This document shows, piece by piece, positions 1 to 64,000 of a DNA stretch of 64,000 bases; position 1 is the stretch's first letter; each line of letters opens with the position of its first letter. The translations under genes and the position numbers were made by a program. Source of the DNA: Stappia stellulata (lineage in GTDB: Bacteria; Pseudomonadota; Alphaproteobacteria; Rhizobiales; Stappiaceae); assembly GCF_020176715.1 (NCBI RefSeq), contig NZ_JAIVMF010000017.1:1-64000 (forward strand), given 5' to 3'. A model generated the notes under the pieces. That model had not been told where the DNA came from, searched no databases, and saw only the letters and a list, made by a program, of their open reading frames with translations.

Positions 1-140
1 GTCTTGGGCGTGGGCGCGGCCGGATCCGGCCGCCGGCGCGCCGCCGCCGTCTGGGCCGCAGCCGCCGGTTTCAAGCGGCTCCGGCCTGGCCCCGCCGCGC
101 CCTTCTCCGCTCGCGGACCGTTTCCCTTCGGATTGCTCAC
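1..140 (-). CDS. Possible 5' part of an unidentified gene running off the left edge
   Basis: On the minus strand a GTG at 138-140 opens a frame that stays free of stops to base 1 (46 codons). A GGAG lies about five bases upstream of the GTG. The visible residues are Ala/Pro/Arg/Lys rich, like the disordered N-terminal extension of some DNA-binding regulators, but no domain is reached. A perfect 10-bp inverted repeat at 160-190 sits immediately upstream, where an autoregulated gene would carry its operator. A TetR-type regulator is therefore a guess. The plus strand is also open here because GC content is high, so absence of stops is weak evidence. Confidence 0.35.
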   Translation of the reverse strand, partial: MSNPKGNGPRAEKGAAGPGRSRLKPAAAAQTAAARRRPDPAAPTPK

Positions 141-159
141 CGTTTCTCCGCCGCCTTCC

Positions 160-190
160 AAACATGAATTATGATTCAGTATTCATGTTT
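160..190. promoter_or_regulatory. Perfect inverted repeat, candidate operator
   Basis: AAACATGAAT (160-169) is repeated exactly inverted as ATTCATGTTT (181-190), with an 11-base AT-rich spacer. It lies 20 bases upstream of the possible GTG start at 140 and 131 bases beyond the stop of the MFS gene at 322. ATGAAT/ATTCAT half-sites are common in TetR-family operators, so binding by the gene off the left edge is a reasonable inference. Confidence 0.45.
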
Positions 191-321
191 TGAGCAGATG
201 ACGCAAGGGGCTTGCCTGCGTTTGCAAGCCGGCGCAACGGACGCATCCGCGGGAATGCGGTCGCAACAGGGCCGCGGGAGAAAGGGACGGGACCCGGACG
301 ACAACCGGTTCAGGGCGCAGG

Positions 322-1533
322 CTATATCGTCCCGTCGTCGGAGGGCTTTTGCAAGGCGTTGACCAACGCTGCCGCGCCCAGAAACACCGGCGAGACCCAA
401 AAGCCTGCCGAAATGTCGCCGGCAATATCGGAAACGGCACCGGCGATGAGCGGCCCCACCGTCTGACCGAGCGCAAAGCTCAGTGTCAGGAGGGAAATCG
501 CCGCGGTCCAGTCGCTGGCCGGGAGTTGTCGCTGGGCAACGATCGTGATGGCCGTCGGGCCGGCGAGAAAGCTGCCGCCGAAGATGACCGCCGACACGAA
601 CATAGCGACCGGCCCCGAAGAGACCAGCACCGCCAGCGTGCCGACCGTCGCCGTTGCGAACACGATGGTTGGGCCGAGCCCGCCCCGGAGCGCGCCGAGA
701 ACCCGCCCCCAAACCAGGGTGGAAATCGCCGAAACCAGCCCGAGAACCATCCAGAAGGAGGTCATGCGCGTGTCGGAGATTCCCTGGCTGCCAAGCAGCG
801 CGATGATGAAGGTCATGTATCCGACGTAGCCGGCGCCGAAGAGGCCGTAGCCGAAAAAGGTCGGCGCGATGCGGCGAAACGCCGGGAGGCCCAGGAGTGG
901 CGAATTGCCGCCCGCCGGTTCGCGAATGCCGCGCACGGCCCAGGCGGCCATCGGCAGGCCGGCCAGCCCCAGACCGCCAAGCGCGATCCAGCCGTCCGGC
1001 CAGCGCGCGGCGACACCGTTCATTGCAATCGGAACGGCAAACCCCGCCAACAGGATCCCGACCCCGACACCGGCGACATAGATCCCGACCATGGTGCCTC
1101 TGCGCCGCGGATCGGACGACCGGGAGATGGCCGCAGCCAGAAACGCCCCGATCACGAAGGTATGTGCCGTGCTGACGCCGCCAAGCGTCCGCACCAGAAA
1201 CAGCATGGTGAATTCCGCAAACACCCCGGTGGCAAGCAGCGCCAGGGCACTCAGCAGAAAGGCGGCGAGAAAGGTGCGTTTTGCGCCCCATCGGCTCGCG
1301 GCCCAGGGCGCGCTCAGCGCGCCGGCGATATAGCCGACGCCATTCGCCGTGTTCAGCGCCCCGGCCTGGACATAGCTCAACGCCAGATCGGCCTGCATCG
1401 GCGGCAGCAGCAAGGCATAGGAAAACCGCGACAGCCCCAGCGCGAGCGCGGCTCCGGTCGAAAGCGCAATCGCGGTCGCGAATTCGATCCGCGCGTCGCC
1501 GCTGCTGCGGTCAACGGCTTGGGAACTCTCCAT
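322..1533 (-). CDS. MFS transporter, YbfB/YjiJ-like
   Basis: The 403-residue protein has about 12 hydrophobic segments and the GLSRFSYALLLPPM block near the N-terminus that typifies the YbfB/YjiJ branch of the major facilitator superfamily. These are inner-membrane proteins, mostly of unknown substrate and usually annotated as exporters. I place the start at the ATG at 1533 (MESSQ), because translation further upstream would run into the TetR gene's promoter and is low-complexity. It is divergent from the TetR gene at 1680 across two tandem palindromes, so control by that regulator is likely. The pair looks like a regulated efflux unit; the substrate cannot be told. Confidence 0.85.
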   Translation of the reverse strand: MESSQAVDRSSGDARIEFATAIALSTGAALALGLSRFSYALLLPPMQADLALSYVQAGALNTANGVGYIAGALSAPWAASRWGAKRTFLAAFLLSALALLATGVFAEFTMLFLVRTLGGVSTAHTFVIGAFLAAAISRSSDPRRRGTMVGIYVAGVGVGILLAGFAVPIAMNGVAARWPDGWIALGGLGLAGLPMAAWAVRGIREPAGGNSPLLGLPAFRRIAPTFFGYGLFGAGYVGYMTFIIALLGSQGISDTRMTSFWMVLGLVSAISTLVWGRVLGALRGGLGPTIVFATATVGTLAVLVSSGPVAMFVSAVIFGGSFLAGPTAITIVAQRQLPASDWTAAISLLTLSFALGQTVGPLIAGAVSDIAGDISAGFWVSPVFLGAAALVNALQKPSDDGTI

Positions 1534-1633
1534 GCTGCCCCCCCGATTCGATCCGCAAGGGATCCCGGCTTGCCCCGCGCGGTTGCCCGCTGCGCTGTCG
1601 ACCCACGCCGCAGCATTGCGGAAACGGCCATTC

Positions 1634-1667
1634 TTGACTATCATGTCAAACTTGACAGACCTGTCAA
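1634..1667. promoter_or_regulatory. Two tandem 16-bp palindromes, candidate TetR operators
   Basis: TTGAC-N6-GTCAA occurs at 1634-1649 and again at 1652-1667. In the second copy the arms extend to TTGACAG/CTGTCAA with a two-base spacer. The centres are 18 bp apart, so both lie on nearly the same helix face. They sit between the divergent MFS gene (start 1533) and the TetR gene (start 1680 or 1695). The position immediately before the TetR start fits autorepression. Confidence 0.65.
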
Positions 1668-1679
1668 GATTGAAACGAA

Positions 1680-2285
1680 GTGGACGCTGCGCAGATGGTG
1701 GGAACCAGACAGTTCGACGAAAACGCGGTGATGCAACGCGCACTGGACGTGTTTCGCCACAAGGGACTTTCCGCCACCTCGATGATCGACCTGGCGCTTG
1801 CCACGGGCGTGCATCGCGGTTCGCTCTACAATGCCTATGGCGGCAAGAACGCGATCTTCCTGACCGCATTCGAGCAATACGCCCGGGACTACCTGCAAGG
1901 GATCCGCGTCGCCCTCGACCAGCCGGACGCGCGCGCGGCGCTGACCGCCTTCGTGGATCAGGTGCTGACGCGCATGACGACCGGGTCTCCGGCGCGCGGG
2001 TGCCTGACGACACGCACCGCCGCGGAAAGCAATGAGACCACGCCCTTGGTACGTGAGCGCATCCGCGGCTGGCTCAAGGAGCTGGAAGACACCATCGAGG
2101 CGGGCCTTCGGCAACACGGCCTGGCGGCACAACTGGTTCTCCCCCCGCGCGAGACGGCGCGTTTCCTCGTGACCTTCACGCGCGGGCTGGCCGTGATGGA
2201 GCGCGTCCATCAGGACGACGCGTCCTTGCGGGAACTTTCGAGGTCCCTGATCGACGTGCTCGTGCAGCGGGACGCAGCGCCCTGA
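1680..2285 (+). CDS. TetR/AcrR-family transcriptional regulator
   Basis: The protein is 201 residues from the GTG at 1680, or 196 from the ATG at 1695, which fits the family N-terminus better. Residues about 10-60 form the TetR helix-turn-helix, with the typical GLSATSMIDLALATGVHRGSLY stretch broken by the recognition helix ending in YNAYGGKNAIF. The C-terminal half is the variable ligand-binding domain and includes a conserved GCLTTRTAAE segment found in the YxaF/LmrA-like subgroup. The gene is divergent from the MFS transporter and preceded by two tandem palindromes. A ligand-relieved repressor of the exporter and itself is the likely role. Confidence 0.88.
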   Translation: MDAAQMVGTRQFDENAVMQRALDVFRHKGLSATSMIDLALATGVHRGSLYNAYGGKNAIFLTAFEQYARDYLQGIRVALDQPDARAALTAFVDQVLTRMTTGSPARGCLTTRTAAESNETTPLVRERIRGWLKELEDTIEAGLRQHGLAAQLVLPPRETARFLVTFTRGLAVMERVHQDDASLRELSRSLIDVLVQRDAAP

Positions 2286-2396
2286 CGACGGGGAACCGCC
2301 CACAAACCCGCGAATTCTTCGAAACATGAGCCTTTCACGCAGGATTTTCGCATCGCGCCGTTGACGCGGCTGCGAGCGCGACGCATATCTTAAGGC

Positions 2397-2864
2397 ATGC
2401 GCCTCACTCAACAGACCAATTACGCGGTCCGCACCCTGATCTATTGTGCGGCAAACCCCGACAAGCCCAGCCGGGTCGCGGACATCGCGGCCAGCTTCGA
2501 GATGTCGGAAACGCATCTCTTCAAGATCCTCAAGGTTCTCGTCAGCAACGGCTTCGTGCGCACGCTTCGCGGTCGCAACGGCGGGCTGATGCTGGCCCGC
2601 CCTGCGGAGGAGATCACCGTCGGCGCCGTGGTGCGCGCCGCCGAGGAAAGCTTCCTGCTGGCGGAGTGCTTCGAATCGGGTCGCAAGGACTGTCCGCTGA
2701 TCACGTCTTGCGGCTTCAACGGCCTGCTGCATGAAGCGCTGGAAGCCTTCATGAACGTGCTTGACGCGCATACGATCGCGGAACTGGCCGAGGACCGGGG
2801 CGAAATCCGCTTCCTGCTGAACATCGACCCCGCCGTCGACGGTGCCGTGGCACGCGTTTCCTGA
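2397..2864 (+). CDS. rirA: Rrf2-family iron-responsive regulator, RirA-like
   Basis: This 155-residue protein begins MRLTQQTNYAVR, the Rrf2 winged-helix start, and carries the cysteine cluster AECFESGRKDCPL..SC at about residues 90-105, which binds an iron-sulfur cluster. The pattern CAAN near residue 20, RGRNGG near 60 and the terminal IRFLLNI match the RirA branch of Hyphomicrobiales, global repressors of iron uptake, better than NsrR or IscR. The gene stands alone: the upstream gene ends 111 bp before it and the downstream gene is convergent. NsrR remains the main alternative because both share the CysX pattern. Confidence 0.8.
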   Translation: MRLTQQTNYAVRTLIYCAANPDKPSRVADIAASFEMSETHLFKILKVLVSNGFVRTLRGRNGGLMLARPAEEITVGAVVRAAEESFLLAECFESGRKDCPLITSCGFNGLLHEALEAFMNVLDAHTIAELAEDRGEIRFLLNIDPAVDGAVARVS

Positions 2865-2916
2865 TCCGCCTGACGGATCGCGCCGCGCGTCGGATCGCCT
2901 GACCACGACAGCAACG

Positions 2917-2947
2917 AAAAAGGCCGCCGGGGATGCCCCGACGGCCT
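2917..2947 (-). terminator. Intrinsic terminator, minus strand
   Basis: AGGCCGCCGGGG / CCCCGACGGCCT (2921-2947) folds into a 12-bp stem with one mismatch and an ATG loop. Read on the minus strand it is followed by five U residues (2917-2921). It would end the transcript of the binding-protein gene at 3188, after that transcript has crossed the palindromic repeat. Confidence 0.65.
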
Positions 2948-2981
2948 CAAACTGCTGACGAAGGGTGCGAAGGCTCTTCCA

Positions 2982-3111
2982 CGTCATACCGGGCAAGCGC
3001 AAGCGCGACCCGGTATCGGAGAGCCAAAGGCCCATCCTTTTCAGCGAATTGCCCGCCGCGAGACGGTGCCTCTCCGATCCCGGCTCTCATTGCATTCGGC
3101 CGGGATGACGA
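2982..3111. repeat. Dispersed intergenic palindromic repeat, copy A
   Basis: A ~130-bp block beginning CGTCATACCGGGCAAG and ending CCGGGATGACG, so that its ends are inverted relative to each other. It contains the internal blocks CCGGTATCGG, GAGCCAAAGGCCC and CCGATCCCGG. Closely related copies occur at 23889-24020 and 58111-58240, always between genes. It fills most of the 323-base gap between rirA and the convergent binding-protein gene. Confidence 0.75.
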
Positions 3112-3135
3112 CCCTTCAGGCTTTGTCATCATCCT

Positions 3136-3171
3136 CAGGCAGCCGGGGATGCCCCGACGGCCTGATTTTTT
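3136..3171 (+). terminator. Intrinsic terminator, plus strand
   Basis: The stem CAGGCAGCCGGGG / CCCCGACGGCCTG (3136-3164, two mismatches, ATG loop) is followed on the plus strand by TTTTTT (3166-3171). Its core is nearly identical to the hairpin at 2921-2947. It would end rirA transcription just before the stop of the convergent gene. Confidence 0.65.
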
Positions 3172-3187
3172 GCGCGATCAGTTGCGC

Positions 3188-4387
3188 TTACTGGATTTCC
3201 GAAACCACTTCGAAGCCGTCGCCGGAGACCTTGAACAGGGCATAGGTGCCCGGAACGTCGCCCTTGTCGTCGAAGTTGTGGTCGCCAGCCGCGCCCTTGT
3301 AGTCGATGGCGGTGCCGGCCGCGATCAGCTCCTTGGCCTTCGCCCATTCGCCGGCGCGGATCGGCTCGCCTTCGCCGTTGGAGATCTCGCGCAGCGCGGC
3401 CGAGACCTTGGCCTTGTCGCCGCCGGCCTTTTCGATGGCAAGCGCCAGCATGAAGGCCGCGTCGTAGGAGGTCGTGGCGAAGATCGCCGAGGGATCACCG
3501 CCGACGTCGGCAAACGCCTTGGAGAACATCTCGAGCGAATCCGACTTCTCGCCGACCGGAGCCGAAGAGAGGAAGGTGGTCAGGTTCTCCGCGCCGAGTT
3601 CCTTGATCGGGGCGTCGGACTTCATGCCGTCACCGCCGACGAAGTTCGTGAAGAAGCCGTTTTCCAGCGCCTGGCGCAGCATGGTCAGGCCGGAGCCGTC
3701 GCCATAGTCGAAGATCACCAGCGTGTCGGCGCCGCCCGAGGCAAGCTCGGCCAGGTTGGACCGGTAGGAGGCCTTCTCGCCCTCATGCGCGGCGAAGCCG
3801 GCGATCTCGCCGCCATTGCCCTCGAACTCCGAGCGGAACGCTTCGGCAAGGCCCTTGCCGTAGTCGTTGTTGAGATAGGCGACGGCGACCTTCGCGGTTC
3901 CGCGCAGGAGCAGCGTGCGGGCAAGCGCGCGGCCCTGGAAGTCATCGGAGGGCACGGTGCGGAACACAGTGTCATTGTCGTTGAGGCCGGAGATTTCCGG
4001 CGAGGTGCCGGACGGCGTGATCACGGTGACGCCGGCAGGAATGGTGACCGAATTGGTTGCCGCAAGCACTGCGCCCGAGCAATGCGGGCCGACGATGCCG
4101 ATCACGTTCTCGATGTTGACCGCCTTGGTGGCCGCATCCGTGCCGTTCTGCGGGTTGCAGGCGCTGTCGCCGATCACCGCGACCAGCTGCTCGCCGTCGA
4201 GGATACCGCCGTTGTCGTTCACCTGCTGCACGGCAAGACGGGCGCTGTCGATCATCGCCGGCGCCATCGCCGCGATCGGACCGGACACGCCGCCGAGCAG
4301 ACCGATCTTCACGTCGGCCTGGGCCGGCGCAGCCATTGCCGTCGCGCCAAGCAGCGTCGCGGCCAGGGCGGTACGGAACTTGTTCAT
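3188..4387 (-). CDS. Branched-chain-amino-acid-type ABC transporter substrate-binding protein (LivJ/LivK-like)
   Basis: The 399-residue product starts at the ATG at 4387, preferred over the GTG one codon earlier because GGAGGT lies five bases before the ATG. A Sec signal peptide ends at about APAQA-D, and the mature protein begins DVKIGLLGGVSGP, the type I periplasmic binding fold of the HAAT family. It is the last of five transport genes (livG, livF, livH, livM, then this gene), separated from livM by 118 bases holding a perfect short hairpin. Since the transporter follows kynU-kynA-kynB, the ligand may be tryptophan, kynurenine or another aromatic amino acid; that is inference from position. 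Confidence 0.9.
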   Translation of the reverse strand: MNKFRTALAATLLGATAMAAPAQADVKIGLLGGVSGPIAAMAPAMIDSARLAVQQVNDNGGILDGEQLVAVIGDSACNPQNGTDAATKAVNIENVIGIVGPHCSGAVLAATNSVTIPAGVTVITPSGTSPEISGLNDNDTVFRTVPSDDFQGRALARTLLLRGTAKVAVAYLNNDYGKGLAEAFRSEFEGNGGEIAGFAAHEGEKASYRSNLAELASGGADTLVIFDYGDGSGLTMLRQALENGFFTNFVGGDGMKSDAPIKELGAENLTTFLSSAPVGEKSDSLEMFSKAFADVGGDPSAIFATTSYDAAFMLALAIEKAGGDKAKVSAALREISNGEGEPIRAGEWAKAKELIAAGTAIDYKGAAGDHNFDDKGDVPGTYALFKVSGDGFEVVSEIQ

Positions 4388-4414
4388 CACTCACCTCCAC
4401 TTATGATTCACGCT

Positions 4415-4429
4415 GCGGTCAAAGACCGC
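4415..4429 (-). other. Short perfect hairpin between livM and the binding-protein gene
   Basis: GCGGTC (4415-4420) and GACCGC (4424-4429) form a 6-bp stem with a three-base loop in the leader of the binding-protein gene. No U-run follows on the minus strand, so it is not a standard terminator. A stabilising or processing structure that lets the binding protein be made in excess of the permeases is possible. Confidence 0.4.
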
Positions 4430-4505
4430 GCGTCTTGCCGGGATCCGTCTTTCCGGTCCCGTCTGAGGAGACAGTCTCAACCGAAACGTGCCGTCCCCAC
4501 AAGCT

Positions 4506-5462
4506 TCATTTCGACTTTTCAGACACCTCTTCGCGTGTCCCCTGAGGCTCCGGCAAAAGCCCCTCCGGACGGAAGCGCAGCACCAGCTGAAGCATCAGCC
4601 CGATCAGGAAGACGCGCATGTATTTCGCCTTCACCGCATATTCATGCGGCAGCTGGTCGGTGACGATCTCCGACATCGACCAGATGATCCAGACAACGGC
4701 CACGCCTAGGATCGCGCCGCGATTGTTGCCCGACCCGCCGAGGATCAGCATGATCCAAACGAGGAAGGTCGCGATCATCGGATCGATCGCCTCCGGCGTG
4801 ATCGTGCGGTTGAAATGCGCGAAGAGCGCGCCGCCCAGCCCCATCAGCGCGGAGCCGAAGATGAAGGCCTCCAGCCGGCGGAACGGCACGTCCTTGCCCA
4901 TCGCCCGGGCGGCGTCCTCATTGTCGCGGATGGCGCGCATCATCCGGCCCCAGGGCGCGGCGATCTGGCGTTCCACCATCAGATAGGCGACGAGCAGCAC
5001 GCCGGCGACGATGGCCAGATAGGCGAGCTGCGAATAGACGTAGGGAAGATCGCCGAAGGGCCGCGGAATATCGGTGATGCCACGCGCGGAGTTGGTCAGC
5101 CAGTCCTCCGACTTGATCACCAGGCGGATGATTTCGGCAACGCCGATGGTGGCGATGGCCAGATAGTCGGAGCGAAAGCGCAGGCAGATCTTTCCGATCG
5201 GCCAGGCGATCAGCGCCGCAGCCAGCATCGCGCCGATCCAACCAACGGGCACCGGCAAGTCAAAGCCGCCGATCCGGCCCTCGACGGCGGGCGAGGTCAG
5301 GATCGCGGAGGTATAGGCGCCGACGGCGAAAAAGCCGGCGATACCCGCGTTGAAGAGGCCAGTGAAGCCCCACTGGATATTCAGCCCGAGCGACAACAGC
5401 GCATAGATGCAGATGAAGATCGCCATGAAGACGGCATAATTGGCAAGACCGATCCATTCCAT
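4506..5462 (-). CDS. livM: Branched-chain amino acid ABC permease, LivM-like
   Basis: The ATG at 5462 (MEWIGLANYAVF) gives 318 residues with about nine hydrophobic segments. LGLNIQWGFTGLFNAGIAGFF near residue 25 is the family signature of LivM, and the EAA-like loop with RAIRDNEDAARAMG near residue 195 contacts the ATPases. A longer frame reaches 5855 but would overlap livH completely and lacks membrane character. The gene follows livH by 14 bases, so the two are cotranscribed. It forms the heterodimeric channel with LivH. Confidence 0.92.
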   Translation of the reverse strand: MEWIGLANYAVFMAIFICIYALLSLGLNIQWGFTGLFNAGIAGFFAVGAYTSAILTSPAVEGRIGGFDLPVPVGWIGAMLAAALIAWPIGKICLRFRSDYLAIATIGVAEIIRLVIKSEDWLTNSARGITDIPRPFGDLPYVYSQLAYLAIVAGVLLVAYLMVERQIAAPWGRMMRAIRDNEDAARAMGKDVPFRRLEAFIFGSALMGLGGALFAHFNRTITPEAIDPMIATFLVWIMLILGGSGNNRGAILGVAVVWIIWSMSEIVTDQLPHEYAVKAKYMRVFLIGLMLQLVLRFRPEGLLPEPQGTREEVSEKSK

Positions 5463-5476
5463 GTCAGCCGTCCCCC

Positions 5477-6349
5477 CTAAAGAACCTTGCCCTTGAGCAG
5501 CCCGGTCGGGCGCACAAGCAGCATGAGCAGCAGGATCGCGAAAGCGGTCGCGGCCTTGTATTCGGTCGGCAGGAACAGCGTCGACATCTCCTCCGCGATG
5601 CCGACGATCAGCCCGCCGAGAACCGCGCCCTCGACGCGTCCGACACCGCCGAGGATGGCGGCGGCGAACATCGGCAGCAGCATGGTCCAGCCCATCATCG
5701 CCTTGAGCTCGTAATTGAGGCCGAGGAACACGCCGGCCGCGGCGCACAGCCCGCCGACGATGATCCAGGTCAGCATGACGACCTTCTTGTTGTCGACGCC
5801 CGACAGCAGCGCGAGATCCGGATTGTCGGACATCGCCCGCATCGCCTTGCCCCACTTGCTTTGCTGGAGAAAGACATGCAGCGCCAGCACCAGGCCGATC
5901 ATGGCGAGGATGGTGATCAGTTCCCGGTCACGGATGCGGATGCCGAACCATACGTCCGGACGCACGATGCCGCGGGTGTAGGTCTCCGAATCGACGCCCC
6001 ACACGACCTGCACCACGGCGCGCACCATGAGCGCCACACCGAGCGAGGCCATCACGGTGACGATCTTCGGCCGTTCGCGCAGATAGGCGTAAAAGGCCTT
6101 GTCGATCATCACGGCGGCGGCGGCCGTCAGCACCATGGCGACGGGAAGCGCGACATAGGGCGAGACGCCGCCAAGCGTCACCGCGCCCAGCGCCAGGAAG
6201 GCGCCCAGCGTCGCTAGGTCGCCGTGAGCCAGATGCGCATAGCGCAGGATGGCGAAGACCAGCGTGATGCCGACCGCGCCCAGCGCATAGATCGAACCGA
6301 TGACGATGCCCGGCACCAGATAGAAGTTGATGATTTCCAGCGCGCCCAT
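5477..6349 (-). CDS. livH: Branched-chain amino acid ABC permease, LivH-like
   Basis: The protein is 290 residues from the ATG at 6349, preceded by GGAGGG eight bases upstream; a GTG at 6358, which overlaps the livF stop, is the alternative start. It is strongly hydrophobic with LivH features: an ILRYAHLAHGDLATLGAF segment near residue 35 and the cytoplasmic RAMSDNPDLALLSGV loop near 185, which docks with LivF/LivG. It lies between livF and livM in the same operon. Confidence 0.92.
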   Translation of the reverse strand: MGALEIINFYLVPGIVIGSIYALGAVGITLVFAILRYAHLAHGDLATLGAFLALGAVTLGGVSPYVALPVAMVLTAAAAVMIDKAFYAYLRERPKIVTVMASLGVALMVRAVVQVVWGVDSETYTRGIVRPDVWFGIRIRDRELITILAMIGLVLALHVFLQQSKWGKAMRAMSDNPDLALLSGVDNKKVVMLTWIIVGGLCAAAGVFLGLNYELKAMMGWTMLLPMFAAAILGGVGRVEGAVLGGLIVGIAEEMSTLFLPTEYKAATAFAILLLMLLVRPTGLLKGKVL

Positions 6350-6354
6350 CGCAC

Positions 6355-7062
6355 TCACCCTCCGAGGAACATGTCTGCGACGTCGCGGTCGGCGAGGAGA
6401 TCCGCGCCGGTGCCTTCGTGGCGGTTGGCGCCGGAGGCGAGCACATAGCCGCGGTCGGCGAAGGCCAAGGCCTGCTTGGCGTGCTGCTCGACCAGAACGA
6501 TCGTCACGCCGGTGTCGCGCACGTCCCGGCAGATCTGGAAGATCTGCTCCATGTAGCGCGGCGACAGGCCCGCCGTCGGCTCATCGAGAAGCAGAAGCTT
6601 CGGCTCCAGCATCAGCGCGCGGCCCATGGCCACCATCTGGCGCTGCCCGCCGGAGAGATTGCCGGCCAGCGCCTTGCGGCGTTCCTTCAGGTCGGGAAAC
6701 AGCGTGTAGACCCGGTCGTAGGCGGCGGAGAGATCGCCGGAGCGCAGGAAGGCGCCCATCTCCAGGTTTTCATGCACCGTCATCTCGCGGAAGACGTTGC
6801 TCACCTGCGGCACATAGCACACGCCGGCTTCGACGATGCGGTTCGGCTCCCAGCCGGTGATATCCGTGCCGTCGACGGTGATCGAGCCGCCGCGCACCTT
6901 GAGGAGACCGAAGATCGCCTTCATCGCCGTCGACTTGCCAGCACCGTTGGGGCCGACGATCACAACGATCTCGGCCTTTGCAGCGGTCATCGACACGCCT
7001 TGCAGGACATTGGCGTCGCCATAGCCGCCAACCAGGTCCCGCATCACGAGAATGTCGCTCAT
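6355..7062 (-). CDS. livF: Branched-chain amino acid ABC transporter ATPase, LivF-like
   Basis: The 235-residue ATPase has Walker A GPNGAGKST near residue 37, signature LSGGQRQM near 135 and Walker B LLLLDEPTAGLSP near 155, followed by the switch histidine in VEQHA. Length and the YVPQVSNVFREMTVHENLEMG segment are those of LivF, not LivG. Its start overlaps the livG stop by four bases, indicating translational coupling. Confidence 0.93.
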   Translation of the reverse strand: MSDILVMRDLVGGYGDANVLQGVSMTAAKAEIVVIVGPNGAGKSTAMKAIFGLLKVRGGSITVDGTDITGWEPNRIVEAGVCYVPQVSNVFREMTVHENLEMGAFLRSGDLSAAYDRVYTLFPDLKERRKALAGNLSGGQRQMVAMGRALMLEPKLLLLDEPTAGLSPRYMEQIFQICRDVRDTGVTIVLVEQHAKQALAFADRGYVLASGANRHEGTGADLLADRDVADMFLGG

Positions 7063-7829
7063 GCGGCGTCTCCGACCGTTTCGCCCAGATAGGCTTCCAG
7101 CACCCTCGGGTCCGAGCGCACCGTCGCGAAGTCGCCCTGGATCAGCACCCGCCCTTCCGCCATGCAGATCACCGGGTCGCAGAGCTTCTCGATCATTTCC
7201 ATGTCGTGCTCGATCAGGATGAAGGTGTAGCCGCGCTCCTTGTTGAGGATCGCGATCTTTTCCTCAAGCTTGCGCAAGAGCGTGCGGTTGACGCCGGCGG
7301 CCGGCTCGTCGAGGAGCACGAGGCGGGCATCGGTCATCATCGTGCGGCCGAGCTCGAGAAGTTTCTTCTGGCCGCCGGACAGATTGCCGGCGCGTTCGTT
7401 CGCAAGGTGGCTGAGCTCGAGAAAATCCAGCGCCTCCTCGGCGCGGGCGCGCACCTTCGCCTCGGTCTCGCGCACCCGGCCATAGCTGACCCAGTTGGCG
7501 ATGAGGCTCTCGCCCGCTTGCGCCGGCGGCACCATCATCAGGTTTTCCAGCGCGGTCAGGCGGTGAAACTCGTGAGGGATCTGGAACGTGCGCACCAGAC
7601 CGCGGTGGAACCGCTTGTCGGTGGACAGCTTGGTGATGGTCTTGCCCAGATAGCGGATCGTCCCCTCGCTCGGGGGAAACGCACCGGCAATGAGGTTGAA
7701 CAATGTGGTCTTGCCGGCCCCATTGGGTCCGATCAGGCCGGTGATCGATCCCTCATGCACCTGAAAGGAGCAATGATCGACCGCGCGAAACCCGCCATAG
7801 TCCATGACCAGGCGGTCCACCTCCAGCAT
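7059..7829 (-). CDS. livG: Branched-chain amino acid ABC transporter ATPase, LivG-like
   Basis: The ATG at 7829, with GGGAG six to seven bases upstream, gives 256 residues; a TTG at 7841 would add four. Walker A GPNGAGKTT, signature LSGGQKKLLELG and Walker B LVLLDEPAAGVN are intact, and the D-loop region and VEHDM histidine are present. It is the first transporter gene after kynB (86-base gap), so the kyn and liv genes probably share a transcript. Confidence 0.92.
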   Translation of the reverse strand: MLEVDRLVMDYGGFRAVDHCSFQVHEGSITGLIGPNGAGKTTLFNLIAGAFPPSEGTIRYLGKTITKLSTDKRFHRGLVRTFQIPHEFHRLTALENLMMVPPAQAGESLIANWVSYGRVRETEAKVRARAEEALDFLELSHLANERAGNLSGGQKKLLELGRTMMTDARLVLLDEPAAGVNRTLLRKLEEKIAILNKERGYTFILIEHDMEMIEKLCDPVICMAEGRVLIQGDFATVRSDPRVLEAYLGETVGDAA

Positions 7830-7915
7830 AAGCTCTCCCAAGCCCCTCGCCTCCCTCGTGTATTCCGGCGGTCTGTTCGCCTGCCGCCTTGCCCTATCCC
7901 GCTTGCGCCTCTTCT

Positions 7916-8542
7916 TCAGAGAGGTCGCAAGACCGCGCGCACCGGCGCCGCATCCAGTCCTTCTAACTTCAATGGCGGCGCGATCAACTCATAATCCCCA
8001 AAATCCGCCATGTGGAGCGCCAGATTTTCCAGAATCCGCATATCGTGCCGCCGCACCGCCATATGGGCAGGCAACGCCTTGGAGGTTTCCGGGTCGACCG
8101 ACGGCACATCGACGCCGATCAGCCGCACGCCGCGCGCGGCCAGCAGCTCCACCGTCTCCGGTGCCAGCGCGCGAAAGCCCGAAGGCCAGCGTTTCGGATC
8201 GAGCGTATCCGCGAGCCGCAGCAGCACGCGCGGCGGCACATCGTCGAGCCGGTCGGCAATCTCCTCCGGCAGGCAGAGCGGGCCCGCCCCACGCGCATCG
8301 ATCAGCCGGGCTGGGCCGATGAAATCCTCAAGCGGCAGCGCGGCGATGTCGGCCCCGTTCGCGTCGTAGTGCAGCGGCGCGTCGGCATGGGCACCGCAGT
8401 GGGTGGAAAGCGAGACGCTCGTCACGTTTACCGGACAATCGGCCGAGATCGCGAAGGTCTGCGCGACCTTGTAGGGCGCATCGCCTGGAAAGACAGCGGC
8501 ACCGGGCGCCAGCGGCGGCGTGATGTCGATCAGTCGGGACAC
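7916..8542 (-). CDS. kynB: Kynurenine formamidase (arylformamidase)
   Basis: This 208-residue cyclase-family protein hydrolyses N-formylkynurenine to kynurenine and formate. The metal-binding motif HCGAHADAP (near residues 48-56) and the later GVDVPSVDP block are those of bacterial KynB. The GTG start at 8542 follows GAGGAG at a good distance. It lies directly after kynA in a kynU-kynA-kynB operon, the complete tryptophan-to-anthranilate route. The family assignment is very secure because all three steps are adjacent. Confidence 0.94.
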   Translation of the reverse strand: MSRLIDITPPLAPGAAVFPGDAPYKVAQTFAISADCPVNVTSVSLSTHCGAHADAPLHYDANGADIAALPLEDFIGPARLIDARGAGPLCLPEEIADRLDDVPPRVLLRLADTLDPKRWPSGFRALAPETVELLAARGVRLIGVDVPSVDPETSKALPAHMAVRRHDMRILENLALHMADFGDYELIAPPLKLEGLDAAPVRAVLRPL

Positions 8543-8589
8543 GATGTCTCCTCAGGTGTGGGGCGGCGCGCTTCGCCGACCGGACGCTG

Positions 8590-9456
8590 TCACAGATCGG
8601 CGCGGATGTCCCACAGTTCGGGAAAGAGCACGACATCGAGCATCCGGCGCAGGTAGTTGACGCCCGAGGTGCCGCCGGTGCCGCGCTTGAAGCCGATCAC
8701 CCGCTCCACCGTGGTCACATGGTTGAAGCGCCAGCGGCGGAAGTAGTCCTCGAAGTCGACCAGCTTTTCGGCGAGCTCGTAGAGCGGCCAGTGCTTGCGC
8801 GGATCGCGGTAGACCGCCATCCAGGCGGCATGGACGCTGGCATTGCGGACGTAGGGCTCGCTCGGATCGCGGGCGAGATGATCCGCATCGATGGCAAAGC
8901 CGGAGCGCGCCAGCAGGCGGATCGCCTCATCGTAGATGCTGGTCTCCAGACGCAGCTGGTTGAGCCAGTGGTGGATGCGCGGCACATGCGCATGCGGGCG
9001 CAGCATCGCGGCGTTCTTGTTGCCGGCGAGGAACTCGATCGCCCGGTACTGATGCGACTGGAAGCCCGACGACTGGCCCAGATCCTCGCGAAACTCGGTG
9101 TACTCAGACGGCGTCATCGTGCGCAGCACCTGCCAGGCGCCGGTCAGCTGCTCGAAGATGCGCGACACGCGCGTCAGCATCTTGAACGCCGGCGGCAGGT
9201 CGTCGGAGGCGATCTGCCGTTTCGCCGCGACAAGCTCGTGGATCGCCAGCTTCATCCACAGTTCCGACGTCTGGTGCTGGATGATGAACAGCATCTCGTC
9301 ATGGGCGTCGGACAGCGGGTTCTGCGACGTCAGCACCCGGTTGAGGCACAGGTAGTCGCCATAGGACATGCGTCCGTCGAATTCCATCTCCGCCCCGTCC
9401 GTCTCCGGATCGAAGGGCGTCAGCAGCTTGTCGCGCGGCTTGGGTGTATCGCTCAT
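8590..9456 (-). CDS. kynA: Tryptophan 2,3-dioxygenase
   Basis: The 288-residue heme enzyme opens the indole ring of tryptophan to give N-formylkynurenine. Family marks include [12 protein letters not shown] and [11 protein letters not shown] near residues 30-65 (the histidine there contacts substrate), [14 protein letters not shown] near 130, and the C-terminal [13 protein letters not shown], whose upstream FNHVTTVER region carries the proximal heme histidine. The start codon overlaps the kynU stop by four bases, so the two are translationally coupled. Confidence 0.96.
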
Positions 9457-10688
9457 GTCACCTTGGCCCTCTTGTGGAACTCGGGCTTGTCCCAGCCGCG
9501 CGTCCTGACGATGTCCTCGAGGATGTCGCAGGCGGCGAGCACGTCGGCGTGGGAGAGATAGAGCGGGGTAAACCCGAAGCGCACGACGTCGGGCGCGCGG
9601 AAGTCGCCGATCACGCCGCGCGCGATCAGCGCCTGCATCAAGGCGTAGCCGTGCTCGAAGCGGAAGGAGACCTGGCTGCCGCGCGCATGCGGGTCGCGCG
9701 GGCTGGCAAGTTCCAGCTCCGGGCAGCGGCGCTCGATCTCGGCGCGGAACAATTCGCTCAGGCTGATCGACTTGGCGCGCAGCACCTCCATGTCGACATC
9801 GGCGAAGACGTCGAGTGCCTTGTCGAGGGCGGAGAGCGAGATCACCGGCGGCGTTCCAACCCGCATGCGGCCGATGCCGGTGTCGGCGCGGAAGTCGAGA
9901 TCGAAGGCAAAGGGCGCCTCGTGTCCCATCCAGCCGGTGAGCGGCGGCGTGACCTTGTCCTGCAGGCCGGCCGCGACATAGAGAAACGCCGGCGCGCCGG
10001 GGCCGCCGTTCAGATACTTGTAGCCGCAGCCGACGGCGAAATCGGCGCCGGCGGCGTCGAGCTTCACCGGCAGGGCGCCGGCGGAATGGGCCAGATCCCA
10101 GACCGTCAGCGCGCCGACGTCATGGGCGCGCTTGGTCAGCGCCGCCATGTCGTGCAGGCGGCCGGTCTTGTAGTCGACCTCCGTCAGCATGACGACGGCG
10201 ACGGTCTCGTCGATCGCCGCCTCGACGGCTTCCGGGTCGACGATCTTCAGTTCATGGCCGCGCCCCAGCAGATCGCGCAGGCCCTGCGCCATATAGAGAT
10301 CGGTCGGGAAGTTGCCGTTGTCGGAGAGAATGACCTTGCGGTCCGGGCGAAGCGCAAGGGCGGCGGCCAGCACCTTGAAGACATTGACGGAGGTGTTGTC
10401 GCAGGCCGTCACCGTGCCGGGCGCGGCGCCGACAATCGGGGCGATCTTGTCGCCGACGCGCTGCGGCAGGTCGATCCAGTCGTGATCGTTCCAGGCGCGG
10501 ATCAGGCTCGTGCCCCACTGCTGCGTGACGACCTCTTGCACATGGGCAGGCACGGCGGCCGGCAGCACGCCGAGGGAGTTTCCGTCGAGATAGAGCACGC
10601 CGTCTGGAATGGAGAAGAGATCGCGCTTCGCCGCGAGGGGATCGGTTTCGTCGAGACGGCGCGCGTCGGCGCCCTGGGTCGTGAGCAT
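9453..10688 (-). CDS. kynU: Kynureninase
   Basis: The 411-residue PLP enzyme cleaves kynurenine to anthranilate and alanine. The [10 protein letters not shown] motif with the PLP-binding lysine, the upstream [12 protein letters not shown] strand with the cofactor-contacting aspartate and histidine, and YLDGNSLG near the N-terminus are all present. It is the promoter-proximal gene of the kyn operon. A divergent GntR/FCD regulator starts 242 bases away across an AT-rich promoter region. No anthranilate-degrading genes are visible nearby, so the end product may be released or used elsewhere. Confidence 0.96.
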
Positions 10689-10810
10689 GTCGGTCGTCCT
10701 GGCACTCGCTGGCGCCGCCTGCGCGGCGCTTCCCGCCGGAACGCGCCCTGACGGTGGCGCATCGGCGGTGGATGAAGTGACATCACCCTAGCAAGCGGGA
10801 TGACCGAGCT

Positions 10811-10850
10811 CAATATATTATATATAATTTCTGGTATTATATTTTTTCTA
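10811..10850. promoter_or_regulatory. AT-rich divergent promoter region with palindrome
   Basis: In otherwise GC-rich DNA, bases 10811-10850 are almost entirely A/T. They contain the perfect 12-bp palindrome ATTATATATAAT (10817-10828) and a TATTATA element. The region lies between kynU and the GntR gene, so it probably holds both promoters and the GntR binding site. The exact operator cannot be fixed by eye. Confidence 0.5.
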
Positions 10851-10930
10851 CAGGTTTGCGGACGCGTGCCTTGGCGCGCGCCGCACCAGACAGACCCAAG
10901 GCTCCCAGACCTGCAAGGGACAGGCCCGAG

Positions 10931-11638
10931 ATGGCAAAGACGGACGAGGCTTTCGAACGGCTCAAGGCCGATATTCTAAACGCCGCGCTGCTTGCCGGCA
11001 CGCCGCTGGTCATCGCCACGCTGACCGAGCGCTACGGCCTCGGCTGGACGCCGCTGCGCGAGGCGCTGTCGCGGCTGGAGGCAGAGGGGCTGGTGGTGTC
11101 GGAGCGCAACCGGGGCTACCGGGTCGCGCCGGTCTCCGCCTCCTCGATCCGAGATCTCCAGGTCGGCCGCCAGGCGGCGGAGGAAGCCCTGCTGGCCCGC
11201 TCCATCGCCTCGGGTGACGCGGAATGGGAAGGACGCATCGTCGCCGCCCATCACACCTTCGCCCGCACACCCGTGCCCGGTCCCGGCGTTGCCGCCTCCG
11301 CGATGGCCGAATGGGAACTGCGCCACGACGGCTTTCACGACGCGCTGCTGTCGGCGGGCAATTCCGACTGCCTCATGCGCTTCCAGCGCCAGGTCACGGA
11401 ACAATTGCGCCGCCATCACCGGCACATGCTGTTCGATCCCGCAGCCCACCGCGAGCTGGACGACGCCGCGCGGGCCGCCTTCACCGACCTGGTCACCCGG
11501 ACGCTCGGCCTTGCCCATCACACGCAGATGATGGAAGCGACACTCGACCGCGACACCACGGCCGCCGTGGCGCTCTTGCGCGAGCACATCGGCTTCTCGC
11601 TCGCCGTCTACGCCTTCCTCTGGCCGGAGGACGCCTGA
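10931..11638 (+). CDS. GntR-family (FCD domain) transcriptional regulator
   Basis: From the ATG at 10931 the protein is 235 residues. Residues about 8-70 are the GntR winged helix, with LTERYGLGWTPLREALSRLEAEGLV and the wing NRGYRVAPVS; the rest is a helical FCD ligand domain with the metal-binding H and R residues (ELRHDGFHDALL, near 137). It is divergent from kynU, and such neighbours normally control the adjacent catabolic operon in response to a pathway intermediate. Kynurenine, anthranilate or tryptophan as effector is inference. Confidence 0.88.
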   Translation: MAKTDEAFERLKADILNAALLAGTPLVIATLTERYGLGWTPLREALSRLEAEGLVVSERNRGYRVAPVSASSIRDLQVGRQAAEEALLARSIASGDAEWEGRIVAAHHTFARTPVPGPGVAASAMAEWELRHDGFHDALLSAGNSDCLMRFQRQVTEQLRRHHRHMLFDPAAHRELDDAARAAFTDLVTRTLGLAHHTQMMEATLDRDTTAAVALLREHIGFSLAVYAFLWPEDA

Positions 11639-11773
11639 GCGCGCGATCCGAAACCGGCATGCAAGCGCGCGTTTGCGCCATTGCCGCACTGCACGGATGA
11701 CGGAGCGCGATTCGCACGCCATGATCGCGCCCGCCGTCGGGAGCGGCTTTGATGACAGACGCGGGAGGGGTTC

Positions 11774-13177
11774 GTGTTCATCAGCGTGTTCGACATCTTC
11801 AAGATCGGCATCGGGCCGTCCTCGTCCCACACGATGGGGCCGATGGTCGCCGCCGGCCGGTTTCTCCAGGACCTGCGCGAGGCCGGCCTCGCGCCCGCGC
11901 GCGCACCCGCACGGATCCAGGTGTCGCTGCACGGATCGCTCGCCTTCACCGGCAAGGGCCACGCCAGCGACCGGGCGATCTGCCTCGGCCTCGCCGGTCA
12001 CGACCCGGCGACCATCGATCCCGATTGCGTGGCTGCGGAGATGGAGCGGCTTGCCCGCGACTGCCGGCTCGAGATCGACGGCATCGGCACCGTCGCCTTC
12101 GATCCGGCACAGGATCTCGTCTTCGACTACGGCCCGCCGCTTGCCGGCCATGCCAACGGGATGATCTTTCGCGCGCTGGATTCAAAAGGCACGGTCGTCG
12201 CCGAGGACACGCTCTATTCCATCGGCGGCGGCTTCGTCGTCAGCGCGGAAGAGCTTGCCGCCCAGGACGACCTGATGACCCAGACACAGGAGGCCGGCGC
12301 GCCCTACCCCTTCGGCTCGGCGAAGGAAATGCTGAAGATGGGGGCCGACAGCGGCCTCTCCATCGCCGACATGAAACGCGCCAACGAGATCGCCCGCGCG
12401 CCCAAGGGGGTCGACTTCGATCTCGATGCGGAGCTCGACCGGATCTGGGATGCGATGAACGCCTGCCTGCAACGCGGCCTGTCCGGCGAAGGCGAACTGC
12501 CCGGCGGACTGAAGGTGAAGCGACGCGCCCGCGCGATCCACGAAAAGCTTCTGGGAGAGGCCGGCAAGAACCGCCCCTTCCAGCACACGGTGATGGACTG
12601 GCTCGGCGTCTACGCCATGGCGGTGAACGAGGAAAACGCCGCCGGCGGAACGCTGGTCACCGCCCCCACAAACGGCGCTGCCGGCGTGGTGCCTGCGGTC
12701 GTGCGCTACTATCTCGACCATTGCCCGGACGGCTGCCGGGAAGGCATTCGCACCTTCCTGCTGGTGGCGGCGGCGATTGGCGGCATCATCAAGGCCAATG
12801 CCTCGATTTCCGGCGCCGAGGTCGGCTGCCAGGGCGAGGTCGGCTCGGCCTCGGCGATGGCCGCTGCCGGCCTGTGCGCGGCCCTTGGCGGCAGCAACGA
12901 GCAGGTGGAAAACGCCGCCGAGATCGCGCTCGAACATCACCTCGGCATGACCTGCGACCCGATCGGCGGGCTGGTGCAGGTGCCCTGCATCGAGCGCAAC
13001 GCGCTCGGCGCGGTCAAGGCGGTGACCGCCGCCTCGCTGGCCCTGCGCGGCGACGGCAGCCATTTCGTGCCGCTCGACAGCTGCATCGAGACCATGCGCC
13101 AGACCGGCCTCGACATGACCGACAAATACAAGGAAACCTCGAAAGGCGGCCTTGCGGTCAACGTCGTGGAGTGCTGA
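11774..13177 (+). CDS. sdaA: L-serine ammonia-lyase, single-chain iron-sulfur type
   Basis: The 467-residue enzyme deaminates L-serine to pyruvate. The GTG at 11774 follows a strong GGGAGGGG. The N-terminal half has the [16 protein letters not shown] motif; the C-terminal half has GAAGVVPAV and the cysteines in [22 protein letters not shown] and QVPCIERN that hold the catalytic [4Fe-4S] cluster. Length and order are those of the fused single-chain form found in many proteobacteria. It appears to be a single-gene unit, with a convergent oxidoreductase gene 24 bases downstream. Confidence 0.95.
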
Positions 13178-13201
13178 CCCCGCACGGTCAACGTCGCGGG
13201 A

Positions 13202-14545
13202 TCAGGCGGGCGCGAAGGCCGCTTCCATCTCGCGGCGGATCTTCACCGCCGCATCATCGGTATCGATATCGACGCTGTCCCAGGTGAGCACCTCGCCTTC
13301 CGCGATATCGCGCGTCAGCCGCACGCCACTGGCAAGACCGAGCGGCAGGAAGGCCTTTTCCAGCGAGACCGCCGCCGGCTGCTGCTTGCCCCAGACCGTC
13401 GCCCCGCCCTCGCCGTCGAGCATTTCACCGGCCCTGAGCGGGCGTTTCGCGGTCGCCACCACATCCGATACGAAAGCCCTCGGCGCGCCGGTCGGCTCGC
13501 GCCGAAGCACGGCGGAGGCAACCGAAAGCCCCAGTTCCATACCGATCATATGGGTCGGCCGGTAAAGCGTGGCAAAGCGTCCGCTGTCGTCCTCCAGCAT
13601 GTGGTATTCGCGGAAGCACTGGCGCGCATAATCCGTCTCGCCCTCGATCACCACGAATGTGCCCATGGCCAGGTGATGCGGCACGTTCTCGCCGTCGCGG
13701 GTGAGCGAGGAGACGACCTCCGTCGTGCCCGAAAACGCCAGCGTGCCGCCGGCCTCCTTCGGCTTGCACACGCTGGACAATTCGAACCGGCTTGCCGGCG
13801 GAAAGGCCAGTCCGTCGGGCTGCGGCAGCAGGCCGGTCGCGTTGGATACCGCCGTCATCTCGATCCCGGACTTGGTGCCGTCCAGGAAGGAATTGAACAT
13901 CTTCGGGTTGATCATGCTGCGGTCGGTGATATCCAGATATTGCGTCAGCACGTCCCAGACCGTGTCGGGCGTCAGTTGGTGGTAGCCCGGCAGATAGCGC
14001 GTGCCCTTGCCGGCGCAGACCACCTTGAATCCGCAGGTCCGCGCCCAGTCGACATGCTCGCAGATCAGCGCCGGCTGATCGCCCCAGGCGAGCGAATAGA
14101 CGACGCCCGCCGCCCGTGCCTTGCGGGCCAGAAGCGGGCCGGCGAGAACATCCGCCTCGACATTGACCATGATTACATGCTTGCCGCTGTCGATGATCGC
14201 AAGGCAATGGCGGATGCCGACCGCCGGGTCGCCTGTTGCCTCGATCACCACGTCGACGCGCCCGTCGGCGAGCACCGCATCGAGACCGTCGGTGACGAAG
14301 GTCGCGCCCGAGGCCATGGCCGCGTCAAGCGAGGGCGCATTGCCCTGCTCCTGCGGCCAGCCGCAGGTCGCAAGCGTCTCACGGGCACGGGCGGGATTGA
14401 GGTCGACGATTGCCGCGATATGAACGCCCGCCGTCAGGCGGGCCTGGGTCAGATACATGGAGCCGAACTTGCCGGCACCGATCAGGGCGACGCGCACCGG
14501 GGTTCCCGCCTCGGCGCGGTCTGCGAGCATGTGCGATAGATTCAT
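13202..14545 (-). CDS. NAD(P)-dependent oxidoreductase with C-terminal SAF domain (COG4091-like)
   Basis: The 447-residue protein starts with a Rossmann fold (ALIGAGKFGSMYLTQ near residue 20), continues with a homoserine-dehydrogenase-like middle part (VVIEATGDPAVG, HVIMVNVEADVLAG) and ends with a SAF-like domain (LRAGEMLDGEGGATVWG near 380). This architecture is usually annotated as predicted homoserine dehydrogenase; some relatives act on branched or short sugar acids. It does not look like a housekeeping homoserine dehydrogenase, which has an ACT domain instead. The neighbours sdaA and thiN give no clear pathway, so the substrate is unknown. Confidence 0.75.
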   Translation of the reverse strand: MNLSHMLADRAEAGTPVRVALIGAGKFGSMYLTQARLTAGVHIAAIVDLNPARARETLATCGWPQEQGNAPSLDAAMASGATFVTDGLDAVLADGRVDVVIEATGDPAVGIRHCLAIIDSGKHVIMVNVEADVLAGPLLARKARAAGVVYSLAWGDQPALICEHVDWARTCGFKVVCAGKGTRYLPGYHQLTPDTVWDVLTQYLDITDRSMINPKMFNSFLDGTKSGIEMTAVSNATGLLPQPDGLAFPPASRFELSSVCKPKEAGGTLAFSGTTEVVSSLTRDGENVPHHLAMGTFVVIEGETDYARQCFREYHMLEDDSGRFATLYRPTHMIGMELGLSVASAVLRREPTGAPRAFVSDVVATAKRPLRAGEMLDGEGGATVWGKQQPAAVSLEKAFLPLGLASGVRLTRDIAEGEVLTWDSVDIDTDDAAVKIRREMEAAFAPA

Positions 14546-14633
14546 CTGGTCCTCCCTTGAACGAAGAATGCGCGCAAAAATCGTCGTGTTACAAGGAGAT
14601 GATCAAACACCGAACCAACACGGACGGCGCGAC

Positions 14634-15308
14634 ATGCAAGGCGACACGCCCTTTCTCATCCTGCTTGGCGGCGCGGTCGTGCCGACGCCGCGCCTCATCG
14701 CGCAGATCGCCGGCCATCGCGTGATCGCGGCCGACGGCGGCATCCGCCATGCGACGCCCCTCGGGGTGAGGCCGGAACTCTGGGTGGGCGACTTCGATTC
14801 CAGCGACGATGCACTTGCCCGCGACTGGGCGGAAATCCCGCGCCAGTCGCATCCGCAGGACAAGGACATGACCGACGGGGAACTCGCCATCGAGGCAGCG
14901 CTTGCGCGCGGCGCGGATGCCTTCGTCATCGCCGGCGCGCTCGGCGGCGCGCGCTCCGACCACGCGGTGCACAACCTGCTGCACGGCATCAGCCTGCATG
15001 CCGGCGGCCTGCCGGTGATGATGACCAGCGGAACGGAGGAAGCCTGGCCGCTGATGACCGGCGAACAGACCGTGATGCTGCCGGCGGGCACGCTGTTTTC
15101 CGTGCTCGCCTTTTCCGATCTTGCGGCGCTGACGCTGCGCGGCGTCGACTGGCCGCTTACCGACCGCGACGTGACCATGGGCCAGTCGCTGACGCTTTCA
15201 AACCGCGTCGCAGCCGGCAATGGCGCCGGGGTCGGCGTGACGCTTCGTTCCGGCACCGCGGTGCTGCTGGCGCGCCCCGGCGCCGAGGGCGATATCGCAG
15301 GGGCTTGA
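14634..15308 (+). CDS. thiN: Thiamine pyrophosphokinase
   Basis: The ATG at 14634 (MQGDTPFLI) gives 224 residues. VIAADGGIRHA near residue 30, WVGDFDSSDD near 50, QDKDMTDGELAI near 75 and the GALGGARSDHAVHNL block near 102 are the substrate- and Mg-ATP-binding motifs of TPK, which makes thiamine diphosphate from thiamine. It is convergent with the nine-gene thiamine operon, with an 11-base gap at the ends. That places the final cofactor-forming step of salvage beside uptake and biosynthesis, although outside the riboswitch-controlled transcript. Confidence 0.92.
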   Translation: MQGDTPFLILLGGAVVPTPRLIAQIAGHRVIAADGGIRHATPLGVRPELWVGDFDSSDDALARDWAEIPRQSHPQDKDMTDGELAIEAALARGADAFVIAGALGGARSDHAVHNLLHGISLHAGGLPVMMTSGTEEAWPLMTGEQTVMLPAGTLFSVLAFSDLAALTLRGVDWPLTDRDVTMGQSLTLSNRVAAGNGAGVGVTLRSGTAVLLARPGAEGDIAGA

Positions 15309-15319
15309 GGATCGGGCCC

Positions 15320-16114
15320 TCACGTCCCGTCGGTCGTCTCGCTCGCCCAGCGCGTCATGCGCCGCGTGAAGGCGGAGACCGCCGCATAGAGCACCACGGC
15401 AAAGAGCGCGAGCACGAAGAGCGAGGCGAACATCAGGTCGGTCTTGGCCCGTCCGTTGGCAAGCAGCATGAGATAGCCGAGCCCCTTGGAGGCGCCGACC
15501 CATTCGCCGATCACCGCGCCAATGGGCGCATAGACCGCCGCAAGCCTGAGGCCCGATCCGAAAGCCGGAAGTGCCGCCGGCAGCCGCAGGAACAGGAGCG
15601 TGCGCGACGGCGGCGCGCCCATGGTGCGGGCGAGATCGAGCAGCCCCGGATCGGTCCGACGCAAGCCGTCATAGAAGGTCGAGACCACAGGGAAATAGAT
15701 GATCAAGAGCGCCATGGCGATCTTGGAGGCCATGCCGTAGCCGAACCACAGCGTCAGGATCGGCGCCAGCGCGAAGACCGGCACCGCCTGGCTGAACACC
15801 ATGATCGGCAGCACCAGCCGGCGCGCCAGCGGCGACATCATCAAATGCAGCGCGGTCGCAGCCCCGAGTGCCGCGCCGAGCAGCAGGCCAATCATCACTT
15901 CGGCGATGGTCACCCAGGCGTTTTCCGCAATCAGCCCGGCGTTGGCGAGGAGACTTTCGGCAACGCGCCAGGGACCGGGCAGGATGAATGGCGGAACGCC
16001 TGTCACCCAGACCACCGCCTGCCAGAGAAGCAGCGCCACGACCGCGGCAAGCCCCGCGTCGCGCAGCCGCTGCAGTCTCGTCACCTCAACGGGGAACGCC
16101 CCTCCCGCGCTCAT
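15320..16114 (-). CDS. thiX: ABC transporter permease, probable pyrimidine-precursor importer
   Basis: The 264-residue protein has about six membrane segments and the BPD permease EAA loop (DLARTMGAPPSRTLLFLRLPAALP, here near residue 155). It is the last gene of the TPP-riboswitch operon and overlaps the ATPase gene by four bases. In the ThiXYZ system this permease imports formylaminopyrimidine or a related HMP precursor; the tenA gene next to it supports that assignment. Confidence 0.87.
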   Translation of the reverse strand: MSAGGAFPVEVTRLQRLRDAGLAAVVALLLWQAVVWVTGVPPFILPGPWRVAESLLANAGLIAENAWVTIAEVMIGLLLGAALGAATALHLMMSPLARRLVLPIMVFSQAVPVFALAPILTLWFGYGMASKIAMALLIIYFPVVSTFYDGLRRTDPGLLDLARTMGAPPSRTLLFLRLPAALPAFGSGLRLAAVYAPIGAVIGEWVGASKGLGYLMLLANGRAKTDLMFASLFVLALFAVVLYAAVSAFTRRMTRWASETTDGT

Positions 16115-16881
16115 GCCGGCTCTCCTCTCAGCGCGCGGAAGAGCCGCACCTGCATGTCCATCGTTTCCCGCGCCTCGACGGGGCGCACAGGCTCGAGCGC
16201 GGGCGCCTCGACCTCCGACAGGCCGGTTTCCGCCAGAATGAAGATCCGGTGGCCGAGGCGCACGGCCTCGGCCGGATCATGGGTCACCAGCAGCACCGTG
16301 CGGTCCTTGAGCGTGTCGAAGGCGAGATCCTGCATCTCCGCCCGCGTGCGGGCGTCAAGCGCCGCGAAGGGTTCGTCGAGCAGCACGATCGGCCGGTCCT
16401 CCATCAGCACGCGGGCGAGCGCAACGCGCTGGCGCATGCCGCCCGAAAGCCGCGCCGGTGCCTTCTCGACGTGATCGGCAAGACCGACGCGGGCGATGAG
16501 ATCGCGGGCGCGCGCCCGGTCGACCCGCTCCCCGCGCAGCCGGCTGCCCAGCGTGACATTGCCCATGACATCGAGCCAGGGCGCAAGCAGGTCCGTCTGC
16601 GCCATGAAGGCGACCCGCCCGGCGACGCGCGCGCCGTCGCTTGCCGAGATCTCGCCGTCGAAAGTGCCGCCGGTGTCGAGATCGGCAAAAAGCCGCAGGA
16701 TCGTCGACTTGCCGACGCCTGAGGGTCCGAGCAGACAGGTCCAGCGACCCGCCTCCACCGGCAGGTCGAGGCCCGAAAACAGCGGCCGGCCGGCGTGGCG
16801 GAAGTCGCCGGAAAGCCGGAGGGCCGGAGCTGGTGCCAGTGCCGAGCCGGGAGCGGAGGCGGGCGTTTCAGCCATTGTCAC
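16111..16881 (-). CDS. thiZ: ABC transporter ATPase, probable pyrimidine-precursor importer
   Basis: The 256-residue ATPase has Walker A GPSGVGKST near residue 52, signature LSGGMRQRVALARVL near 138, Walker B IVLLDEPFAALD and the switch histidine in VTHDPAEAVRLG. It belongs to the NitT/TauT/SsuB type, as ThiZ does. A GTG at 16881, preceded by AAGGA at good spacing, is the likely start; an ATG two codons later is the alternative. It lies nine bases after tenA and overlaps thiX. Confidence 0.87.
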   Translation of the reverse strand: MTMAETPASAPGSALAPAPALRLSGDFRHAGRPLFSGLDLPVEAGRWTCLLGPSGVGKSTILRLFADLDTGGTFDGEISASDGARVAGRVAFMAQTDLLAPWLDVMGNVTLGSRLRGERVDRARARDLIARVGLADHVEKAPARLSGGMRQRVALARVLMEDRPIVLLDEPFAALDARTRAEMQDLAFDTLKDRTVLLVTHDPAEAVRLGHRIFILAETGLSEVEAPALEPVRPVEARETMDMQVRLFRALRGEPA

Positions 16882-16890
16882 GCGTGATCC

Positions 16891-17586
16891 TTACACATGG
16901 CCCCTGAGGCCCATGTCCCAGAAGCCGACTTCCAGCCGGGTGGCATTGCGGAACCGGTCGGCGATGGCGGAAAACCGCGGCGTCTCCTGGGCCCGCTCGC
17001 CCAGCCGGGCGGCGGTTGCCGTTTCGATCAGCGCACCGACCTTGGCGCAAAGCTCCTGATAGTCGGCGCCGGCATAGGTGTCGATCCACTCCCGGTAGGG
17101 CGTGTCGGCGGCGGCGGTCGCCTTGAGCCGCAAGCCGATCTCGCCATAGCCCAGCACGCAAGGCGCAAGGGCTGCGATCAAGTCGAGAAAATCGCCCGAA
17201 AGCCCCGCATCGGTGACGTAGCGGGTGTAGGCGAGGTTTTCCAGCGCCTCCTCCTCGGCAAGCAGATCGGCCTCGGCGATGCCGGCCCGGCCGCAGATCT
17301 CGATATGCAGCGACATCTCCGTGTTGACCAGCCCGTCGACGACGGCGGCCGCAAGGCGCGCCTCGGCGATCGTCTCCGCCTTGACCACCGCCAGCGCCCA
17401 GGCGCGCGCGAAGTGGAACAGGAAGATGTAGTCCTGCTTGAGATAATGCAGGAAGGCCTCGCGCGGCAGCGTGCCGTCGCCAAGACCGCGCACGAAGGCG
17501 TGGCCGGTGTAGGCCGGCCAGGCCGGGCCTGCCGCCTCGCGCCAGGCCGCAAACACCTTCGAACCGAAATCGGGCGTGCCGCTCAT
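16891..17586 (-). CDS. tenA: Thiaminase II / aminopyrimidine aminohydrolase
   Basis: The 231-residue TenA protein converts aminopyrimidine breakdown products of thiamine into HMP. The motif APCVLGYGEIG near residue 140 includes the catalytic cysteine, and the HYLKQDYIFLFHFARAWA block near 47 carries the active-site aspartate and tyrosine region. Its start overlaps the thiY stop by four bases. The gene order thiY-tenA-thiZ-thiX marks a salvage module for degraded thiamine. Confidence 0.93.
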   Translation of the reverse strand: MSGTPDFGSKVFAAWREAAGPAWPAYTGHAFVRGLGDGTLPREAFLHYLKQDYIFLFHFARAWALAVVKAETIAEARLAAAVVDGLVNTEMSLHIEICGRAGIAEADLLAEEEALENLAYTRYVTDAGLSGDFLDLIAALAPCVLGYGEIGLRLKATAAADTPYREWIDTYAGADYQELCAKVGALIETATAARLGERAQETPRFSAIADRFRNATRLEVGFWDMGLRGHV

Positions 17587-18518
17587 TGCGCTGTCACGTC
17601 GATGGCGATGTCGGAGACCGGCTTGATCGTGTCGATCAGGCCCGCGTCCTTCAGGAAGGCCTCGAAACGCTGGTAGCGGCGGTGATCGAGGGCGGCCGGA
17701 CGCAGCGCAAAGCGCGGCAGCGTGTCGAACCAGGCGCGCTCGTTCAGTTCGTCCTGCAGTTCCTTGGCCGTGCCGGAATAGATGCGGAAGCTCTCTTCCG
17801 GATGGTTGATGATATATTGCGTCGCCCGCTCGGTCGCCTCGAGGAAGCGCGCGATCCTATCGGTGTCCATCAGCTCCGGATTGGCGACATAGATCAGTTC
17901 GTCATAGGTCGGCGTGCCCTCTTCCTCGATGAAGAAGCAGCGGCCCTTCACCCCCTCGATCTCCATCTGGTTCAGCTCGACATTGCGGTAGGCGCCGATC
18001 ACCGCGTCGACCTGGCCGGACATGACCGACGGCGACAGCGACCAGTTGACGTTGATCATCTCGATGTCGTCCATGGTCAGGCCGTGCTTCTTCAGGATCG
18101 CGACCATCAGCGCCTCCTCGACGCCGGCGACCGAATAGCCGACCTTGCGGCCCTTCAGGTCGGCGACCGTCTTGATCGGCCCGTCGTCTTTCACCATCAG
18201 GCAGTTGAGCGGCGAGGCGATCAGCGTGCCGACCCGCTTCAGCGGAAGACCTTCCGCCACCTGCAGATGGATCTGCGGCTGATAGGAGATGGCGAGGTCC
18301 GCCTTGCCGGCGGCCACCATCTTGGGCGGGGCGGAGGGATCGGCCGGGGCGATGATCTCGACCTCGAGACCCGCTTCCTCGAAATAGCCGAGCTCCTGCG
18401 CGACGATCACCGGACCGTGGTCGGGGTTGACGTACCAGTCGAGCAGCAGCGTCATCTTGTCGGCGGCGAGCGCCGGCGTGCTGATCAATATCGCTAAAAA
18501 CAGTGCCAGAATTCGCAT
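17583..18518 (-). CDS. thiY: Thiamine-pyrimidine precursor ABC substrate-binding protein (NMT1/THI5-like)
   Basis: From the ATG at 18518 the protein has 311 residues with a signal peptide ending near ISTPALA-A. The mature part starts DKMTLLLDWYVNPDHGPVIVAQELGYF, split here by family-conserved residues typical of the NMT1/THI5-like fold. It is the periplasmic receptor for formylaminopyrimidine-type compounds in ThiXYZ importers. It follows thiE by 38 bases. The longer open frame to 18764 overlaps thiE and is not used. Confidence 0.9.
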   Translation of the reverse strand: MRILALFLAILISTPALAADKMTLLLDWYVNPDHGPVIVAQELGYFEEAGLEVEIIAPADPSAPPKMVAAGKADLAISYQPQIHLQVAEGLPLKRVGTLIASPLNCLMVKDDGPIKTVADLKGRKVGYSVAGVEEALMVAILKKHGLTMDDIEMINVNWSLSPSVMSGQVDAVIGAYRNVELNQMEIEGVKGRCFFIEEEGTPTYDELIYVANPELMDTDRIARFLEATERATQYIINHPEESFRIYSGTAKELQDELNERAWFDTLPRFALRPAALDHRRYQRFEAFLKDAGLIDTIKPVSDIAIDVTAQ

Positions 18519-18556
18519 TTTTTGTGCCTCATCTTGTGAAAATTGCACGAGTTGCC

Positions 18557-19156
18557 TCAGCGCCGCGTCGCCGCGAGCCAGGCCCGGACCCGGCCTTCCG
18601 GGTCCTCGTTGAGGGTGATATCGGTGACGGCGGAGACGATGTCGGCGCCGGCGGCAAAGGCGCCGGGCGCGCGCTCCACGCTCATGCCGCCGATGGCGAC
18701 GAGCGGGATATCCCCGATGGCCGCCTTCCATTCGGTGAGCTTGTCGAGACCCTGCTCGGCCCATTTCATCTTCTTCAGGATCGTGGGATAGACCGGGCCA
18801 AGCGCGATGTAGTCGGGCCGCGCGGCAAGTGCCGTTTCAAGCTCGGCATGGTCGTGGCTGGAGAGCCCGAGACCGAGCCCCGCCTTGCGGATCGCGTCGA
18901 GATCGGCGTCTGCGAGGTCCTCCTGACCGAGATGGACGAAGCGGCAGCCCTCCTCGATGGCGATCCGCCAGAAGTCGTTGACGACCAGCAGGCAGTCATT
19001 CGCGCGGCAAAGCGCCTCCGCCTCGCGGATCTCGGCGCGGATTGCGTCCTCAGGCCGGTCCTTGATGCGCAGCTGCACCAGACGCACGCCGAGCGGAACG
19101 ATGCGCGCGACCCAGGCCGCGCTGTCGACGATGGGGTAGAAGGGATCGAGTTTCAT
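18557..19156 (-). CDS. thiE: Thiamine phosphate synthase
   Basis: The 199-residue TIM-barrel protein couples HMP diphosphate to the thiazole phosphate. VQLRIKD near residue 28, [11 protein letters not shown] near 60, HLGQEDL near 75, [11 protein letters not shown] near 119 and [10 protein letters not shown] near 150 are the substrate-binding loops of ThiE. It is somewhat short and begins directly with the first strand (YPIVDS), which is normal for the alphaproteobacterial form. It overlaps thiG by four bases. Confidence 0.93.
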
Positions 19157-19926
19157 TCCAGAAACGCCTTACCGAGAACGGGGGTGGAGGGAGCCGCCAT
19201 GTCGCGCGGCTCCAGCGGATCGGCCTCGAAGGCGAGCCGGCCGGCCTCGACCGCGCGGGCGAAGGCATCGGCCATCTTGACCGGATCGCCGGCCTTGGCG
19301 ACCGCCGTGTTGAGGAGCACCGCGTCATAGCCGAGTTCCATCGCCGCGGCCGCATGCGAGGGCACGCCGAGACCGGCATCGACGATCAGCGGAATGTCCG
19401 GGAAATGCGCGCGCAGCGAGCGCAAGCCATAGACATTGTTGAGGCCGCGCGCGGAACCGATCGGCGCGCCCCAGGGCATCAGGACCTCGCAGCCGGCCTC
19501 GACCAGCCGTTCGGCGACGCCGAGATCCTCGGTGCAATAGGGAAAGACCTGGAAGCCGTCACCGGTGAGGATCCGCGCCGCCTCGACCAGACCGAAAACA
19601 TCGGGCTGGAGCGTGTCGGCGTCACTGATCACCTCAAGCTTGACCCAGGGCGTGCCGAAGACCTCGCGCGCCATTTGCGCCGTCGTGACCGCCTCCTTGA
19701 CCGTGTGGCAGCCGGCGGTATTGGGCAGCACGCGGATGCCGAGATCGCGGATGAAGCCCCAGAAATCCTGGCCTGCGCGGGCCGTGCCCGATTCCCGGCG
19801 CAGCGACACGGTAGCGATATCGCAACGCGCCGCGCGCACGGCATCGGCCATGATCGCCGGCGAGGGATAGAGCGCGGTGCCGAGCAGCAGCCGGCTTTCG
19901 ACCGCGTGACCGTAGAGCTTGAGCAT
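19153..19926 (-). CDS. thiG: Thiazole synthase
   Basis: The 257-residue ThiG builds the thiazole phosphate from DXP, dehydroglycine and sulfur carried on ThiS. Visible marks are [13 protein letters not shown] near residue 11, [15 protein letters not shown] near 70, KLEVISD near 97, [15 protein letters not shown] near 145 and the phosphate-binding [17 protein letters not shown] near 182. It lies three bases after thiS. Together thiO, thiS and thiG form the glycine-oxidase route to thiazole. Confidence 0.96.
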
Positions 19927-19929
19927 GCC

Positions 19930-20127
19930 TCAGCCTCCCTGCATGGGCGCGAGGATCTCGACCCGGTCGCCATCGGCGACGGCCGTTTCGCCCCGCGCCT
20001 CGGCCGGCACGAAATCGCCGTTGAGCGCGGTGGCGACGATGGCGTCGCCATAGCCGAGATCGGTCAGGAGCGCCGCCAGCGAAACCGGCGCAAGGTCATG
20101 CGGTTTGCCGTTGACGATGATGCTCAT
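19930..20127 (-). CDS. thiS: Sulfur carrier protein ThiS
   Basis: A 65-residue ubiquitin-like protein that ends in the required Gly-Gly (APMQGG), onto which sulfur is loaded as a thiocarboxylate. The start at 20127 overlaps the end of thiO by 32 bases, an unusually long overlap for this operon. It is transcribed between thiO and thiG. Confidence 0.95.
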   Translation of the reverse strand: MSIIVNGKPHDLAPVSLAALLTDLGYGDAIVATALNGDFVPAEARGETAVADGDRVEILAPMQGG

Positions 20128-21109
20128 GGAAAAACTCCGGTTGGGAGGAAGGATCGGAAACAAGGCCCGCCGCCTGCGCGGCGAGCGCGGGAGCCAGCAG
20201 AAAGCCGTGGCGATAGGCGCCATTGGCGCGGATAATCCGGCCCTCGCGCGTCAGGCGGGGCAGGTTGTCGGGAAAGGACGGGCGCACGTCGACGCCGATT
20301 TCCAGGATCTCGGCCTCCGCGAAGGCCGGATGCAGCGCATAGGCGCCGCCGAGAAGCTCCATCATGGCGCGGGCGGAGATGCGGTCGCGCTCGTCGCTTT
20401 CGATCATCGTCGCGCCGACCATGAAGACGCCCTCGCCGCGCGGCACGATGTAGAGCGGAATGCGCGGATGCAGCAGCCGCACGGGACGCGACAGCGCGAC
20501 CTCCGCCGTGCGCAGCACCAGCATCTCGCCCTTGACGCCGCGCAGGTCGCTGAAGCCGGACCGCGCCGCAAAGCCGCGCGCATCGACGACGACATCGCCC
20601 GGCGCGGTTTCGGGATCGCGGTCCTCGCCGTAGCGAACCCGCGTGCCGGCCTCCGCCAGCCGCTGCCGCAGTCCGGCTAGGGCCGCGCGCGGGTCCAGAT
20701 GGCCCTCGCCTGCAAAGAACAGCGCCTGACGGAAGCGCCCGGCGAGATCGGGTTCCAGCTCCGCGATCAGCTCGCCGTCGATCTTCTCGGCATTTCGCGT
20801 GCGGCGCTCGAACCGGCGAAGGTCGGCTGCATCGCGCGCCGGCGCGACCACCAGACTGCCGTTGCGCGCGACACCGTCGACGCGCTCCGCCCACCAGTCG
20901 AGCGCCTCTGCGCCGAGCCGTTCGACCGGCTCTTCCGCGCTTTCGCCCTCGCACCAAGGCGCGAGCATGCCGCCTGCCCACCAGGAACAGGAGGCCGGAC
21001 CCGGCCCCTCGCCCCGGTCGTAGACCGTGACGTCATGGCCGGCTTCCGTCATGGCCGTGGCGCAGGCGAGGCCAATGACGCCGGCGCCGATGACCGAGAC
21101 CTGCGTCAT
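20096..21109 (-). CDS. thiO: Glycine oxidase
   Basis: The ATG at 21109 overlaps the thiD stop as ATGA and gives 337 residues. The FAD-binding VIGAGVIGLACATAM begins at residue 5; SWWAGGMLAPWCEGE near 41 and the C-terminal NGAYRHGFLLAPALA are typical of ThiO. The enzyme oxidises glycine to the imine used by ThiG. The last ~11 codons overlap thiS, and the C-terminal tail is histidine/glutamine-rich, so it may have been extended by loss of an earlier stop. Confidence 0.93.
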   Translation of the reverse strand: MTQVSVIGAGVIGLACATAMTEAGHDVTVYDRGEGPGPASCSWWAGGMLAPWCEGESAEEPVERLGAEALDWWAERVDGVARNGSLVVAPARDAADLRRFERRTRNAEKIDGELIAELEPDLAGRFRQALFFAGEGHLDPRAALAGLRQRLAEAGTRVRYGEDRDPETAPGDVVVDARGFAARSGFSDLRGVKGEMLVLRTAEVALSRPVRLLHPRIPLYIVPRGEGVFMVGATMIESDERDRISARAMMELLGGAYALHPAFAEAEILEIGVDVRPSFPDNLPRLTREGRIIRANGAYRHGFLLAPALAAQAAGLVSDPSSQPEFFHEHHRQRQTA

Positions 21110-21972
21110 GCGCGCCCCCACTGGCGATAGAAGTGATGCACCGGGCCATGGCCCGACCCCACCCGCAGCTCGTCGGCGCAGGAAATCGCGCCATGCAGAT
21201 AGGCATGGGCATCGCGCACGGCCTGCGGGAGATCGGCCCCCTTCGCCAGCGCCGCAGCGATCGCCGCCGACAGGGTGCAGCCGGTGCCATGGGTGTTTTT
21301 GGTCTCCAGCCGCCGCGCCTTGAGTTTGAGCGAGGGTAGATCGCCGGCGATCAAGAGATCGGTGCAGACCGCCCCTTGCGCATGTCCGCCCTTCATCAGG
21401 ACAGCCGGGCCGAGGGCTGCAAGCGCGCGCCCCTGACGTTCGGCGGCGGCAAGATCCGTCGCGGCCTTTTCACCCAGCAGGAGTGCGGCCTCCGGCAGGT
21501 TGGGGGTCATCAGCGTGGCGCGCGGCACCAGAATGTCGCGCACTGCCGCCACCGCCTCGGGACGCAGCAATGCCGCGCCGGACTTGGCGACCATCACCGG
21601 ATCGAGCACAACCGGCCCCCTGTAGCCGCCCAGCGCCCCGGCGACCGTCTCGACGATCTCCGGCGAGGAGAGCATGCCGATCTTCACCGCCGCGACATTC
21701 AGATCGTCGAGCACGGCGGCGATCTGGCCGGCGACGACATCAAGCGGAATGTCGTGAATGTGGGTAACGGCCCGCGTGTTTTGCGCCGTGATCGCCGTGA
21801 TCGCGCTGGCGCCATAAACGCCAAGTGCCGAAAATGCCTTGAGGTCGGCCTGAATGCCGGCGCCGCCGCCGCTGTCGGAGCCGGCGATGGTCAGCGCGAT
21901 CGCGGGCGGTGCCTGTTTGCCGGCGCCGTGGTGCCCGGTCTCCGCAGTGCCGTCGCGTGTCGTCGCGTCCAT
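21106..21972 (-). CDS. thiD: Hydroxymethylpyrimidine/phosphomethylpyrimidine kinase
   Basis: The 288-residue protein has a ~25-residue polar N-terminal extension before the ThiD fold begins at LTIAGSDSGGGAGIQADLK. KIGMLSS near residue 95, LDPVMVAKSG near 120, and the ATP-site THGTGCTLSAAIAA near 235 are intact. It phosphorylates HMP twice and is the first gene behind the TPP riboswitch. The ATG at 21972 is kept as start, but a start closer to the conserved domain cannot be excluded. Confidence 0.94.
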   Translation of the reverse strand: MDATTRDGTAETGHHGAGKQAPPAIALTIAGSDSGGGAGIQADLKAFSALGVYGASAITAITAQNTRAVTHIHDIPLDVVAGQIAAVLDDLNVAAVKIGMLSSPEIVETVAGALGGYRGPVVLDPVMVAKSGAALLRPEAVAAVRDILVPRATLMTPNLPEAALLLGEKAATDLAAAERQGRALAALGPAVLMKGGHAQGAVCTDLLIAGDLPSLKLKARRLETKNTHGTGCTLSAAIAAALAKGADLPQAVRDAHAYLHGAISCADELRVGSGHGPVHHFYRQWGRA

Positions 21973-22111
21973 GTCTCACCCGCTCTCCCGGCGTCGCGCG
22001 GGGCAAGCCTTCAGCGCAACGCAAACCGATGGTCGCGATCCGGAACAGGTATTTGGCGAAAAGGGAGATCCGAAAGACCGCTTGAGACTGCGGCCATGCG
22101 CCGGGTGGCGC

Positions 22112-22203
22112 TTCATTCGTTCCCTCCGCCGGCACGACCCGGATCAGGTTCAGTGGGTTGACGCAGGTTCGCGTCTCTCAGCCCCGAGGGGCACCCCAAC
22201 GAA
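22112..22203 (-). promoter_or_regulatory. TPP riboswitch (THI element)
   Basis: Read on the minus strand, the conserved aptamer parts appear in order: GGGGTGCCC with its pairing partner (about 22199-22181), the CTGAGA T-loop (22176-22181), TGAACCTGATCC (22141-22152) and GGAGGGAAC (22119-22127). These are the pyrimidine- and diphosphate-sensor arms of TPP aptamers. It lies 139 bases upstream of thiD, the first of nine collinear thiamine genes, which it should switch off when TPP is plentiful. Whether it acts on translation or termination was not resolved. Confidence 0.95.
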
Positions 22204-22270
22204 ATCGAAGGCGACGATAGGAGACGTCTGCGGGCGGGTCAAGCGGTGTGAAGGCAGGGCTGCGCTGCAC

Positions 22271-23503
22271 TCAGTCGGAGGCCCCAAGTGCTGCGGTCAG
22301 GTCCGGAATGTGTTTCCTGAAGGGAAAGAAGCCCTTGGTGGCGAGCGGCCAGGCGCGGGCGTCATAGGCGCGCATCTCCTGAACGAAGGAAATGCCGTCC
22401 TGCGCGAGCGCCCGCGCGATGCGATCCGCCAGCTCGCGCCCCGGACCGACCGGAACATGACGGGCAACCACGCGGTCGAGAGCATGGTCGCGCGCCCAGT
22501 CGCGCACGGCCTCGTCAATGCCATGCGGCACCATCACCTGATCGCGCAAGCGCGCGCCGGGTACCGAGAGCCGCGACAGGCTGTCGTCCAGCACGGCCGC
22601 GACGAAATCCTGCACCTGCCCCGAGACCGGAACGTCCGAGCGCAAGGCGGCGCTGGACGCGGCCGCCACCGCGACCGGCGCGACACGATCCGACAGGCAC
22701 TGCACGTCGACATCGTCGTCGAAGACGAGAAGCCCGGTCCGACCGCCGTCCTTCCCGAGCCTTGGACCAGGTGAAATCGGCCGCGGCACGGGCGGCAGCG
22801 GGCCGTCGAGCGGCAGCGCCTCTTGCGCCAGCTGCCCTTGCGGGTTGAAACGCTCGCCGGTGTGGGCCGCAATGTTGTCGGCGCGCGCCAGATAGGTCTT
22901 GCCACGCGTCTGCAGCCCGCCGACCCAGCGCCAGGACAGGGTGTTGGAGGCGGGATCGCCGTCGAGCAGATGGCGCAGGAAGAAGTCCGCGCCCAGCTCC
23001 CACGGCAGTTTCAGCGTGAAGATCCAGATCGAGGCAAACCACATCCGCGCGTGATTGTGCAGATAGCCGGTCCCGGTCAGCTCGCGCACCCAATGGTCGA
23101 AACAGTCGATCCCGGTGCGCGCGCCTTCCGCGCTGGCCAGACGCCCGGCAAGGCTGGCATTCCCGCCGGCTTGCGCCCGCGCGGCCTCGCGCGCGGCGCA
23201 ATAATCGTCCCAGACGCCCGGGCGAAGCTCGAGCCAGCCCTTCCAATAGGTGCGCCAGAAGACTTCCTGAATGAATTTTTCCGCAGGCCCCTCGCCGTGC
23301 CGGTCGACGGCGGCGCGCACCAGTTCAGCCTCGGTGACGACGCGGTGGCGAACGTAGGGAGAAAGCCTGGAGACATGCGCGGGCGCATCGGGACCGGGGT
23401 CGTGATTGCGCAGCTTGGCGTAAGATTTACCCGCGTGCGGAAGAAACGCCGCAAGCCGCGCCGTCGCCTCCGCACGCGTCGGGGGAAAAAGGTTCAAACT
23501 CAC
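22271..23503 (-). CDS. Photolyase/cryptochrome-related FAD-binding protein with C-terminal Rossmann-like part
   Basis: The GTG at 23503 overlaps the upstream small gene's stop as GTGA and gives 410 residues. Residues about 15-220 match the FAD-binding domain of DNA photolyases, including the successive blocks LHNHARMWFASIW, LGADFFLRHLLDGDPASNT and WRWVGGLQTRGKTYLA. The usual N-terminal antenna domain is missing. Residues about 255-410 instead resemble an antenna-type alpha/beta fold and end with KGFFPFRKHIP, similar to the linker normally at the end of the N-terminal domain. This suggests a swapped domain order. DNA repair or light sensing are possible roles. Confidence 0.7.
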   Translation of the reverse strand: MSLNLFPPTRAEATARLAAFLPHAGKSYAKLRNHDPGPDAPAHVSRLSPYVRHRVVTEAELVRAAVDRHGEGPAEKFIQEVFWRTYWKGWLELRPGVWDDYCAAREAARAQAGGNASLAGRLASAEGARTGIDCFDHWVRELTGTGYLHNHARMWFASIWIFTLKLPWELGADFFLRHLLDGDPASNTLSWRWVGGLQTRGKTYLARADNIAAHTGERFNPQGQLAQEALPLDGPLPPVPRPISPGPRLGKDGGRTGLLVFDDDVDVQCLSDRVAPVAVAAASSAALRSDVPVSGQVQDFVAAVLDDSLSRLSVPGARLRDQVMVPHGIDEAVRDWARDHALDRVVARHVPVGPGRELADRIARALAQDGISFVQEMRAYDARAWPLATKGFFPFRKHIPDLTAALGASD

Positions 23504-23700
23504 GCCCGCGCGCCGTCCTCCAGACGGATCGGGGTGCTGCGCAGCGCCTCCATGGTGGCGGCATAGAGGCCGATTTCCTCGGCCCGCCTGGCGAGCGCTG
23601 CGGCTTCCTTCATCAGGCCCGCCTTGCGCAGGTAGCCGGCCTGAAGCGTCAGCATGCGCGACAGATCGCGCGATGTGTGGGGATTTCGAAACCCGGTCAT
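23500..23700 (-). CDS. Small hypothetical protein coupled to the photolyase-like gene
   Basis: This 66-residue protein has two predicted amphipathic helices, with a repeated Leu/Ala pattern (MLTLQAGYLRKAGLMKEAAA region, residues about 16-35) suggestive of a helical hairpin. Its stop overlaps the GTG start of the photolyase-like gene by four bases, so the two are translationally coupled. I do not recognise the family. Confidence 0.6.
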   Translation of the reverse strand: MTGFRNPHTSRDLSRMLTLQAGYLRKAGLMKEAAALARRAEEIGLYAATMEALRSTPIRLEDGARA

Positions 23701-23888
23701 CCTGTCCTCCCGTTTTGGATAGCCGGTTTACGCCGGCGGAGCCGAACCGGTTTCGCCCCGCGACAATTTGGCAGTCGCGCCTGCGGGTCGGAGGCGCGAC
23801 CGGCGGCAATGCGCCGGCGACCCTGGGCAGCGGGTACAGTGTCTCAGGCACCGTGCCTGCGGGCTTGTCGAGGGTACCGCCACTCCCG

Positions 23889-24020
23889 CGTCATACCGGG
23901 CAAGGCGAAGCTGCGATCCGGTATCGGGAGCCAAAGGCCCGGTCGTCTTCACGGGGCAAGAGCTGAAACGTCGTGCCTCGCCGATCCCGGATCTGCGCTT
24001 TCGCTCCGTCCGGGATGACG
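23889..24020. repeat. Dispersed intergenic palindromic repeat, copy B
   Basis: It begins CGTCATACCGGGCAAG, contains CCGGTATCGGGAGCCAAAGG split by one base from copy A's order, and ends CCGGGATGACGAC. It fills the middle of the 364-base gap between the small gene at 23700 and the lipoprotein gene at 24065. No gene is seen in the rest of that gap. Confidence 0.75.
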
Positions 24021-24064
24021 ACCTGATGTTTCGTGTCAGATCGGCGCACACCATTGAGAAATCG

Positions 24065-25342
24065 TCATTCTTTCCATCCCTGTTCAACAGGCTCGCCGCT
24101 TTTGCTCACGCCCGTGGAAACCGCTCGAAAGACAACAAAAGCGTCGATATCAGCAATAAAAAAACGCTCCAACGTTCGAATTGCCAGCCAGAGCTGTGAC
24201 CCATCCAAACGCGCGACGGTGACGCCATTCGGTGTGACGTCGCGAAGAAAATTTGCTTTGGCCCAAACCCAGTGGCGGCGTTCCGGATGAAGAGCCTCAT
24301 AGTTGCATCCCGCCAGGCCGGAGCGCTGCAGATCGATATAAAGCCCTTCAGGCGTATGGATGACCGGGTGGGCCGTGTCGAAAAACGCGAACCGGCCGAC
24401 CTCTTCCCGGTCCCGGTCCGAGACATAACCGATCGGAAAAAGGCTTTGCCCGTTCCCTCTTCCTCTTCGGGAGGTCGGTATATGCTCTCTAAACGCGTCA
24501 TTGAGGTCGTCCGACAATCGGTAGGCCGTATTCTCATCTTTTCTCAGCGTCTCCACCCACTGCTCGACCCCGGGCACACGCGTCCATTCTTCTCGCGGAA
24601 TGACCCAGGCCGCCAAGCAATAGGTGCCAATGCGCGGCTTACCACGACGCCCCTGCCATTTGGCGAAGCGATCGCGGTAGATCTTCGTGCCGTGGATGAC
24701 CTTGCTGTCTTCGGGAAAGAAAAACGGCGTGAGATCGGGGCTTTCCAGGCGCGCCCGGCGCTCCGAGGCTTCGAAGGCCGCTTCATCCACCTTTTCCGGC
24801 GGATGGGCACGGACGAACTCTATCCGTCCGTGCCTGCCCGACAGGGCCCGCTCGCTGATGTGGTATTCGATGTTGGCGAAACGCTCGGGATCCTCGACCC
24901 ACAGGATCGGCAGCCTGGAGTCGGGCTTGAGCGTGCGGTGAGCCTCGGTGAACGGCGCCGCCGCTTCCCAGTCATCGACCGTCTTGCCTTCCCATGTGCG
25001 ACCTTCATCGTCCAGAGCAGCCCAGAAACAGGCGGATATCACAGGCACATAGACAGCCGCTGCGCTATCTGGAACCTTCGCGCCGATGACCGGCGGACTG
25101 ATATATGTTCTGCTGAAAGTCGCACTTGGCGCCACGGTCGAGCCCGTCACGAACTCTCCCGTGCATTTGATCACCCGCTCGATGGTGACCGGCTTGCCGT
25201 CGACCTTCACATCCACCGCAAACCGGTAATAGGCGGGATATGCGGGATTTTCCGAAACGCACGCGGCAAGGCCGAGCGCGAGAAAAACGACGGCCACAGC
25301 CTGCCGACGCAATCGCAAGACCCGATCTGAAAAACCCGCCAC
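24065..25342 (-). CDS. Hypothetical lipoprotein
   Basis: The 425-residue protein starts at a GTG (25342) and has a lipoprotein signal peptide with lipobox LGLAAC at about residues 23-28. The lipidated cysteine is followed by a non-Asp residue, so it should go to the outer membrane. The remainder is soluble and fairly rich in charged and aromatic residues; no enzymatic motif was recognised. Two alanine-rich segments aside, it does not look low-complexity, and codon use is slightly less GC-biased than its neighbours. It lies alone between a repeat-bearing gap and the M20 peptidase gene. Confidence 0.75.
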   Translation of the reverse strand: MAGFSDRVLRLRRQAVAVVFLALGLAACVSENPAYPAYYRFAVDVKVDGKPVTIERVIKCTGEFVTGSTVAPSATFSRTYISPPVIGAKVPDSAAAVYVPVISACFWAALDDEGRTWEGKTVDDWEAAAPFTEAHRTLKPDSRLPILWVEDPERFANIEYHISERALSGRHGRIEFVRAHPPEKVDEAAFEASERRARLESPDLTPFFFPEDSKVIHGTKIYRDRFAKWQGRRGKPRIGTYCLAAWVIPREEWTRVPGVEQWVETLRKDENTAYRLSDDLNDAFREHIPTSRRGRGNGQSLFPIGYVSDRDREEVGRFAFFDTAHPVIHTPEGLYIDLQRSGLAGCNYEALHPERRHWVWAKANFLRDVTPNGVTVARLDGSQLWLAIRTLERFFIADIDAFVVFRAVSTGVSKSGEPVEQGWKE

Positions 25343-25440
25343 CGACGCACCCGTAAAACGCGAAAAACCGAAATCTCTCGCGTTTTACGGCCTGTTGCGC
25401 CTTGCGTCGAGCGCGGGTGCGGCTTTGCCTTAACCCGGCG

Positions 25441-26835
25441 TTACGACGGCGCTTTCGCCGAGCGCTCGCCGATGTCCCAAAAGAGCCCCGCCATCAGTTG
25501 CAGCGCCTCGCGGCAGGTGGACTGGATGACATGCTCGTTGGGCGCATGCTGGGAGCAGCCGCGATAGGAATGCGGCACCCAGACGGTGGGCAGGCCGAGC
25601 ACCTCGGAAAAGGTGTCGTTGGGCAGCGAGCCTGCGAGATTGGGCAGGATATGCGGAGGTTGGCCGGCGGTCTTTTCCAGCGAGGCGGCGACGAAACCGA
25701 CCCATGGGTTCGACGGATCGAGCCGGGTCGCGCGGAAGAACACCCGGTCCGCCGGGGTGATCTCCACCATGTCGAAGCCTTCCCGGTCGAGATGGCGGCG
25801 CAGCGCGGGGAGAATGTCATCCGGGTCGGTGCCGACCACATAGCGCAGCTGGCAATGGGCGCGGGCCTCGCCCGAGATCGCGTTGACGGGTGCTTCCGGC
25901 ACGCCGCTCGTCATCGCCAGCACCGCGAAGGAATTCCAGCCGAAGACGCGTTCCGCCGGCGTCAGGTCCGGCTCGCCCCAGTCAGGATCGACCTTCGGTC
26001 CGTCGCCGCCATCGACCGGCAGGCCCTTGAGCGTGGCGCGGATCTCCGGCGTCAGGCTGGTCGGCCGCCACTCGGGAACGCGGATCGATCCGCGCCGGTC
26101 GACGATGGCCGCGATTGCATGCGCCAGGATCGTCGCCGGATCGGCGAGCGCCCCGCCCCAGTTGCCGGAGTGATGCGCGCCGTCGCGCAGATGCACCTTG
26201 AGATCGAAGTTCACGCCGCCGCGCGAGCCCATGAACATCGTCGCGCGGTCGGGTTCCAGACGCGGCCCGTCGGAGGCGATAAGCACGTCGGCGGCGAAGC
26301 GCTCGCGGTTCTCCGCGAAAAGCTTTGCCAGACCCGGCGAGCCGGTTTCCTCCGACATTTCCAGAACGATCTTGACGTTGAAGCCGAGCGCGCCGCGCGC
26401 CTCAAGCACCGCTTCCAGCGCGGAAAGATTGATCAGGTGCTGGCCCTTGTTGTCGGCCGTGCCGCGCCCGTAGAGCCGGTCGCCCTCCTCCACCAGCTTG
26501 AAGGGATGCAGCCCCGCGCGCCACTGCTCTGTCTGGGCGCGGATGACATCGCCGTGGCCATAGGTGAAGACGGTCTCCAGCGCGGGATCCTCGATCCGCT
26601 CGCCGTACAAGAGCGGGCCGCCGCGCGGATCGGGGTTTTCCATCACCTCGCAGGCAAAGCCGAGCCGCTCCAGCCAGGGACGGGCCAGTTCGTCGATGTA
26701 GCGGCGCAGTTCGGCTGCCTGCGACGGGTCCTGGCTCTCCGTCTCGAAGGCGACCAGCCGCTGGAGATCCGTGCGAAACCCGCCGTCGTCGAAATAGCGC
26801 GCTGCCCGCGCCACCGCCTCGTCCCGTGTCGTCAT
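25441..26835 (-). CDS. M20-family metallopeptidase (dipeptidase/deacylase)
   Basis: The 464-residue enzyme has the two-zinc M20 active site: the histidine in TYGHGDV near residue 93, [12 protein letters not shown] near 125 with the bridging aspartate, catalytic glutamates in SEETGSPG near 160, aspartate in ASDGPRL, and the C-terminal histidine in SQHAPNEH near 432. The bacterial dimerisation domain lies between. Such enzymes cleave dipeptides or N-acyl amino acids in the cytoplasm. It appears to be a single-gene unit. Confidence 0.9.
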
Positions 26836-27051
26836 GTCCCGGTGTCTCCCCGCGCGCTGTCTTCGATTGCGGGCAAAGCTAAAGCGTTTTCAGGCGCTTG
26901 GAAACACGTGAGACGACTGCCTCAAATTTACGCAGCGTCACATTTGTCGCAATCGCGCAGGGATGCGACGCTGCGACGACGATTGCGCAGCCCTGTCCGT
27001 GCCAGGGCTGGATGCTGAGAAACGCGCGCGAGCGGGACAAGGACGGGTCAC

Positions 27052-28362
27052 ATGTTTCAGGTACTGGCCGGGGTCTGGGCCTTGTTGCTCGGCATCGTCT
27101 TGATCATGCTGGGCAACGGCATGCATTTCACGCTGATCGGCCTGCGCGGCGGCATCGAGGGGTTCTCGGCCGCCGAGCTTGCCATCGTCACCTCCGGCTA
27201 TTTCACCGGGTTTTTGTCGGGCGCGCGCTTCACGCCGGCGCTGATCCGCCGGGTCGGGCATGTGCGCGTCTTCGCGGCGCTGGGCAGTTTCATGTCTGCG
27301 GGGCTGATTTCCTTCCCGCTCTTCACCGACCCCATCGCCTGGACGCTGCTGCGGGTGCTCGTCGGCTTCTGCATGTCAGGGATCTATGTGGCGGCGGAAA
27401 GCTGGCTCAACGACGCCGCCACCAACGAGACCCGCGGCAAGGTGCTTTCGGCCTATATGATCGCCCAGACGCTCGGCATCATCGGGGCGCAGGGGCTGCT
27501 GACGCTGGGCGACGCCGGCACCTCGGTTCTGTTCATCGGCGCCTCGATCCTGGTGTCGATCTCCTTCGCGCCCATTCTCCTGTCGGTCGCCCATGTGCCG
27601 GCTGTCGAGGTCGCGCGGCCGATGTCGCTCAAGGGGCTGTTCGCCAGCTCGCCGCTTGGAACGGTCGGCATTTTCCTGCTCGGCAGCGTCTATGCGACGC
27701 AATCGGGCATGGGCGCGGTGTTCGGCTCGCAGATCGGCATGACCGCCTCGCAGATCGCGCTCTTCGTCGCCATGCTCTTTGCCGGGGCGCTGGTGCTGCA
27801 ATATCCGATCGGCTGGCTGTCGGACCGCATGGACCGGCGCAAGCTGATCTTCGGCGCCTCCTGCCTGGGCGCGGCCGCCTGTCTGCTCGGCTGGCTGACC
27901 GGCGGCGGGCTGACCTCCCTGATGGCGGCCGCCTTTTTCGCAGGCGGGGTGACGACGCCGCTTTATGCGCTGTTTCTCGCTTATACCAACGACACGCTTT
28001 CGGCCGAGGACATGCCGGCGGCCTCGGGCGGGCTCGTCTTCACCTTCGGGCTTGGCGCCATCGTCGGCCCGCTGGCGACCGGCTGGGCGATGGAACGGCT
28101 CGGCCCCTTCGCCTTCTGGCCGGTGCTTGGGGTGACCTTCGCGGCAATCGCGCTCTATGCGCTCTTCCGCATGACGCAGCGCGCCGTCACCCCGAGCGAG
28201 GAGACGGAGAGCTATCTCGGCGTGCTCCCGACCGCTTCGCCGGTCGCAGTGGAAGCCGCCGGCGTCTGGGCGGCGGAAAATGCGGAAGCCGAACGCGAAG
28301 CGGAAGTTGAGGCAGAGGCGAAAGCCGGCGCGGAAGCGGACGCACCGGGTGAAAGCCGCTAG
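27052..28362 (+). CDS. MFS transporter, YcaD-like
   Basis: The 436-residue protein has 12 hydrophobic segments, with the loop 2-3 motif replaced by GARFTPALIRRVGH and loop 8-9 DRMDRRKL. The N-terminal GNGMHFTLIGLRGG and the YVAAESWLND segment near residue 118 are typical of the YcaD-type transporters. About 60 residues at the C-terminus form an unusual Ala/Glu-rich tail (repeats of AEAE/EAEV) likely to be helical and cytoplasmic. The substrate is unknown. Confidence 0.87.
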   Translation: MFQVLAGVWALLLGIVLIMLGNGMHFTLIGLRGGIEGFSAAELAIVTSGYFTGFLSGARFTPALIRRVGHVRVFAALGSFMSAGLISFPLFTDPIAWTLLRVLVGFCMSGIYVAAESWLNDAATNETRGKVLSAYMIAQTLGIIGAQGLLTLGDAGTSVLFIGASILVSISFAPILLSVAHVPAVEVARPMSLKGLFASSPLGTVGIFLLGSVYATQSGMGAVFGSQIGMTASQIALFVAMLFAGALVLQYPIGWLSDRMDRRKLIFGASCLGAAACLLGWLTGGGLTSLMAAAFFAGGVTTPLYALFLAYTNDTLSAEDMPAASGGLVFTFGLGAIVGPLATGWAMERLGPFAFWPVLGVTFAAIALYALFRMTQRAVTPSEETESYLGVLPTASPVAVEAAGVWAAENAEAEREAEVEAEAKAGAEADAPGESR

Positions 28363-28656
28363 AAACAAGGCCCGCGCGCGCCGACCGGACCCGAGCGAAC
28401 CCGCGCCGGCGAGCCTTGCCAGGGCTTTTCCCATCGCATGGAGCCAAGCTTTGCGATGTATCCCCTTCAAGCGGCTTTTGAGGCGCAGAAGGAAACGGAC
28501 CATTGTTCCGCAGCGGAAGCGCAGAAAGGAGCAACCCGCCCGCTCCGGAGTGACTTGCAATCCAAAACGTAAAAACTTATGGTTGCATTTCGCGTGATGA
28601 GGAAATCATATTCGATCACATTGGCTGACCAGTCGCTCATTCGAAGCAATTGTCAA

Positions 28657-29382
28657 ATGAAGTTCGAAGACCTCTATGAGCTTATCCGGCCAATCGCCGA
28701 ATGCGCCTCACACAGCGAAATCCTTGCGCTGACGTCCAATGTTTCCGCAAAGCTCGACTTCGAATTCTACAGTATTGTTATCCGCAGAATTGAAAACCTC
28801 GTTGAAAATAACGTTGTTATCAATCACAATTATCCCGAGGAATGGGAGGAGATTTATCGCACCAGATCCTATTTCTCGAAGGATCCGGCAAACAGCCCCC
28901 TGACGTTCAGCAAGCCGTCCCTGCTCTGGTCGGAGGTTTCCGACACCGAGGTGTTTCGCGCGGCGAAGGAATTCGGCATCGGCGACGGCGTGACCTGCAC
29001 GGTTCGCGGCAGCCACCACATCTGCTCGGTCAGCTTCGCCGTTCGCAAGAAAGACGTTTGCCCGGAAATGATGGTCGGCGCCCAGTTCATCATCCCCTAT
29101 CTTTGCAATTCGGTCATTTGCATAGCGGAGACCGAGCTCGCCACCGCGCCAATCCTCTCCGAGCGCGAGAAAGAGTGCCTCAAGTGGGTGAGCGAAGGAA
29201 AGACGTCATGGGAGACCTCCGTGATCATGTCGATCTCGGAAAGAACCGTGCTGTTTCATCTTTCCAACATACAGAACAAACTGCAGACGACGAGCCGGGC
29301 GCACTCGGTGGCCAAGGCCGCGATCCTGGGCCTTCTGAACGCCGATCTTTTCTCCGGCGACCCCTTCAAGGTTTTGAAGTAG
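28657..29382 (+). CDS. LuxR-family quorum-sensing regulator with autoinducer-binding domain
   Basis: The ATG at 28657 gives 241 residues; an upstream in-frame ATG at 28579 would add 26 residues lacking family character. Residues about 5-160 are the autoinducer-binding domain, with the acyl-HSL contact positions W63, Y67, D76, P77 and W91 all present in the right spacing. Residues about 170-235 are the LuxR helix-turn-helix (LSEREKECLKWVSEGKT, SERTVLFHLSNIQNKL). It stands 3.2 kb before the luxI homolog, with three opposite-strand genes between. Its DNA is markedly less GC-rich than the flanks, suggesting acquisition. Confidence 0.9.
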   Translation: MKFEDLYELIRPIAECASHSEILALTSNVSAKLDFEFYSIVIRRIENLVENNVVINHNYPEEWEEIYRTRSYFSKDPANSPLTFSKPSLLWSEVSDTEVFRAAKEFGIGDGVTCTVRGSHHICSVSFAVRKKDVCPEMMVGAQFIIPYLCNSVICIAETELATAPILSEREKECLKWVSEGKTSWETSVIMSISERTVLFHLSNIQNKLQTTSRAHSVAKAAILGLLNADLFSGDPFKVLK

Positions 29383-29449
29383 CGCGCCTGCCATAGCCGC
29401 GCCGCTCGCGCGCGGCCGGGCGCGGAAGCGGCGCGGGTGCGGGCGGGGG

Positions 29450-30385
29450 TCAATAGACGCCAGTTTTCACCTTGTGGTGGGTGCGCCACCGCCGGATGGC
29501 GATGACGGTCCTGGAGATGCCGCCCTGGCAGATGAAGATGCCGGCCAGCACGACGAAGAACGCGATGCCGGTGTTGGGACCGGGACGTTCGGAGAGAATG
29601 AGAATGCCCCAGAACGCGCCGAACATGGGAACCAGGTAGTTGTTCAACGCCAGGAAGGAGGCGTCGTATTTCTGAAGGATGCGCAGGACGATCAGTTGCG
29701 CCGTCGCCGTCGACAAGAGCCCGAGCACGACAATGGCGCCGATCGCCGACGGCTCGGGCGACAGCGTCCACGGCGTTTCCAGAACCAGCGCCGCCGGCAG
29801 GATGAACGCACTCGCCACAAGCAGGATGGCCGCCGAGGTCTGGAACTTCGGCAGATCCCGAAGGTGACGGCTCAAGATTCCCGACAGGGCGTAGCACAGG
29901 GCGGCGGTGGTCACGAGCAATTGCGCGAGCGTTTGCTGGCCCAGATTCAGCAGCGACGCCGGGCCGATCAGCAAGACCACGCCGACGAAGCCGACCGCAA
30001 CACCTGCGGCCTTTTCGATCGTCAGCCGCTCGTCATCGGTGATGACATGCGCCATGGCGATGGTGAACAGCGGGATCGAGGACATCAGGATCGCCGCAAG
30101 GCTGCTGTCGATATATTGCTCGCCCATGCTGATGAAGGAAAACGGCAGGACGTTGCCGAGGAGCGCGGCGCTGACGATATACACCCAGTGCTTGCCGGGA
30201 GGCGGCAACCGGTAGCCGGCGAGACGCGCCACGACCAGCAGGACGACCGCGGCCAGAGTGATGCGGCTTGCCGCGATGGTCAGCGGCGTCACCGACCCCA
30301 GTCCCACCTTGATGAACAAGAACGAGCTTCCCCAGATCGCGGCGAGCGTGGTCAGCAGCGCCAATCCGTTGAGTGTGTTTCGCAT
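29450..30385 (-). CDS. EamA/DMT-family transporter
   Basis: The ATG at 30385, with AAGGA six bases before it, gives 311 residues with ten hydrophobic segments arranged as two EamA repeats (AIWGSSFLFIKVGLG near residue 15 and its counterpart near 160). These inner-membrane proteins typically export amino acids and metabolites. It is the last gene of the minus-strand unit that starts with the HisG-like gene, and is a good candidate exporter for the cluster product. The gap of 104 bases to the GcvT-like gene contains a CCTGG-CGG-CCAGG hairpin but no T-run. Confidence 0.87.
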   Translation of the reverse strand: MRNTLNGLALLTTLAAIWGSSFLFIKVGLGSVTPLTIAASRITLAAVVLLVVARLAGYRLPPPGKHWVYIVSAALLGNVLPFSFISMGEQYIDSSLAAILMSSIPLFTIAMAHVITDDERLTIEKAAGVAVGFVGVVLLIGPASLLNLGQQTLAQLLVTTAALCYALSGILSRHLRDLPKFQTSAAILLVASAFILPAALVLETPWTLSPEPSAIGAIVVLGLLSTATAQLIVLRILQKYDASFLALNNYLVPMFGAFWGILILSERPGPNTGIAFFVVLAGIFICQGGISRTVIAIRRWRTHHKVKTGVY

Positions 30386-30489
30386 TTTGTTTCCTTTCAT
30401 GGCCTCCGGCCACCGCCTCGCCGTCCGGGGAGTTCGGCACACGCGCACGACACCCTGGCGGCCAGGCGGACGTCTTGCAGGTCACCGCG

Positions 30490-31719
30490 CTAGCCGGCCG
30501 CGCGAACACCGGGCTGGAAAGAAGTCCAGCCCTTGAGCTCAAGCGGGGCATCCGACCCGTCGTCGGTCAGGTGAACGAAGGCGACATGTCTGTCCGCGGC
30601 ATAGGAATAGCCGCAGCTCGAGACATGACCGCGGATGCGCCCGTCGGCGTCCTGAACGGCTTCGCCGATCCGGGGCCGACTGGTCCTGTCGCCGGCAACG
30701 GCCAGTTTGCGGACCGTGATCCGCGGCTCTGCCGCCGGTTCCCGAATGGCCTCGCGACCGACGTAATCCGCCGTCTTTTGGGGATCGACCATCCACCCGA
30801 GGCCGATTTCACCGAGCGTGGTGCCGTAGTTCATGTCGAGCGGGTGAAGCAGGAAGTCGATATCCGTGCATTCGATGCGATAGGTATCGAGCAGGTCCCA
30901 GCCGCAGGGGAGCACCCTGTCCGGCATGTCGAGCATGGCGGTCCAGACGGCGGTGACCGCCTCCGGCATGCCCCACATTTCCATGCCGATGACAGAGCGG
31001 ACGACGGTCACGTCGTCGCCGGCGTTCGTGCGACAACGACAGGCCTGAAAGGGTTTGAGCGCGTCGACGGCGGCCCGGTCGGCGGCGCAGACAAGATCGC
31101 GCATCACGGCAATGCGGTCCGGTCCCTTGATGTTGAAGCTGACGAAATCGGAATCCACGACCCGCGCATCGGGAAAGCGTTCAAGCGCCTCGTGCAGATG
31201 GGAGGGGGGCGCGCCGCCGCCACAGGAGACCAGATAGCGGTCCTCCTCGACCCTCAGCACCAAGGCCTCCTCGTCGACCGTTCCCGTCGGCGTGGTGAAA
31301 AGGGTGAAAGCGGCGCGGCCTGTCTTGAGCGACCGCAGATTGCGCGGCGTCAGGTAATCGAGAACGTCGAGCGCCTGGGGGCCCGACACCTCGAGATACA
31401 TCATGCCGGAGGCAATGAAGGCGCCCGCCCGAGAGTTGACATAGTCGTGCTGGCGTTTCGTGGGGAGCCGCGCCCAGCCGCCGGCACCGATCACATTGCC
31501 TGCAAGAACCCGCAGGCCGTGATGCGGGCCGTAGCGCGCCGCGACGAGCTCGATGATATCCATCAGGTGTTTCTTGGGCTTCAGGCAAGGCTGTTCGCCA
31601 GACACAAGGCCCGAGTCCGCCGGAATGGTGAAATAGGGCGGCAGGTTCATCGACAGCGGATTGGTCCGCCCTGCGGCTGTGGTCTCAAGCGTGGATGAAG
31701 GGTGAATTGCGACGTTCAT
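30490..31719 (-). CDS. GcvT-like aminomethyltransferase-family protein
   Basis: The 409-residue protein has the folate-binding fold of glycine-cleavage T-protein and its relatives: the N-terminal half carries a catalytic-site-like SGPQALDVLDYLTPRN, the middle WDLLDTYRIECTDIDFLLHPLD corresponds to the GcvT region with the folate-contacting glutamate and its flanks, and the C-terminus carries the barrel with GHVSSCGYSYAADRHVAF. It lacks the P, H and L partners, so it is unlikely to be part of glycine cleavage. It is the second gene behind the HisG-like gene (16-base gap). Demethylation of an N-methyl substrate with the DAO-type flavoenzyme of the cluster is one possibility. Confidence 0.78.
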   Translation of the reverse strand: MNVAIHPSSTLETTAAGRTNPLSMNLPPYFTIPADSGLVSGEQPCLKPKKHLMDIIELVAARYGPHHGLRVLAGNVIGAGGWARLPTKRQHDYVNSRAGAFIASGMMYLEVSGPQALDVLDYLTPRNLRSLKTGRAAFTLFTTPTGTVDEEALVLRVEEDRYLVSCGGGAPPSHLHEALERFPDARVVDSDFVSFNIKGPDRIAVMRDLVCAADRAAVDALKPFQACRCRTNAGDDVTVVRSVIGMEMWGMPEAVTAVWTAMLDMPDRVLPCGWDLLDTYRIECTDIDFLLHPLDMNYGTTLGEIGLGWMVDPQKTADYVGREAIREPAAEPRITVRKLAVAGDRTSRPRIGEAVQDADGRIRGHVSSCGYSYAADRHVAFVHLTDDGSDAPLELKGWTSFQPGVRAAG

Positions 31720-31735
31720 CGGAGGTCTCCCGGTC

Positions 31736-32422
31736 CTAGAGAATGGCTTCTTCGCTCATCGCCGGCGCAGACCGACGAAGGGAATGCGGGGCGTCGAGGA
31801 TGTGGCTCAAGAGGTCGTGGCATCGCTGCCGCCTGGCACCCGTCGTGCGATGACTGATCAACGCGATCGCACCGGTCTTCTGGATGACCTCGAGCTCGCG
31901 CAGATTGTTGCGGGCGATCGTTGCTCCGGTATCGACGATATCGACCACGAAATGCGCCATGCCAGCGAGCAGCGCCAGTTCGACGGATCCGTACATTTTG
32001 ACGATGTCGGGGGCACAGCCTTGCCGTTCGAAGTATTCGCGGGCGATCCGCGGATATTTCGTCGCCACACGCGGCCGACGAATGTAGGTCCGGCTGACGA
32101 ATGCGCCGGGAAGACCGATCACCGACAGCCGACACTTGCAAATGTCCAGATCGCGCTTGCTGCCGAAGGACAGGTTTGCCGCTTCCGCGATCACATCGCC
32201 GCCAAGCACCGCGATGTCCAGGACCCCTTCCTCCAGCAAGAGAGGAATATCGGAGGACCGCACCGGACACAGGGTCAGATCCGCCCGGCTGGTGTCCGCG
32301 AAAATCGCCCTTTCGTCCTTTCGCGAGATCGACAGGTCGATCCCGCAGCGATTGAAGAGCCGCCTCGTGTCGTTCATGACACGCCCTTTCGGCACGCCCA
32401 GAATCAGCTTGTCGGTTTTCAT
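31736..32422 (-). CDS. HisG-like ATP phosphoribosyltransferase paralog (short form)
   Basis: The ATG at 32422, with GGGGGAG seven bases upstream, gives 228 residues. The HisG catalytic fold is clear: VPKGR at 10-14, SRKDERAIF at 33-41, ATKYPRIAREYF at 120-131, GSVELA at 145-150 and the PRPP-loop DIVDTGAT at 161-168. The length is that of short HisG, which normally needs the regulatory partner HisZ, but no hisZ or other histidine gene is near. It leads an operon with the GcvT-like and EamA genes, behind a lux-box-like palindrome. A phosphoribosyl transfer in secondary metabolism is inferred; the acceptor is unknown. Confidence 0.85.
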   Translation of the reverse strand: MKTDKLILGVPKGRVMNDTRRLFNRCGIDLSISRKDERAIFADTSRADLTLCPVRSSDIPLLLEEGVLDIAVLGGDVIAEAANLSFGSKRDLDICKCRLSVIGLPGAFVSRTYIRRPRVATKYPRIAREYFERQGCAPDIVKMYGSVELALLAGMAHFVVDIVDTGATIARNNLRELEVIQKTGAIALISHRTTGARRQRCHDLLSHILDAPHSLRRSAPAMSEEAIL

Positions 32423-32477
32423 GAAGCTGCTCCCCCCGTCCGTTCCGCTTCGTGGCATTGGGTCAATTGTGGTGACC

Positions 32478-32483
32478 ATCCTA
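32478..32483 (-). promoter_or_regulatory. -10-like hexamer downstream of lux box 1 (hisG-like operon)
   Basis: On the minus strand TAGGAT (32483-32478) matches the -10 consensus at four of six positions and lies 21 bases beyond the lux-box-like palindrome. That is the spacing seen in class-II LuxR-activated promoters, where the box overlaps the -35 region. It would start a transcript about 45-50 bases before the HisG-like ATG at 32422. Confidence 0.45.
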
Positions 32484-32504
32484 CGCACCCGGCTTGCCGG
32501 GCTC

Positions 32505-32524
32505 TGCTGTAGGAACCAACAGGT
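32505..32524. promoter_or_regulatory. Lux-box-like palindrome 1
   Basis: The 20-mer has the lux-box layout CTGT-N8-ACAG (CTGT at 32507-32510, ACAG at 32519-32522) and agrees with the classical Vibrio lux box at 15 of 20 positions. It is centred in the 195-base divergent gap between the HisG-like gene and luxI. It shares the core GTAGGAACC-N-ACAGGT with the inverse of the second site at 39560. A LuxR dimer binding here could act on both directions; a -10-like hexamer is clear only toward the HisG-like gene. Confidence 0.7.
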
Positions 32525-32617
32525 TCCGGGAGGACCATGCTGTCGGATCAGCCAGTTGCTGGAAAGTGCAGTAAATTTAAGAATTGTCCCATCACTTTAT
32601 CGGGAGGGGATGGTTTG

Positions 32618-33175
32618 ATGTTTATAAAGGCAGAATATTTCAAAAATACTTCATGCGATGAAAAGGACCTCGAAAAAATTTATCGCATTCGCAAGGATGT
32701 TTTCTTCGATCGACTCGGATGGAATGTCCTGTGCTCTGGCGGGCTTGAGTTCGATGCTTTCGACAATGCCGACTGCGACTATCTCGTCGTCAGGCACCAA
32801 GACACGCTGATTTGCACGTGCCGGCTCATTCCGACCACGCGCCCGACAATGCTGTCGGAGGTGTTTCCCGGCCTCTTGCGCGGGGAAGACTATCTGCCGG
32901 ATCCAGCCGTGATCGAAATCAGCCGTCTCGCGGCAACCGCCTGCCCGTCGCTGCGCGGAGGGGTCATGTCCCTGATCCTGCAGGAGTTGCGCCGCTACGC
33001 CAGCGACCACCGCGTCAGCGCGTTCGTCTTCGTGACCACGACCGCCATCGAACGGCTGCTGCGCCGGCACGGCGTTCGCCTCCAGCGGTTCGGCGACGGC
33101 AGGACGACCCTGGTCGGCGGCGTGCGGTCGGTGGCCCTCAGACTTCACCCGGCCGACATTCCGCAGGTCAACTGA
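32618..33175 (+). CDS. Acyl-homoserine-lactone synthase (LuxI family)
   Basis: The ATG at 32618 is preceded by GGGAGGGG at eight bases and gives 185 residues. All signature residues of LuxI synthases are present: R25, F29 and W35 in the N-terminal loop, E44-x-D46-x2-D49, R69, F83, E100 and R103. The enzyme makes an acyl-HSL signal from S-adenosylmethionine and an acyl carrier. The first ~60 codons are much less GC-rich than the rest, which suggests acquisition. It is followed after 179 bases by the DAO-type flavoenzyme on the same strand. Confidence 0.93.
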   Translation: MFIKAEYFKNTSCDEKDLEKIYRIRKDVFFDRLGWNVLCSGGLEFDAFDNADCDYLVVRHQDTLICTCRLIPTTRPTMLSEVFPGLLRGEDYLPDPAVIEISRLAATACPSLRGGVMSLILQELRRYASDHRVSAFVFVTTTAIERLLRRHGVRLQRFGDGRTTLVGGVRSVALRLHPADIPQVN

Positions 33176-33354
33176 CCAGCGACCGACCGGATGGCGAAGC
33201 CGCGGGCCGGCGGACGACACCGTCGAAACGATCGCTCGGGGAGCGGGCCCTGCGCCCGCCCCCGGCGCGTCGGCGTCCCGGGCTCGCCGGCGCAGCCGCG
33301 CGCACCGCCTCGCATGCGCGCCGCACAAGCCCCCCTCGCGCAAGGAGACAGGCA

Positions 33355-34611
33355 ATGCAACCTTCCCAGCACCCGACCATCCCGTCCAGCACCGAAGTCT
33401 GTATTGTCGGCGCCGGCATTGTCGGGATCCTCTGCGCCCTCGAACTGGTCGAGCGCGGCCACCGGGTGGTGTGCCTCGAGAAAGACCGGGTCGGCTGGGC
33501 CCAATCCGGTCGCAATCTGGGCTGGATCCGGCAGCAGGGACGCGATCCAGCCGAGCTGCCGCTGATGGTGGAGGCCTGCAGGCTCTGGAAGGAGCTCGGC
33601 GAGCGATGCGGGTCCGCCGCGCTCGCCTTCGAGGAGACCGGCATCAACTATCTCGGCCTTCACCCGTCGGATGCGCAGCGATACGAGACCTTCGCCGCAG
33701 CGCTCGAGGCACATGGCGTTCGACCCGAGAGGCTCGACCGCAGGCGGATCGCGCAGCTTTACCCCCTGCCCGAACAACGCTGGCAATACGGGCTCCGCAC
33801 GCCGGGCGACGGGCGGGTCGCGCCTGCCTTTGCCGCGCCCGCGATTGCCAACGCCGTTCTGGAAAAGGGCGGGCGCATCTTCGAGACCTGTGCCGTTCGC
33901 TCGATTGACCCCGGGGGCGACGGCCGCGTCCGGATCGAGACGGACCTGGGAGATCTCACCGCGGAACGCGTCGTCATCGCGTCGGGCGCGGGATCGGCAA
34001 GCCTTGCCGCCGGCGCCGCAGCCCGCCTGCCGCAATTGTGCGTGGAATCGACCGTGACCGAAGTCTTTGATCCGTCAAACCTGTGGCGGGGATCGGGAAC
34101 AGACGGCGTCCTGGCCTTCTATCGCACGGCGCAAGGCCATGTCGGCCTCAGCCTGTGCAAGGGCTTCGTGCACCGGGTCGGGCCGCAGACCTTGCGTCAT
34201 CTCGGCCACTATGCGCGCTCGCTGCGAAGCTGCCTGCAAATGGCGCGCCTGGCGTTGCCCCGCAAGGGCAGTGGCGACGTCAACCCCGCCCCGTCCCGCA
34301 AGGTCGTGCGCGACAGCATGAGCGCCGCGCGTCAGCGCGGGCTGATCGGCCCAAACGCCCGCGTCCGGCGGTGCTGGGCCGGATCCATCGATCTCCTGCC
34401 GGACTTCCTGCCGGTCCTCGACACGCCCCATGCAGGCGGGTCGGTCTTTGTCGCCACGGGCTTCAGCGGCCACGGCTTCGGCATCGCTCCGGCGGTCGCG
34501 CGCGTCGTCGGACACTGGGCCGGCGGCCGCGCACAGCCGCACGACCTGACACGATTTCGGTTCAACCGCTTCTTCGACCGTTCGCCGCTCGCCCAGGGGC
34601 CGACCTTCTAG
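33355..34611 (+). CDS. DAO-family FAD-dependent oxidoreductase
   Basis: The ATG at 33355 has AAGGAG seven bases upstream and gives 418 residues. A dinucleotide-binding GAGIVGILCALELVERGH starts at residue 19, and C-terminal GFSGHGFGIAP near 372 is the usual FAD-contact motif of the D-amino acid/sarcosine oxidase family. SGRNLGWIRQQG near 55 resembles the L-2-hydroxyglutarate/D-amino-acid branch. It oxidises a C-N or C-OH bond of some amino or hydroxy acid. It is downstream of luxI on the same strand and convergent with the PurD-like gene, and it may act with the GcvT-like protein. Confidence 0.83.
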   Translation: MQPSQHPTIPSSTEVCIVGAGIVGILCALELVERGHRVVCLEKDRVGWAQSGRNLGWIRQQGRDPAELPLMVEACRLWKELGERCGSAALAFEETGINYLGLHPSDAQRYETFAAALEAHGVRPERLDRRRIAQLYPLPEQRWQYGLRTPGDGRVAPAFAAPAIANAVLEKGGRIFETCAVRSIDPGGDGRVRIETDLGDLTAERVVIASGAGSASLAAGAAARLPQLCVESTVTEVFDPSNLWRGSGTDGVLAFYRTAQGHVGLSLCKGFVHRVGPQTLRHLGHYARSLRSCLQMARLALPRKGSGDVNPAPSRKVVRDSMSAARQRGLIGPNARVRRCWAGSIDLLPDFLPVLDTPHAGGSVFVATGFSGHGFGIAPAVARVVGHWAGGRAQPHDLTRFRFNRFFDRSPLAQGPTF

Positions 34612-34714
34612 GACGTGGCGCGCCCCAGCCCATTCGCGGGCCATTAACGGACCGGACGGCGGGAAGACCCGACCGGCCGCAGGCCAGTCGGGGTCCGTCA
34701 TGCGGTCCTCGACG

Positions 34715-36037
34715 TCACGCGCCGATGTCCGTGCGCCACCGTTTGCCCTGAAAGCACACGGATTGGATCGAGGCGTAGACGCGGTCGCGGGCTTCGCGGA
34801 TGCTGCCGCCAAGCGCAGAAATATGGGCAACGCGGCCAGCGCGGGTCCGCAGGCTGCTGTCGGCGGACTGCTCGACCCCCGCCCAGAACACCATGGCTTT
34901 GTCCGCCAGCAGAGCCGGGAAGAACCTCACGATCTCTCCGCTTCCGATATCGCGGAACGGCCAGTCCGTCTCCCGGTCGAGCTCCGCCTGATCCTTCAGG
35001 GCGGATTTCGCTCCCGCCGAAAGGGTAATGGTGACGCAGGAGCGGGGCTTGACCTTCAGCCGGCGCTCGACGCGTTCGCCCGAGGTCATGCGCATCAAAA
35101 GCGCGAACAGGTCCTCGTCCACACGGGGAAAAATGGTCTGGCTTTCCGAATCCCCCAGCCGGGTGTTGATTTCCAGAAGATGAGGGCGCCCGTCCGCATC
35201 GATCCGAAGGCCAAGATAGATCGGCCCGCTGTAGGATATGCCGCGCGCGCGCAGTCCCTTGAGCACCGGCTTGAGAATGCTGTTGGCGATCGTCTGGCTC
35301 AGCGCCGGCGAATCCATCATGTGGGGCGAGAGGCTGCCCATGCCGTCGCAATTGGCACCGCCGTCGGCGTCATGGCTTTTCTTGAAGTCCTGGGCGGACG
35401 GCAACTCGACGATGCTTCGACCCTGGACGAAGTAATGCGCCGAATAATCGACGCCGGGCAGGTAGTCCTCGGCGAGCACCTTGAAGGGCGCCCCGGGGTT
35501 TTGCGCGATCACCGCGTCGATCTGCGCAAGCACGTCCTGCGGCCGGGTCCCGGCCGGCACCGGGATCGCGCCATTGCCGTTGCGCGTCAACCAGTCGACC
35601 TTGACCATCTTCGGCAGATTGGACGGGTCGGACAGGAACGCGCCCAGCGCCGCCCGATCCTCAAACAGACGCGCCCGCGGTGTCGGCACGCCGTTTTCGC
35701 GGCAGACCTCCTTGCAGAACCATTTGCTGCTTTCGAGCCGGGCGGCCTTGCTCGACGCGCCGAAGACGCGAAAGCCGCGCTGCCTCAGCTCATCGGCGAT
35801 CCCGTCGTCGAGCGCTTCGATGTGCGAGACGAACACAAGGTCCGGCCGCAAGTCCTCGCAGGCGGCAATGACCGAGCGGAAATCATCGATTCGCGGCGCA
35901 CGCGCAATCCTTTCGCCAAGGATCCCGCCGGTCCCTGGAAGATAGTGGACCTTCACCGTCCTGGAATTGGCAACGAGGGCCGCACAGATGCTGTGCCCGC
36001 GTCCCGTTTTGTCGACAACCACCACAGTATGGGTCAT
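34715..36037 (-). CDS. PurD-like ATP-grasp ligase
   Basis: The ATG at 36037 with AAGGA upstream gives 440 residues that align along their length with phosphoribosylamine-glycine ligase (PurD). Recognisable blocks are FGASSKAARLESSK (92-105), AQDFKK (215-220), DGMGSLSP (231-238), GPIYLGL (271-277), the Mg-binding EINTRLGDSESQ (289-300), and the C-terminal GRVAHISALGGSIREAR with a final DIG. The usual glycine-rich ATP loop KADGLAAGKG is changed to KVDWLTRNGNG (146-156), and the N-terminal GGREHA is absent. It is the last gene of the ectB-like operon. An amide-forming ligase with altered specificity is likely. Confidence 0.82.
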   Translation of the reverse strand: MTHTVVVVDKTGRGHSICAALVANSRTVKVHYLPGTGGILGERIARAPRIDDFRSVIAACEDLRPDLVFVSHIEALDDGIADELRQRGFRVFGASSKAARLESSKWFCKEVCRENGVPTPRARLFEDRAALGAFLSDPSNLPKMVKVDWLTRNGNGAIPVPAGTRPQDVLAQIDAVIAQNPGAPFKVLAEDYLPGVDYSAHYFVQGRSIVELPSAQDFKKSHDADGGANCDGMGSLSPHMMDSPALSQTIANSILKPVLKGLRARGISYSGPIYLGLRIDADGRPHLLEINTRLGDSESQTIFPRVDEDLFALLMRMTSGERVERRLKVKPRSCVTITLSAGAKSALKDQAELDRETDWPFRDIGSGEIVRFFPALLADKAMVFWAGVEQSADSSLRTRAGRVAHISALGGSIREARDRVYASIQSVCFQGKRWRTDIGA

Positions 36038-36102
36038 GGATTTTCCTTCCTGGAAAGTGAGAGGCGGGACGATCCCGGCTCCAGGTGTCAAGGGACGCCC
36101 CG

Positions 36103-37224
36103 TCACGCCGTCACGGTCCTGGCGGTCGCGCGAAAGGAATTTTCCCGAAGGTTGCATTCGCCCAAATGCGCCGGGAGCCCGCCCCAGACTTCCGAAAACC
36201 GGTCCGGCGTCCGGCCAACATATCCAGGACGTTCCGCCGAGGAATTCGGCCAGTCGCAGTTGGGGGCAATGTGGTGCAGGTCATGGTGCACCGTGTCGCC
36301 GACGACGACGAACAACCGCGCGGGCATGTGGATCGACACCGCCCTGATCCACCACGGGATCCAGGCAACGAACGTGTTTCGCTCCGGCGCCTTGCAACAG
36401 CACACGCGGGTGAAACTCAGGAAGTCCTTCTTCTCCCGGTCGCGGATGGTCTGGTTGGAAAACGCCCACCACCGGTGCTTGCTGGCCGTGTAGAGAAAGT
36501 TGGAAATCTGGAAGCCGATCGTCAGCGGCAGCAGCCAGAAGAGCCCGAGCGCGACGTAATAAGCGGACCCGAGGAAAACCCCCGGCAGCGCCAGAGCCGC
36601 GAGATAGGCCCAGGACAATGCGAGCCGATAGAGCGGACGCGCATCGATGAAATTCGCCCTGAGCCTTTCGGCCAGGAACCGGACATGAAAGACCGGCGAC
36701 AGACAGATCAGGACGATCCGGCGGCACAGGCGACCGCGACTTTCCTCCAGTCCCAGCCCCGCGTTGCGCAGGAACAGGACATCCGCGTCGTCTTCAAAGC
36801 ACGGCGCCCGGTGGTGCATGAGATGGGATTTCTGGTTCTCGCGAAACGGCGTTCGCAGGAGCAGTGTCGTCAGAACCTCCCCCAGCACATGATTGGCAAG
36901 GGGCGTTTTCAGCACCTTGTAGTGAAGCGTCTGGTGGATGACGAGAACGTCCAGGCGTCGCATTCCGCCGGAGACGAAACAAAAGCCGAGCATGTAGACC
37001 AGGCCGCCGCCGATCCCCCCCAGAGAGAGCGCAAGGCCGATCAGGGCGAAGCCGGCAACAATCGAGGCGACGCCGATCCCGACGACCTCCACCGGCGACA
37101 GCGGCCGGGCGGCCGGATCACGCGAGCCGCGAATGCCGCTGAGCCAGGTCACGAAAGACTGGACCCCCGGCGGCAATCGGTGCGCCAGTTCCTCGCGGGC
37201 GGGAGACAGATAGGTCGACGTCAT
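36103..37224 (-). CDS. Membrane di-iron desaturase/hydroxylase-like protein
   Basis: The ATG at 37224 (GGGAGGG eight bases upstream) gives 373 residues with four to five hydrophobic segments and the three histidine boxes of membrane di-iron fatty-acid desaturases and related hydroxylases: HQTLH (97-101), HLMHH (134-138) and HHDLHH (313-318). It sits between the 2OG oxygenase (19-base gap) and the PurD-like gene (65-base gap). In this setting it may desaturate or hydroxylate the cluster product rather than membrane lipids, which is inference. Confidence 0.82.
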   Translation of the reverse strand: MTSTYLSPAREELAHRLPPGVQSFVTWLSGIRGSRDPAARPLSPVEVVGIGVASIVAGFALIGLALSLGGIGGGLVYMLGFCFVSGGMRRLDVLVIHQTLHYKVLKTPLANHVLGEVLTTLLLRTPFRENQKSHLMHHRAPCFEDDADVLFLRNAGLGLEESRGRLCRRIVLICLSPVFHVRFLAERLRANFIDARPLYRLALSWAYLAALALPGVFLGSAYYVALGLFWLLPLTIGFQISNFLYTASKHRWWAFSNQTIRDREKKDFLSFTRVCCCKAPERNTFVAWIPWWIRAVSIHMPARLFVVVGDTVHHDLHHIAPNCDWPNSSAERPGYVGRTPDRFSEVWGGLPAHLGECNLRENSFRATARTVTA

Positions 37225-37243
37225 CTCGTGAACCCTCCCGGCC

Positions 37244-37990
37244 TCAGCTGGCGAACAGCACATCGTTGGTTTCGTGCGTCATCTCCGCCGCCAGGTCGCG
37301 CTCGTTCGCCCAGGTCATGTTGACGATCAGCCGCTCGCCGCCGCGGGCGATCGGCGTGACGCGGTGAAGGTATTTCTGGGCATTGAGGAGATAGGCGTCC
37401 GCCGCGTCGCAGCGGTGCGTGTGGATCGCCCCGCTCAGGAGCGTTTCGTTGACCTTCGGATTTTCCTTGTCCCAGCTTCCACCGCCACATAGCTGCAAGA
37501 AGCCGCCCTGGGCGACGTCCGGCGCCTTGAGATAGAGGACGAAGGCAAAGGAGTAGTCATCCCAGTGCCAACCGTGGGTATCGCCGTCGCGGAAGAGGTT
37601 GCTGAGCACATATTCCTCCGGGGGCCACGGGACGCGGTGGACCGTCTCTCCGGTGATCGCAGTCAGAAACCCGCGCACCGCCTCGCACGCATAGATCCGG
37701 GGGATGAAGAGGCTCTTTTCCCTGAGGATGTGCTGGCCGACGGTGCGCATCCGGCGCGGCGTGTCGCCGGTGCTCTTCATGGTCAGGTGCTTGTTGCGCC
37801 CGCTGGTCGAGCTGATCCCCTCGCACTCCCGCGTGATCGCGCGATGCAACGCGGACGGCAGGAAGTGCGGGATGCGCACGAAGCCGTTTGCGAGAAAGTC
37901 GGCCCTGAAACGCGCGACCTCGGCCTCGCTGTACCGGTCGATCCTGTCGCGAAGGGGCACGAGTGGATCAATATCGCCTTGATAAGTCAT
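37244..37990 (-). CDS. 2-oxoglutarate/Fe(II)-dependent oxygenase
   Basis: The ATG at 37990 follows GGAGGA at seven bases and gives 248 residues. The iron ligands appear as H142-W-D144 and H209, with R220 placed to bind 2-oxoglutarate. Because the acidic ligand D144 is kept, hydroxylation is more likely than halogenation; related amino-acid halogenases have Gly or Ala at that position. It lies 17 bases after the EctB-like gene, suggesting that it acts on a diaminobutyrate-type amino acid or its derivative. Confidence 0.82.
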   Translation of the reverse strand: MTYQGDIDPLVPLRDRIDRYSEAEVARFRADFLANGFVRIPHFLPSALHRAITRECEGISSTSGRNKHLTMKSTGDTPRRMRTVGQHILREKSLFIPRIYACEAVRGFLTAITGETVHRVPWPPEEYVLSNLFRDGDTHGWHWDDYSFAFVLYLKAPDVAQGGFLQLCGGGSWDKENPKVNETLLSGAIHTHRCDAADAYLLNAQKYLHRVTPIARGGERLIVNMTWANERDLAAEMTHETNDVLFAS

Positions 37991-38007
37991 GAAATGTCCT
38001 CCGCTGT

Positions 38008-39312
38008 TCAATGGATGCTTGCCAGGCGCGCGGGTCCCGCGCAGGTCGCTGCGACGCAGCGTTTGAGAACCGCAAGCCCGTGAGAAAGGTCGCCGTCGTC
38101 GATGGTGAGCGGGGGAAGGAGCTTCACGACCGTCTCGTCCGGCCCGCAGGTTTCCAGGATCAGCCGGTTGTGGAAGCAAAGCTCGCGGATCTGCGCCGCC
38201 CGTTTGCCGTCGCGCACGTCGAGACCCTGCATCATGCCGGCTCCCTTGCGCATGCCGCCATAGTCAGCGGCCATGGCATCGAGCGCATGTGTGACCAGGC
38301 CCCCCTTGCGGACCACCTCCGACGCGAACAGGGCGTCGGACCAATAGGCCTCCAGGGTGGCGGCCGCCGTCACGAAGGCGAGGTTGTTGCCGCGGAAGGT
38401 GCCATTGTGCTCGCCCGGCTTCCAGGCATCCCATTGCGGCGCGATCATGAGCATGGCCAACGGCTGCCCGAAACCGGAAAGCGATTTCGACAGCACGACG
38501 ATGTCCGGCTGAAGGCCCGCATGCTCGAAGGAAAAGAAGGTTCCCAGCCGACCGCATCCGGCCTGGATATCGTCGACGATCACCAGCACGCCATGATCCG
38601 AGGCGATCCGGCGAATGCGGCGCAACCACGCGGCGCTGGCACGGTTCAACCCGCCCTCGCCCTGCACCGTCTCAAGGATGATGGCCGCCGGCTTGTCGAC
38701 CCCGGACGATCCGTCCGCCAGGAGTTTTTCCACAATATCGGCCGTATCGACGTCCGCGCCGAGGTAGCCGTCATAGGGCAGACGGGTCACCTGGTTGAGC
38801 AGTGCCGAGGAACTTGAGCGATGGTGGGCGTTCGCGGTGAGCGACAGCGCGCCCTGCGTGCAGCCGTGGAAAGCGTTGGTAAAGGCAATGACATTGGTGC
38901 GGCCGGTGACCTTGCGCGCCAGCTTGACGGCTGCCTCGACCGCATTCGCACCCGTCGGCCCGGGAAACTGAAGTTTGTAGTCGAGGTTTCGCGGGATCAT
39001 GATCCGGAGGCGAAACAGATCCATGAAGGCCGCTTTCGACACCGTTTCCATGTCGAGCGACATGGAGATGCCATCGTCTTCAAGGTAGCGGGTCAGACGG
39101 TGTCGCAGCAGCGGATTGTTGTGCCCGTAGTTGAGCGCGCCGCACCCGGCGAGAAAATCCAGATACCGCTCGCCCCCGTCCGTCTCGAGAATGCTGCCGG
39201 CGGCACGGGCAAAGGTCGCGGGAAAGCTGCGACAATAGGAGCGAACCTCGGATTCCAGGCCGGTCACGGCGACGACCTTCGTATCCGAAAGCGGAGGCTG
39301 TATGTGTTTCAT
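38008..39312 (-). CDS. EctB-like diaminobutyrate-2-oxoglutarate aminotransferase
   Basis: The 434-residue class-III PLP aminotransferase matches EctB throughout: ESEVRSYCRSFP near residue 20, AGCGALNYGHNNP at 55-67, LDYKLQFPGPTGANAVEAA near 110, VDDIQAGCGR at 246-255, and the PLP lysine K276 in LSKSLSG, with GEHNGTFRG following. EctB makes 2,4-diaminobutyrate from aspartate semialdehyde. No ectA or ectC is near, so this is not an ectoine operon. It is the first of four collinear genes and has a lux-box-like site 248 bases upstream. Confidence 0.9.
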   Translation of the reverse strand: MKHIQPPLSDTKVVAVTGLESEVRSYCRSFPATFARAAGSILETDGGERYLDFLAGCGALNYGHNNPLLRHRLTRYLEDDGISMSLDMETVSKAAFMDLFRLRIMIPRNLDYKLQFPGPTGANAVEAAVKLARKVTGRTNVIAFTNAFHGCTQGALSLTANAHHRSSSSALLNQVTRLPYDGYLGADVDTADIVEKLLADGSSGVDKPAAIILETVQGEGGLNRASAAWLRRIRRIASDHGVLVIVDDIQAGCGRLGTFFSFEHAGLQPDIVVLSKSLSGFGQPLAMLMIAPQWDAWKPGEHNGTFRGNNLAFVTAAATLEAYWSDALFASEVVRKGGLVTHALDAMAADYGGMRKGAGMMQGLDVRDGKRAAQIRELCFHNRLILETCGPDETVVKLLPPLTIDDGDLSHGLAVLKRCVAATCAGPARLASIH

Positions 39313-39559
39313 GGTTCAAAGTCCCGATCATCATTCACCTGGAGGCGGACACCCAGGAAGGATCTCTGACAAGGCGCGCCTGCACTTCTCATCCGGCGAA
39401 GCCCGCTTAAGGACAAGAAGAAACACATGATCGTGGAGCGCAGAATTTGAACACCCTCACGATTTACATCACGCCTACATGATTCTCACTTTTACAAAAC
39501 TGATTAACCTGCTGAAAAACTATGACCCTATCTGAATACACAGATTGCCCGACCCGATA
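39313..39559 (-). other. Long AT-rich leader of the ectB-like operon
   Basis: This 247-base stretch between the EctB-like start and lux box 2 has no gene. Bases 39420-39550 are clearly less GC-rich than the surroundings and carry a -10-like TGTATT on the minus strand at 39540-39535, 19 bases beyond the lux box. If used, it would give a leader of about 215 bases. No known riboswitch pattern was recognised. Confidence 0.5.
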
Positions 39560-39579
39560 ACCTGTCGGTTCCTACGGGT
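39560..39579. promoter_or_regulatory. Lux-box-like palindrome 2
   Basis: The 20-mer starts ACCTGT and ends ACGGGT, is strongly palindromic, and agrees with the classical lux box at 16 of 20 positions. Its reverse complement matches lux box 1 at 16 of 20 positions, with the identical stretch GTAGGAACC. A -10-like hexamer follows about 20 bases downstream on the minus strand, toward the ectB-like operon. The bases from 39580 to 39917 hold no recognised gene. Confidence 0.72.
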
Positions 39580-39917
39580 GACGATCAAGGGGACATGAAA
39601 AATCGAAAACCCGGCTCGGTCGGGAGGGAAATCGCGGGGGAAATCGCAAGAGCGCGACACCGCTGAAGCCGGAGCGGACGTGCAGGATCATGGCCGGTGC
39701 AAAGGGCGCCTGACTCCATCCCGTCTCCGACGGCGTGCGCAGTGGCGCGGTTGCCGACCACAGCGGCACCGGATCAAACGCAACGCGGCGGGCTATTCAA
39801 AGGAAATGGCGCGCCGCACCGGGTGAAGGTGACATCTGGGTGTGAAGTCTCGAGAGGTTGTTCATCCGGTTCGGGATTAGGCTGCAATCGCCAAACTCCA
39901 GCCGAGGATCCCGAAAG

Positions 39918-40607
39918 ATGAACAACCCGCACCAAGGTGCCCGCCTGACCGTCTATAGTCGAGAGCAGATCGTGGCCCGTGCCCCCGCCCGCGTGGCGGG
40001 GCGTCTGCCCGATCGCCTGGTCGCGCTCGCCCTGCATCTGCGGCGCGACCTGCGCCTGACGGGGGCGGCGATCGCGGCCAGGCTCGTCTTCATTGACGAG
40101 ACCGGCCTTAATACGAAGATGGATCGGCTGCGTGAACGATCGCTGAGGGGAGGACGTGGCCGGGCGGTAGTGCCGCACGGCCACTGCAAACGACGACCTT
40201 CACCGGAGCCTTGCGCCTGACCGGCCTGACGGCCCCGATGGTCCTCGACGGTGCCATGAACGGTTTGGCTTTCCTGGCCTATGTCGAGCAGGTCCTTGTG
40301 CCGACGCTGTCACGCGGCGACATCGTCGTGATGGACAATCTGCCGGCCCACAAGGCTGCCGGGGTCCGGGAAGCCATTGAAAACGTCGGTGCCGAGCTGC
40401 GCTATCTGCCGCCCTAAAGTCCCGATTTCAAACCGATCGAGACCGCGTTTTCGAAACTCAAGGCGCTGTTGCGCGCCAAGACGGAGCGTACGGTCAACGT
40501 CTAGTGGAACTCCGTTGGCGACCTCTGCGCCCATTTCAAACCACGCGAATGCGCAAACTACTTTGCTGCAGCTGGATATGAACCAACACAAAACGGATAT
40601 GCTCTAG
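39918..40607 (+). pseudogene. IS630-type transposase remnant
   Basis: The ATG at 39918 opens an N-terminal helix-turn-helix part (MNNPHQGARLTVYSREQIV) that jumps straight to RLVFIDETGLNTKM, the first DDE aspartate, with the usual intervening ~60 residues missing. A frameshift near 40190-40210 moves the reading to another frame ([18 protein letters not shown], then [18 protein letters not shown]). Two in-frame stops then interrupt SPDFKPIETAFSKLKALL and the C-terminal end. The element is therefore inactive. Terminal inverted repeats were not found. It borders the quorum-sensing cluster. Confidence 0.82.
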
Positions 40608-41328
40608 GCGGGAGGATACAGGGTGATCTCGGACGTGATGATCCGCCCGCCGAAGTCGCCGAAGCGAAACACTTGGATCGCCGGATCAGTTTCCCGCCGG
40701 TCGATCGGTCTTTGAACACCAATCAGCTTCATCTTTTTGTTGGCCAAATCATGCGGTGTCGCTCCCGATTGCAGTTTGTCGTGCCAGGTCAGTCGGGCGA
40801 GCGCCGCCCCCTCTTCGCCTGGCGCGGTGCCGCTCTTGTCGAAGACGATGATGCAACCAACGGGTTAAGGCTCGCCCCGAGAAGGGCGAGCAACTTCACC
40901 CGTTGCGAGACCGGCAGAAACATGAGGGTGAGGAACAGGATCGCGACGTCGAAAGGCTCTCAATCGAATGTTGCCGCGTCGGCACAGATTGCCGTACCCG
41001 GGGCCTGATAGGCTCGGACCACGTCCGCGCACTCATCAAGGGCAATCAGCCGCGCCTGCCGTTCCTCCAGGACACCAGCCAGCGATCGACCGACTTTACC
41101 GGTTGAGCATCCGATATCGTAGACAAGCCCACCTTTCGGGATGTCATGCTTCGCGACCAAAGCCGCCGCATCCGATGCCAGTTCGTACCAGGGCAGTTGC
41201 TCACGGACGTGCGCCTCAAAAGCCCTTTCACCCCCGAAACGCCCAATCCGATCCCGGTCGGCCTTGGTTGGCCGCCGCGCATAGGTGCAGGCGCTGCGCC
41301 TGGTGGAGACCTTCGGACTTGCCGACAT
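40604..41328 (-). pseudogene. Decayed SAM-dependent methyltransferase gene
   Basis: From an ATG at 41328 a methyltransferase can be read: WYELASDAAALV, then motif I VYDIGCSTGKVGRSL and LIALDECADVV. A TGA at about 40961 interrupts the frame directly after AATFD, and the match continues with EPFDVAILFLTLMFLPV. A frameshift near 40866 then moves to IIVFDKSGTAPGEEG, and the frame ends with ITLYPPA at the stop 40604-40606. The gene is tail to tail with the IS630 remnant; their stop codons share two bases. The intact relative may be a mobile-element cargo gene. Confidence 0.7.
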
Positions 41329-41672
41329 GTGCACGCCGCCGCGAAGAAGGCCCCAAAGCTGGAGGCTGTCGGCATCGACGACACGGCGATCCCAAAGCCA
41401 AACAAGATGTAGGTACCGGAACTTGCGCGCTGTGAATGGATCGAGCGACGTGAGAACGCCATTGCGCCCGGGCCGAGTGACACGGGCAATACCCATGTCG
41501 CTCTGGGTCTGGGATTGGGGACCTGTCAGACGGGAAAGTCGGTCAGCTTTTCCACGGCCGCAGCAGGCTTTTTCGCCCCTGCCGGGATCGGTCTGATCCG
41601 CTCGACCTTTGCCCGGAGTTGAGCGTCCTGCCCGGCGCGTGCGCCAAGGCGCACCTCGTATGACGCCCGCCG

Positions 41673-42476
41673 TCAGGCTGCGCGCGCGCGAAGGCCGGAC
41701 GGATTGCCTTTCAGGGCGCCGGCCCGCTGATCGTGCGGATCAAGTTGGCGGATCACCACCAGTTCCTCCGCCGTCGGAATCGCGGTCTCATGAAGATCCG
41801 GCGCCCGCAACAGCTCGAAGCCGGTGTTCGCGGCGACCTCCTCGAAACTCACGCCCGGATGCAGCGAGAGCACCCGCGGCGCGTGGTCCGGCCCGCCGAA
41901 ATCCATCACGCAAAGCGGTGTGATGACCAGACCGATCCGGATTTCCGGCCGCCGCGCGCCCTCCGGCCACAGCCGATCGTTGAAGCCGGCGCTGCACACC
42001 ACATCGACCTCCCCCGGCACGAAGGTGCGCCGGTCATGGCTCGTCACCAGCATGGAGTTGCGGTGGCTGATGCTGTTGCCGGGAAACCCGCGCACGCCGA
42101 GCATCTGCACCTTGGGCTTTCGGAAATCGCCGAGGCAGGAAATGTTGGCCTGGGCGAACCGGTCGATCTGCACCGGCGTCACCATAGCGTGCCGGCGACC
42201 GGACCAGAGGCTTTCGAAGATACGGCCATAGGGAAACCAGCCCGCATGTCCGGGCCGGTCCTCCGGCGCGCAACCGAGCGGCACCGGCTCCTCGACGGCG
42301 AAGGCCTCGCCATCGGTCAACAGCAGCCGGTCGTTGAGGCGAAGCTTGGCGAGACCGGCGGCGATCCGGGGCAGTGTGCCGATGCCGTTGGCCATCACCT
42401 CGCCGTCCTCCGCCCAGGCCCGGGCGGCGGCAGTGATCATCAGCTCGGCCAGGGTGAAAGTCTCAGCATGAATCAT
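41673..42476 (-). CDS. ipdB: Steroid ring-opening CoA-transferase-like hydrolase, beta subunit
   Basis: The 267-residue family-I CoA-transferase-like protein pairs with the next upstream gene. MVTPVQIDRFAQANIS, LGVRGFPGNSISHRNSM and the RVLSLHPGVSFEEV block are typical of IpdB. IpdAB opens the last steroid ring (COCHEA-CoA) by hydrolysis. It is the final gene of the ipd operon and follows ipdA by nine bases. Without the other ipd genes around it the assignment would be less certain. Confidence 0.88.
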   Translation of the reverse strand: MIHAETFTLAELMITAAARAWAEDGEVMANGIGTLPRIAAGLAKLRLNDRLLLTDGEAFAVEEPVPLGCAPEDRPGHAGWFPYGRIFESLWSGRRHAMVTPVQIDRFAQANISCLGDFRKPKVQMLGVRGFPGNSISHRNSMLVTSHDRRTFVPGEVDVVCSAGFNDRLWPEGARRPEIRIGLVITPLCVMDFGGPDHAPRVLSLHPGVSFEEVAANTGFELLRAPDLHETAIPTAEELVVIRQLDPHDQRAGALKGNPSGLRARAA

Positions 42477-42485
42477 GACGGCACC

Positions 42486-43364
42486 TCACAGATTGGGGAT
42501 CGACAGGGTGCGGATCGCATCGACGCCGCCCACCCGGTCCAGATAGGTCGGCTCATCGGCGCCGACGTAGTCGCGCAGGTAGGCGTCCCAGCCCCCTTCC
42601 TGACGCGCCCCATCGCAATAGGTCTTCAGATGCGCCATATCCCAACCGTAGGCGTCATGCGCGGTGGTGGGATGGGCCCCAAAGGGCGCCGCCACCACCG
42701 TTTCCACCACGGAGCGGTCGAACAGGCTCTTTTGCGCCATGTGGGAATGGGTCAGATCGAGCCGATCGTGGACCTCCTCCGCCGACACGATCACACGGCT
42801 GGCAGCACGGGCGATCAGATTGTCGAAATAGGGATCGCGCCCATCGGTCTGCACATTGCCCCTCCGGTCGGCGCGGCTGACATGGATCAGCGAGATGTCC
42901 GGCTTCAGCGCCGGCATCGCCACCAGCACATCCTCCGCATCATAGGGAGAGGTGACCAGACGCAGCTCCGGATTGTGGGTCAGCACATCGGTGCCCATGC
43001 CGATGCGGGTCGGCGCGAAGGGGACGCCCTCGGCAGCGGCCCTGAGACCGAGCAGAAACATGCCCTCGTCGAGTTCCATTACCTCGATCGCCCCGCTCTC
43101 GCGCGCCTTGCGAAAGTAGGGTTCGAGCGGAATCTTGTCGAGCGACACGAAGCCGTAAATCACCTTGCGCACCTTGCCAGCGGCACACAGCATGCCGACC
43201 TCCGGCCCGCCATAGGCGACCAGCGTCAGATCCTTCAGATCCGAGCGCAGGATTTCCCGCACCAATGCCATCGGCTTGCGCCGAGCACCCCAGCCGCCGA
43301 CGCCGATGACCATGCCGTCATGCAGACTGCGGACGGCCTCGCGAAGGCTTTTCTGTTTGTCCAT
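42486..43364 (-). CDS. ipdA: Steroid ring-opening CoA-transferase-like hydrolase, alpha subunit
   Basis: The 292-residue alpha-type CoA-transferase fold begins with LHDGMVIGVGGWGARRKPMAL and contains AYGGPEVGMLCAAGKV near residue 50 and HVSRADRRGNVQTDG near 160. These match IpdA of actinobacterial cholesterol degradation, which works with IpdB on the ring-D-opened CoA thioester. A 16-bp palindrome lies 89 bases upstream of its ATG, so it may have its own promoter inside the operon. Confidence 0.88.
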   Translation of the reverse strand: MDKQKSLREAVRSLHDGMVIGVGGWGARRKPMALVREILRSDLKDLTLVAYGGPEVGMLCAAGKVRKVIYGFVSLDKIPLEPYFRKARESGAIEVMELDEGMFLLGLRAAAEGVPFAPTRIGMGTDVLTHNPELRLVTSPYDAEDVLVAMPALKPDISLIHVSRADRRGNVQTDGRDPYFDNLIARAASRVIVSAEEVHDRLDLTHSHMAQKSLFDRSVVETVVAAPFGAHPTTAHDAYGWDMAHLKTYCDGARQEGGWDAYLRDYVGADEPTYLDRVGGVDAIRTLSIPNL

Positions 43365-43452
43365 GTCATGAACCCGTAATCGCTGTTGCCCTTCGGCAGA
43401 AAGGATTTCCGCCTGTTTCCGAAGAGCCTAGAGAGACAGCCAGCCACCCTCA

Positions 43453-43468
43453 TCGTCCGTCAGGACGA
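43453..43468. promoter_or_regulatory. Candidate operator of the steroid cluster, site 1
   Basis: TCGTCC-GTCA-GGACGA is a perfect inverted repeat (arms extend to seven bases as ATCGTCC/GGACGAT). It lies between maoC and ipdA, 89 bases upstream of the ipdA start. A near-identical site is at 62485-62500 before another operon of the cluster. Confidence 0.6.
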
Positions 43469-43485
43469 TACCGGGCGGCAAACTT

Positions 43486-43947
43486 CTAAAGAAACGCATA
43501 GCGCTGGAGCGTATCGGCGACGCACCCCGGCTTGTCGCCGCCCTCGACCTCGATCACCATGCGCACAGTGGTCTGAACGCCGTTCTCGCCGATCGGTTTG
43601 GCATCAAGCAATTCGCCGCTGGCACGGATATTTGCGCCCACCGGCACCGGCGCGGGAAACCGCACCCGGTCGAGGCCGTAATTCACCCCCCAATCGAGAT
43701 TGTCCGGCATGAACAGATCCGGCAGGAACAGGTTCGTCAGCGACAGGGACAAAAACCCATGGGCGATGGTCTTGCCGAACGGCCCCCTTGCTGCACGCTG
43801 CGGATCCACATGCAGCCACTGGAAATCCCCGGTGGCCTGCGCGAACAGGTTAATGCGATCCTGATCGATGGTCAGCCAGTCGCTGGGACCGAGCTTGCGG
43901 CCGATTGCGCCGATTGCCTCTTCGGCGGAACGGAAGCGGAAGGTCAT
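43486..43947 (-). CDS. MaoC-like (R)-specific enoyl-CoA hydratase
   Basis: The 153-residue hot-dog-fold protein has the hydratase-2 motif as INLFAQATGDFQWLHVDP near residues 33-50, with the catalytic aspartate and histidine in place, followed by AHGFLSLSLT near 62. It would hydrate or dehydrate a CoA thioester of the steroid breakdown route. It lies 15 bases after ipdF in the ipd operon. Confidence 0.87.
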   Translation of the reverse strand: MTFRFRSAEEAIGAIGRKLGPSDWLTIDQDRINLFAQATGDFQWLHVDPQRAARGPFGKTIAHGFLSLSLTNLFLPDLFMPDNLDWGVNYGLDRVRFPAPVPVGANIRASGELLDAKPIGENGVQTTVRMVIEVEGGDKPGCVADTLQRYAFL

Positions 43948-43962
43948 GCGAGCGCTCTCCCC

Positions 43963-44778
43963 TCAGGCGCGTTGACTGGACACGGAGACCACCTCGCCCA
44001 CCATGTAGGAGGCGTAGTCGCTGGCCAGGAACATGATGACATTGGCCACCTCCCAGACTTCGGCGGCCCGGCCAAAGGCTTCCCGCGCGGAAAGATCCTT
44101 CAGCACCTCTTCCGGTGCCGAGCGCTTCAGGAAGTCGTGCATGGCGATGGACGGGGAGACCGCGTTGACGCGAATGCCGTGATCCGCCGCCTCAAGGGCG
44201 CTGCACCGTGTCAGCGCCATCACCCCCGCCTTGGCGGCGGCATAATGCGCCTGCCCTTTTTGCGCACGCCAGCCGAGCACCGAGGCGTTGTTGACGATGG
44301 TGCCGCGACGGCGCGGCATCATCGCCCGCAGCGCCGCCCGCGTCATGCGGAAGGTGCCGTTCAACGTCACGTCGAGCACCCGGTGCCACTCCTCGTCGCT
44401 CATCTCGACGATTGGTTTGACACCGCCCAGCCCCGCGTTGTTGACCAGAACGTCGATGCCCTCCATCGCCGCCTCGGCCGCGCCGACCAGGGCCTGCACC
44501 TGATCCTCATTGGTGACATCGGCAAGATGCCCGGTCACCGGGGTCTCGGGCGCGATCTCCTTCAGCGCGGCAACGGCTTCATCGAGTCGACGCGGGTGAA
44601 TGTCCGAGACCATCAACGCCCGCGCCCCTTCCTCCATCGCGCGGCGGGCGGTGGCAAAACCGATGCCCTGTCCGGCGGCGGCGGTGATCAGCACCGACCG
44701 CCCCTTGAGCAGCCCATGGCCGGGCACATAAGGCGGGCACTGAGAGGAGGGGCTCGCGGAGAATGTGTCAGCGTCCAT
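43963..44778 (-). CDS. ipdF: Short-chain dehydrogenase of steroid ring degradation
   Basis: The 271-residue SDR has an N-terminal extension and the distinctive glycine motif TAAAGQGIGFATARR near residue 33, NNAG near 108, the catalytic serine in NNASVLGWRAQ near 165 and YAAAKAG near 180. The ALTRCSALEAADHG and FGRAAEVWEVA blocks match IpdF (Rv3559c type), which oxidises a hydroxyl group on the HIP-derived CoA ester. Its start overlaps the end of echA20. Confidence 0.86.
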   Translation of the reverse strand: MDADTFSASPSSQCPPYVPGHGLLKGRSVLITAAAGQGIGFATARRAMEEGARALMVSDIHPRRLDEAVAALKEIAPETPVTGHLADVTNEDQVQALVGAAEAAMEGIDVLVNNAGLGGVKPIVEMSDEEWHRVLDVTLNGTFRMTRAALRAMMPRRRGTIVNNASVLGWRAQKGQAHYAAAKAGVMALTRCSALEAADHGIRVNAVSPSIAMHDFLKRSAPEEVLKDLSAREAFGRAAEVWEVANVIMFLASDYASYMVGEVVSVSSQRA

Positions 44779-45556
44779 TTCGGCTCATCCTTGCCTTGTT
44801 CGAGAAATCGGCCGTGCGGCCATCGGCGACAAATGCATCGCGGGCCGCCTGGGAATCCGCCATCAGATAGGCCTGCGCGGTGAAGCCCTGCTCCCAGCGG
44901 TACTGTGCCTCAAGATCCGCCGCCTCCACCCCGTTGAGCGCCTCCTTGGCCAGCGAGATCATCGCCGGGCTCTTTGCTGCGATTTTCGCCGCGAGCACCC
45001 GCGCCGCATCGGCGAGCTCCGCCCGGGGCAGCACCGCTTCGATGCCGCCGAAGCGAAAGGCCTCCGTCGCGCTCACCGGATCGCCGGTGAAATACATCTG
45101 CCGCACTTTTTGCAGCGGAAACAGGCGCTGAAGATGCGCACCGCCGCCCAGCGCGCCGCGATCCACCTCCGGCACGCCGAAACTGGCGCAATCTGAGGCC
45201 AGCACGATGTCCGCGCCACCGCAGATGCCGATCCCGCCGCCGAGCACGAAACCATGGGCTGCGGCGATCACCGGCACCCGGCCCCGGTGAATGGCGCGGA
45301 AGGTGTCGTAGTTGCCCCGGTTGACCTCGATGATCCGTTCCGGATGCCGCTGCAATTCCTTGATGTCGACCCCGGCGCAGAACCCGCGCCCCTCGGCGCG
45401 GATGATCAGCACCCGCACTTGCCGGTCCGCGTTCATGTCATCCACCGCCCGCGCCAGCGCGGCCCAGCCGGCGCTGTCGAAGGCGTTGACCGGTGGCCGG
45501 TTCAGGATGATTTCGCCGATATGATCGCTGACCTCAGCGGAAAATGGCGCACTCAT
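44768..45556 (-). CDS. echA20: EchA20-like crotonase, steroid ring-D hydrolase
   Basis: The ATG at 45556, with GGGAG seven bases upstream, gives 262 residues; an ATG two codons earlier is an alternative. IIRAEGRGFCAGVDIKELQR near residue 55 forms the oxyanion-hole region, and LGGGIGICGGADIVLAS near 102 the second. The sequence PPVNAFDSAGW and the VNRGNYDTFRAI block follow EchA20, which opens ring D of the steroid remnant. It overlaps the ipdC stop by four bases. Confidence 0.87.
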   Translation of the reverse strand: MSAPFSAEVSDHIGEIILNRPPVNAFDSAGWAALARAVDDMNADRQVRVLIIRAEGRGFCAGVDIKELQRHPERIIEVNRGNYDTFRAIHRGRVPVIAAAHGFVLGGGIGICGGADIVLASDCASFGVPEVDRGALGGGAHLQRLFPLQKVRQMYFTGDPVSATEAFRFGGIEAVLPRAELADAARVLAAKIAAKSPAMISLAKEALNGVEAADLEAQYRWEQGFTAQAYLMADSQAARDAFVADGRTADFSNKARMSRNGR

Positions 45557-46659
45557 GCCCATGCTCCCTGTGTTGCCGTTTCGCAGTCGCGGCCCGGCAA
45601 CTGCCGCAGAGCGGAAAGACGCTCTTCGGCCTCCCGAACGATGCGGGTGATCAGCGCGTCGCAGCTCTCCAACTCGCCGATCAACGCCGCCACCTGACCG
45701 GAGGGCAAAAGCCCGCCCCGCGTATCGCCACTCACCAGCCCCTGTTCCACCAGGCGGGGCAGGTTCGGAGCCATCACCGTGGCGGCAAACCCGGCGTCAC
45801 CCGCCTTCAGCGCGCGCAGGGCCAGCCGCAGCATGCTGGCGTAGCTCATCCCTTGCGCCCGCCCCCAGGACAGGCCGTGCCGCAGGCTGGCAAGGAACCG
45901 CGCCGGGCGGCTCATCCCTTCCATGCGGCGCAGCTCCTCATTGTCGATGAACCGCTGTGGCAGGCCATCAACCGCCTTCGACACCCGGATCGCCGCCGGA
46001 TCGGCGGTCTTGAGGTAGCGGGCGAGCGTTTCCGGATGCACCGGGCTTTCGGAAGTCAAAAGGAAGCGGGTGCCCATGGCGATGCCATCCGCGCCCCAGG
46101 CAAGCGCCGCGGCCAGCCCGCGCCCGTCGTAAAACCCGCCGGCGGCCACCACCGGCACATCGACCGCGTCGAGCACTTGCGGCAAGAGCAGGGAGGTCGG
46201 CACAGATCCGGTGTGCCCGCCCCCTTCGCCGCCCTGGACGGTGATGATGCTGGCGCCAAGCGCCACCGCCCGCACGGCATGTTTCACCGCCCCGACCGTC
46301 GGCATGCACTCGATCCCGGCATCGCGGAACCGGGCGATGGTCGCCGCATCCGGGCCACGGCCATAACTCACCGCCCGGACCCGGTGCAAAAGGATCGCCT
46401 CGATCACCTCTTCCGCGTTGGGCTGGAACATGTGGAAGTTAATGCCGAACGGGCCATCCGTCGCCGCCTTGACCGCCGCGATGGCCGCATCGATGCCCCC
46501 CGGCGGGATCGAGGCTGCGGCAAGAAAGCCGAACCCGCCGGCATTGGTCGTTGCCGCAACAAGCTTCGGATCGGCCACCCAGCCCATCGCCGTCTGCACC
46601 ACCGGATAACGACATCCGAGCGCCCGTGTCAGGGGCGTTTCAAACCCGTTGCCTGTCAT
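45553..46659 (-). CDS. ipdC: IpdC-like flavin oxidoreductase (nitronate monooxygenase family)
   Basis: The ATG at 46659 gives 368 residues and fits the family N-terminus; a GTG ten codons earlier is possible. The TIM-barrel FMN fold shows VVQTAMGWVADPKLVAA near residue 17, VQGGEGGGHTG near 170, AAGGFYDGRGLAAALAWGA near 203 and MGTRFLLTSESPV near 228. The whole pattern agrees with IpdC, required for steroid ring-C/D catabolism, and the neighbours ipdA, ipdB, ipdF and echA20 confirm it. Confidence 0.88.
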   Translation of the reverse strand: MTGNGFETPLTRALGCRYPVVQTAMGWVADPKLVAATTNAGGFGFLAAASIPPGGIDAAIAAVKAATDGPFGINFHMFQPNAEEVIEAILLHRVRAVSYGRGPDAATIARFRDAGIECMPTVGAVKHAVRAVALGASIITVQGGEGGGHTGSVPTSLLLPQVLDAVDVPVVAAGGFYDGRGLAAALAWGADGIAMGTRFLLTSESPVHPETLARYLKTADPAAIRVSKAVDGLPQRFIDNEELRRMEGMSRPARFLASLRHGLSWGRAQGMSYASMLRLALRALKAGDAGFAATVMAPNLPRLVEQGLVSGDTRGGLLPSGQVAALIGELESCDALITRIVREAEERLSALRQLPGRDCETATQGAWA

Positions 46660-46724
46660 CTCCACCGCCTCATACCCTTGTTCCCCCACGCGTTCTCACT
46701 GCCGAGCCCTATCGGACCGCAAGG

Positions 46725-47483
46725 CTAGTTGAAGACCCGGCCGCCATTGACCACCAGCGTCTGACCGGTGATGCAGCGGGCCTTGTCGCTGGCCAGGAAC
46801 ACGGCGGCATTGGCGATGTCCTCCGGCTCACAGAGTTCGCCGAGCGGGATCGCACTGCGTGCCCGCTCATAAGCATCCTTCGGAATGCGCTGCATCGCCC
46901 GGGTGTTGGTCGGGCCTGGACAGATCGCATTGACGGTCACCTTGTGCGGGCCGAGCTCCCGGGCGAGCGCACGGGTGAAGCCGAGAACGCCGGACTTGGC
47001 CGCCGCGTAATCGACCGTGCCGATGTCGCCATTGAGGGCCGAGTCGGAAGAGATCGACACGATCCGCCCCTCTCTGCGTGCCCGCATCCCCGGCACCACC
47101 TGACGCGAGCAATGCAAGGTCGCGCCGAGCGAGATGTCGATCACGAAATCCAGCGTGTCGCCTTCCGCCAGATAGAATTCGGAGTATTTCTCCCGCGCCG
47201 TCTGACCGAGATTGTTGATCAGCGTATGCACCGGCCCGAACTCCCCCTCGATCCGGGCGAAGCTGGCGGTGACATGCGCCCGGTCGAGCAGGTCGCCCTC
47301 AAGCGCCAGAACGCGCCCGCCCTTTGCCCGGGCCTCCCCCGCCGTGGCCGCCAGCGCCTCGCCATCCCGGTCGAGGATCGCCAGATCGGCCCCCTCCGCC
47401 GCGAAGCCAAGAACGATCGACCGGCCGATGCCATGTGCGGCACCGGTCACTGCAACCACCTTGCCCGTGAAATCCCCTGTCAT
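46725..47483 (-). CDS. Short-chain dehydrogenase/reductase
   Basis: From the ATG at 47483 the protein has 252 residues: NAD(P)-binding VTGAAHGIGRSI near residue 12, NNLG near 86, catalytic serine in ISSDSALNGD near 140 and YAAAKSG near 153. It ends with the typical SDR strand TLVVNGGRVFN. It sits between the fused acyl-CoA dehydrogenase and ipdC in the same orientation, so a beta-hydroxyacyl-CoA dehydrogenase role in the steroid pathway is likely. The exact substrate cannot be told. Confidence 0.85.
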   Translation of the reverse strand: MTGDFTGKVVAVTGAAHGIGRSIVLGFAAEGADLAILDRDGEALAATAGEARAKGGRVLALEGDLLDRAHVTASFARIEGEFGPVHTLINNLGQTAREKYSEFYLAEGDTLDFVIDISLGATLHCSRQVVPGMRARREGRIVSISSDSALNGDIGTVDYAAAKSGVLGFTRALARELGPHKVTVNAICPGPTNTRAMQRIPKDAYERARSAIPLGELCEPEDIANAAVFLASDKARCITGQTLVVNGGRVFN

Positions 47484-47580
47484 GCCTCTCCCTTTCTCCT
47501 CAATTGCTGACCGCGGCGACGCCAGCGAGCTGGAGCCCAAGGCCCAAACCCTCGCCCTCGCACCGCAAAAAGAAAAACCG

Positions 47581-49935
47581 CTAACGCACGCCGCTCTGGG
47601 TTTGGCCGCGCGGTTCGCGCGGCATGCCAAGCCCTTGTTCTGAAATGATGTTCAGTTGAATTTCGTTGGTACCGCCGTAGATCGTCTCGGCTCTGGCAAA
47701 CAGATACAACTGCTGCAAGCGGGCAATCCCCGGCTCGGATGCATGAACGGCAGCCTCCGGCCCCAGCGCGTCCATGGCCAGTTCCCCCAGCGAGCGATGC
47801 CAGTTCGACCATTCGTATTTGTAGCCAAGCGCCTCGGGTCCCGGCTCGCCGCGCTCGACCGCGCCCAGCACCCGCATGGCCCCATGGCGCATCGCCCGCA
47901 AGCCGGTCCAGGCCCGGCCCAGCGCTTCGGCATGATCCATCGGGTCGCGCGCCTGGCGCGCCAATGAAACCACCGCCTCCAGTTCCCGCGCAAACCCCAT
48001 CTGCTGACCAAGGGTCGAAATGCCACGCTCGAACCCGAGGAGCGCCATGGCTATCGCCCAACCCTCCCCCGGTGCCCCGACCGCGTCTTCCGCCCTTGCC
48101 ACCGCTCCGTCAAAGAAGACCTCGTTGAACTCGCAGGCGCCGTTGATCTGTCGGATCGGGCGGATGTCGATGCCCGGTTGGTCGAGCGGCATCAACAGGA
48201 AGATCAGCCCATCGCGGCCGGTCGCGCCCTCCTCCGCCCGGGCCAGCACGAAGATCCAGTCGGAGAGATGCGCCAGCGACGTCCAGGTCTTTTGCCCGTA
48301 GATGATCCAGTCGCCGCTCGCCGGATCGCGGCGCGCCCGGGTGCGCAGGGCCGCCAGATCCGACCCCGCCCCTGGCTCGGAATACCCTTGCGCCCAGAAG
48401 GTGGTGCCTTGCAGGATCCCAGGCAGGAATCGCGCCCTTTGATCTTCCGTCCCGAAAGCGGCGAGCGTCGGCGCCAACAGCCCTTCGCCGATGTGGCCCA
48501 TCCGCCCCGGCCCGCCGGCCCGGGCGTATTCCTCGTTGAAGATCACCTGATCGCCGACCGACATGCCGCGCCCGCCGAGCGCCTCGGGCAGGCCCAGCCC
48601 GACCCAACCGCCTGCGGCCAGACGCTGCTCCCAGGCCTTGCGAAGCGCCGGAAGGGCATCGCCATCGCCGGCGCCGCCGCGCCCGCGCAGCGGCTCGAAC
48701 TCTCCGGTAAGGTTCTCCGCCATCCACCCGGCCACGGCTCGGCGCAACGCAGTCTCCGCCTCACTCGCAGCCCCACTGACCGGGAGCGCGGAAAGCCGCC
48801 CGTCGAGCAGATCGAGACCAATCTGCCGGAAGGCCGCGACAGGGCCAGCGGACAGCGCCCGCATGGCGGTGGCGCGCTTGAAGAACAGATGCGGCGCGTA
48901 TTCAAAGGTCATGCCGACACCGCCATGAAGCTGAATCGCCTCGGCGCTGACGGCGAAAAGCTCCTCGCAGGCCAGCGCCTTTGCTGCTCGGGCCTCAGCC
49001 CCGGCAAGCACCGCGCCGTCTGAAGCATTTGCAGACCGGTCGAAGTCCGCTGCCGCCCCGTCGATCAGCGCATCGAGACGGTTCAGCCGCACGTAGAGAT
49101 CCGCCATCCGGTGCTTGATCGCTTGATAGGACGCAATGGTGCGGCCGAACTGACGGCGTTCGGCGATATACTCAAGGGTCAGCGTGAAGGCGCCCCGCGC
49201 CGCACCGGCCATCTCTGCGGCGAGTACCAATCGCGCCCGGTCCAGAGAAGTGTCGCAGCGCCCGGCAAAAGCCGTGCCTCGGTCGAGCACCGCACTTGCG
49301 GGAATGAGCAGATCCGTCAGTTCCAGAACGCCCGTCGGCTGGGTCACATCCATGGGCGCGCAAGGCCGCCGGTGCCCCGACAACGCCTCACCTTCCAGCG
49401 CGATCAGCAGCCGTTGCCCGGCACACAGCGCCGGCACCAGTACCAGATCCGCGCCCATCAGATCGGGGATCGGACCGCTTTGCCCTTCCAGAACATAGCC
49501 GTCCCCCGCCTGTTCGACCCGGAACGCAGGCGTATCCCAGCAGTCGCCGGCGGCATCAGCGCCGTGGGCAAGCACGGCCTGCGCCGTTCCGCCCGCAATC
49601 CGTGACAGCCATCCATCACGGCATCTGCCCGGCGTTGCCGCCGCCAGCACTTGGCCGGCCAGTGCCACGGTGGAGACAAAGGGAACAGGCGCCAGCACCT
49701 TTCCCAATTCACGCCCGACCGCGACCAGCGCCCGCATGTCCGCGCCCAGACCGCCGCACGCCTCCGGCAGCCCGATGGCGGTGACCTGCAACTCCTCGGC
49801 GATCCCCCGCCACAACTCGCAAGCCTCCCCGCCCTCCGATACCCGGAAGGCCGGTTCCAACCCGCCGGCACGTTCCAGAAAACGCGCCAGCGCATCGCGG
49901 ATCATCATGTGTTCATCGGTCGGTAGCACGTCCAT
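47581..49935 (-). CDS. Double-length acyl-CoA dehydrogenase fusion
   Basis: The ATG at 49935 gives 784 residues containing two complete acyl-CoA dehydrogenase units, about 1-375 and 390-784. The first has RRQFGRTIASYQAIKHRMAD and IQLHGGVGMTFEYAPH; the second has WAQGYSEPGAGSDLAALRTR, GQKTWTSLA and AETIYGGTNEIQLNI. Usual family members are ~380 residues. Steroid-degrading acyl-CoA dehydrogenases are often alpha2beta2 heterotetramers, and this gene may be a natural fusion of such a pair. It follows the binding-protein gene after 217 bases that include a terminator. Confidence 0.9.
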   Translation of the reverse strand: MDVLPTDEHMMIRDALARFLERAGGLEPAFRVSEGGEACELWRGIAEELQVTAIGLPEACGGLGADMRALVAVGRELGKVLAPVPFVSTVALAGQVLAAATPGRCRDGWLSRIAGGTAQAVLAHGADAAGDCWDTPAFRVEQAGDGYVLEGQSGPIPDLMGADLVLVPALCAGQRLLIALEGEALSGHRRPCAPMDVTQPTGVLELTDLLIPASAVLDRGTAFAGRCDTSLDRARLVLAAEMAGAARGAFTLTLEYIAERRQFGRTIASYQAIKHRMADLYVRLNRLDALIDGAAADFDRSANASDGAVLAGAEARAAKALACEELFAVSAEAIQLHGGVGMTFEYAPHLFFKRATAMRALSAGPVAAFRQIGLDLLDGRLSALPVSGAASEAETALRRAVAGWMAENLTGEFEPLRGRGGAGDGDALPALRKAWEQRLAAGGWVGLGLPEALGGRGMSVGDQVIFNEEYARAGGPGRMGHIGEGLLAPTLAAFGTEDQRARFLPGILQGTTFWAQGYSEPGAGSDLAALRTRARRDPASGDWIIYGQKTWTSLAHLSDWIFVLARAEEGATGRDGLIFLLMPLDQPGIDIRPIRQINGACEFNEVFFDGAVARAEDAVGAPGEGWAIAMALLGFERGISTLGQQMGFARELEAVVSLARQARDPMDHAEALGRAWTGLRAMRHGAMRVLGAVERGEPGPEALGYKYEWSNWHRSLGELAMDALGPEAAVHASEPGIARLQQLYLFARAETIYGGTNEIQLNIISEQGLGMPREPRGQTQSGVR

Positions 49936-50101
49936 CGGGTATCCCGGATTTGTCCTGTTCCACCTTCCATCAGCCACGCCGAACGCGGTGCCGCATCGTC
50001 CAAATGCAGGATGGAGGCTCGATACCCGGCGCGCAATCCACCGGCGCGACAATCCTTGCGCGCAGCGCGTTGCACGCACCCGGCTTCCCGATAGACGCAA
50101 G

Positions 50102-50124
50102 AAGGGCCGCCCGGAAGCGGCCCC
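50102..50124 (-). terminator. Probable terminator after the binding-protein gene
   Basis: GGGCCGC (50104-50110) pairs with GCGGCCC (50117-50123) around a six-base loop. Read on the minus strand the stem is followed by TTCTT. It lies 30 bases beyond the stop of the gene at 50153 and would separate it from the fused dehydrogenase gene. Confidence 0.55.
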
Positions 50125-50152
50125 TGGTTTCGATTTCACAAGGGTGAGGGCG

Positions 50153-51346
50153 TCAATCGCACCTGGCCCGTTCGGTCAGCCCATCCTCGCGCGGCGCATA
50201 AGCGTTCCTGACCACCGCCAGCGTTTTCGACGAGGGCAGGAAATGGGTTTCGCTACTGGCCTCGAAGGTTCCCAGCATATTGTCCATCGCTGCCGCATTG
50301 GCCTCGATCCAGGCGGCGACCTTGTCGCCGTCGGTCGAGCCCGCCCCTTCGATCGCCGCCTTCAGGATGAACGGCTCGATGTAGTACGGAATGATGGAGG
50401 AACTGCCGCCAAGCCGCTCAAGATCGCTCACCGTCTCTTTCGCGCGCTTGTCGAACCTTGCGTAGGCGGAAACCCCGACGGGATCCCCCTCGCAATAAGT
50501 CATACCAACGAATTGCACGCTACGGACCTCATCGAAGGCCTCCTGCCCAAGGATCTTGGCGTTGCCGACGGAAAAATTGGTCATTGTCAGACTGCCGAAC
50601 ACCGGCACGCTCCAACCGATTTCATCTCTGTTTTGCAGGAACTTGCGGGCATCATCGCCAAGCGAGTTGATGATCAGCACGGCCTCCGCGCCGCTCGAGC
50701 GCAGGGAGAAGAGTTGCGGGGTCATGTCCTCCGTGCGGAAGGCAAACTCCTGCACCTCGACCGGCTCCAACTCGCGCGATTGCAGGTAACGGACCATCTC
50801 CGCGACCGCATCCTTCGACATGCCGCCATTGTCGGAGATGATCGCCAGCTTGGTCAGCCCCAGGACATCGAGCGCGTAATCGATGTTGGGAATCATCTGC
50901 GCGAGACCGGTCGGCGAGTTCGAAAAATGATAGGGCGCGGCCTGGGGCGTCAGCGTCGCCGAGGATGCGGCGGTGATCTGCGGCAGGTTCGCCGCCGTCG
51001 TCACCGCGGTGACGGGGATCACTTCCTGGCTCGTTACCGGACCGACCATCGCCTCAATCTGCTCGTTCTCGATCAAGCGCCGGGCCTCGCCCAGCGCATG
51101 GGTCGGATCCGTCAGCGTGTCGGCCAGAATGAACTCCACCGGCCGACCGGCAATCCCCCCTTGCGCGTTGATATCCTCCACCGCCATGCGCCAGCCGATT
51201 TCCGCCACCTTGCCGATGGAGGCGCCGTTGCCGGTCAGCGATACCATCCCACCGAGCTTCAGCGGCTCCGCAGCGGTGCCTTGCGTCGACACGAGGGCCA
51301 CCGCCATCGCGGCCCATAGCCCGAGCCGTCCTACATTGCCAATCAT
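50153..51346 (-). CDS. ABC transporter substrate-binding protein, LivJ/LivK-like
   Basis: The 397-residue protein has a signal peptide ending near GTAA-E and the mature start PLKLGGMVSLTGNGASIGK of the HAAT-type periplasmic receptors. It follows the fadD3-like gene (72-base gap). The matching ATPases (LivF/LivG-like) are at the far end of the cluster at 62.5-64 kb. The ligand is probably an organic acid, perhaps a steroid-derived acid such as HIP, taken up for activation by the adjacent CoA ligase; this rests on gene position only. Confidence 0.87.
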   Translation of the reverse strand: MIGNVGRLGLWAAMAVALVSTQGTAAEPLKLGGMVSLTGNGASIGKVAEIGWRMAVEDINAQGGIAGRPVEFILADTLTDPTHALGEARRLIENEQIEAMVGPVTSQEVIPVTAVTTAANLPQITAASSATLTPQAAPYHFSNSPTGLAQMIPNIDYALDVLGLTKLAIISDNGGMSKDAVAEMVRYLQSRELEPVEVQEFAFRTEDMTPQLFSLRSSGAEAVLIINSLGDDARKFLQNRDEIGWSVPVFGSLTMTNFSVGNAKILGQEAFDEVRSVQFVGMTYCEGDPVGVSAYARFDKRAKETVSDLERLGGSSSIIPYYIEPFILKAAIEGAGSTDGDKVAAWIEANAAAMDNMLGTFEASSETHFLPSSKTLAVVRNAYAPREDGLTERARCD

Positions 51347-51418
51347 GGTGTATTCCTCCTTCAGATCTTTGTTTTATGGTGCCGGGTTCGGCTCTGACGC
51401 TTCGCCGCGCGCTGCCCC

Positions 51419-53017
51419 CTAGACAGCGACGCTGACGCGGGCCGCCAACTCCTCCCGCAGACGCTGCTTTTGCACCTTGCCTTGCGCGCTCATGGGCAAG
51501 GAGGTTCGGATCTCGACCGCGCGCGGGCATTTGAAATTCGCCATGTTCGCCCGCGCCCAAGCGATGATTTCATCCTCGCTCGCGGTCTTGCCGGGACGCA
51601 GGATGACGAAGGCCCGGCCCACTTCGCCGAGCCGCTCGTCGGGAACGCCGATCACCGCCACGACGCCGATCGCCGAATGACCGCTGAGAATGCGCTCGAT
51701 TTCCGCCGGGTAGCAGTTGAATCCGCCGGTGATGTACATGTCCTTCAGCCGGTCTTCGATCCGCAGATTGCCGGTTTCGTCAAGGATGCCAATGTCACCG
51801 GTATGCAACCAGCCGTCCGCATCGATCGTCTCACGGGTCGCGACCGGATCCTCAAAGTATCCCTTCATCACCGTGTAGCCGCGTATCACCACCTCGCCTG
51901 GCTCGCCGTCCGCCAGGAGCGCGCCGTCCGAACCCATGATGCGTACTTCGGTGTCGGGCATAGCCCTGCCCGCGGTTCTGGCTATCACCGCATCCGGATC
52001 GGAAAAGTCGCACATGGTGCCGAAACCGCCGCACTCGGTCAGACCGTAACCGCTGACCACCCCCTCGAAGCCCAGATCCTCGCGCATACGCCGGACGAGC
52101 ACCTCCGGCACCACCGCCCCGCCGGTTACCCCAAGGCGCAGACTGCGCGTGTCGAACTCCGCCCGCTGGGGATGCTGCAACATGCCGTGAAAGATCGCCG
52201 GTGGACCGGGAATGACGGTAATGCGGCTGTCCTGCACCCGCTGCAGGATCTCCTGCGCATCATAGGTCAGATGCGGAACCAGCACCGCACCGCGCATCAT
52301 CGATACGATGGCGCCGCAGCGATAGCCGAAGGCATGGAAGAACGGCGGGATGACCAGCACCCGGTCATGCTCGCGCACCCCGACCCGTGTCGCCCAGCCA
52401 TCAATGCCGCGCAGACACTGGCGATGGGCGTACATCACCCCCTTGGGATAGCCCGTGGTTCCGGATGTGAACAGCATGTCGCACAGATCGTCCGCACCGA
52501 CCTCAGCCTCTCGCAAGGCCTGATCCGCGTCAGCAATGCCGTCGCCGGCGGCCAGAAACTCCGCCCAGTCACGATCGCCGCCGCGCGGCCCCTCGAACAC
52601 AACGACCTCCCGCAACCGCGCGCGGGTATCCGGCTTCAGCTGATCGGGATAATACTGATCGAGAAAGTCCCCGACCGAGAACAACAGCGACGTGCCGCTG
52701 CGCTTCACAAGATCGGCGATTTCCCCGCCCTTGAAGCGCGTGCTAGCCGGCACGAGCACGGCACCGGCGCTGACGAGGCCGAGGGCGGTCACGAACCAGC
52801 GCCAGCCGTTTGGCGCCCAGATCATCACCCGGTCGCCCTTTTCGACGCCCGCGGCCATCATCGCCTTGGCCATCCGCCGGCGCATGGCATCGAGCTCGAG
52901 GAAGGAAAGTGCGACCCCGGCATCCTCGACCGCCCGCCGGTCTCCGTAGACCTCCGCGGCACGGGCGCATAGCGCCGGGATCGTGGTGAACCTCCATTGG
53001 TCGTCTTCTGCTATCAT
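51419..53017 (-). CDS. fadD3: HIP-CoA ligase-like acyl-CoA synthetase
   Basis: The ATG at 53017 gives 532 residues. The AMP-binding P-loop reads MLFTSGTTGYPKGVMYAHRQ near residue 172, followed by FFHAFGYRCG, GYGLTECGGFGTMC near 333, GWLHTGDIG near 412, and the C-terminal RLKDMYITGGFNCYPAEIE and GKVQKQRL with the adenylation lysine. The order and the YITGGFN form match FadD3, which activates the hydrindane propionate HIP. A 9-bp perfect hairpin lies 16 bases before the start codon. A longer frame to 53287 has no family similarity. Confidence 0.88.
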   Translation of the reverse strand: MIAEDDQWRFTTIPALCARAAEVYGDRRAVEDAGVALSFLELDAMRRRMAKAMMAAGVEKGDRVMIWAPNGWRWFVTALGLVSAGAVLVPASTRFKGGEIADLVKRSGTSLLFSVGDFLDQYYPDQLKPDTRARLREVVVFEGPRGGDRDWAEFLAAGDGIADADQALREAEVGADDLCDMLFTSGTTGYPKGVMYAHRQCLRGIDGWATRVGVREHDRVLVIPPFFHAFGYRCGAIVSMMRGAVLVPHLTYDAQEILQRVQDSRITVIPGPPAIFHGMLQHPQRAEFDTRSLRLGVTGGAVVPEVLVRRMREDLGFEGVVSGYGLTECGGFGTMCDFSDPDAVIARTAGRAMPDTEVRIMGSDGALLADGEPGEVVIRGYTVMKGYFEDPVATRETIDADGWLHTGDIGILDETGNLRIEDRLKDMYITGGFNCYPAEIERILSGHSAIGVVAVIGVPDERLGEVGRAFVILRPGKTASEDEIIAWARANMANFKCPRAVEIRTSLPMSAQGKVQKQRLREELAARVSVAV

Positions 53018-53032
53018 CTGGTCACCCGTCCA

Positions 53033-53053
53033 GGCGGCGCGAGGCGCGCCGCC
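53033..53053 (-). other. Strong hairpin in the fadD3 leader
   Basis: GGCGGCGCG (53033-53041) and CGCGCCGCC (53045-53053) form a perfect 9-bp stem with a three-base loop, ending 16 bases before the fadD3 ATG. No U-run follows, so it is not a normal terminator. It could limit ribosome access or set expression between the upstream flavoenzyme gene and fadD3. Confidence 0.5.
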
Positions 53054-53219
53054 CGCTCTGAAATTGCGTGAACGCCCCAATCGGACGCAACTCTTGCCGC
53101 GCTCCCGTGCGGCGCCTGGCGGCAGATGCGGAGGCTGCGGAGCCCCCGCACCGACAGCGGGACGGCGCGGGAACCCGATCGCAAACGCCGTATCCGCCGC
53201 GCCGTACCTTCCGCGCGCT

Positions 53220-54665
53220 TCAAACGCGCGCGTCAGCGGTTTCCTTGAGGACGACCTCCGGCGACGTGGCCACATAGAGACCGTCAATGGCAGCGGTCTT
53301 CTGCAGGAACGTCAAGCCGTTGAGGGCGTCCATGAATTCCATGGTCTGCTGCCGCGTTTCCTCGCCAACCGTCGCGGCCCCGCGGCGCATGTCGACCCCC
53401 AGGCGCAGCTTCTCCGCCACCTTCTTCGCAACCACCTCGCCGTATCGCCCATCGCGCACGTCCTCGAAATCGGCGCCACCCGACACGATGCTCACAAAGG
53501 CCTTCTTCATGTCGCCGTCGGCGTAGTCCTTCGATGTAAGACGCTGGGCTTCCCAGAAGTATCCGTCCTGGCCGCGACCGAGGTCGTAGAAGGAGGAGAC
53601 GAGCATCAGGAAACGAAGGTAGGCCTGACGATAGCTGGTCTCGAAGAAGCTGACGGCCCGGTCCTCGGCGACCTCGCCCTTCAGCACGCTGGCAATGCAA
53701 GCGCCCGCGATGAGGCTGGAGACCATCGCCAGATGGACGCCACTCGACAGCAGCGGATCGAGAAAGCAGGCCGCGTCCCCGCACATGAAGTAGCCGGGGC
53801 CGGAAAACCGGTCCGAAGTGTAGGAATAGTCAGTTTCCATCCGAACCTCCCGGCGAGCGGCCTTCGCCAGGATGATCTGCGCCTCGGGGTGGTCGGCAAG
53901 GGTGCGGTCGTAGATCTCCTCATTGCTGCGACCAGCCGCCCGCTCCTTGCGCAAATGGTCGTGGCTCAGGACGATCCCCACACTCACGGTCCCGTCGTGC
54001 AGAGGAATGAACCAAATCCAGCCGGCCTCGATCGAGATGATGCGCGTGGAGCCCTCGGGCAGGTCGTCGTAGTGGAGATCGCAGCCGGTCCAGTAGGACC
54101 AGATCGCCACATTCTTGAAGGCTTCGTGGAACTGCCGGCTGCGGGTGTGCTCGGTCGCCATGATGCCGCTGCGGCCCGAACAGTCGACCAGATACTTGAA
54201 GCGGATCGTGCCCTTGCTCTCTTTGGTCCGGTCATGAAAGTCGGCGCTGACGGCCCGTCCGTCCTCAAAGTTGATCTTCGTGACCTTGACGTTCTGATGC
54301 ACGCTGGCGCCCGTCTCGCCGGCATGATTGAGCATCAGCTCGTCGAACTCCGCCCGCTTCACCTGATAGGAATGCGTCGGCGCGCCCTCGACCTCGTCGA
54401 AGCGAAACGACCATTTCTCGTTGCCCCAGTTGAAGTAGCCGCCGGGCTTCTCGACAAAGCCGTGCGCCTTGATCTTCTCTCCCGCGCCGATGATGTCGAT
54501 CATCGGCATCAGGGAGGCGAGCAGGGACTCGCCGATGTGATAGCGGGGGAAGATGTCGCGCTCCAGAACGTTTGTCCTGATCCCGTTCCTCGCCAGAATG
54601 GTCGCCACCGTCGATCCCGCCGGTCCGCCACCGATAACAAGAACATCCGTTTCGTATTGCTTCAT
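53220..54665 (-). CDS. FAD-dependent halogenase-like monooxygenase
   Basis: The ATG at 54665 with AGGAGG five bases upstream gives 481 residues. The FAD motif VIGGGPAGSTVATIL begins near residue 10; IGESLLASLMP near 48 and GWIWFIPLHDG near 215 follow, the latter carrying the W-x-W-x-I-P signature of flavin-dependent halogenases and close relatives. GDAACFLDPLLSSGVH near 298 is the second FAD motif. No flavin reductase partner is in view. A halogenase in a steroid-degradation cluster would be odd, so an oxygenase or reductase of the same family is an equal alternative. Confidence 0.75.
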   Translation of the reverse strand: MKQYETDVLVIGGGPAGSTVATILARNGIRTNVLERDIFPRYHIGESLLASLMPMIDIIGAGEKIKAHGFVEKPGGYFNWGNEKWSFRFDEVEGAPTHSYQVKRAEFDELMLNHAGETGASVHQNVKVTKINFEDGRAVSADFHDRTKESKGTIRFKYLVDCSGRSGIMATEHTRSRQFHEAFKNVAIWSYWTGCDLHYDDLPEGSTRIISIEAGWIWFIPLHDGTVSVGIVLSHDHLRKERAAGRSNEEIYDRTLADHPEAQIILAKAARREVRMETDYSYTSDRFSGPGYFMCGDAACFLDPLLSSGVHLAMVSSLIAGACIASVLKGEVAEDRAVSFFETSYRQAYLRFLMLVSSFYDLGRGQDGYFWEAQRLTSKDYADGDMKKAFVSIVSGGADFEDVRDGRYGEVVAKKVAEKLRLGVDMRRGAATVGEETRQQTMEFMDALNGLTFLQKTAAIDGLYVATSPEVVLKETADARV

Positions 54666-54842
54666 CTCAGCCTCCTGCATGAATTTCATTTTAAAAAACC
54701 GAAGCTTCAGGACTTCAGGATCTTTTTTCTTCTCAAAATCCTGAGCCAAAGAGGGGAAACATGGTCTCGGCGCCGGAAATCGCGTCGACTGTTCGGGCGG
54801 TCCCGCGACCCGGCGTACCGCCGTCGTCGGCGGGCCCGCCCA

Positions 54843-55859
54843 CTACCAGAGCGATGGGCCGAGCCTACGGCAGGCGATCGACTTCGCCTTGTCGTCGGGA
54901 AGATGGCCAAAAAAATTGAGATTGGTCACACAGATGCTGTCTTCACCGAAAGCCAGGCTGGCCGGCGCCCCAAGCGGCGCCTGCAACGGTTCGCCGAGCT
55001 GTTCGCGACTGCGCGCATCCGGGCTTACCTTCCAGACCTCGCTGCGCAGGGTCTCTGTCAGGTAGAAGTTCCCCTGCGGATCGACCTCCAAGCCGTCCAT
55101 GTTGTCGTAGCCAAAGGTCAGCATCTCGGCCTCGCCGGCGCTGCCATCGGCATTGATCGGCACCTTGACCAGCATCGGCACCCCGCCGGTGACCCCGTAG
55201 AGCGCGCCTTCATCCGGCGCCAGGGCAATGCCGTTCACCCCCACCGGATATCCGCTCAGCGATTTGCCCGCCGGGTCAAACAACGGATCCTTCGACCACA
55301 GGACGGCGGACTTTTCCTGCGGATCGATCTTCCAGATCGCCTTCAGGCTGAGATCGGACAGATAGACGCTGCCATCGGAGGCGACCACCGGATCGTCGGG
55401 AAAACAGAACGGGTAACCATCGGCGCGGGTCACCACCGGTTCCACGACACCGGTCGACAGGGTGACCGCATACAGTCCCGACCGGGTTACGGTCGCATCG
55501 CCGCAAGCCTCGACCGATAGCTTTGCCTTGGCCGGCCACGGAAAGCGCTTGGAGTATTCGGAAAACGCGACATAGAGTTTGTCGACACCGTCCCAGTCGA
55601 TGCCGACGGTGCTGCCCCTGGCCGAGCCGATCACAGTCCGCAGATCGGCGATCTTCCGGACCGTCCCGTCCTTGGCAACCTGCATGACATGACCTGAGTG
55701 GAACAGGCTGACGTAGAACCCGCCCTTGCCATCGGCGACGAGCCCTTCCGGCGCATCGTCGAATTGCGCCAGAATGCGCCACTCGGAGGCGGTCGCAGGC
55801 CCGACCCACAGGGATGTGGACAGAAGACACGTGAGAAACAACACAAGGCGACGTGACAT
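54843..55859 (-). CDS. Secreted SMP-30/gluconolactonase-like beta-propeller protein
   Basis: The 338-residue protein has a signal peptide ending near GPATA-S and repeated propeller strands such as APEGLVADGKGGFYVSLF, PDDPVVASDGSVYLSDLS and MDGLEVDPQGNFYLTETL. Members bind a metal at the propeller centre and hydrolyse lactones or act as binding proteins. It is periplasmic and divergent from the thiolase gene across a promoter region with a degenerate copy of the cluster palindrome. Lactone hydrolysis of a steroid intermediate is possible but unproven. Confidence 0.8.
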   Translation of the reverse strand: MSRRLVLFLTCLLSTSLWVGPATASEWRILAQFDDAPEGLVADGKGGFYVSLFHSGHVMQVAKDGTVRKIADLRTVIGSARGSTVGIDWDGVDKLYVAFSEYSKRFPWPAKAKLSVEACGDATVTRSGLYAVTLSTGVVEPVVTRADGYPFCFPDDPVVASDGSVYLSDLSLKAIWKIDPQEKSAVLWSKDPLFDPAGKSLSGYPVGVNGIALAPDEGALYGVTGGVPMLVKVPINADGSAGEAEMLTFGYDNMDGLEVDPQGNFYLTETLRSEVWKVSPDARSREQLGEPLQAPLGAPASLAFGEDSICVTNLNFFGHLPDDKAKSIACRRLGPSLW

Positions 55860-55954
55860 GAACTCCTCCCTTCATGCGGTATGCAATTCAGGATTGGTCC
55901 ATCTTCACGTTACCGCATCGTCTGTTTGGGTGAGCGTTTCCGCAGCCCCCCGGC

Positions 55955-55970
55955 TCGTCTTTTCGGATGA
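55955..55970. promoter_or_regulatory. Candidate operator of the steroid cluster, degenerate site
   Basis: TCGTCT-TTTC-GGATGA resembles the TCGTCC-N4-GGACGA palindrome with one mismatch in each arm and the same spacing. It lies 65 bases upstream of the thiolase ATG in the divergent SMP-30/thiolase promoter region. Weak on its own; the matching position supports it. Confidence 0.35.
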
Positions 55971-56035
55971 TTGTCCGCACCCGGTCCTTGCCTAGGGTGC
56001 CAGCCACTGGCGCGTTCTATGGAGAGGTCCGAAAC

Positions 56036-57187
56036 ATGCCCGAAGCTTACATCGTCGACGCCGTGCGCACTCCCATCGGCCGCAAGAAGGGATCGCTGGC
56101 CACCCTGCACTCGGCCGATCTCGGCGCGCATCCGATCAAGGCGCTGATGGCGCGTACCGGTATCGACCCGGCCGCCGTCGATGACGTGATCTATGGTTGT
56201 ACCGAAACCATCGGCTCGCAGGCCGGCGATATCGCCCGCACCTGCTGGCTGGTCGCGGGCCTGCCCGATCATGTGCCCGGCGTCACCGTCGACCGGCAAT
56301 GCGGCTCCTCGCAGCAGGCAATCCATTTCGCCGCCCAAGGGGTGATGAGCGGCACGCAGGATCTGGTCGTCGCCGGCGGCGTACAGAGCCTCAACACCAT
56401 CCCCATCGGCGCGGCCATGACGGTCGGAGAACAATTCGGCTATCCCGATCCTTTTCGCACCTCGCCGGGCTGGCTTGCCCGCTATGGCGACCAGGAGGTC
56501 AGCCAGTTCCGCGCCGCCGAGATGATCGCCGAGAAATGGAACTCCTCACGCGCGGAGATGGAGGCGTTTTCACTGGAGAGCCATCGGCGCGCCATCACGG
56601 CGATTGATGCCGGCCTGTTCCGCGACGAAATTGCCCCGATCAATGACTTTGCCGTGGATGAGCCGCCGCGCCGCGATACATCGCTGGAGAAAATGGCCGG
56701 ACTCGAACCGCTGATCGAGGGCGGGCGCGTCCATGCCGGCGTCGCCAGCCAGAACAGCGATGCCGCCGCCGCGCTGCTGATCGCCTCCGAACAGGCGGTC
56801 AAGGACCATGGCCTGACCCCGCGCGCGCGCATTCATCATCTGTCCGTGCGCGGCGACGATCCGGTCTGGATGCTGACCGCCCCGATCCCGGCGACCCGAT
56901 ACGCGCTGGAAAAGACAGGCATGAAAATCGCCGACTTCGACCTGTTCGAGTGCAACGAGGCCTTCGCCTCGATCCCGCTGGCCTGGATGAAGGATCTCGA
57001 CATTCCGCATGAGCGGGTCAACGTCAATGGCGGCGCCATCGCCCTTGGGCATCCGCTTGGCGCCACCGGCGCGCGGCTGATGACCACGATGCTGCACGAA
57101 CTTGAACGCCGCAAGGGCCGCTATGCCCTGCAAACCATGTGCGAGGGCGGCGGCCAGTCCAACGTGACCATCATCGAGCGGCTTTGA
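56036..57187 (+). CDS. fadA6: Thiolase of steroid ring degradation, FadA6-like
   Basis: The ATG at 56036 (GGAGAGG upstream) gives 383 residues. The acylated cysteine is in VDRQCGSSQQAIHFAA near residue 89, the catalytic histidine in NVNGGAIALGHPLGATGAR near 342 and the second cysteine in QTMCEGGGQSN near 372. It cleaves beta-ketoacyl-CoA intermediates; FadA6 does so at the end of HIP breakdown, and the gene context favours that over FadA5. It starts a plus-strand pair with the SDR gene 44 bases downstream. Confidence 0.86.
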   Translation: MPEAYIVDAVRTPIGRKKGSLATLHSADLGAHPIKALMARTGIDPAAVDDVIYGCTETIGSQAGDIARTCWLVAGLPDHVPGVTVDRQCGSSQQAIHFAAQGVMSGTQDLVVAGGVQSLNTIPIGAAMTVGEQFGYPDPFRTSPGWLARYGDQEVSQFRAAEMIAEKWNSSRAEMEAFSLESHRRAITAIDAGLFRDEIAPINDFAVDEPPRRDTSLEKMAGLEPLIEGGRVHAGVASQNSDAAAALLIASEQAVKDHGLTPRARIHHLSVRGDDPVWMLTAPIPATRYALEKTGMKIADFDLFECNEAFASIPLAWMKDLDIPHERVNVNGGAIALGHPLGATGARLMTTMLHELERRKGRYALQTMCEGGGQSNVTIIERL

Positions 57188-57231
57188 TCGATGCCCATCA
57201 TGCACCTGTTTCACCGAAGGAGCCCGACCCC

Positions 57232-58032
57232 ATGACTGAAACCGGCCTCCCAGATACCGATACCAGGCTCGACGGGCGCGTGGCCATCGTCACCGGCGGC
57301 ACCCGTGGCATCGGCGCGGAGATCGCCCGAGAGCTGCTTGCCGCCGGCGCCGAGGTCGCCGTGTGCGGCCGCAGCGCGCCCGACGCCTTGCCGCAAGCCG
57401 GCGGGCGTACCGCCCGCTTCTGGCCCTGCGACGTGCGCAACCATGAGGCGGTGGCCGGTTTCGTCGAAACGGTCGGGCGGGAACTCGGCCGTATCGACAT
57501 TCTCGTCAACAACGCCGGCGGCTCGCCGACGGTGGATGCGGCCACCGTCTCGCCGCGTTTTCACGAGGCCATTGTCGCGCTCAACCTGACCGCGCCGATT
57601 CATCTTTCGCAGGCGGTGGCGTCCTGGATGCGCAGAGGCGCGGAGGTCGGCTCCATCGTCAACATCGCCAGCGTCTCGGCCACCCGCCCCTCGCCGGGCA
57701 CCGCCGTCTATGGCGCGGCCAAGGCGGGGGTTCTCGGCCTGACCCGCAGCCTTGCCTTCGAATGGGGGCCGGACATCCGCGTCAATGCCATCGTCGTCGG
57801 GCTGGTGGAAACCGGCGGCGAGGCGCAGCCCTATGGTACCGAGGCGGCGCGCGCCGCCATTGCCGCATCCCTGCCGGCGCGGCGCATGGGACGACCTGAG
57901 GACATCGCCAAGGGCGTGCTGTTCCTTTGCAGTCCGATGGCCCGCTACATTTCCGGGGCAACGCTGGAGATCCATGGCGGCGGGGAAAAGCCGCTGTTCC
58001 TCGATCAGGTCGAGCGGCTGGGCGGGGACTGA
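57232..58032 (+). CDS. Short-chain dehydrogenase/reductase
   Basis: From the ATG at 57232 (AAGGAG nine bases upstream) the protein is 266 residues. VTGGTRGIGAEIAREL near residue 20, NNAGG near 95, the serine in NIASVSATRPSPG near 145 and YGAAKAG near 160 are standard SDR motifs. It follows the thiolase on the same strand and probably reduces or oxidises a hydroxyacyl or keto intermediate. The DNA from 58033 to 58328 holds a palindromic repeat and no gene. Confidence 0.85.
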   Translation: MTETGLPDTDTRLDGRVAIVTGGTRGIGAEIARELLAAGAEVAVCGRSAPDALPQAGGRTARFWPCDVRNHEAVAGFVETVGRELGRIDILVNNAGGSPTVDAATVSPRFHEAIVALNLTAPIHLSQAVASWMRRGAEVGSIVNIASVSATRPSPGTAVYGAAKAGVLGLTRSLAFEWGPDIRVNAIVVGLVETGGEAQPYGTEAARAAIAASLPARRMGRPEDIAKGVLFLCSPMARYISGATLEIHGGGEKPLFLDQVERLGGD

Positions 58033-58110
58033 GCTGCGCCCCCACGACACGAAGAGAGCGCAGCCACGCGCGCGCTCAGACTGCTGACAACGGGAAACGG
58101 CCCATCTCGG

Positions 58111-58240
58111 CGTCATCCCGAGCAAGCCTTGGCGCGACCCTGGATCGGGGAGCCGAAGAATGTGCTATTTCAATTGGCTGGAACCGAGAGGCCGTGGCTC
58201 GCCGGTCCCGGATCTCCGCTGCGCTGCCTCCGGGAAGACG
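58111..58240. repeat. Dispersed intergenic palindromic repeat, copy C
   Basis: It begins CGTCATCCCGAGCAAG and ends CTCCGGGAAGACG, with internal GGATCGGGGAGCC and CGGTCCCGGATC. This is the most diverged of the three copies seen (2982-3111, 23889-24020) but has the same length and layout. It lies between convergent SDR genes. Confidence 0.65.
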
Positions 58241-58328
58241 CCCCCGCCTCCTTCCGAAGCTATGGGGCTTTGCCGCCCCACTCAGGGCGCGCTCATGCGC
58301 GCCGTCATCACCCCGTCACCTCACAGTC

Positions 58329-59240
58329 TTACTGGCCGTAAACAGGCTTTGCCGCAGGCCGGTCAGCCAGCAGGCCCGCGACCGCCGCGCCGACATCCTC
58401 CGCCGGCCATTGTGCACCCCGATCCCGGGTCGGGCCGTCGTTCCAGCCCAGCGCCAGCGACAGCCGTCCGCCAAGCAGTTCGAACACCTCGCCAGTGACG
58501 TCTCCGGAGTGAGCGGAACACAACCAGGCAATCACCGGCGCGGTGTTTTCCGGCGCGAACAGGTCGAAATCGCCGTCCTTGCGCGACATCGCCGCGCCGA
58601 AGGCCTCCTCGGTCATGCGGGTGCGGGCCTGCGGCGCGATCGCATTGGCGGTGATGCCATAGCGCGCCAGTTCGGCGGCCTGCACCAGCGTCAGGCTGGC
58701 AATCCCCCCCTTGGCGGCCGAATAGGCGCTCTGGCCGATGGAGCCCTGAAGGCCCGCGCCCGAGGTGGTGTTGACGATGCGTGCATCGACATCGCGCCCG
58801 GCCTTGACCTCGGCGCGCCAATGATCGACCGCATGGCGCGAGGTGCAGAAATGGCCGCGCAGATGCACCCGCATCATCGCGTCCCACTCCTCCGGTGTTG
58901 CCGAGACGAACATCCTGTCGCGCACGAAGCCCGCGTTGTTGACCACCGCATGCAGCGCGCCGAAGGTCTGAAGCGCGGTGTCGACAATGCGCTTGCCCGC
59001 CTCCCAATTGGCAACATCCTCGCCATTGGCCACGGCCCGTCCGCCGGCCGCGGTGATTTCCGCCACGACCTGCTCGGCCGGGCTCTGACCGGCCTCGCCC
59101 GCCTCGCCATGATTGCCGACACCGAGATCATTGACCACGACCGCCGCCCCCTGACGCGCCAGTTCGAGCGCATAGGCCCGGCCGAGCCCGCGTCCCGCAC
59201 CGGTGACGATCACCACCCGATCCTTGCAAATTCCCATCAT
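58329..59240 (-). CDS. SDR-family hydroxyacyl-CoA dehydrogenase of steroid degradation
   Basis: The 303-residue SDR has VTGAGRGLGRAYALELARQ near residue 12, the longer loop VVVNDLGVGNHGEAGEAG near 34 typical of the Rv3548c/MFE-2-like branch, NNAGF near 104, the serine in NTTSGAGLQGSIGQ near 157 and YSAAKGG near 172. It probably oxidises a beta-hydroxyacyl-CoA formed by the hydratase gene of this operon. It overlaps the preceding acyl-CoA dehydrogenase by four bases and is the last gene of the unit. Confidence 0.85.
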   Translation of the reverse strand: MMGICKDRVVIVTGAGRGLGRAYALELARQGAAVVVNDLGVGNHGEAGEAGQSPAEQVVAEITAAGGRAVANGEDVANWEAGKRIVDTALQTFGALHAVVNNAGFVRDRMFVSATPEEWDAMMRVHLRGHFCTSRHAVDHWRAEVKAGRDVDARIVNTTSGAGLQGSIGQSAYSAAKGGIASLTLVQAAELARYGITANAIAPQARTRMTEEAFGAAMSRKDGDFDLFAPENTAPVIAWLCSAHSGDVTGEVFELLGGRLSLALGWNDGPTRDRGAQWPAEDVGAAVAGLLADRPAAKPVYGQ

Positions 59241-60343
59241 GCCGTCCTTTTCATTGGCGTCGTCTCTGTCTCCTCCGCGACTTGCGGGAACAGCCGGTCG
59301 GGCCCGATCGGCGCGGAGAGGATCCGCTCCGCGATGCGCTGGCGGTGATGCTCCGGACCGCCCCAGCGCTGGGTCAGCGACAGCGCCCGCTTCAGGTAAA
59401 GATGCACGTCCACCTCCCAGGAGTAGCCCATGGCACCATGCACCTGAAGCGCGGTCCGCGCCGCCAGCGTGGCCGCCTCCCCCGCCGCCAGCAGCGCATG
59501 GGAAATGCGCGCGCGCGCTTCGATGTCGTCCGGCAGGGCGCCCGGGTCCGAGGGAACGAGCGCAGCGGCCGCATGCACCACCGGGCGGGCGAACGCGATC
59601 TTAACCTGCGCGCTGGCGAGATGATGCTTGATCGCCTGATTGGCGCCGATCGGCCGGCCGAACTGCCGGCGCTCTCCCGCATAGGCAACGGCAAGATCGA
59701 CACAGGCCTGGGCAAGGCCGACCAGCTCCGCCGCCGCGAACACCGCGCCGCGTTCGGCGGCCCGCGCCAGCAGCGTCGCCATTGCCCCAGGCGCGGCGAT
59801 TTCCGCTCCCGCTGCCGGCTCCGCGCTCACCGTGAAAAGCTGGCGCAAGGGGTCGATGCCCGGTTGCTGGACGCGCCGGACTTCCTCGCCCGGCACCAGC
59901 CGCAACCCGTCCGGGCCGGGCAGCACAAAGGCGCTGGCCGCATTGGCGGCAACGATCCACGGGGTCTGCGAATGAGCGAGCGCGATCACCGCGCCGGTTT
60001 CTAGGCTCTGCGTCAGCGCCGCCCTGGCGGCCTCCCCCTCGCAGTCGGCCAGAAGCGGCAGCACCACCCCGGCATGATCCACCAGCGGCTCGGGAAGGCA
60101 GGCATGACCGCAGGCCTCGGCGATCTGCACGAAATCCGCGCCGCCTAGCCCCAGACCGCCGGCGTCTTCGGGAACCATCACCCCGGAAAGCCCCAGTTCC
60201 AGCAGCTTGCGCCACCTCTCCCGGTCGAAGCTGCAGGCGGTGCTCATCTGCCCGCGCAAGGCCGCCGAGCCGCATTCGCGGGCCAGCAACTCGCGGACCA
60301 CATCCGCCATCATCGTCTGCTCTTCGCTAAAGGCGAAATTCAT
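59237..60343 (-). CDS. Acyl-CoA dehydrogenase, first-type subunit
   Basis: The 368-residue protein has the acyl-CoA dehydrogenase C-terminal domain with YAGERRQFGRPIGANQAIKHH near residue 217 and QVHGAMGYSWEVDVHLYLKRA near 325. The middle strand domain lacks the usual T/S-rich FAD loop, as in subunits of alpha2beta2 enzymes that bind only half the FAD. It lies 25 bases after another acyl-CoA dehydrogenase gene, and the two probably form a heterotetramer acting on a steroid-acyl-CoA. Confidence 0.88.
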   Translation of the reverse strand: MNFAFSEEQTMMADVVRELLARECGSAALRGQMSTACSFDRERWRKLLELGLSGVMVPEDAGGLGLGGADFVQIAEACGHACLPEPLVDHAGVVLPLLADCEGEAARAALTQSLETGAVIALAHSQTPWIVAANAASAFVLPGPDGLRLVPGEEVRRVQQPGIDPLRQLFTVSAEPAAGAEIAAPGAMATLLARAAERGAVFAAAELVGLAQACVDLAVAYAGERRQFGRPIGANQAIKHHLASAQVKIAFARPVVHAAAALVPSDPGALPDDIEARARISHALLAAGEAATLAARTALQVHGAMGYSWEVDVHLYLKRALSLTQRWGGPEHHRQRIAERILSAPIGPDRLFPQVAEETETTPMKRTA

Positions 60344-60368
60344 GGCGTTTCCTTCCTGGGGTCAGGCC

Positions 60369-61532
60369 CTAGCCGCGCGGCAGGCCAAGCAACCGCTCGG
60401 CGATGATGTTGCGCTGGATCTCGTTGGTGCCGGCGTAGACCGGCCCGGCCAACGAGAAGAGATAGCCATCGAGCCAGCGCCCGACATCGCCGGCGGCGGA
60501 AGCGATCGGCAGCAATTCCGCCCGCGCTCCGAGGATCGCCAGTGCCGTTTCGTGCATCTTTATGTCCATCTCCGACCAGAAGATCTTGTTGAGGCTGGCC
60601 TCCGCGCCGATTCTGCCGCCGGCGATCAGCCGCGACGCGGTGGCGTAGACCGACAGCGCATAGGCCTCGGCGGCCATCCATGCCTCTGCAACCGCGTCCC
60701 GTTGCGCCGGGCCGCAGGTCTCGCGGTTTGCCTCGTAAAGCTCCACGAGACGCCGCGCGGTCATCTGGAACCGGGCCGGGCTGCGCAGCATCAATCCACG
60801 CTCGAAGCCGGCGGTCGCCATGCAGATCCGCCAGCCCTCGCCTTCCGCCCCCACCCGGTTGCCGGCCGGCACCCGCACCTCGTCCAGGAACAGTTCGGCA
60901 AAGCCGGTCTCGCCGTTGATCTGGGCAATCGCCTGCCGGCGCACCCCCTCCGCATCGAGCGGGAAAAGGATCAGCGACAGGCCCTTGTGACGCTCGGAAG
61001 CCGGATCGGTGCGGAACAGGCCGAAGGCCCAGTCGGCCATCACCGCCCGCGACGACCAGATCTTGTGCCCCGACAAGAGATAGCTGTCGCCGTCGCGCAC
61101 CGCCTTCGCCCGCACCGCCGCAAGGTCGGATCCTGCCTGCGGCTCGGACCAGGCCTGCGCCCAGATCTCCTCGCCCGTGGCCATCGGCGGCAGGAACCGC
61201 GCCTTCTGCTCTTCCGAGCCGTATTCCATCAGGGTCGGGCCGAGCAGAAAAATACCATTCTGATTGACCCGCAAGGGCGCGCCGGCGGCGTAATACTCCT
61301 CCTCGAAGATCAGCCAGCGGATCAGATCGAGCCCACGCCCGCCATAGGCTTCCGGCCAGGTGACCATGCCCCAGCGGCCCGCGTTGAGCCGGGCTTCCCA
61401 GTCGCGGTGGGCCTCGAACCCCGCCCGTCCGCCATCGAAGGAGGGCAGCGGTTCACCCGGCACATTGGCCGCCATCCAGTCGCGTACCTCGGCACGAAAG
61501 GCCTGTTGTTCATCCGTGTAGCGCAGGTCCAC
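60369..61532 (-). CDS. Acyl-CoA dehydrogenase, second-type subunit
   Basis: The 387-residue protein starts at a GTG and shows the complete FAD-binding middle region WAQAWSEPQAGSDLAAVRAK near residue 136 and GHKIWSSRAVMADW, with C-terminal AGTNEIQRNIIAERLLGLP. It pairs with the following acyl-CoA dehydrogenase gene in the same orientation. It lies two bases after the stop of the enoyl-CoA hydratase gene, in a hydratase-dehydrogenase-dehydrogenase-SDR operon behind a conserved palindrome. Confidence 0.9.
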   Translation of the reverse strand: MDLRYTDEQQAFRAEVRDWMAANVPGEPLPSFDGGRAGFEAHRDWEARLNAGRWGMVTWPEAYGGRGLDLIRWLIFEEEYYAAGAPLRVNQNGIFLLGPTLMEYGSEEQKARFLPPMATGEEIWAQAWSEPQAGSDLAAVRAKAVRDGDSYLLSGHKIWSSRAVMADWAFGLFRTDPASERHKGLSLILFPLDAEGVRRQAIAQINGETGFAELFLDEVRVPAGNRVGAEGEGWRICMATAGFERGLMLRSPARFQMTARRLVELYEANRETCGPAQRDAVAEAWMAAEAYALSVYATASRLIAGGRIGAEASLNKIFWSEMDIKMHETALAILGARAELLPIASAAGDVGRWLDGYLFSLAGPVYAGTNEIQRNIIAERLLGLPRG

Positions 61533-61534
61533 CG

Positions 61535-62419
61535 TCAGCCTCCGTTTTCCGACTTATTCGCGGCCGACATGGCGGCCCCGTCGAGCCCGGCCAGACGGTG
61601 CCCGGTCGCCAACTCGTTCTGGGCATGGGCGAAATGATGCATGTGGTAGACCGCATCCATGCCGGTGCGCTTGCCGCGCAGGTCCTCCACATGGTTCACC
61701 GCCTGCTTGATCAGCCAGGCGCCGAGCGGCGGTCGTTCCACCAGCTTCACAGCGATCTCGCGCACCGTGGCCCTGAGGTTCTCCCGCAGCACCACCCGGT
61801 TGACCATGCCGAAGCCTTCGGCCCGCACCGCGCTCATCCGCTCGCCCAGAAGCAGGAATTCCTTGGCGACGCGCGGCGGCAGTTCGAACGCATGGGCGAA
61901 ATATTCCACGCCGGGAATGCCCATCCGCGCCACCGGATCCTGAAAGAAGGCCTCCTCCGACGCCACGATCAGGTCGCAAACCCAGGCCAGCATCAGCCCG
62001 CCGGCGACACAGGCGCCCTGCACCATGGCGATGGTGGGCTTGGGGCAGTCGCGCCAGCGCCGGCACATCCCGAGATACACCTCGTGTTCGCGCGTGTAGA
62101 GAAACTCCGCCCCCGAACGCCCGACATGATCGGGCAGGAGAAGACGCCGGTCGAAGCTGCAATCGACGTCGCGGCCCGGTGTGCCGATGTCGTGCCCGGC
62201 GGAAAAGTGCTTGCCCTCACCGCCCAGCACGATCACCCGCACCGCATCGTCATCGACCGCCTGCCTGAAGGCATCGTCGAGCGCATAGGTCATCTGCGCG
62301 TTCTGGGCGTTGTTGTAGGCGGGCCTGTTCATGGTGATCCAGGCGACCGCTCCGTCGACCCGGTACAAAACGGGCTGGTCGGTTTCGTACTGGGGCGACG
62401 GGCTGTCCCGATCCGGCAT
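61535..62419 (-). CDS. Enoyl-CoA hydratase/isomerase-family protein
   Basis: The ATG at 62419 has AAGGAG upstream and gives 294 residues; the longer frame to 62770 would overlap the neighbouring ATPase gene. The crotonase oxyanion-hole segments are VIVLGGEGKHFSAGHDIG near residue 63 and VQGACVAGGLMLAWVCDLI near 130. An extra loop (DRRLLLPDHVGR) lies between them. It is the first gene of a beta-oxidation operon, 65 bases downstream of the candidate operator at 62485. Confidence 0.86.
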   Translation of the reverse strand: MPDRDSPSPQYETDQPVLYRVDGAVAWITMNRPAYNNAQNAQMTYALDDAFRQAVDDDAVRVIVLGGEGKHFSAGHDIGTPGRDVDCSFDRRLLLPDHVGRSGAEFLYTREHEVYLGMCRRWRDCPKPTIAMVQGACVAGGLMLAWVCDLIVASEEAFFQDPVARMGIPGVEYFAHAFELPPRVAKEFLLLGERMSAVRAEGFGMVNRVVLRENLRATVREIAVKLVERPPLGAWLIKQAVNHVEDLRGKRTGMDAVYHMHHFAHAQNELATGHRLAGLDGAAMSAANKSENGG

Positions 62420-62484
62420 GGCGCGCTCCTTGTGGATTCGCTGTCTGGTGGCATCAGGGATAGCCCGCCCGCCCGCCCGCCTCA

Positions 62485-62500
62485 TCGTCCGATAGGACGA
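62485..62500. promoter_or_regulatory. Candidate operator of the steroid cluster, site 2
   Basis: TCGTCC-GATA-GGACGA is a perfect inverted repeat. With flanks it matches site 1 (43453) at 19 of 22 positions. It lies 65 bases upstream of the hydratase ATG and 20 bases beyond the stop of the LivF-like gene. Confidence 0.6.
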
Positions 62501-62520
62501 CAGGACGGGGGAGGCGGCGC

Positions 62521-63243
62521 TCAACGCTCCGCATGGGCGTTTTGGCGCGCCGCGTGCAGGGTTGAAAGCCGCCGGTCGAGTTCGCCAGCGGGGCACTCCA
62601 GCAGGACCTGGCCCCGCTGCACGATCATCGCGCGATCCGCGTAGGGAAGGCTGATCTTTACATGTTGGTCGACGATGACGATCGCGGTTCCGCTTTCCGC
62701 CCAGCGCCGCAGGAACGCCAGGATCGGCGGCAAAAGCGCCTGCGCCACCCCCAGCGAAGGCTCGTCGCACAACAGCACGCGCGGCCGGGCGACAAAGGCT
62801 TGTCCGAGCGCCAGGATTTGCTGCTGGCCGCCGGACAAGTCGTACGCCCGCGCCCGGGATCGTTCTTTGAGAATGGGGAAGACCTCATAGATCTCCTCCA
62901 GCGACCGCGCCAGATCCGCCCGGTCGTCGGGGCGGGCGGCCACCCCCATTCGCAGGTTGTCGTAGACGGTGAGTTCGGGAAAGACGCGGTGCCCATCCAG
63001 GACCAACCGCAACCCCGAGCGCGCCACCTTCTCCGGCGGAAGGCCGGTGAGCGGCTTTCCGTCCAGCACAACGCTGCCTTGCGAAGGTTTGATGAAACCG
63101 GCTATCGCCCGCATCAGCGTCGATTTTCCGGCTCCATTCTCGCCGCCGATCAACAGGATCTCGCCGGGTTCGGCATGCAGTGAGATACCGCGCAGCACGG
63201 GGATATCCCCGTAGCCGGCGACCAGGTCCCGAACGTCAAGCAT
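62521..63243 (-). CDS. ABC transporter ATPase, LivF-like
   Basis: The 240-residue ATPase has Walker A GGENGAGKST near residue 33, where the first residue is unusually Gly-Gly-Glu, signature LSGGQQQILALGQA near 136 and Walker B VLLCDEPSLGVA near 158, then the switch histidine in VDQHV. It belongs to the branched-chain-amino-acid-type importer and overlaps the LivG-like gene by eight bases. Permeases should lie to the right of the window. It may work with the binding protein at 50153. Confidence 0.88.
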   Translation of the reverse strand: MLDVRDLVAGYGDIPVLRGISLHAEPGEILLIGGENGAGKSTLMRAIAGFIKPSQGSVVLDGKPLTGLPPEKVARSGLRLVLDGHRVFPELTVYDNLRMGVAARPDDRADLARSLEEIYEVFPILKERSRARAYDLSGGQQQILALGQAFVARPRVLLCDEPSLGVAQALLPPILAFLRRWAESGTAIVIVDQHVKISLPYADRAMIVQRGQVLLECPAGELDRRLSTLHAARQNAHAER

Positions 63244-64000
63244 GGGCGCCTCCGACGAAGAGATGCTGAACCGCCGGATCCTGGGCGAGCACCTGCGGCG
63301 GCCCGGACGCCACCACCCGACCGGTTTCCAACACGGTGATGCGGTCGGCGATGTCCCAGACCAGGTCGAGATCGTGCTCCACCAGGATCACCGACATGCC
63401 AAGCCGCGTGCTGATCTGGCGCAGCAAACGGGAGAATTCGGCCCTCTCGGCGGGCGCGAGCCCCGCCGCGGGTTCGTCGAACAACACCAGGGCAGGATCG
63501 GCAAAGACCACCCGAATGACTTCGAGGAGACGCCGCTGGCCATGCGCCAGAAGAGCGGGATTGTCCTCGCCATAGACCTCGCGGAAGCGCTCGGCGAGCC
63601 GGGCCATCTCGGGGTCAAGCGGTGTCGGGCGGGCATCGAGACCAAGCTGAATGTTATCCCATACCGACACATCGGTGAAGATACGCGGGGTCTGGAACGT
63701 TCGACCCAGCCCCATACGGGCGATACCGGTGGCATTCAACCGGGTCACGTCACGGCCCCGAAAACTGTAGCTTCCGCCATCCAGCCGGCTGAATCCGGAA
63801 ATGACATTCAGCAGGCTGGTTTTTCCGGAGCCGTTGGCACCGACCAGGCCATGCACCTCGCCGGGGCGCACCTCCAGATCGACACGGTCAAGCGCCACGA
63901 CCTGCCCGAAGCGCTTGACCGCGCCTCGTACCTCGAGGATGGGGGGCGCCGCCGCTGCGGGAGCCGGGCGCGGCGCGACCTTCTCCAACGTTTCCGAGAA
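63236..64000 (-). CDS. ABC transporter ATPase, LivG-like, open to the window edge
   Basis: Walker A GANGSGKTS, signature region HGQRRLLEVIRVVFADPALVL (with the canonical LSGGQ replaced by LLAHGQ, as in many LivG-like proteins) and VEHDLDLVWDIAD are seen. The first possible start in view is a TTG at 63988, but the frame has no stop up to base 64000. The N-terminal Pro/Ala-rich segment (APRPAPAAAAPP) resembles a linker, so this may be the ATPase half of a LivM-LivG fusion. Partial as seen here. Confidence 0.82.
   Translation of the reverse strand, partial: FSETLEKVAPRPAPAAAAPPILEVRGAVKRFGQVVALDRVDLEVRPGEVHGLVGANGSGKTSLLNVISGFSRLDGGSYSFRGRDVTRLNATGIARMGLGRTFQTPRIFTDVSVWDNIQLGLDARPTPLDPEMARLAERFREVYGEDNPALLAHGQRRLLEVIRVVFADPALVLFDEPAAGLAPAERAEFSRLLRQISTRLGMSVILVEHDLDLVWDIADRITVLETGRVVASGPPQVLAQDPAVQHLFVGGAHA

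What the first reader, a model, noticed from the sequence alone, without database searches (positions are those of the whole stretch)
28657..39579. Quorum-sensing-linked biosynthetic cluster built from HisG-, PurD- and EctB-type paralogs
Seen directly: a LuxR receptor, a LuxI synthase and eight further genes in three transcription units (hisG-like/gcvT-like/eamA; luxI/DAO oxidase; ectB-like/2OG oxygenase/di-iron desaturase/purD-like). Established: HisG and PurD handle PRPP-derived substrates, EctB makes 2,4-diaminobutyrate, and EamA proteins export metabolites. I know of no described pathway that joins a HisG paralog with a PurD paralog under LuxR/LuxI control. Inference: the cluster makes a diffusible small molecule, perhaps an oxidised diaminobutyrate linked to a ribosyl or amine group, at high cell density.
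Basis: partly seen in the sequence, partly recalled or inferred. Interest (0 to 1): 0.92.

Follow-up and report, generated by a model that had tools for sequence, protein, structure and literature searches.

The report
Quorum-linked diaminobutyrate ligase gene cluster
A bacterium probably switches on, by cell-density signalling, a small set of genes copied from amino-acid and purine metabolism that likely builds an unknown exported small molecule; its four central enzymes recur together in distant bacteria, so they look like an undescribed biosynthetic unit.

Summary
In detail: ten intact genes in three apparent operons, with LuxR and LuxI. A lux-box-like site (16 of 17 bases identical) lies between hisG and luxI and upstream of ectB; its exact 14-base core occurs nowhere else in the window. 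The HisG-, PurD- and EctB-type genes are second copies; canonical hisG (beside hisZ), purD and ectB lie elsewhere in the genome.

The interpretation needs correcting. What recurs outside this lineage is not HisG+PurD but four genes: ectB, a BesD/HalD-family 2OG enzyme (HxD as in hydroxylases, not HxG), a di-iron hydroxylase/desaturase, and a PurD-type ATP-grasp ligase. They lie together in 7 genomes of 6 lineages (Alpha-, Gammaproteobacteria, Streptomycetaceae). Among these 7, the HisG-, GcvT-, DAO- and LuxI-type genes were found only in the window and its 95%-identical relative. The PurD-like proteins form one clade (100/100) with changed motifs; in rhizobia they sit near ectB or ectoine synthase.

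Best reading: a quorum-controlled specialised-metabolite cluster whose module makes an oxidised diaminobutyrate-derived amide, exported by EamA. Product, enzyme order and HisG role are unproven. A HisG-like enzyme in natural-product biosynthesis is already known (pentostatin). Ten searches of open papers listed no description of this module.

The parts
28657..29382 (+). luxR-type autoinducer receptor, 241 aa
   Evidence: Autoind_bind 60.7 bits and GerE 65.9 bits, both over cut-off
29450..30385 (-). eamA-type exporter, 311 aa, third gene of the hisG unit
   Evidence: EamA, two stretches, 129.6 bits
30490..31719 (-). gcvT-like folate-binding protein, 409 aa
   Evidence: GCV_T 85.2 bits; best plasmid relative 36.9% over 94% of the protein, in Salmonella
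31736..32422 (-). hisG-like short-form ATP phosphoribosyltransferase paralog, 228 aa
   Evidence: TIGR00070 146.1 bits, cut-off 75.75; catalytic residues kept by alignment to 5m8h
32509..32525 (+). lux-box-like site GTAGGAACCAACAGGTT in the divergent hisG/luxI promoter region
   Evidence: kept in L010
32618..33175 (+). luxI-type acyl-homoserine-lactone synthase, 185 aa
   Evidence: Autoind_synth 95.7 bits, cut-off 24 (run from an upstream start; the ATG at 32618 was used)
33355..34611 (+). DAO-family FAD amine/amino-acid oxidase, 418 aa
   Evidence: DAO 189.9 bits
34715..36037 (-). purD-like ATP-grasp ligase of a non-canonical clade, 440 aa (core)
   Evidence: GARS_A/N/C; below purD cut-off; motif switches; tree
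36103..37224 (-). His-box di-iron hydroxylase/desaturase, 373 aa (core)
   Evidence: FA_desaturase 41 bits, cut-off 29.7; remote match to arginine hydroxylase GntB; histidines of three boxes invariant in 4 aligned rows, window included
37244..37990 (-). BesD/HalD-family Fe(II)/2OG enzyme with HxD triad, 248 aa (core)
   Evidence: PF23169 260.8 bits; HWD in 7 of 7 core proteins, this one included
38008..39312 (-). ectB-like diaminobutyrate aminotransferase, 434 aa (core)
   Evidence: TIGR02407 595.6 bits, cut-off 552.2; PDB 9s1q, 6rl5
39559..39575 (-). lux-box-like site GTAGGAACCGACAGGTT (minus strand) upstream of ectB
   Evidence: kept in L010

Best explanation
A horizontally acquired, acyl-homoserine-lactone-controlled specialised-metabolite cluster around a four-enzyme module. 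Shown: gene content, shared lux-box-like sites, recurrence of the module, intact motifs. Inferred: LuxI makes an acyl-homoserine lactone; LuxR with it activates the divergent hisG/luxI promoters and the ectB promoter. EctB makes 2,4-diaminobutyrate from aspartate semialdehyde. The HxD BesD/HalD-family enzyme and the di-iron enzyme oxidise free diaminobutyrate or its partner. The PurD-like ATP-grasp ligase, derived from but probably no longer a glycinamide ribonucleotide synthetase, activates a carboxylate as acyl phosphate and forms an amide, most likely with diaminobutyrate or its oxidised form as one partner. EamA exports the product. The HisG-, GcvT- and DAO-type proteins are additions of this lineage, for tailoring or self-protection. 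My split of confidence: quorum-controlled specialised cluster 0.8; four genes one functional module 0.85; oxidised diaminobutyrate amide 0.5; any one specific role for the HisG-like protein under 0.25.
For: Protein identity to the window is 31-66% in the 5 distant loci. PurD-like clade: 10 of 10 on one branch, 100/100, against 7 canonical; E14G, V157A, T230C, G231D, P297S and Y359W are fixed in 10 of 10 and found in 0 of 7 canonical, and column 342 is Gly in 10 of 10 and a gap in 7 of 7. Diaminobutyrate link: among the 3 rhizobial members, ectB is adjacent in Mesorhizobium AR07 and about 6 kb away in S. mexicanum, and ectoine synthase follows directly in S. mexicanum and M. kowhaii; the S. mexicanum GNAT matches no EctA model at E<=1e-8, which fits the ligase standing where EctA would act. 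Regulation. Recent gain: the desaturase and the gcvT-like gene are absent from the 3 of 3 same-genus genomes listed. Peptide context: the S. termitum, G1468 and G1651 loci add ATP-grasp ligases; in G1468 HalD is fused behind an ATP-grasp domain.
Against: No product, expression or enzyme data. The lux sites in L010 are not independent evidence (95% DNA identity), and one unrelated pair of gaps reaches 15 of 17. The HisG, GcvT, DAO and LuxI types were not found with the core in the 5 distant loci, so their place in the same pathway rests on regulation and position. In the genome of L010, a MAG, the PurD profile found only the PurD-like gene and no canonical purD at 1e-20, so a purine role there is not excluded; the MAG may be incomplete. 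The desaturase profile has no solved sequence relative and its predicted model was poor (pLDDT 43). Which substrates the PurD-like ligase couples cannot be read from sequence; SHI is exact in 7 of 10 (MHI, SHV, ANI in the others) and G1468 lacks Asp 9. L012 is masked outside 8 kb; the M. kowhaii locus showed no ectB in 21 kb.
Confidence: 0.55

Rival explanations
1. HisG-like and PurD-like act in one phosphoribosyl pathway: HisG-like transfers phosphoribose from PRPP to an acceptor and the PurD-like ligase joins the resulting phosphoribosyl amine to an oxidised diaminobutyrate.
For: HisG-like keeps residues aligned with PaHisGS R32, R56, C115, E163 and D179 (roles from passages of PMC9734150; a one-residue chain offset is assumed). 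PurD-like keeps G-R-x-H of the N-terminal motif in 10 of 10. An NAD(+) diphosphatase-type NUDIX gene, over cut-off, lies between desaturase and purD-like in L012 and just upstream of a ligase gene in S. termitum, so nucleotides may matter elsewhere too.
Against: HisG-like was found in 2 of 7 core loci; the G660 and S. termitum genomes hold one HisG match each (32% and 24%), the gamma MAG none at 1e-5. NUDIX relatives were found in 2 of 7 loci. The GPE and GREH motifs of canonical PurD are changed.
Confidence: 0.12
2. HisG-like is a self-protection copy: the product inhibits ATP phosphoribosyltransferase or mimics histidine, and a divergent HisG outside normal HisZ control keeps histidine synthesis running; EamA in the same operon exports the product.
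For: A second copy with its catalytic residues in one apparent operon with an exporter, next to a lux-box-like site; the housekeeping hisG sits beside hisZ; no hisZ among the ten genes; HisG-like is not part of the recurring core.
Against: No target or product is known; the gcvT-like gene between the two is unexplained; no HisG-like copy was found at the other core loci, which would need protection too.
Confidence: 0.18
3. An ectoine-like osmolyte or an amino-acid breakdown operon under quorum control rather than a signalling or defence metabolite.
For: EctB is over the ectoine cut-off; DAO- and GcvT-type proteins often serve amine breakdown (recalled); rhizobial relatives keep ectoine synthase.
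Against: No ectA or ectC among the ten genes; two oxygenases plus a ligase and an exporter point to synthesis; 1 of 2,000 ectoine clusters is reported as LuxR-associated (PMC5872303, results section part 1 read).
Confidence: 0.1
4. The purD-like gene is a plain spare GAR synthetase and the neighbours are chance company.
For: All three GARS domains are present; the S. mexicanum relative is annotated purD; no canonical purD was found in the L010 MAG.
Against: Below the purD cut-off of 288 here (267) and in G660 (265); canonical purD scores 537 in the same genome; separate clade and fixed switches; recurring neighbours.
Confidence: 0.03

Closest known systems
Ectoine biosynthesis (EctB)
   Same: Diaminobutyrate aminotransferase over the ectB cut-off; rhizobial relatives of the PurD-like clade sit with ectoine synthase
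   Different: No EctA or EctC among the ten genes; an ATP-grasp ligase and two oxygenases instead; another ectB over cut-off is elsewhere in the genome
BesD/HalD free-amino-acid Fe(II)/2OG halogenases and lysine hydroxylase (PDB 6nie, 7u6i, 7jsd)
   Same: Same Pfam family PF23169; about 220 residues alignable
   Different: HxD triad as in hydroxylases (PMC13244439, passages); below the BesD cut-off (150 of 450); substrate unknown
GAR synthetase PurD
   Same: ATP-grasp, N and C domains; 37 columns invariant in both sets
   Different: Separate clade, changed motifs, second copy, different neighbours
HisG short-form ATP phosphoribosyltransferase; PenA of the pentostatin cluster
   Same: Family and catalytic residues; a HisG homologue in specialised metabolism is precedent
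   Different: No SAICAR-synthase-like or SDR partner as in pen; not conserved with the core; PenA itself was not compared by sequence
luxR-linked biosynthetic clusters of Proteobacteria (PMC5872303)
   Same: LuxR and LuxI genes inside a compact biosynthetic cluster
   Different: Not NRPS or PKS; built of copied primary-metabolism enzymes
GntB arginine hydroxylase of guanitoxin biosynthesis
   Same: Remote sequence match; by its model name it hydroxylates a free amino acid
   Different: 30.9 bits against a cut-off of 380

Membership tests
LuxI/LuxR quorum sensing | Autoinducer synthase, and autoinducer-binding plus GerE domains | tested here: met
   95.7, 60.7 and 65.9 bits, over cut-offs
LuxI/LuxR quorum sensing | Shared operator sites bound by LuxR at target promoters | tested here: inconclusive
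   Two near-identical 17-mers; binding not testable; none within 2 mismatches near luxR
Ectoine cluster | ectA and ectC beside ectB | tested here: not met
   Neither among the ten genes
BesD-type amino-acid halogenase | Gly in place of the Asp/Glu iron ligand (HxG) | tested here: not met
   HWD in 7 of 7 core proteins
HalD/BesD superfamily (PF23169) | Family score over gathering cut-off | tested here: met
   260.8 bits, cut-off 26
GAR synthetase (PurD equivalog) | TIGR00877 cut-off 288 bits | tested here: not met
   267 bits; 267.9 on the genome
GAR synthetase (PurD equivalog) | Motifs REH (7 of 7 canonical), GPE (6 of 7), NTGGM (7 of 7), GDPE (7 of 7) | tested here: not met
   RGH, SHI, NCDGM, GDSE in the window protein
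HisG ATP phosphoribosyltransferase | TIGR00070 cut-off and catalytic residues | tested here: met
   146.1 bits, cut-off 75.75; residues by alignment
HisG ATP phosphoribosyltransferase | ATP as acceptor | not testable with these tools
   Needs an assay
Pentostatin-type cluster | HisG-like, SDR and SAICAR-synthase-like genes together | tested here: not met
   Only the HisG-like one among the ten
Histidine/purine housekeeping | The only hisG and purD of the genome | tested here: not met
   Other copies over cut-off elsewhere

The most novel reading that the evidence does not exclude
The PurD-like clade is an undescribed family of ATP-grasp ligases that uses diaminobutyrate (or its oxidised form) where GAR synthetase uses glycine or phosphoribosylamine, and the module makes a new class of compound, perhaps an amino-acyl ribonucleotide in lineages that add HisG-like or NAD-diphosphatase-type enzymes, spread between Proteobacteria and Streptomycetaceae.
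Probability: 0.25. Interest if true: 0.82.

Novelty: new variant of a known kind. Interest (0 to 1): 0.62.

Why it matters
The five-gene version in G660 (ectB, halD, desaturase, eamA, purD-like) is small enough to express whole in a laboratory host, so an unknown compound and a probably neofunctionalised PurD clade become directly testable. The clade signature (GRGH, NCDGM, GDSE) is a simple genome-mining handle; at least one public record labels such a ligase purD, which would mislead metabolic reconstruction. The lux-box-like sites predict how the window cluster could be switched on.

Tried and rejected
HisG as core gene: rejected, found in 2 of 7 core loci. Halogenation: rejected, HxD in 7 of 7. 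Plasmid HisG hits: 15 of 81 records were listed; the one opened, Erwinia, is an ordinary his operon. Desaturase relatives on plasmids and in G510, G641, G305, G813, G1058 and G862 lack ectB, halD and purD-like by tblastn; the G510 contig is only 5.5 kb, so its neighbourhood is cut. GcvT-like: its best plasmid relative (Salmonella) has no hisG-like match within 10 kb and follows a long open frame that I took, from memory of the family, to be a Tn3-type transposase; no match in the 278 other genomes sampled from the order at 1e-60. Viral contigs gave no relative of GcvT-like or HisG-like. Phages: 25 records with HisG matches, the 5 listed at 30-34%. The AlphaFold2 model of the desaturase was too poor to search. 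Guesses at specific antibiotics from memory were dropped as untestable here. An ATP-grasp/HalD fusion in G1651, noted in the notebook, was withdrawn on recheck: the two matches lie in different frames; the G1468 fusion stands. In one search two canonical PurD rows were in the wrong frame; one search replaces it.

Literature: ten searches (five of them aimed at the module) over an open PMC library. None of the titles and abstract starts listed describes ectB + HalD + desaturase + PurD-like together; several lists were capped (e.g. 12 of 51) and most subscription papers are not held. Five papers were opened, all in part: PMC5872303 (abstract, results part 1), PMC12648386 (passages), PMC13244439 (passages), PMC9734150 (passages), PMC10187165 (a term search that found nothing).


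Full report
What is there. Ten intact genes fill 28657-39312. Families were tested with Pfam and NCBIfam: LuxR, EamA, GcvT-like, HisG-like (short form), LuxI, DAO oxidase, PurD-like, His-box desaturase/hydroxylase, BesD/HalD-family 2OG enzyme and EctB. Strand and gaps suggest hisG-gcvT-eamA, luxI-DAO and ectB-halD-desaturase-purD units (inference). The genome is 4.55 Mb in 58 contigs; the closest named relative found is a 'Rhodobacteraceae bacterium' MAG, L010, collinear from 24834 to 39781 at about 95% DNA identity apart from a break at 28302-28435.

Paralogs. The genome has a second hisG (C10, 183 bits) beside hisZ, a canonical purD (C44, 537 bits) and a second EctB over cut-off (C1, 604.8 bits). 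In the L010 genome, a MAG, only the PurD-like gene was found at 1e-20.

Regulation. GGAACCNACAGGTT occurs exactly twice in 64 kb, in the hisG|luxI gap and upstream of ectB, against 0 in 100 shuffles. The pattern was chosen after seeing the sites. Comparing the two gaps without a preset pattern gives 16 of 17 identical, against at most 14 in 60 shuffles; of 21 gap pairs it is the best, the next reaching 15. Both sites persist in L010, which is too close to be independent. One divergent site could serve hisG and luxI. That these are LuxR operators is inference; no match within 2 mismatches lies near luxR.

Recurrence of the core. One scan of the genome collection with a three-row PurD-like alignment gave 43 pattern matches, 6 relatives and 5 loci; L013 is the same record as L005 and is not counted twice. 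Desaturase searches in sampled genomes: 1 of 297 in the order at 1e-10, the window itself; 5 of 385 in the class at 1e-25, of which 2 (window, G660) carry the core; 4 of 394 in the class of S. termitum at 1e-40, of which 1, the seed itself, carries the core; 1 of 369 in the class of L012 at 1e-40, the seed itself; 1 of 9 in the order of G660 at 1e-70, itself; 3 of 249 in the family of S. termitum at 1e-70, all with the core, one being the seed. The core is rare but spread over two phyla. halD, desaturase and purD-like keep the same order in all 7 genomes, with eamA (G660) or a NUDIX gene (L012) inserted before purD-like. HisG-, GcvT-, DAO-like genes and luxI were found in 2 of 7 (window, L010; tblastn at 1e-4, for G1468 and G1651 at 1e-8); EamA in 4 of 7 by tblastn or Pfam (window, L010, L020, L012). 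The stretches read were 8 kb (L012, rest masked), 13.9 kb (L020), 21 kb (L010), and 31, 46 and 38 kb (G1468, G1651, S. termitum). The first refutation test is thus passed for four genes and failed, in this sample, for hisG and luxI.

The PurD-like clade. Ten PurD-like sequences (window, L010, L020, L011, L012, G1468, G1651 and three rhizobia) lie on one branch with 100/100 support against seven canonical PurDs (the gamma canonical row has a long branch). Six positions switch completely between the sets (E14G, V157A, T230C, G231D, P297S, Y359W), a seventh column is a gap in canonical PurD, and GPE (6 of 7) becomes SHI (7 of 10; MHI, SHV and ANI in the others). Thirty-seven columns are invariant in both sets in the 8+7 comparison, so an active ATP-grasp ligase is likely while its substrate has probably changed. 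In Mesorhizobium AR07 ectB is adjacent, in S. mexicanum about 6 kb away; ectoine synthase follows directly in S. mexicanum and M. kowhaii; the S. mexicanum GNAT matches no EctA model at 1e-8. This company is my main reason for placing diaminobutyrate among the ligase's substrates. It is inference.

The oxygenases. All seven HalD-type proteins of the core loci carry HWD, with the iron-binding carboxylate of hydroxylases; BesD has Gly there (PMC13244439, passages). The window protein's best solved relatives are halogenase B, a lysine halogenase, halogenase D, BesD and a lysine hydroxylase. The desaturase keeps the histidines of three boxes across 4 rows (that these are iron-binding boxes is recalled) but has no solved sequence relative at 0.01 and no usable model.

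HisG-like. It aligns with PaHisGS so that R32 (KGR), R56, C115, E163 and D179 are kept and K57 is Ala (roles from passages of PMC9734150; a one-residue chain offset is assumed). It is 27% identical to the genome's own HisG. It should be an active phosphoribosyltransferase; whether for ATP is unknown. Use of a HisG homologue in a natural product is precedent: PenA in pentostatin (PMC12648386, passages). Self-protection and tailoring are both open.

Streptomycetaceae and gamma context. S. termitum adds two L-amino-acid-ligase-type ATP-grasp genes, a third ATP-grasp gene, a class II tRNA-synthetase-like gene, a glutamate-synthase-like gene, a B12-binding and a methylaspartate-mutase E gene, and a NUDIX gene; G1468 and G1651 add ATP-grasp genes and a rhodanese-like domain. 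In G1468 an ATP-grasp domain and HalD share one open frame; in G1651 the two matches lie in different frames. L012 shows the start of the third ATP-grasp type before the mask. This suggests that the core supplies an unusual amino acid or amide that some lineages build into peptides (inference).

Verdict. Observation confirmed; interpretation partly right. The interesting object is the four-gene module and its PurD-like ligase, not a HisG/PurD pathway. I place it as a new variant of a known kind (quorum-linked clusters, here built from copied primary enzymes). Interest 0.62: a specialist would want the product, and the five-gene operon makes that testable, but no chemistry is shown.

Noticed in passing
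window 42486-53287: Next to the cluster lies what looks like a steroid (HIP) ring-degradation set: CoA transferase (42486-43364), PRK07938 enoyl-CoA hydratase over cut-off, FabK-like reductase, SDR, two-domain acyl-CoA dehydrogenase and FadD3-family ligase over cut-off. The pathway name is recalled.
   Followed up: partly
window 40070-40607: Probable remnant of an IS630-type transposase beside the ectB end of the cluster; 90.5% identical to a stretch on a Roseibium aggregatum plasmid, a more distant match being annotated IS630.
   Followed up: partly
window 22104-22208: TPP riboswitch on the minus strand, 77.1 bits.
   Followed up: no
L063 895-3036: HalD-type hydroxylase in one open frame behind an ATP-grasp_4 domain in G1468; in G1651 the same two domains lie in different frames.
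   Followed up: partly
L012 9012-9986; L031 9214-10326: NAD(+) diphosphatase-type NUDIX genes over cut-off inside the gamma core and just upstream of the S. termitum ligase genes.
   Followed up: partly
L062 7466-8524: Adenosine deaminase gene about 3.5 kb from ectB of the G1468 cluster; possibly chance.
   Followed up: no
L004 11983-21018; L005 10429-13407; L014 9989-11872: Rhizobial loci pairing the PurD-like clade with ectB and/or ectoine synthase, in S. mexicanum also with an aspartate-kinase-like and a carnitine-dehydrogenase-like gene: apparently a second type of cluster.
   Followed up: partly
L068 9986-11203: Relative (36.9% over 94% of the protein) of the GcvT-like protein on a Salmonella plasmid, with a recombinase gene some 3 kb upstream.
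   Followed up: partly
G679 (genome of L010): The PurD profile found only the PurD-like gene and no canonical purD at 1e-20 in this MAG; incompleteness not checked.
   Followed up: no
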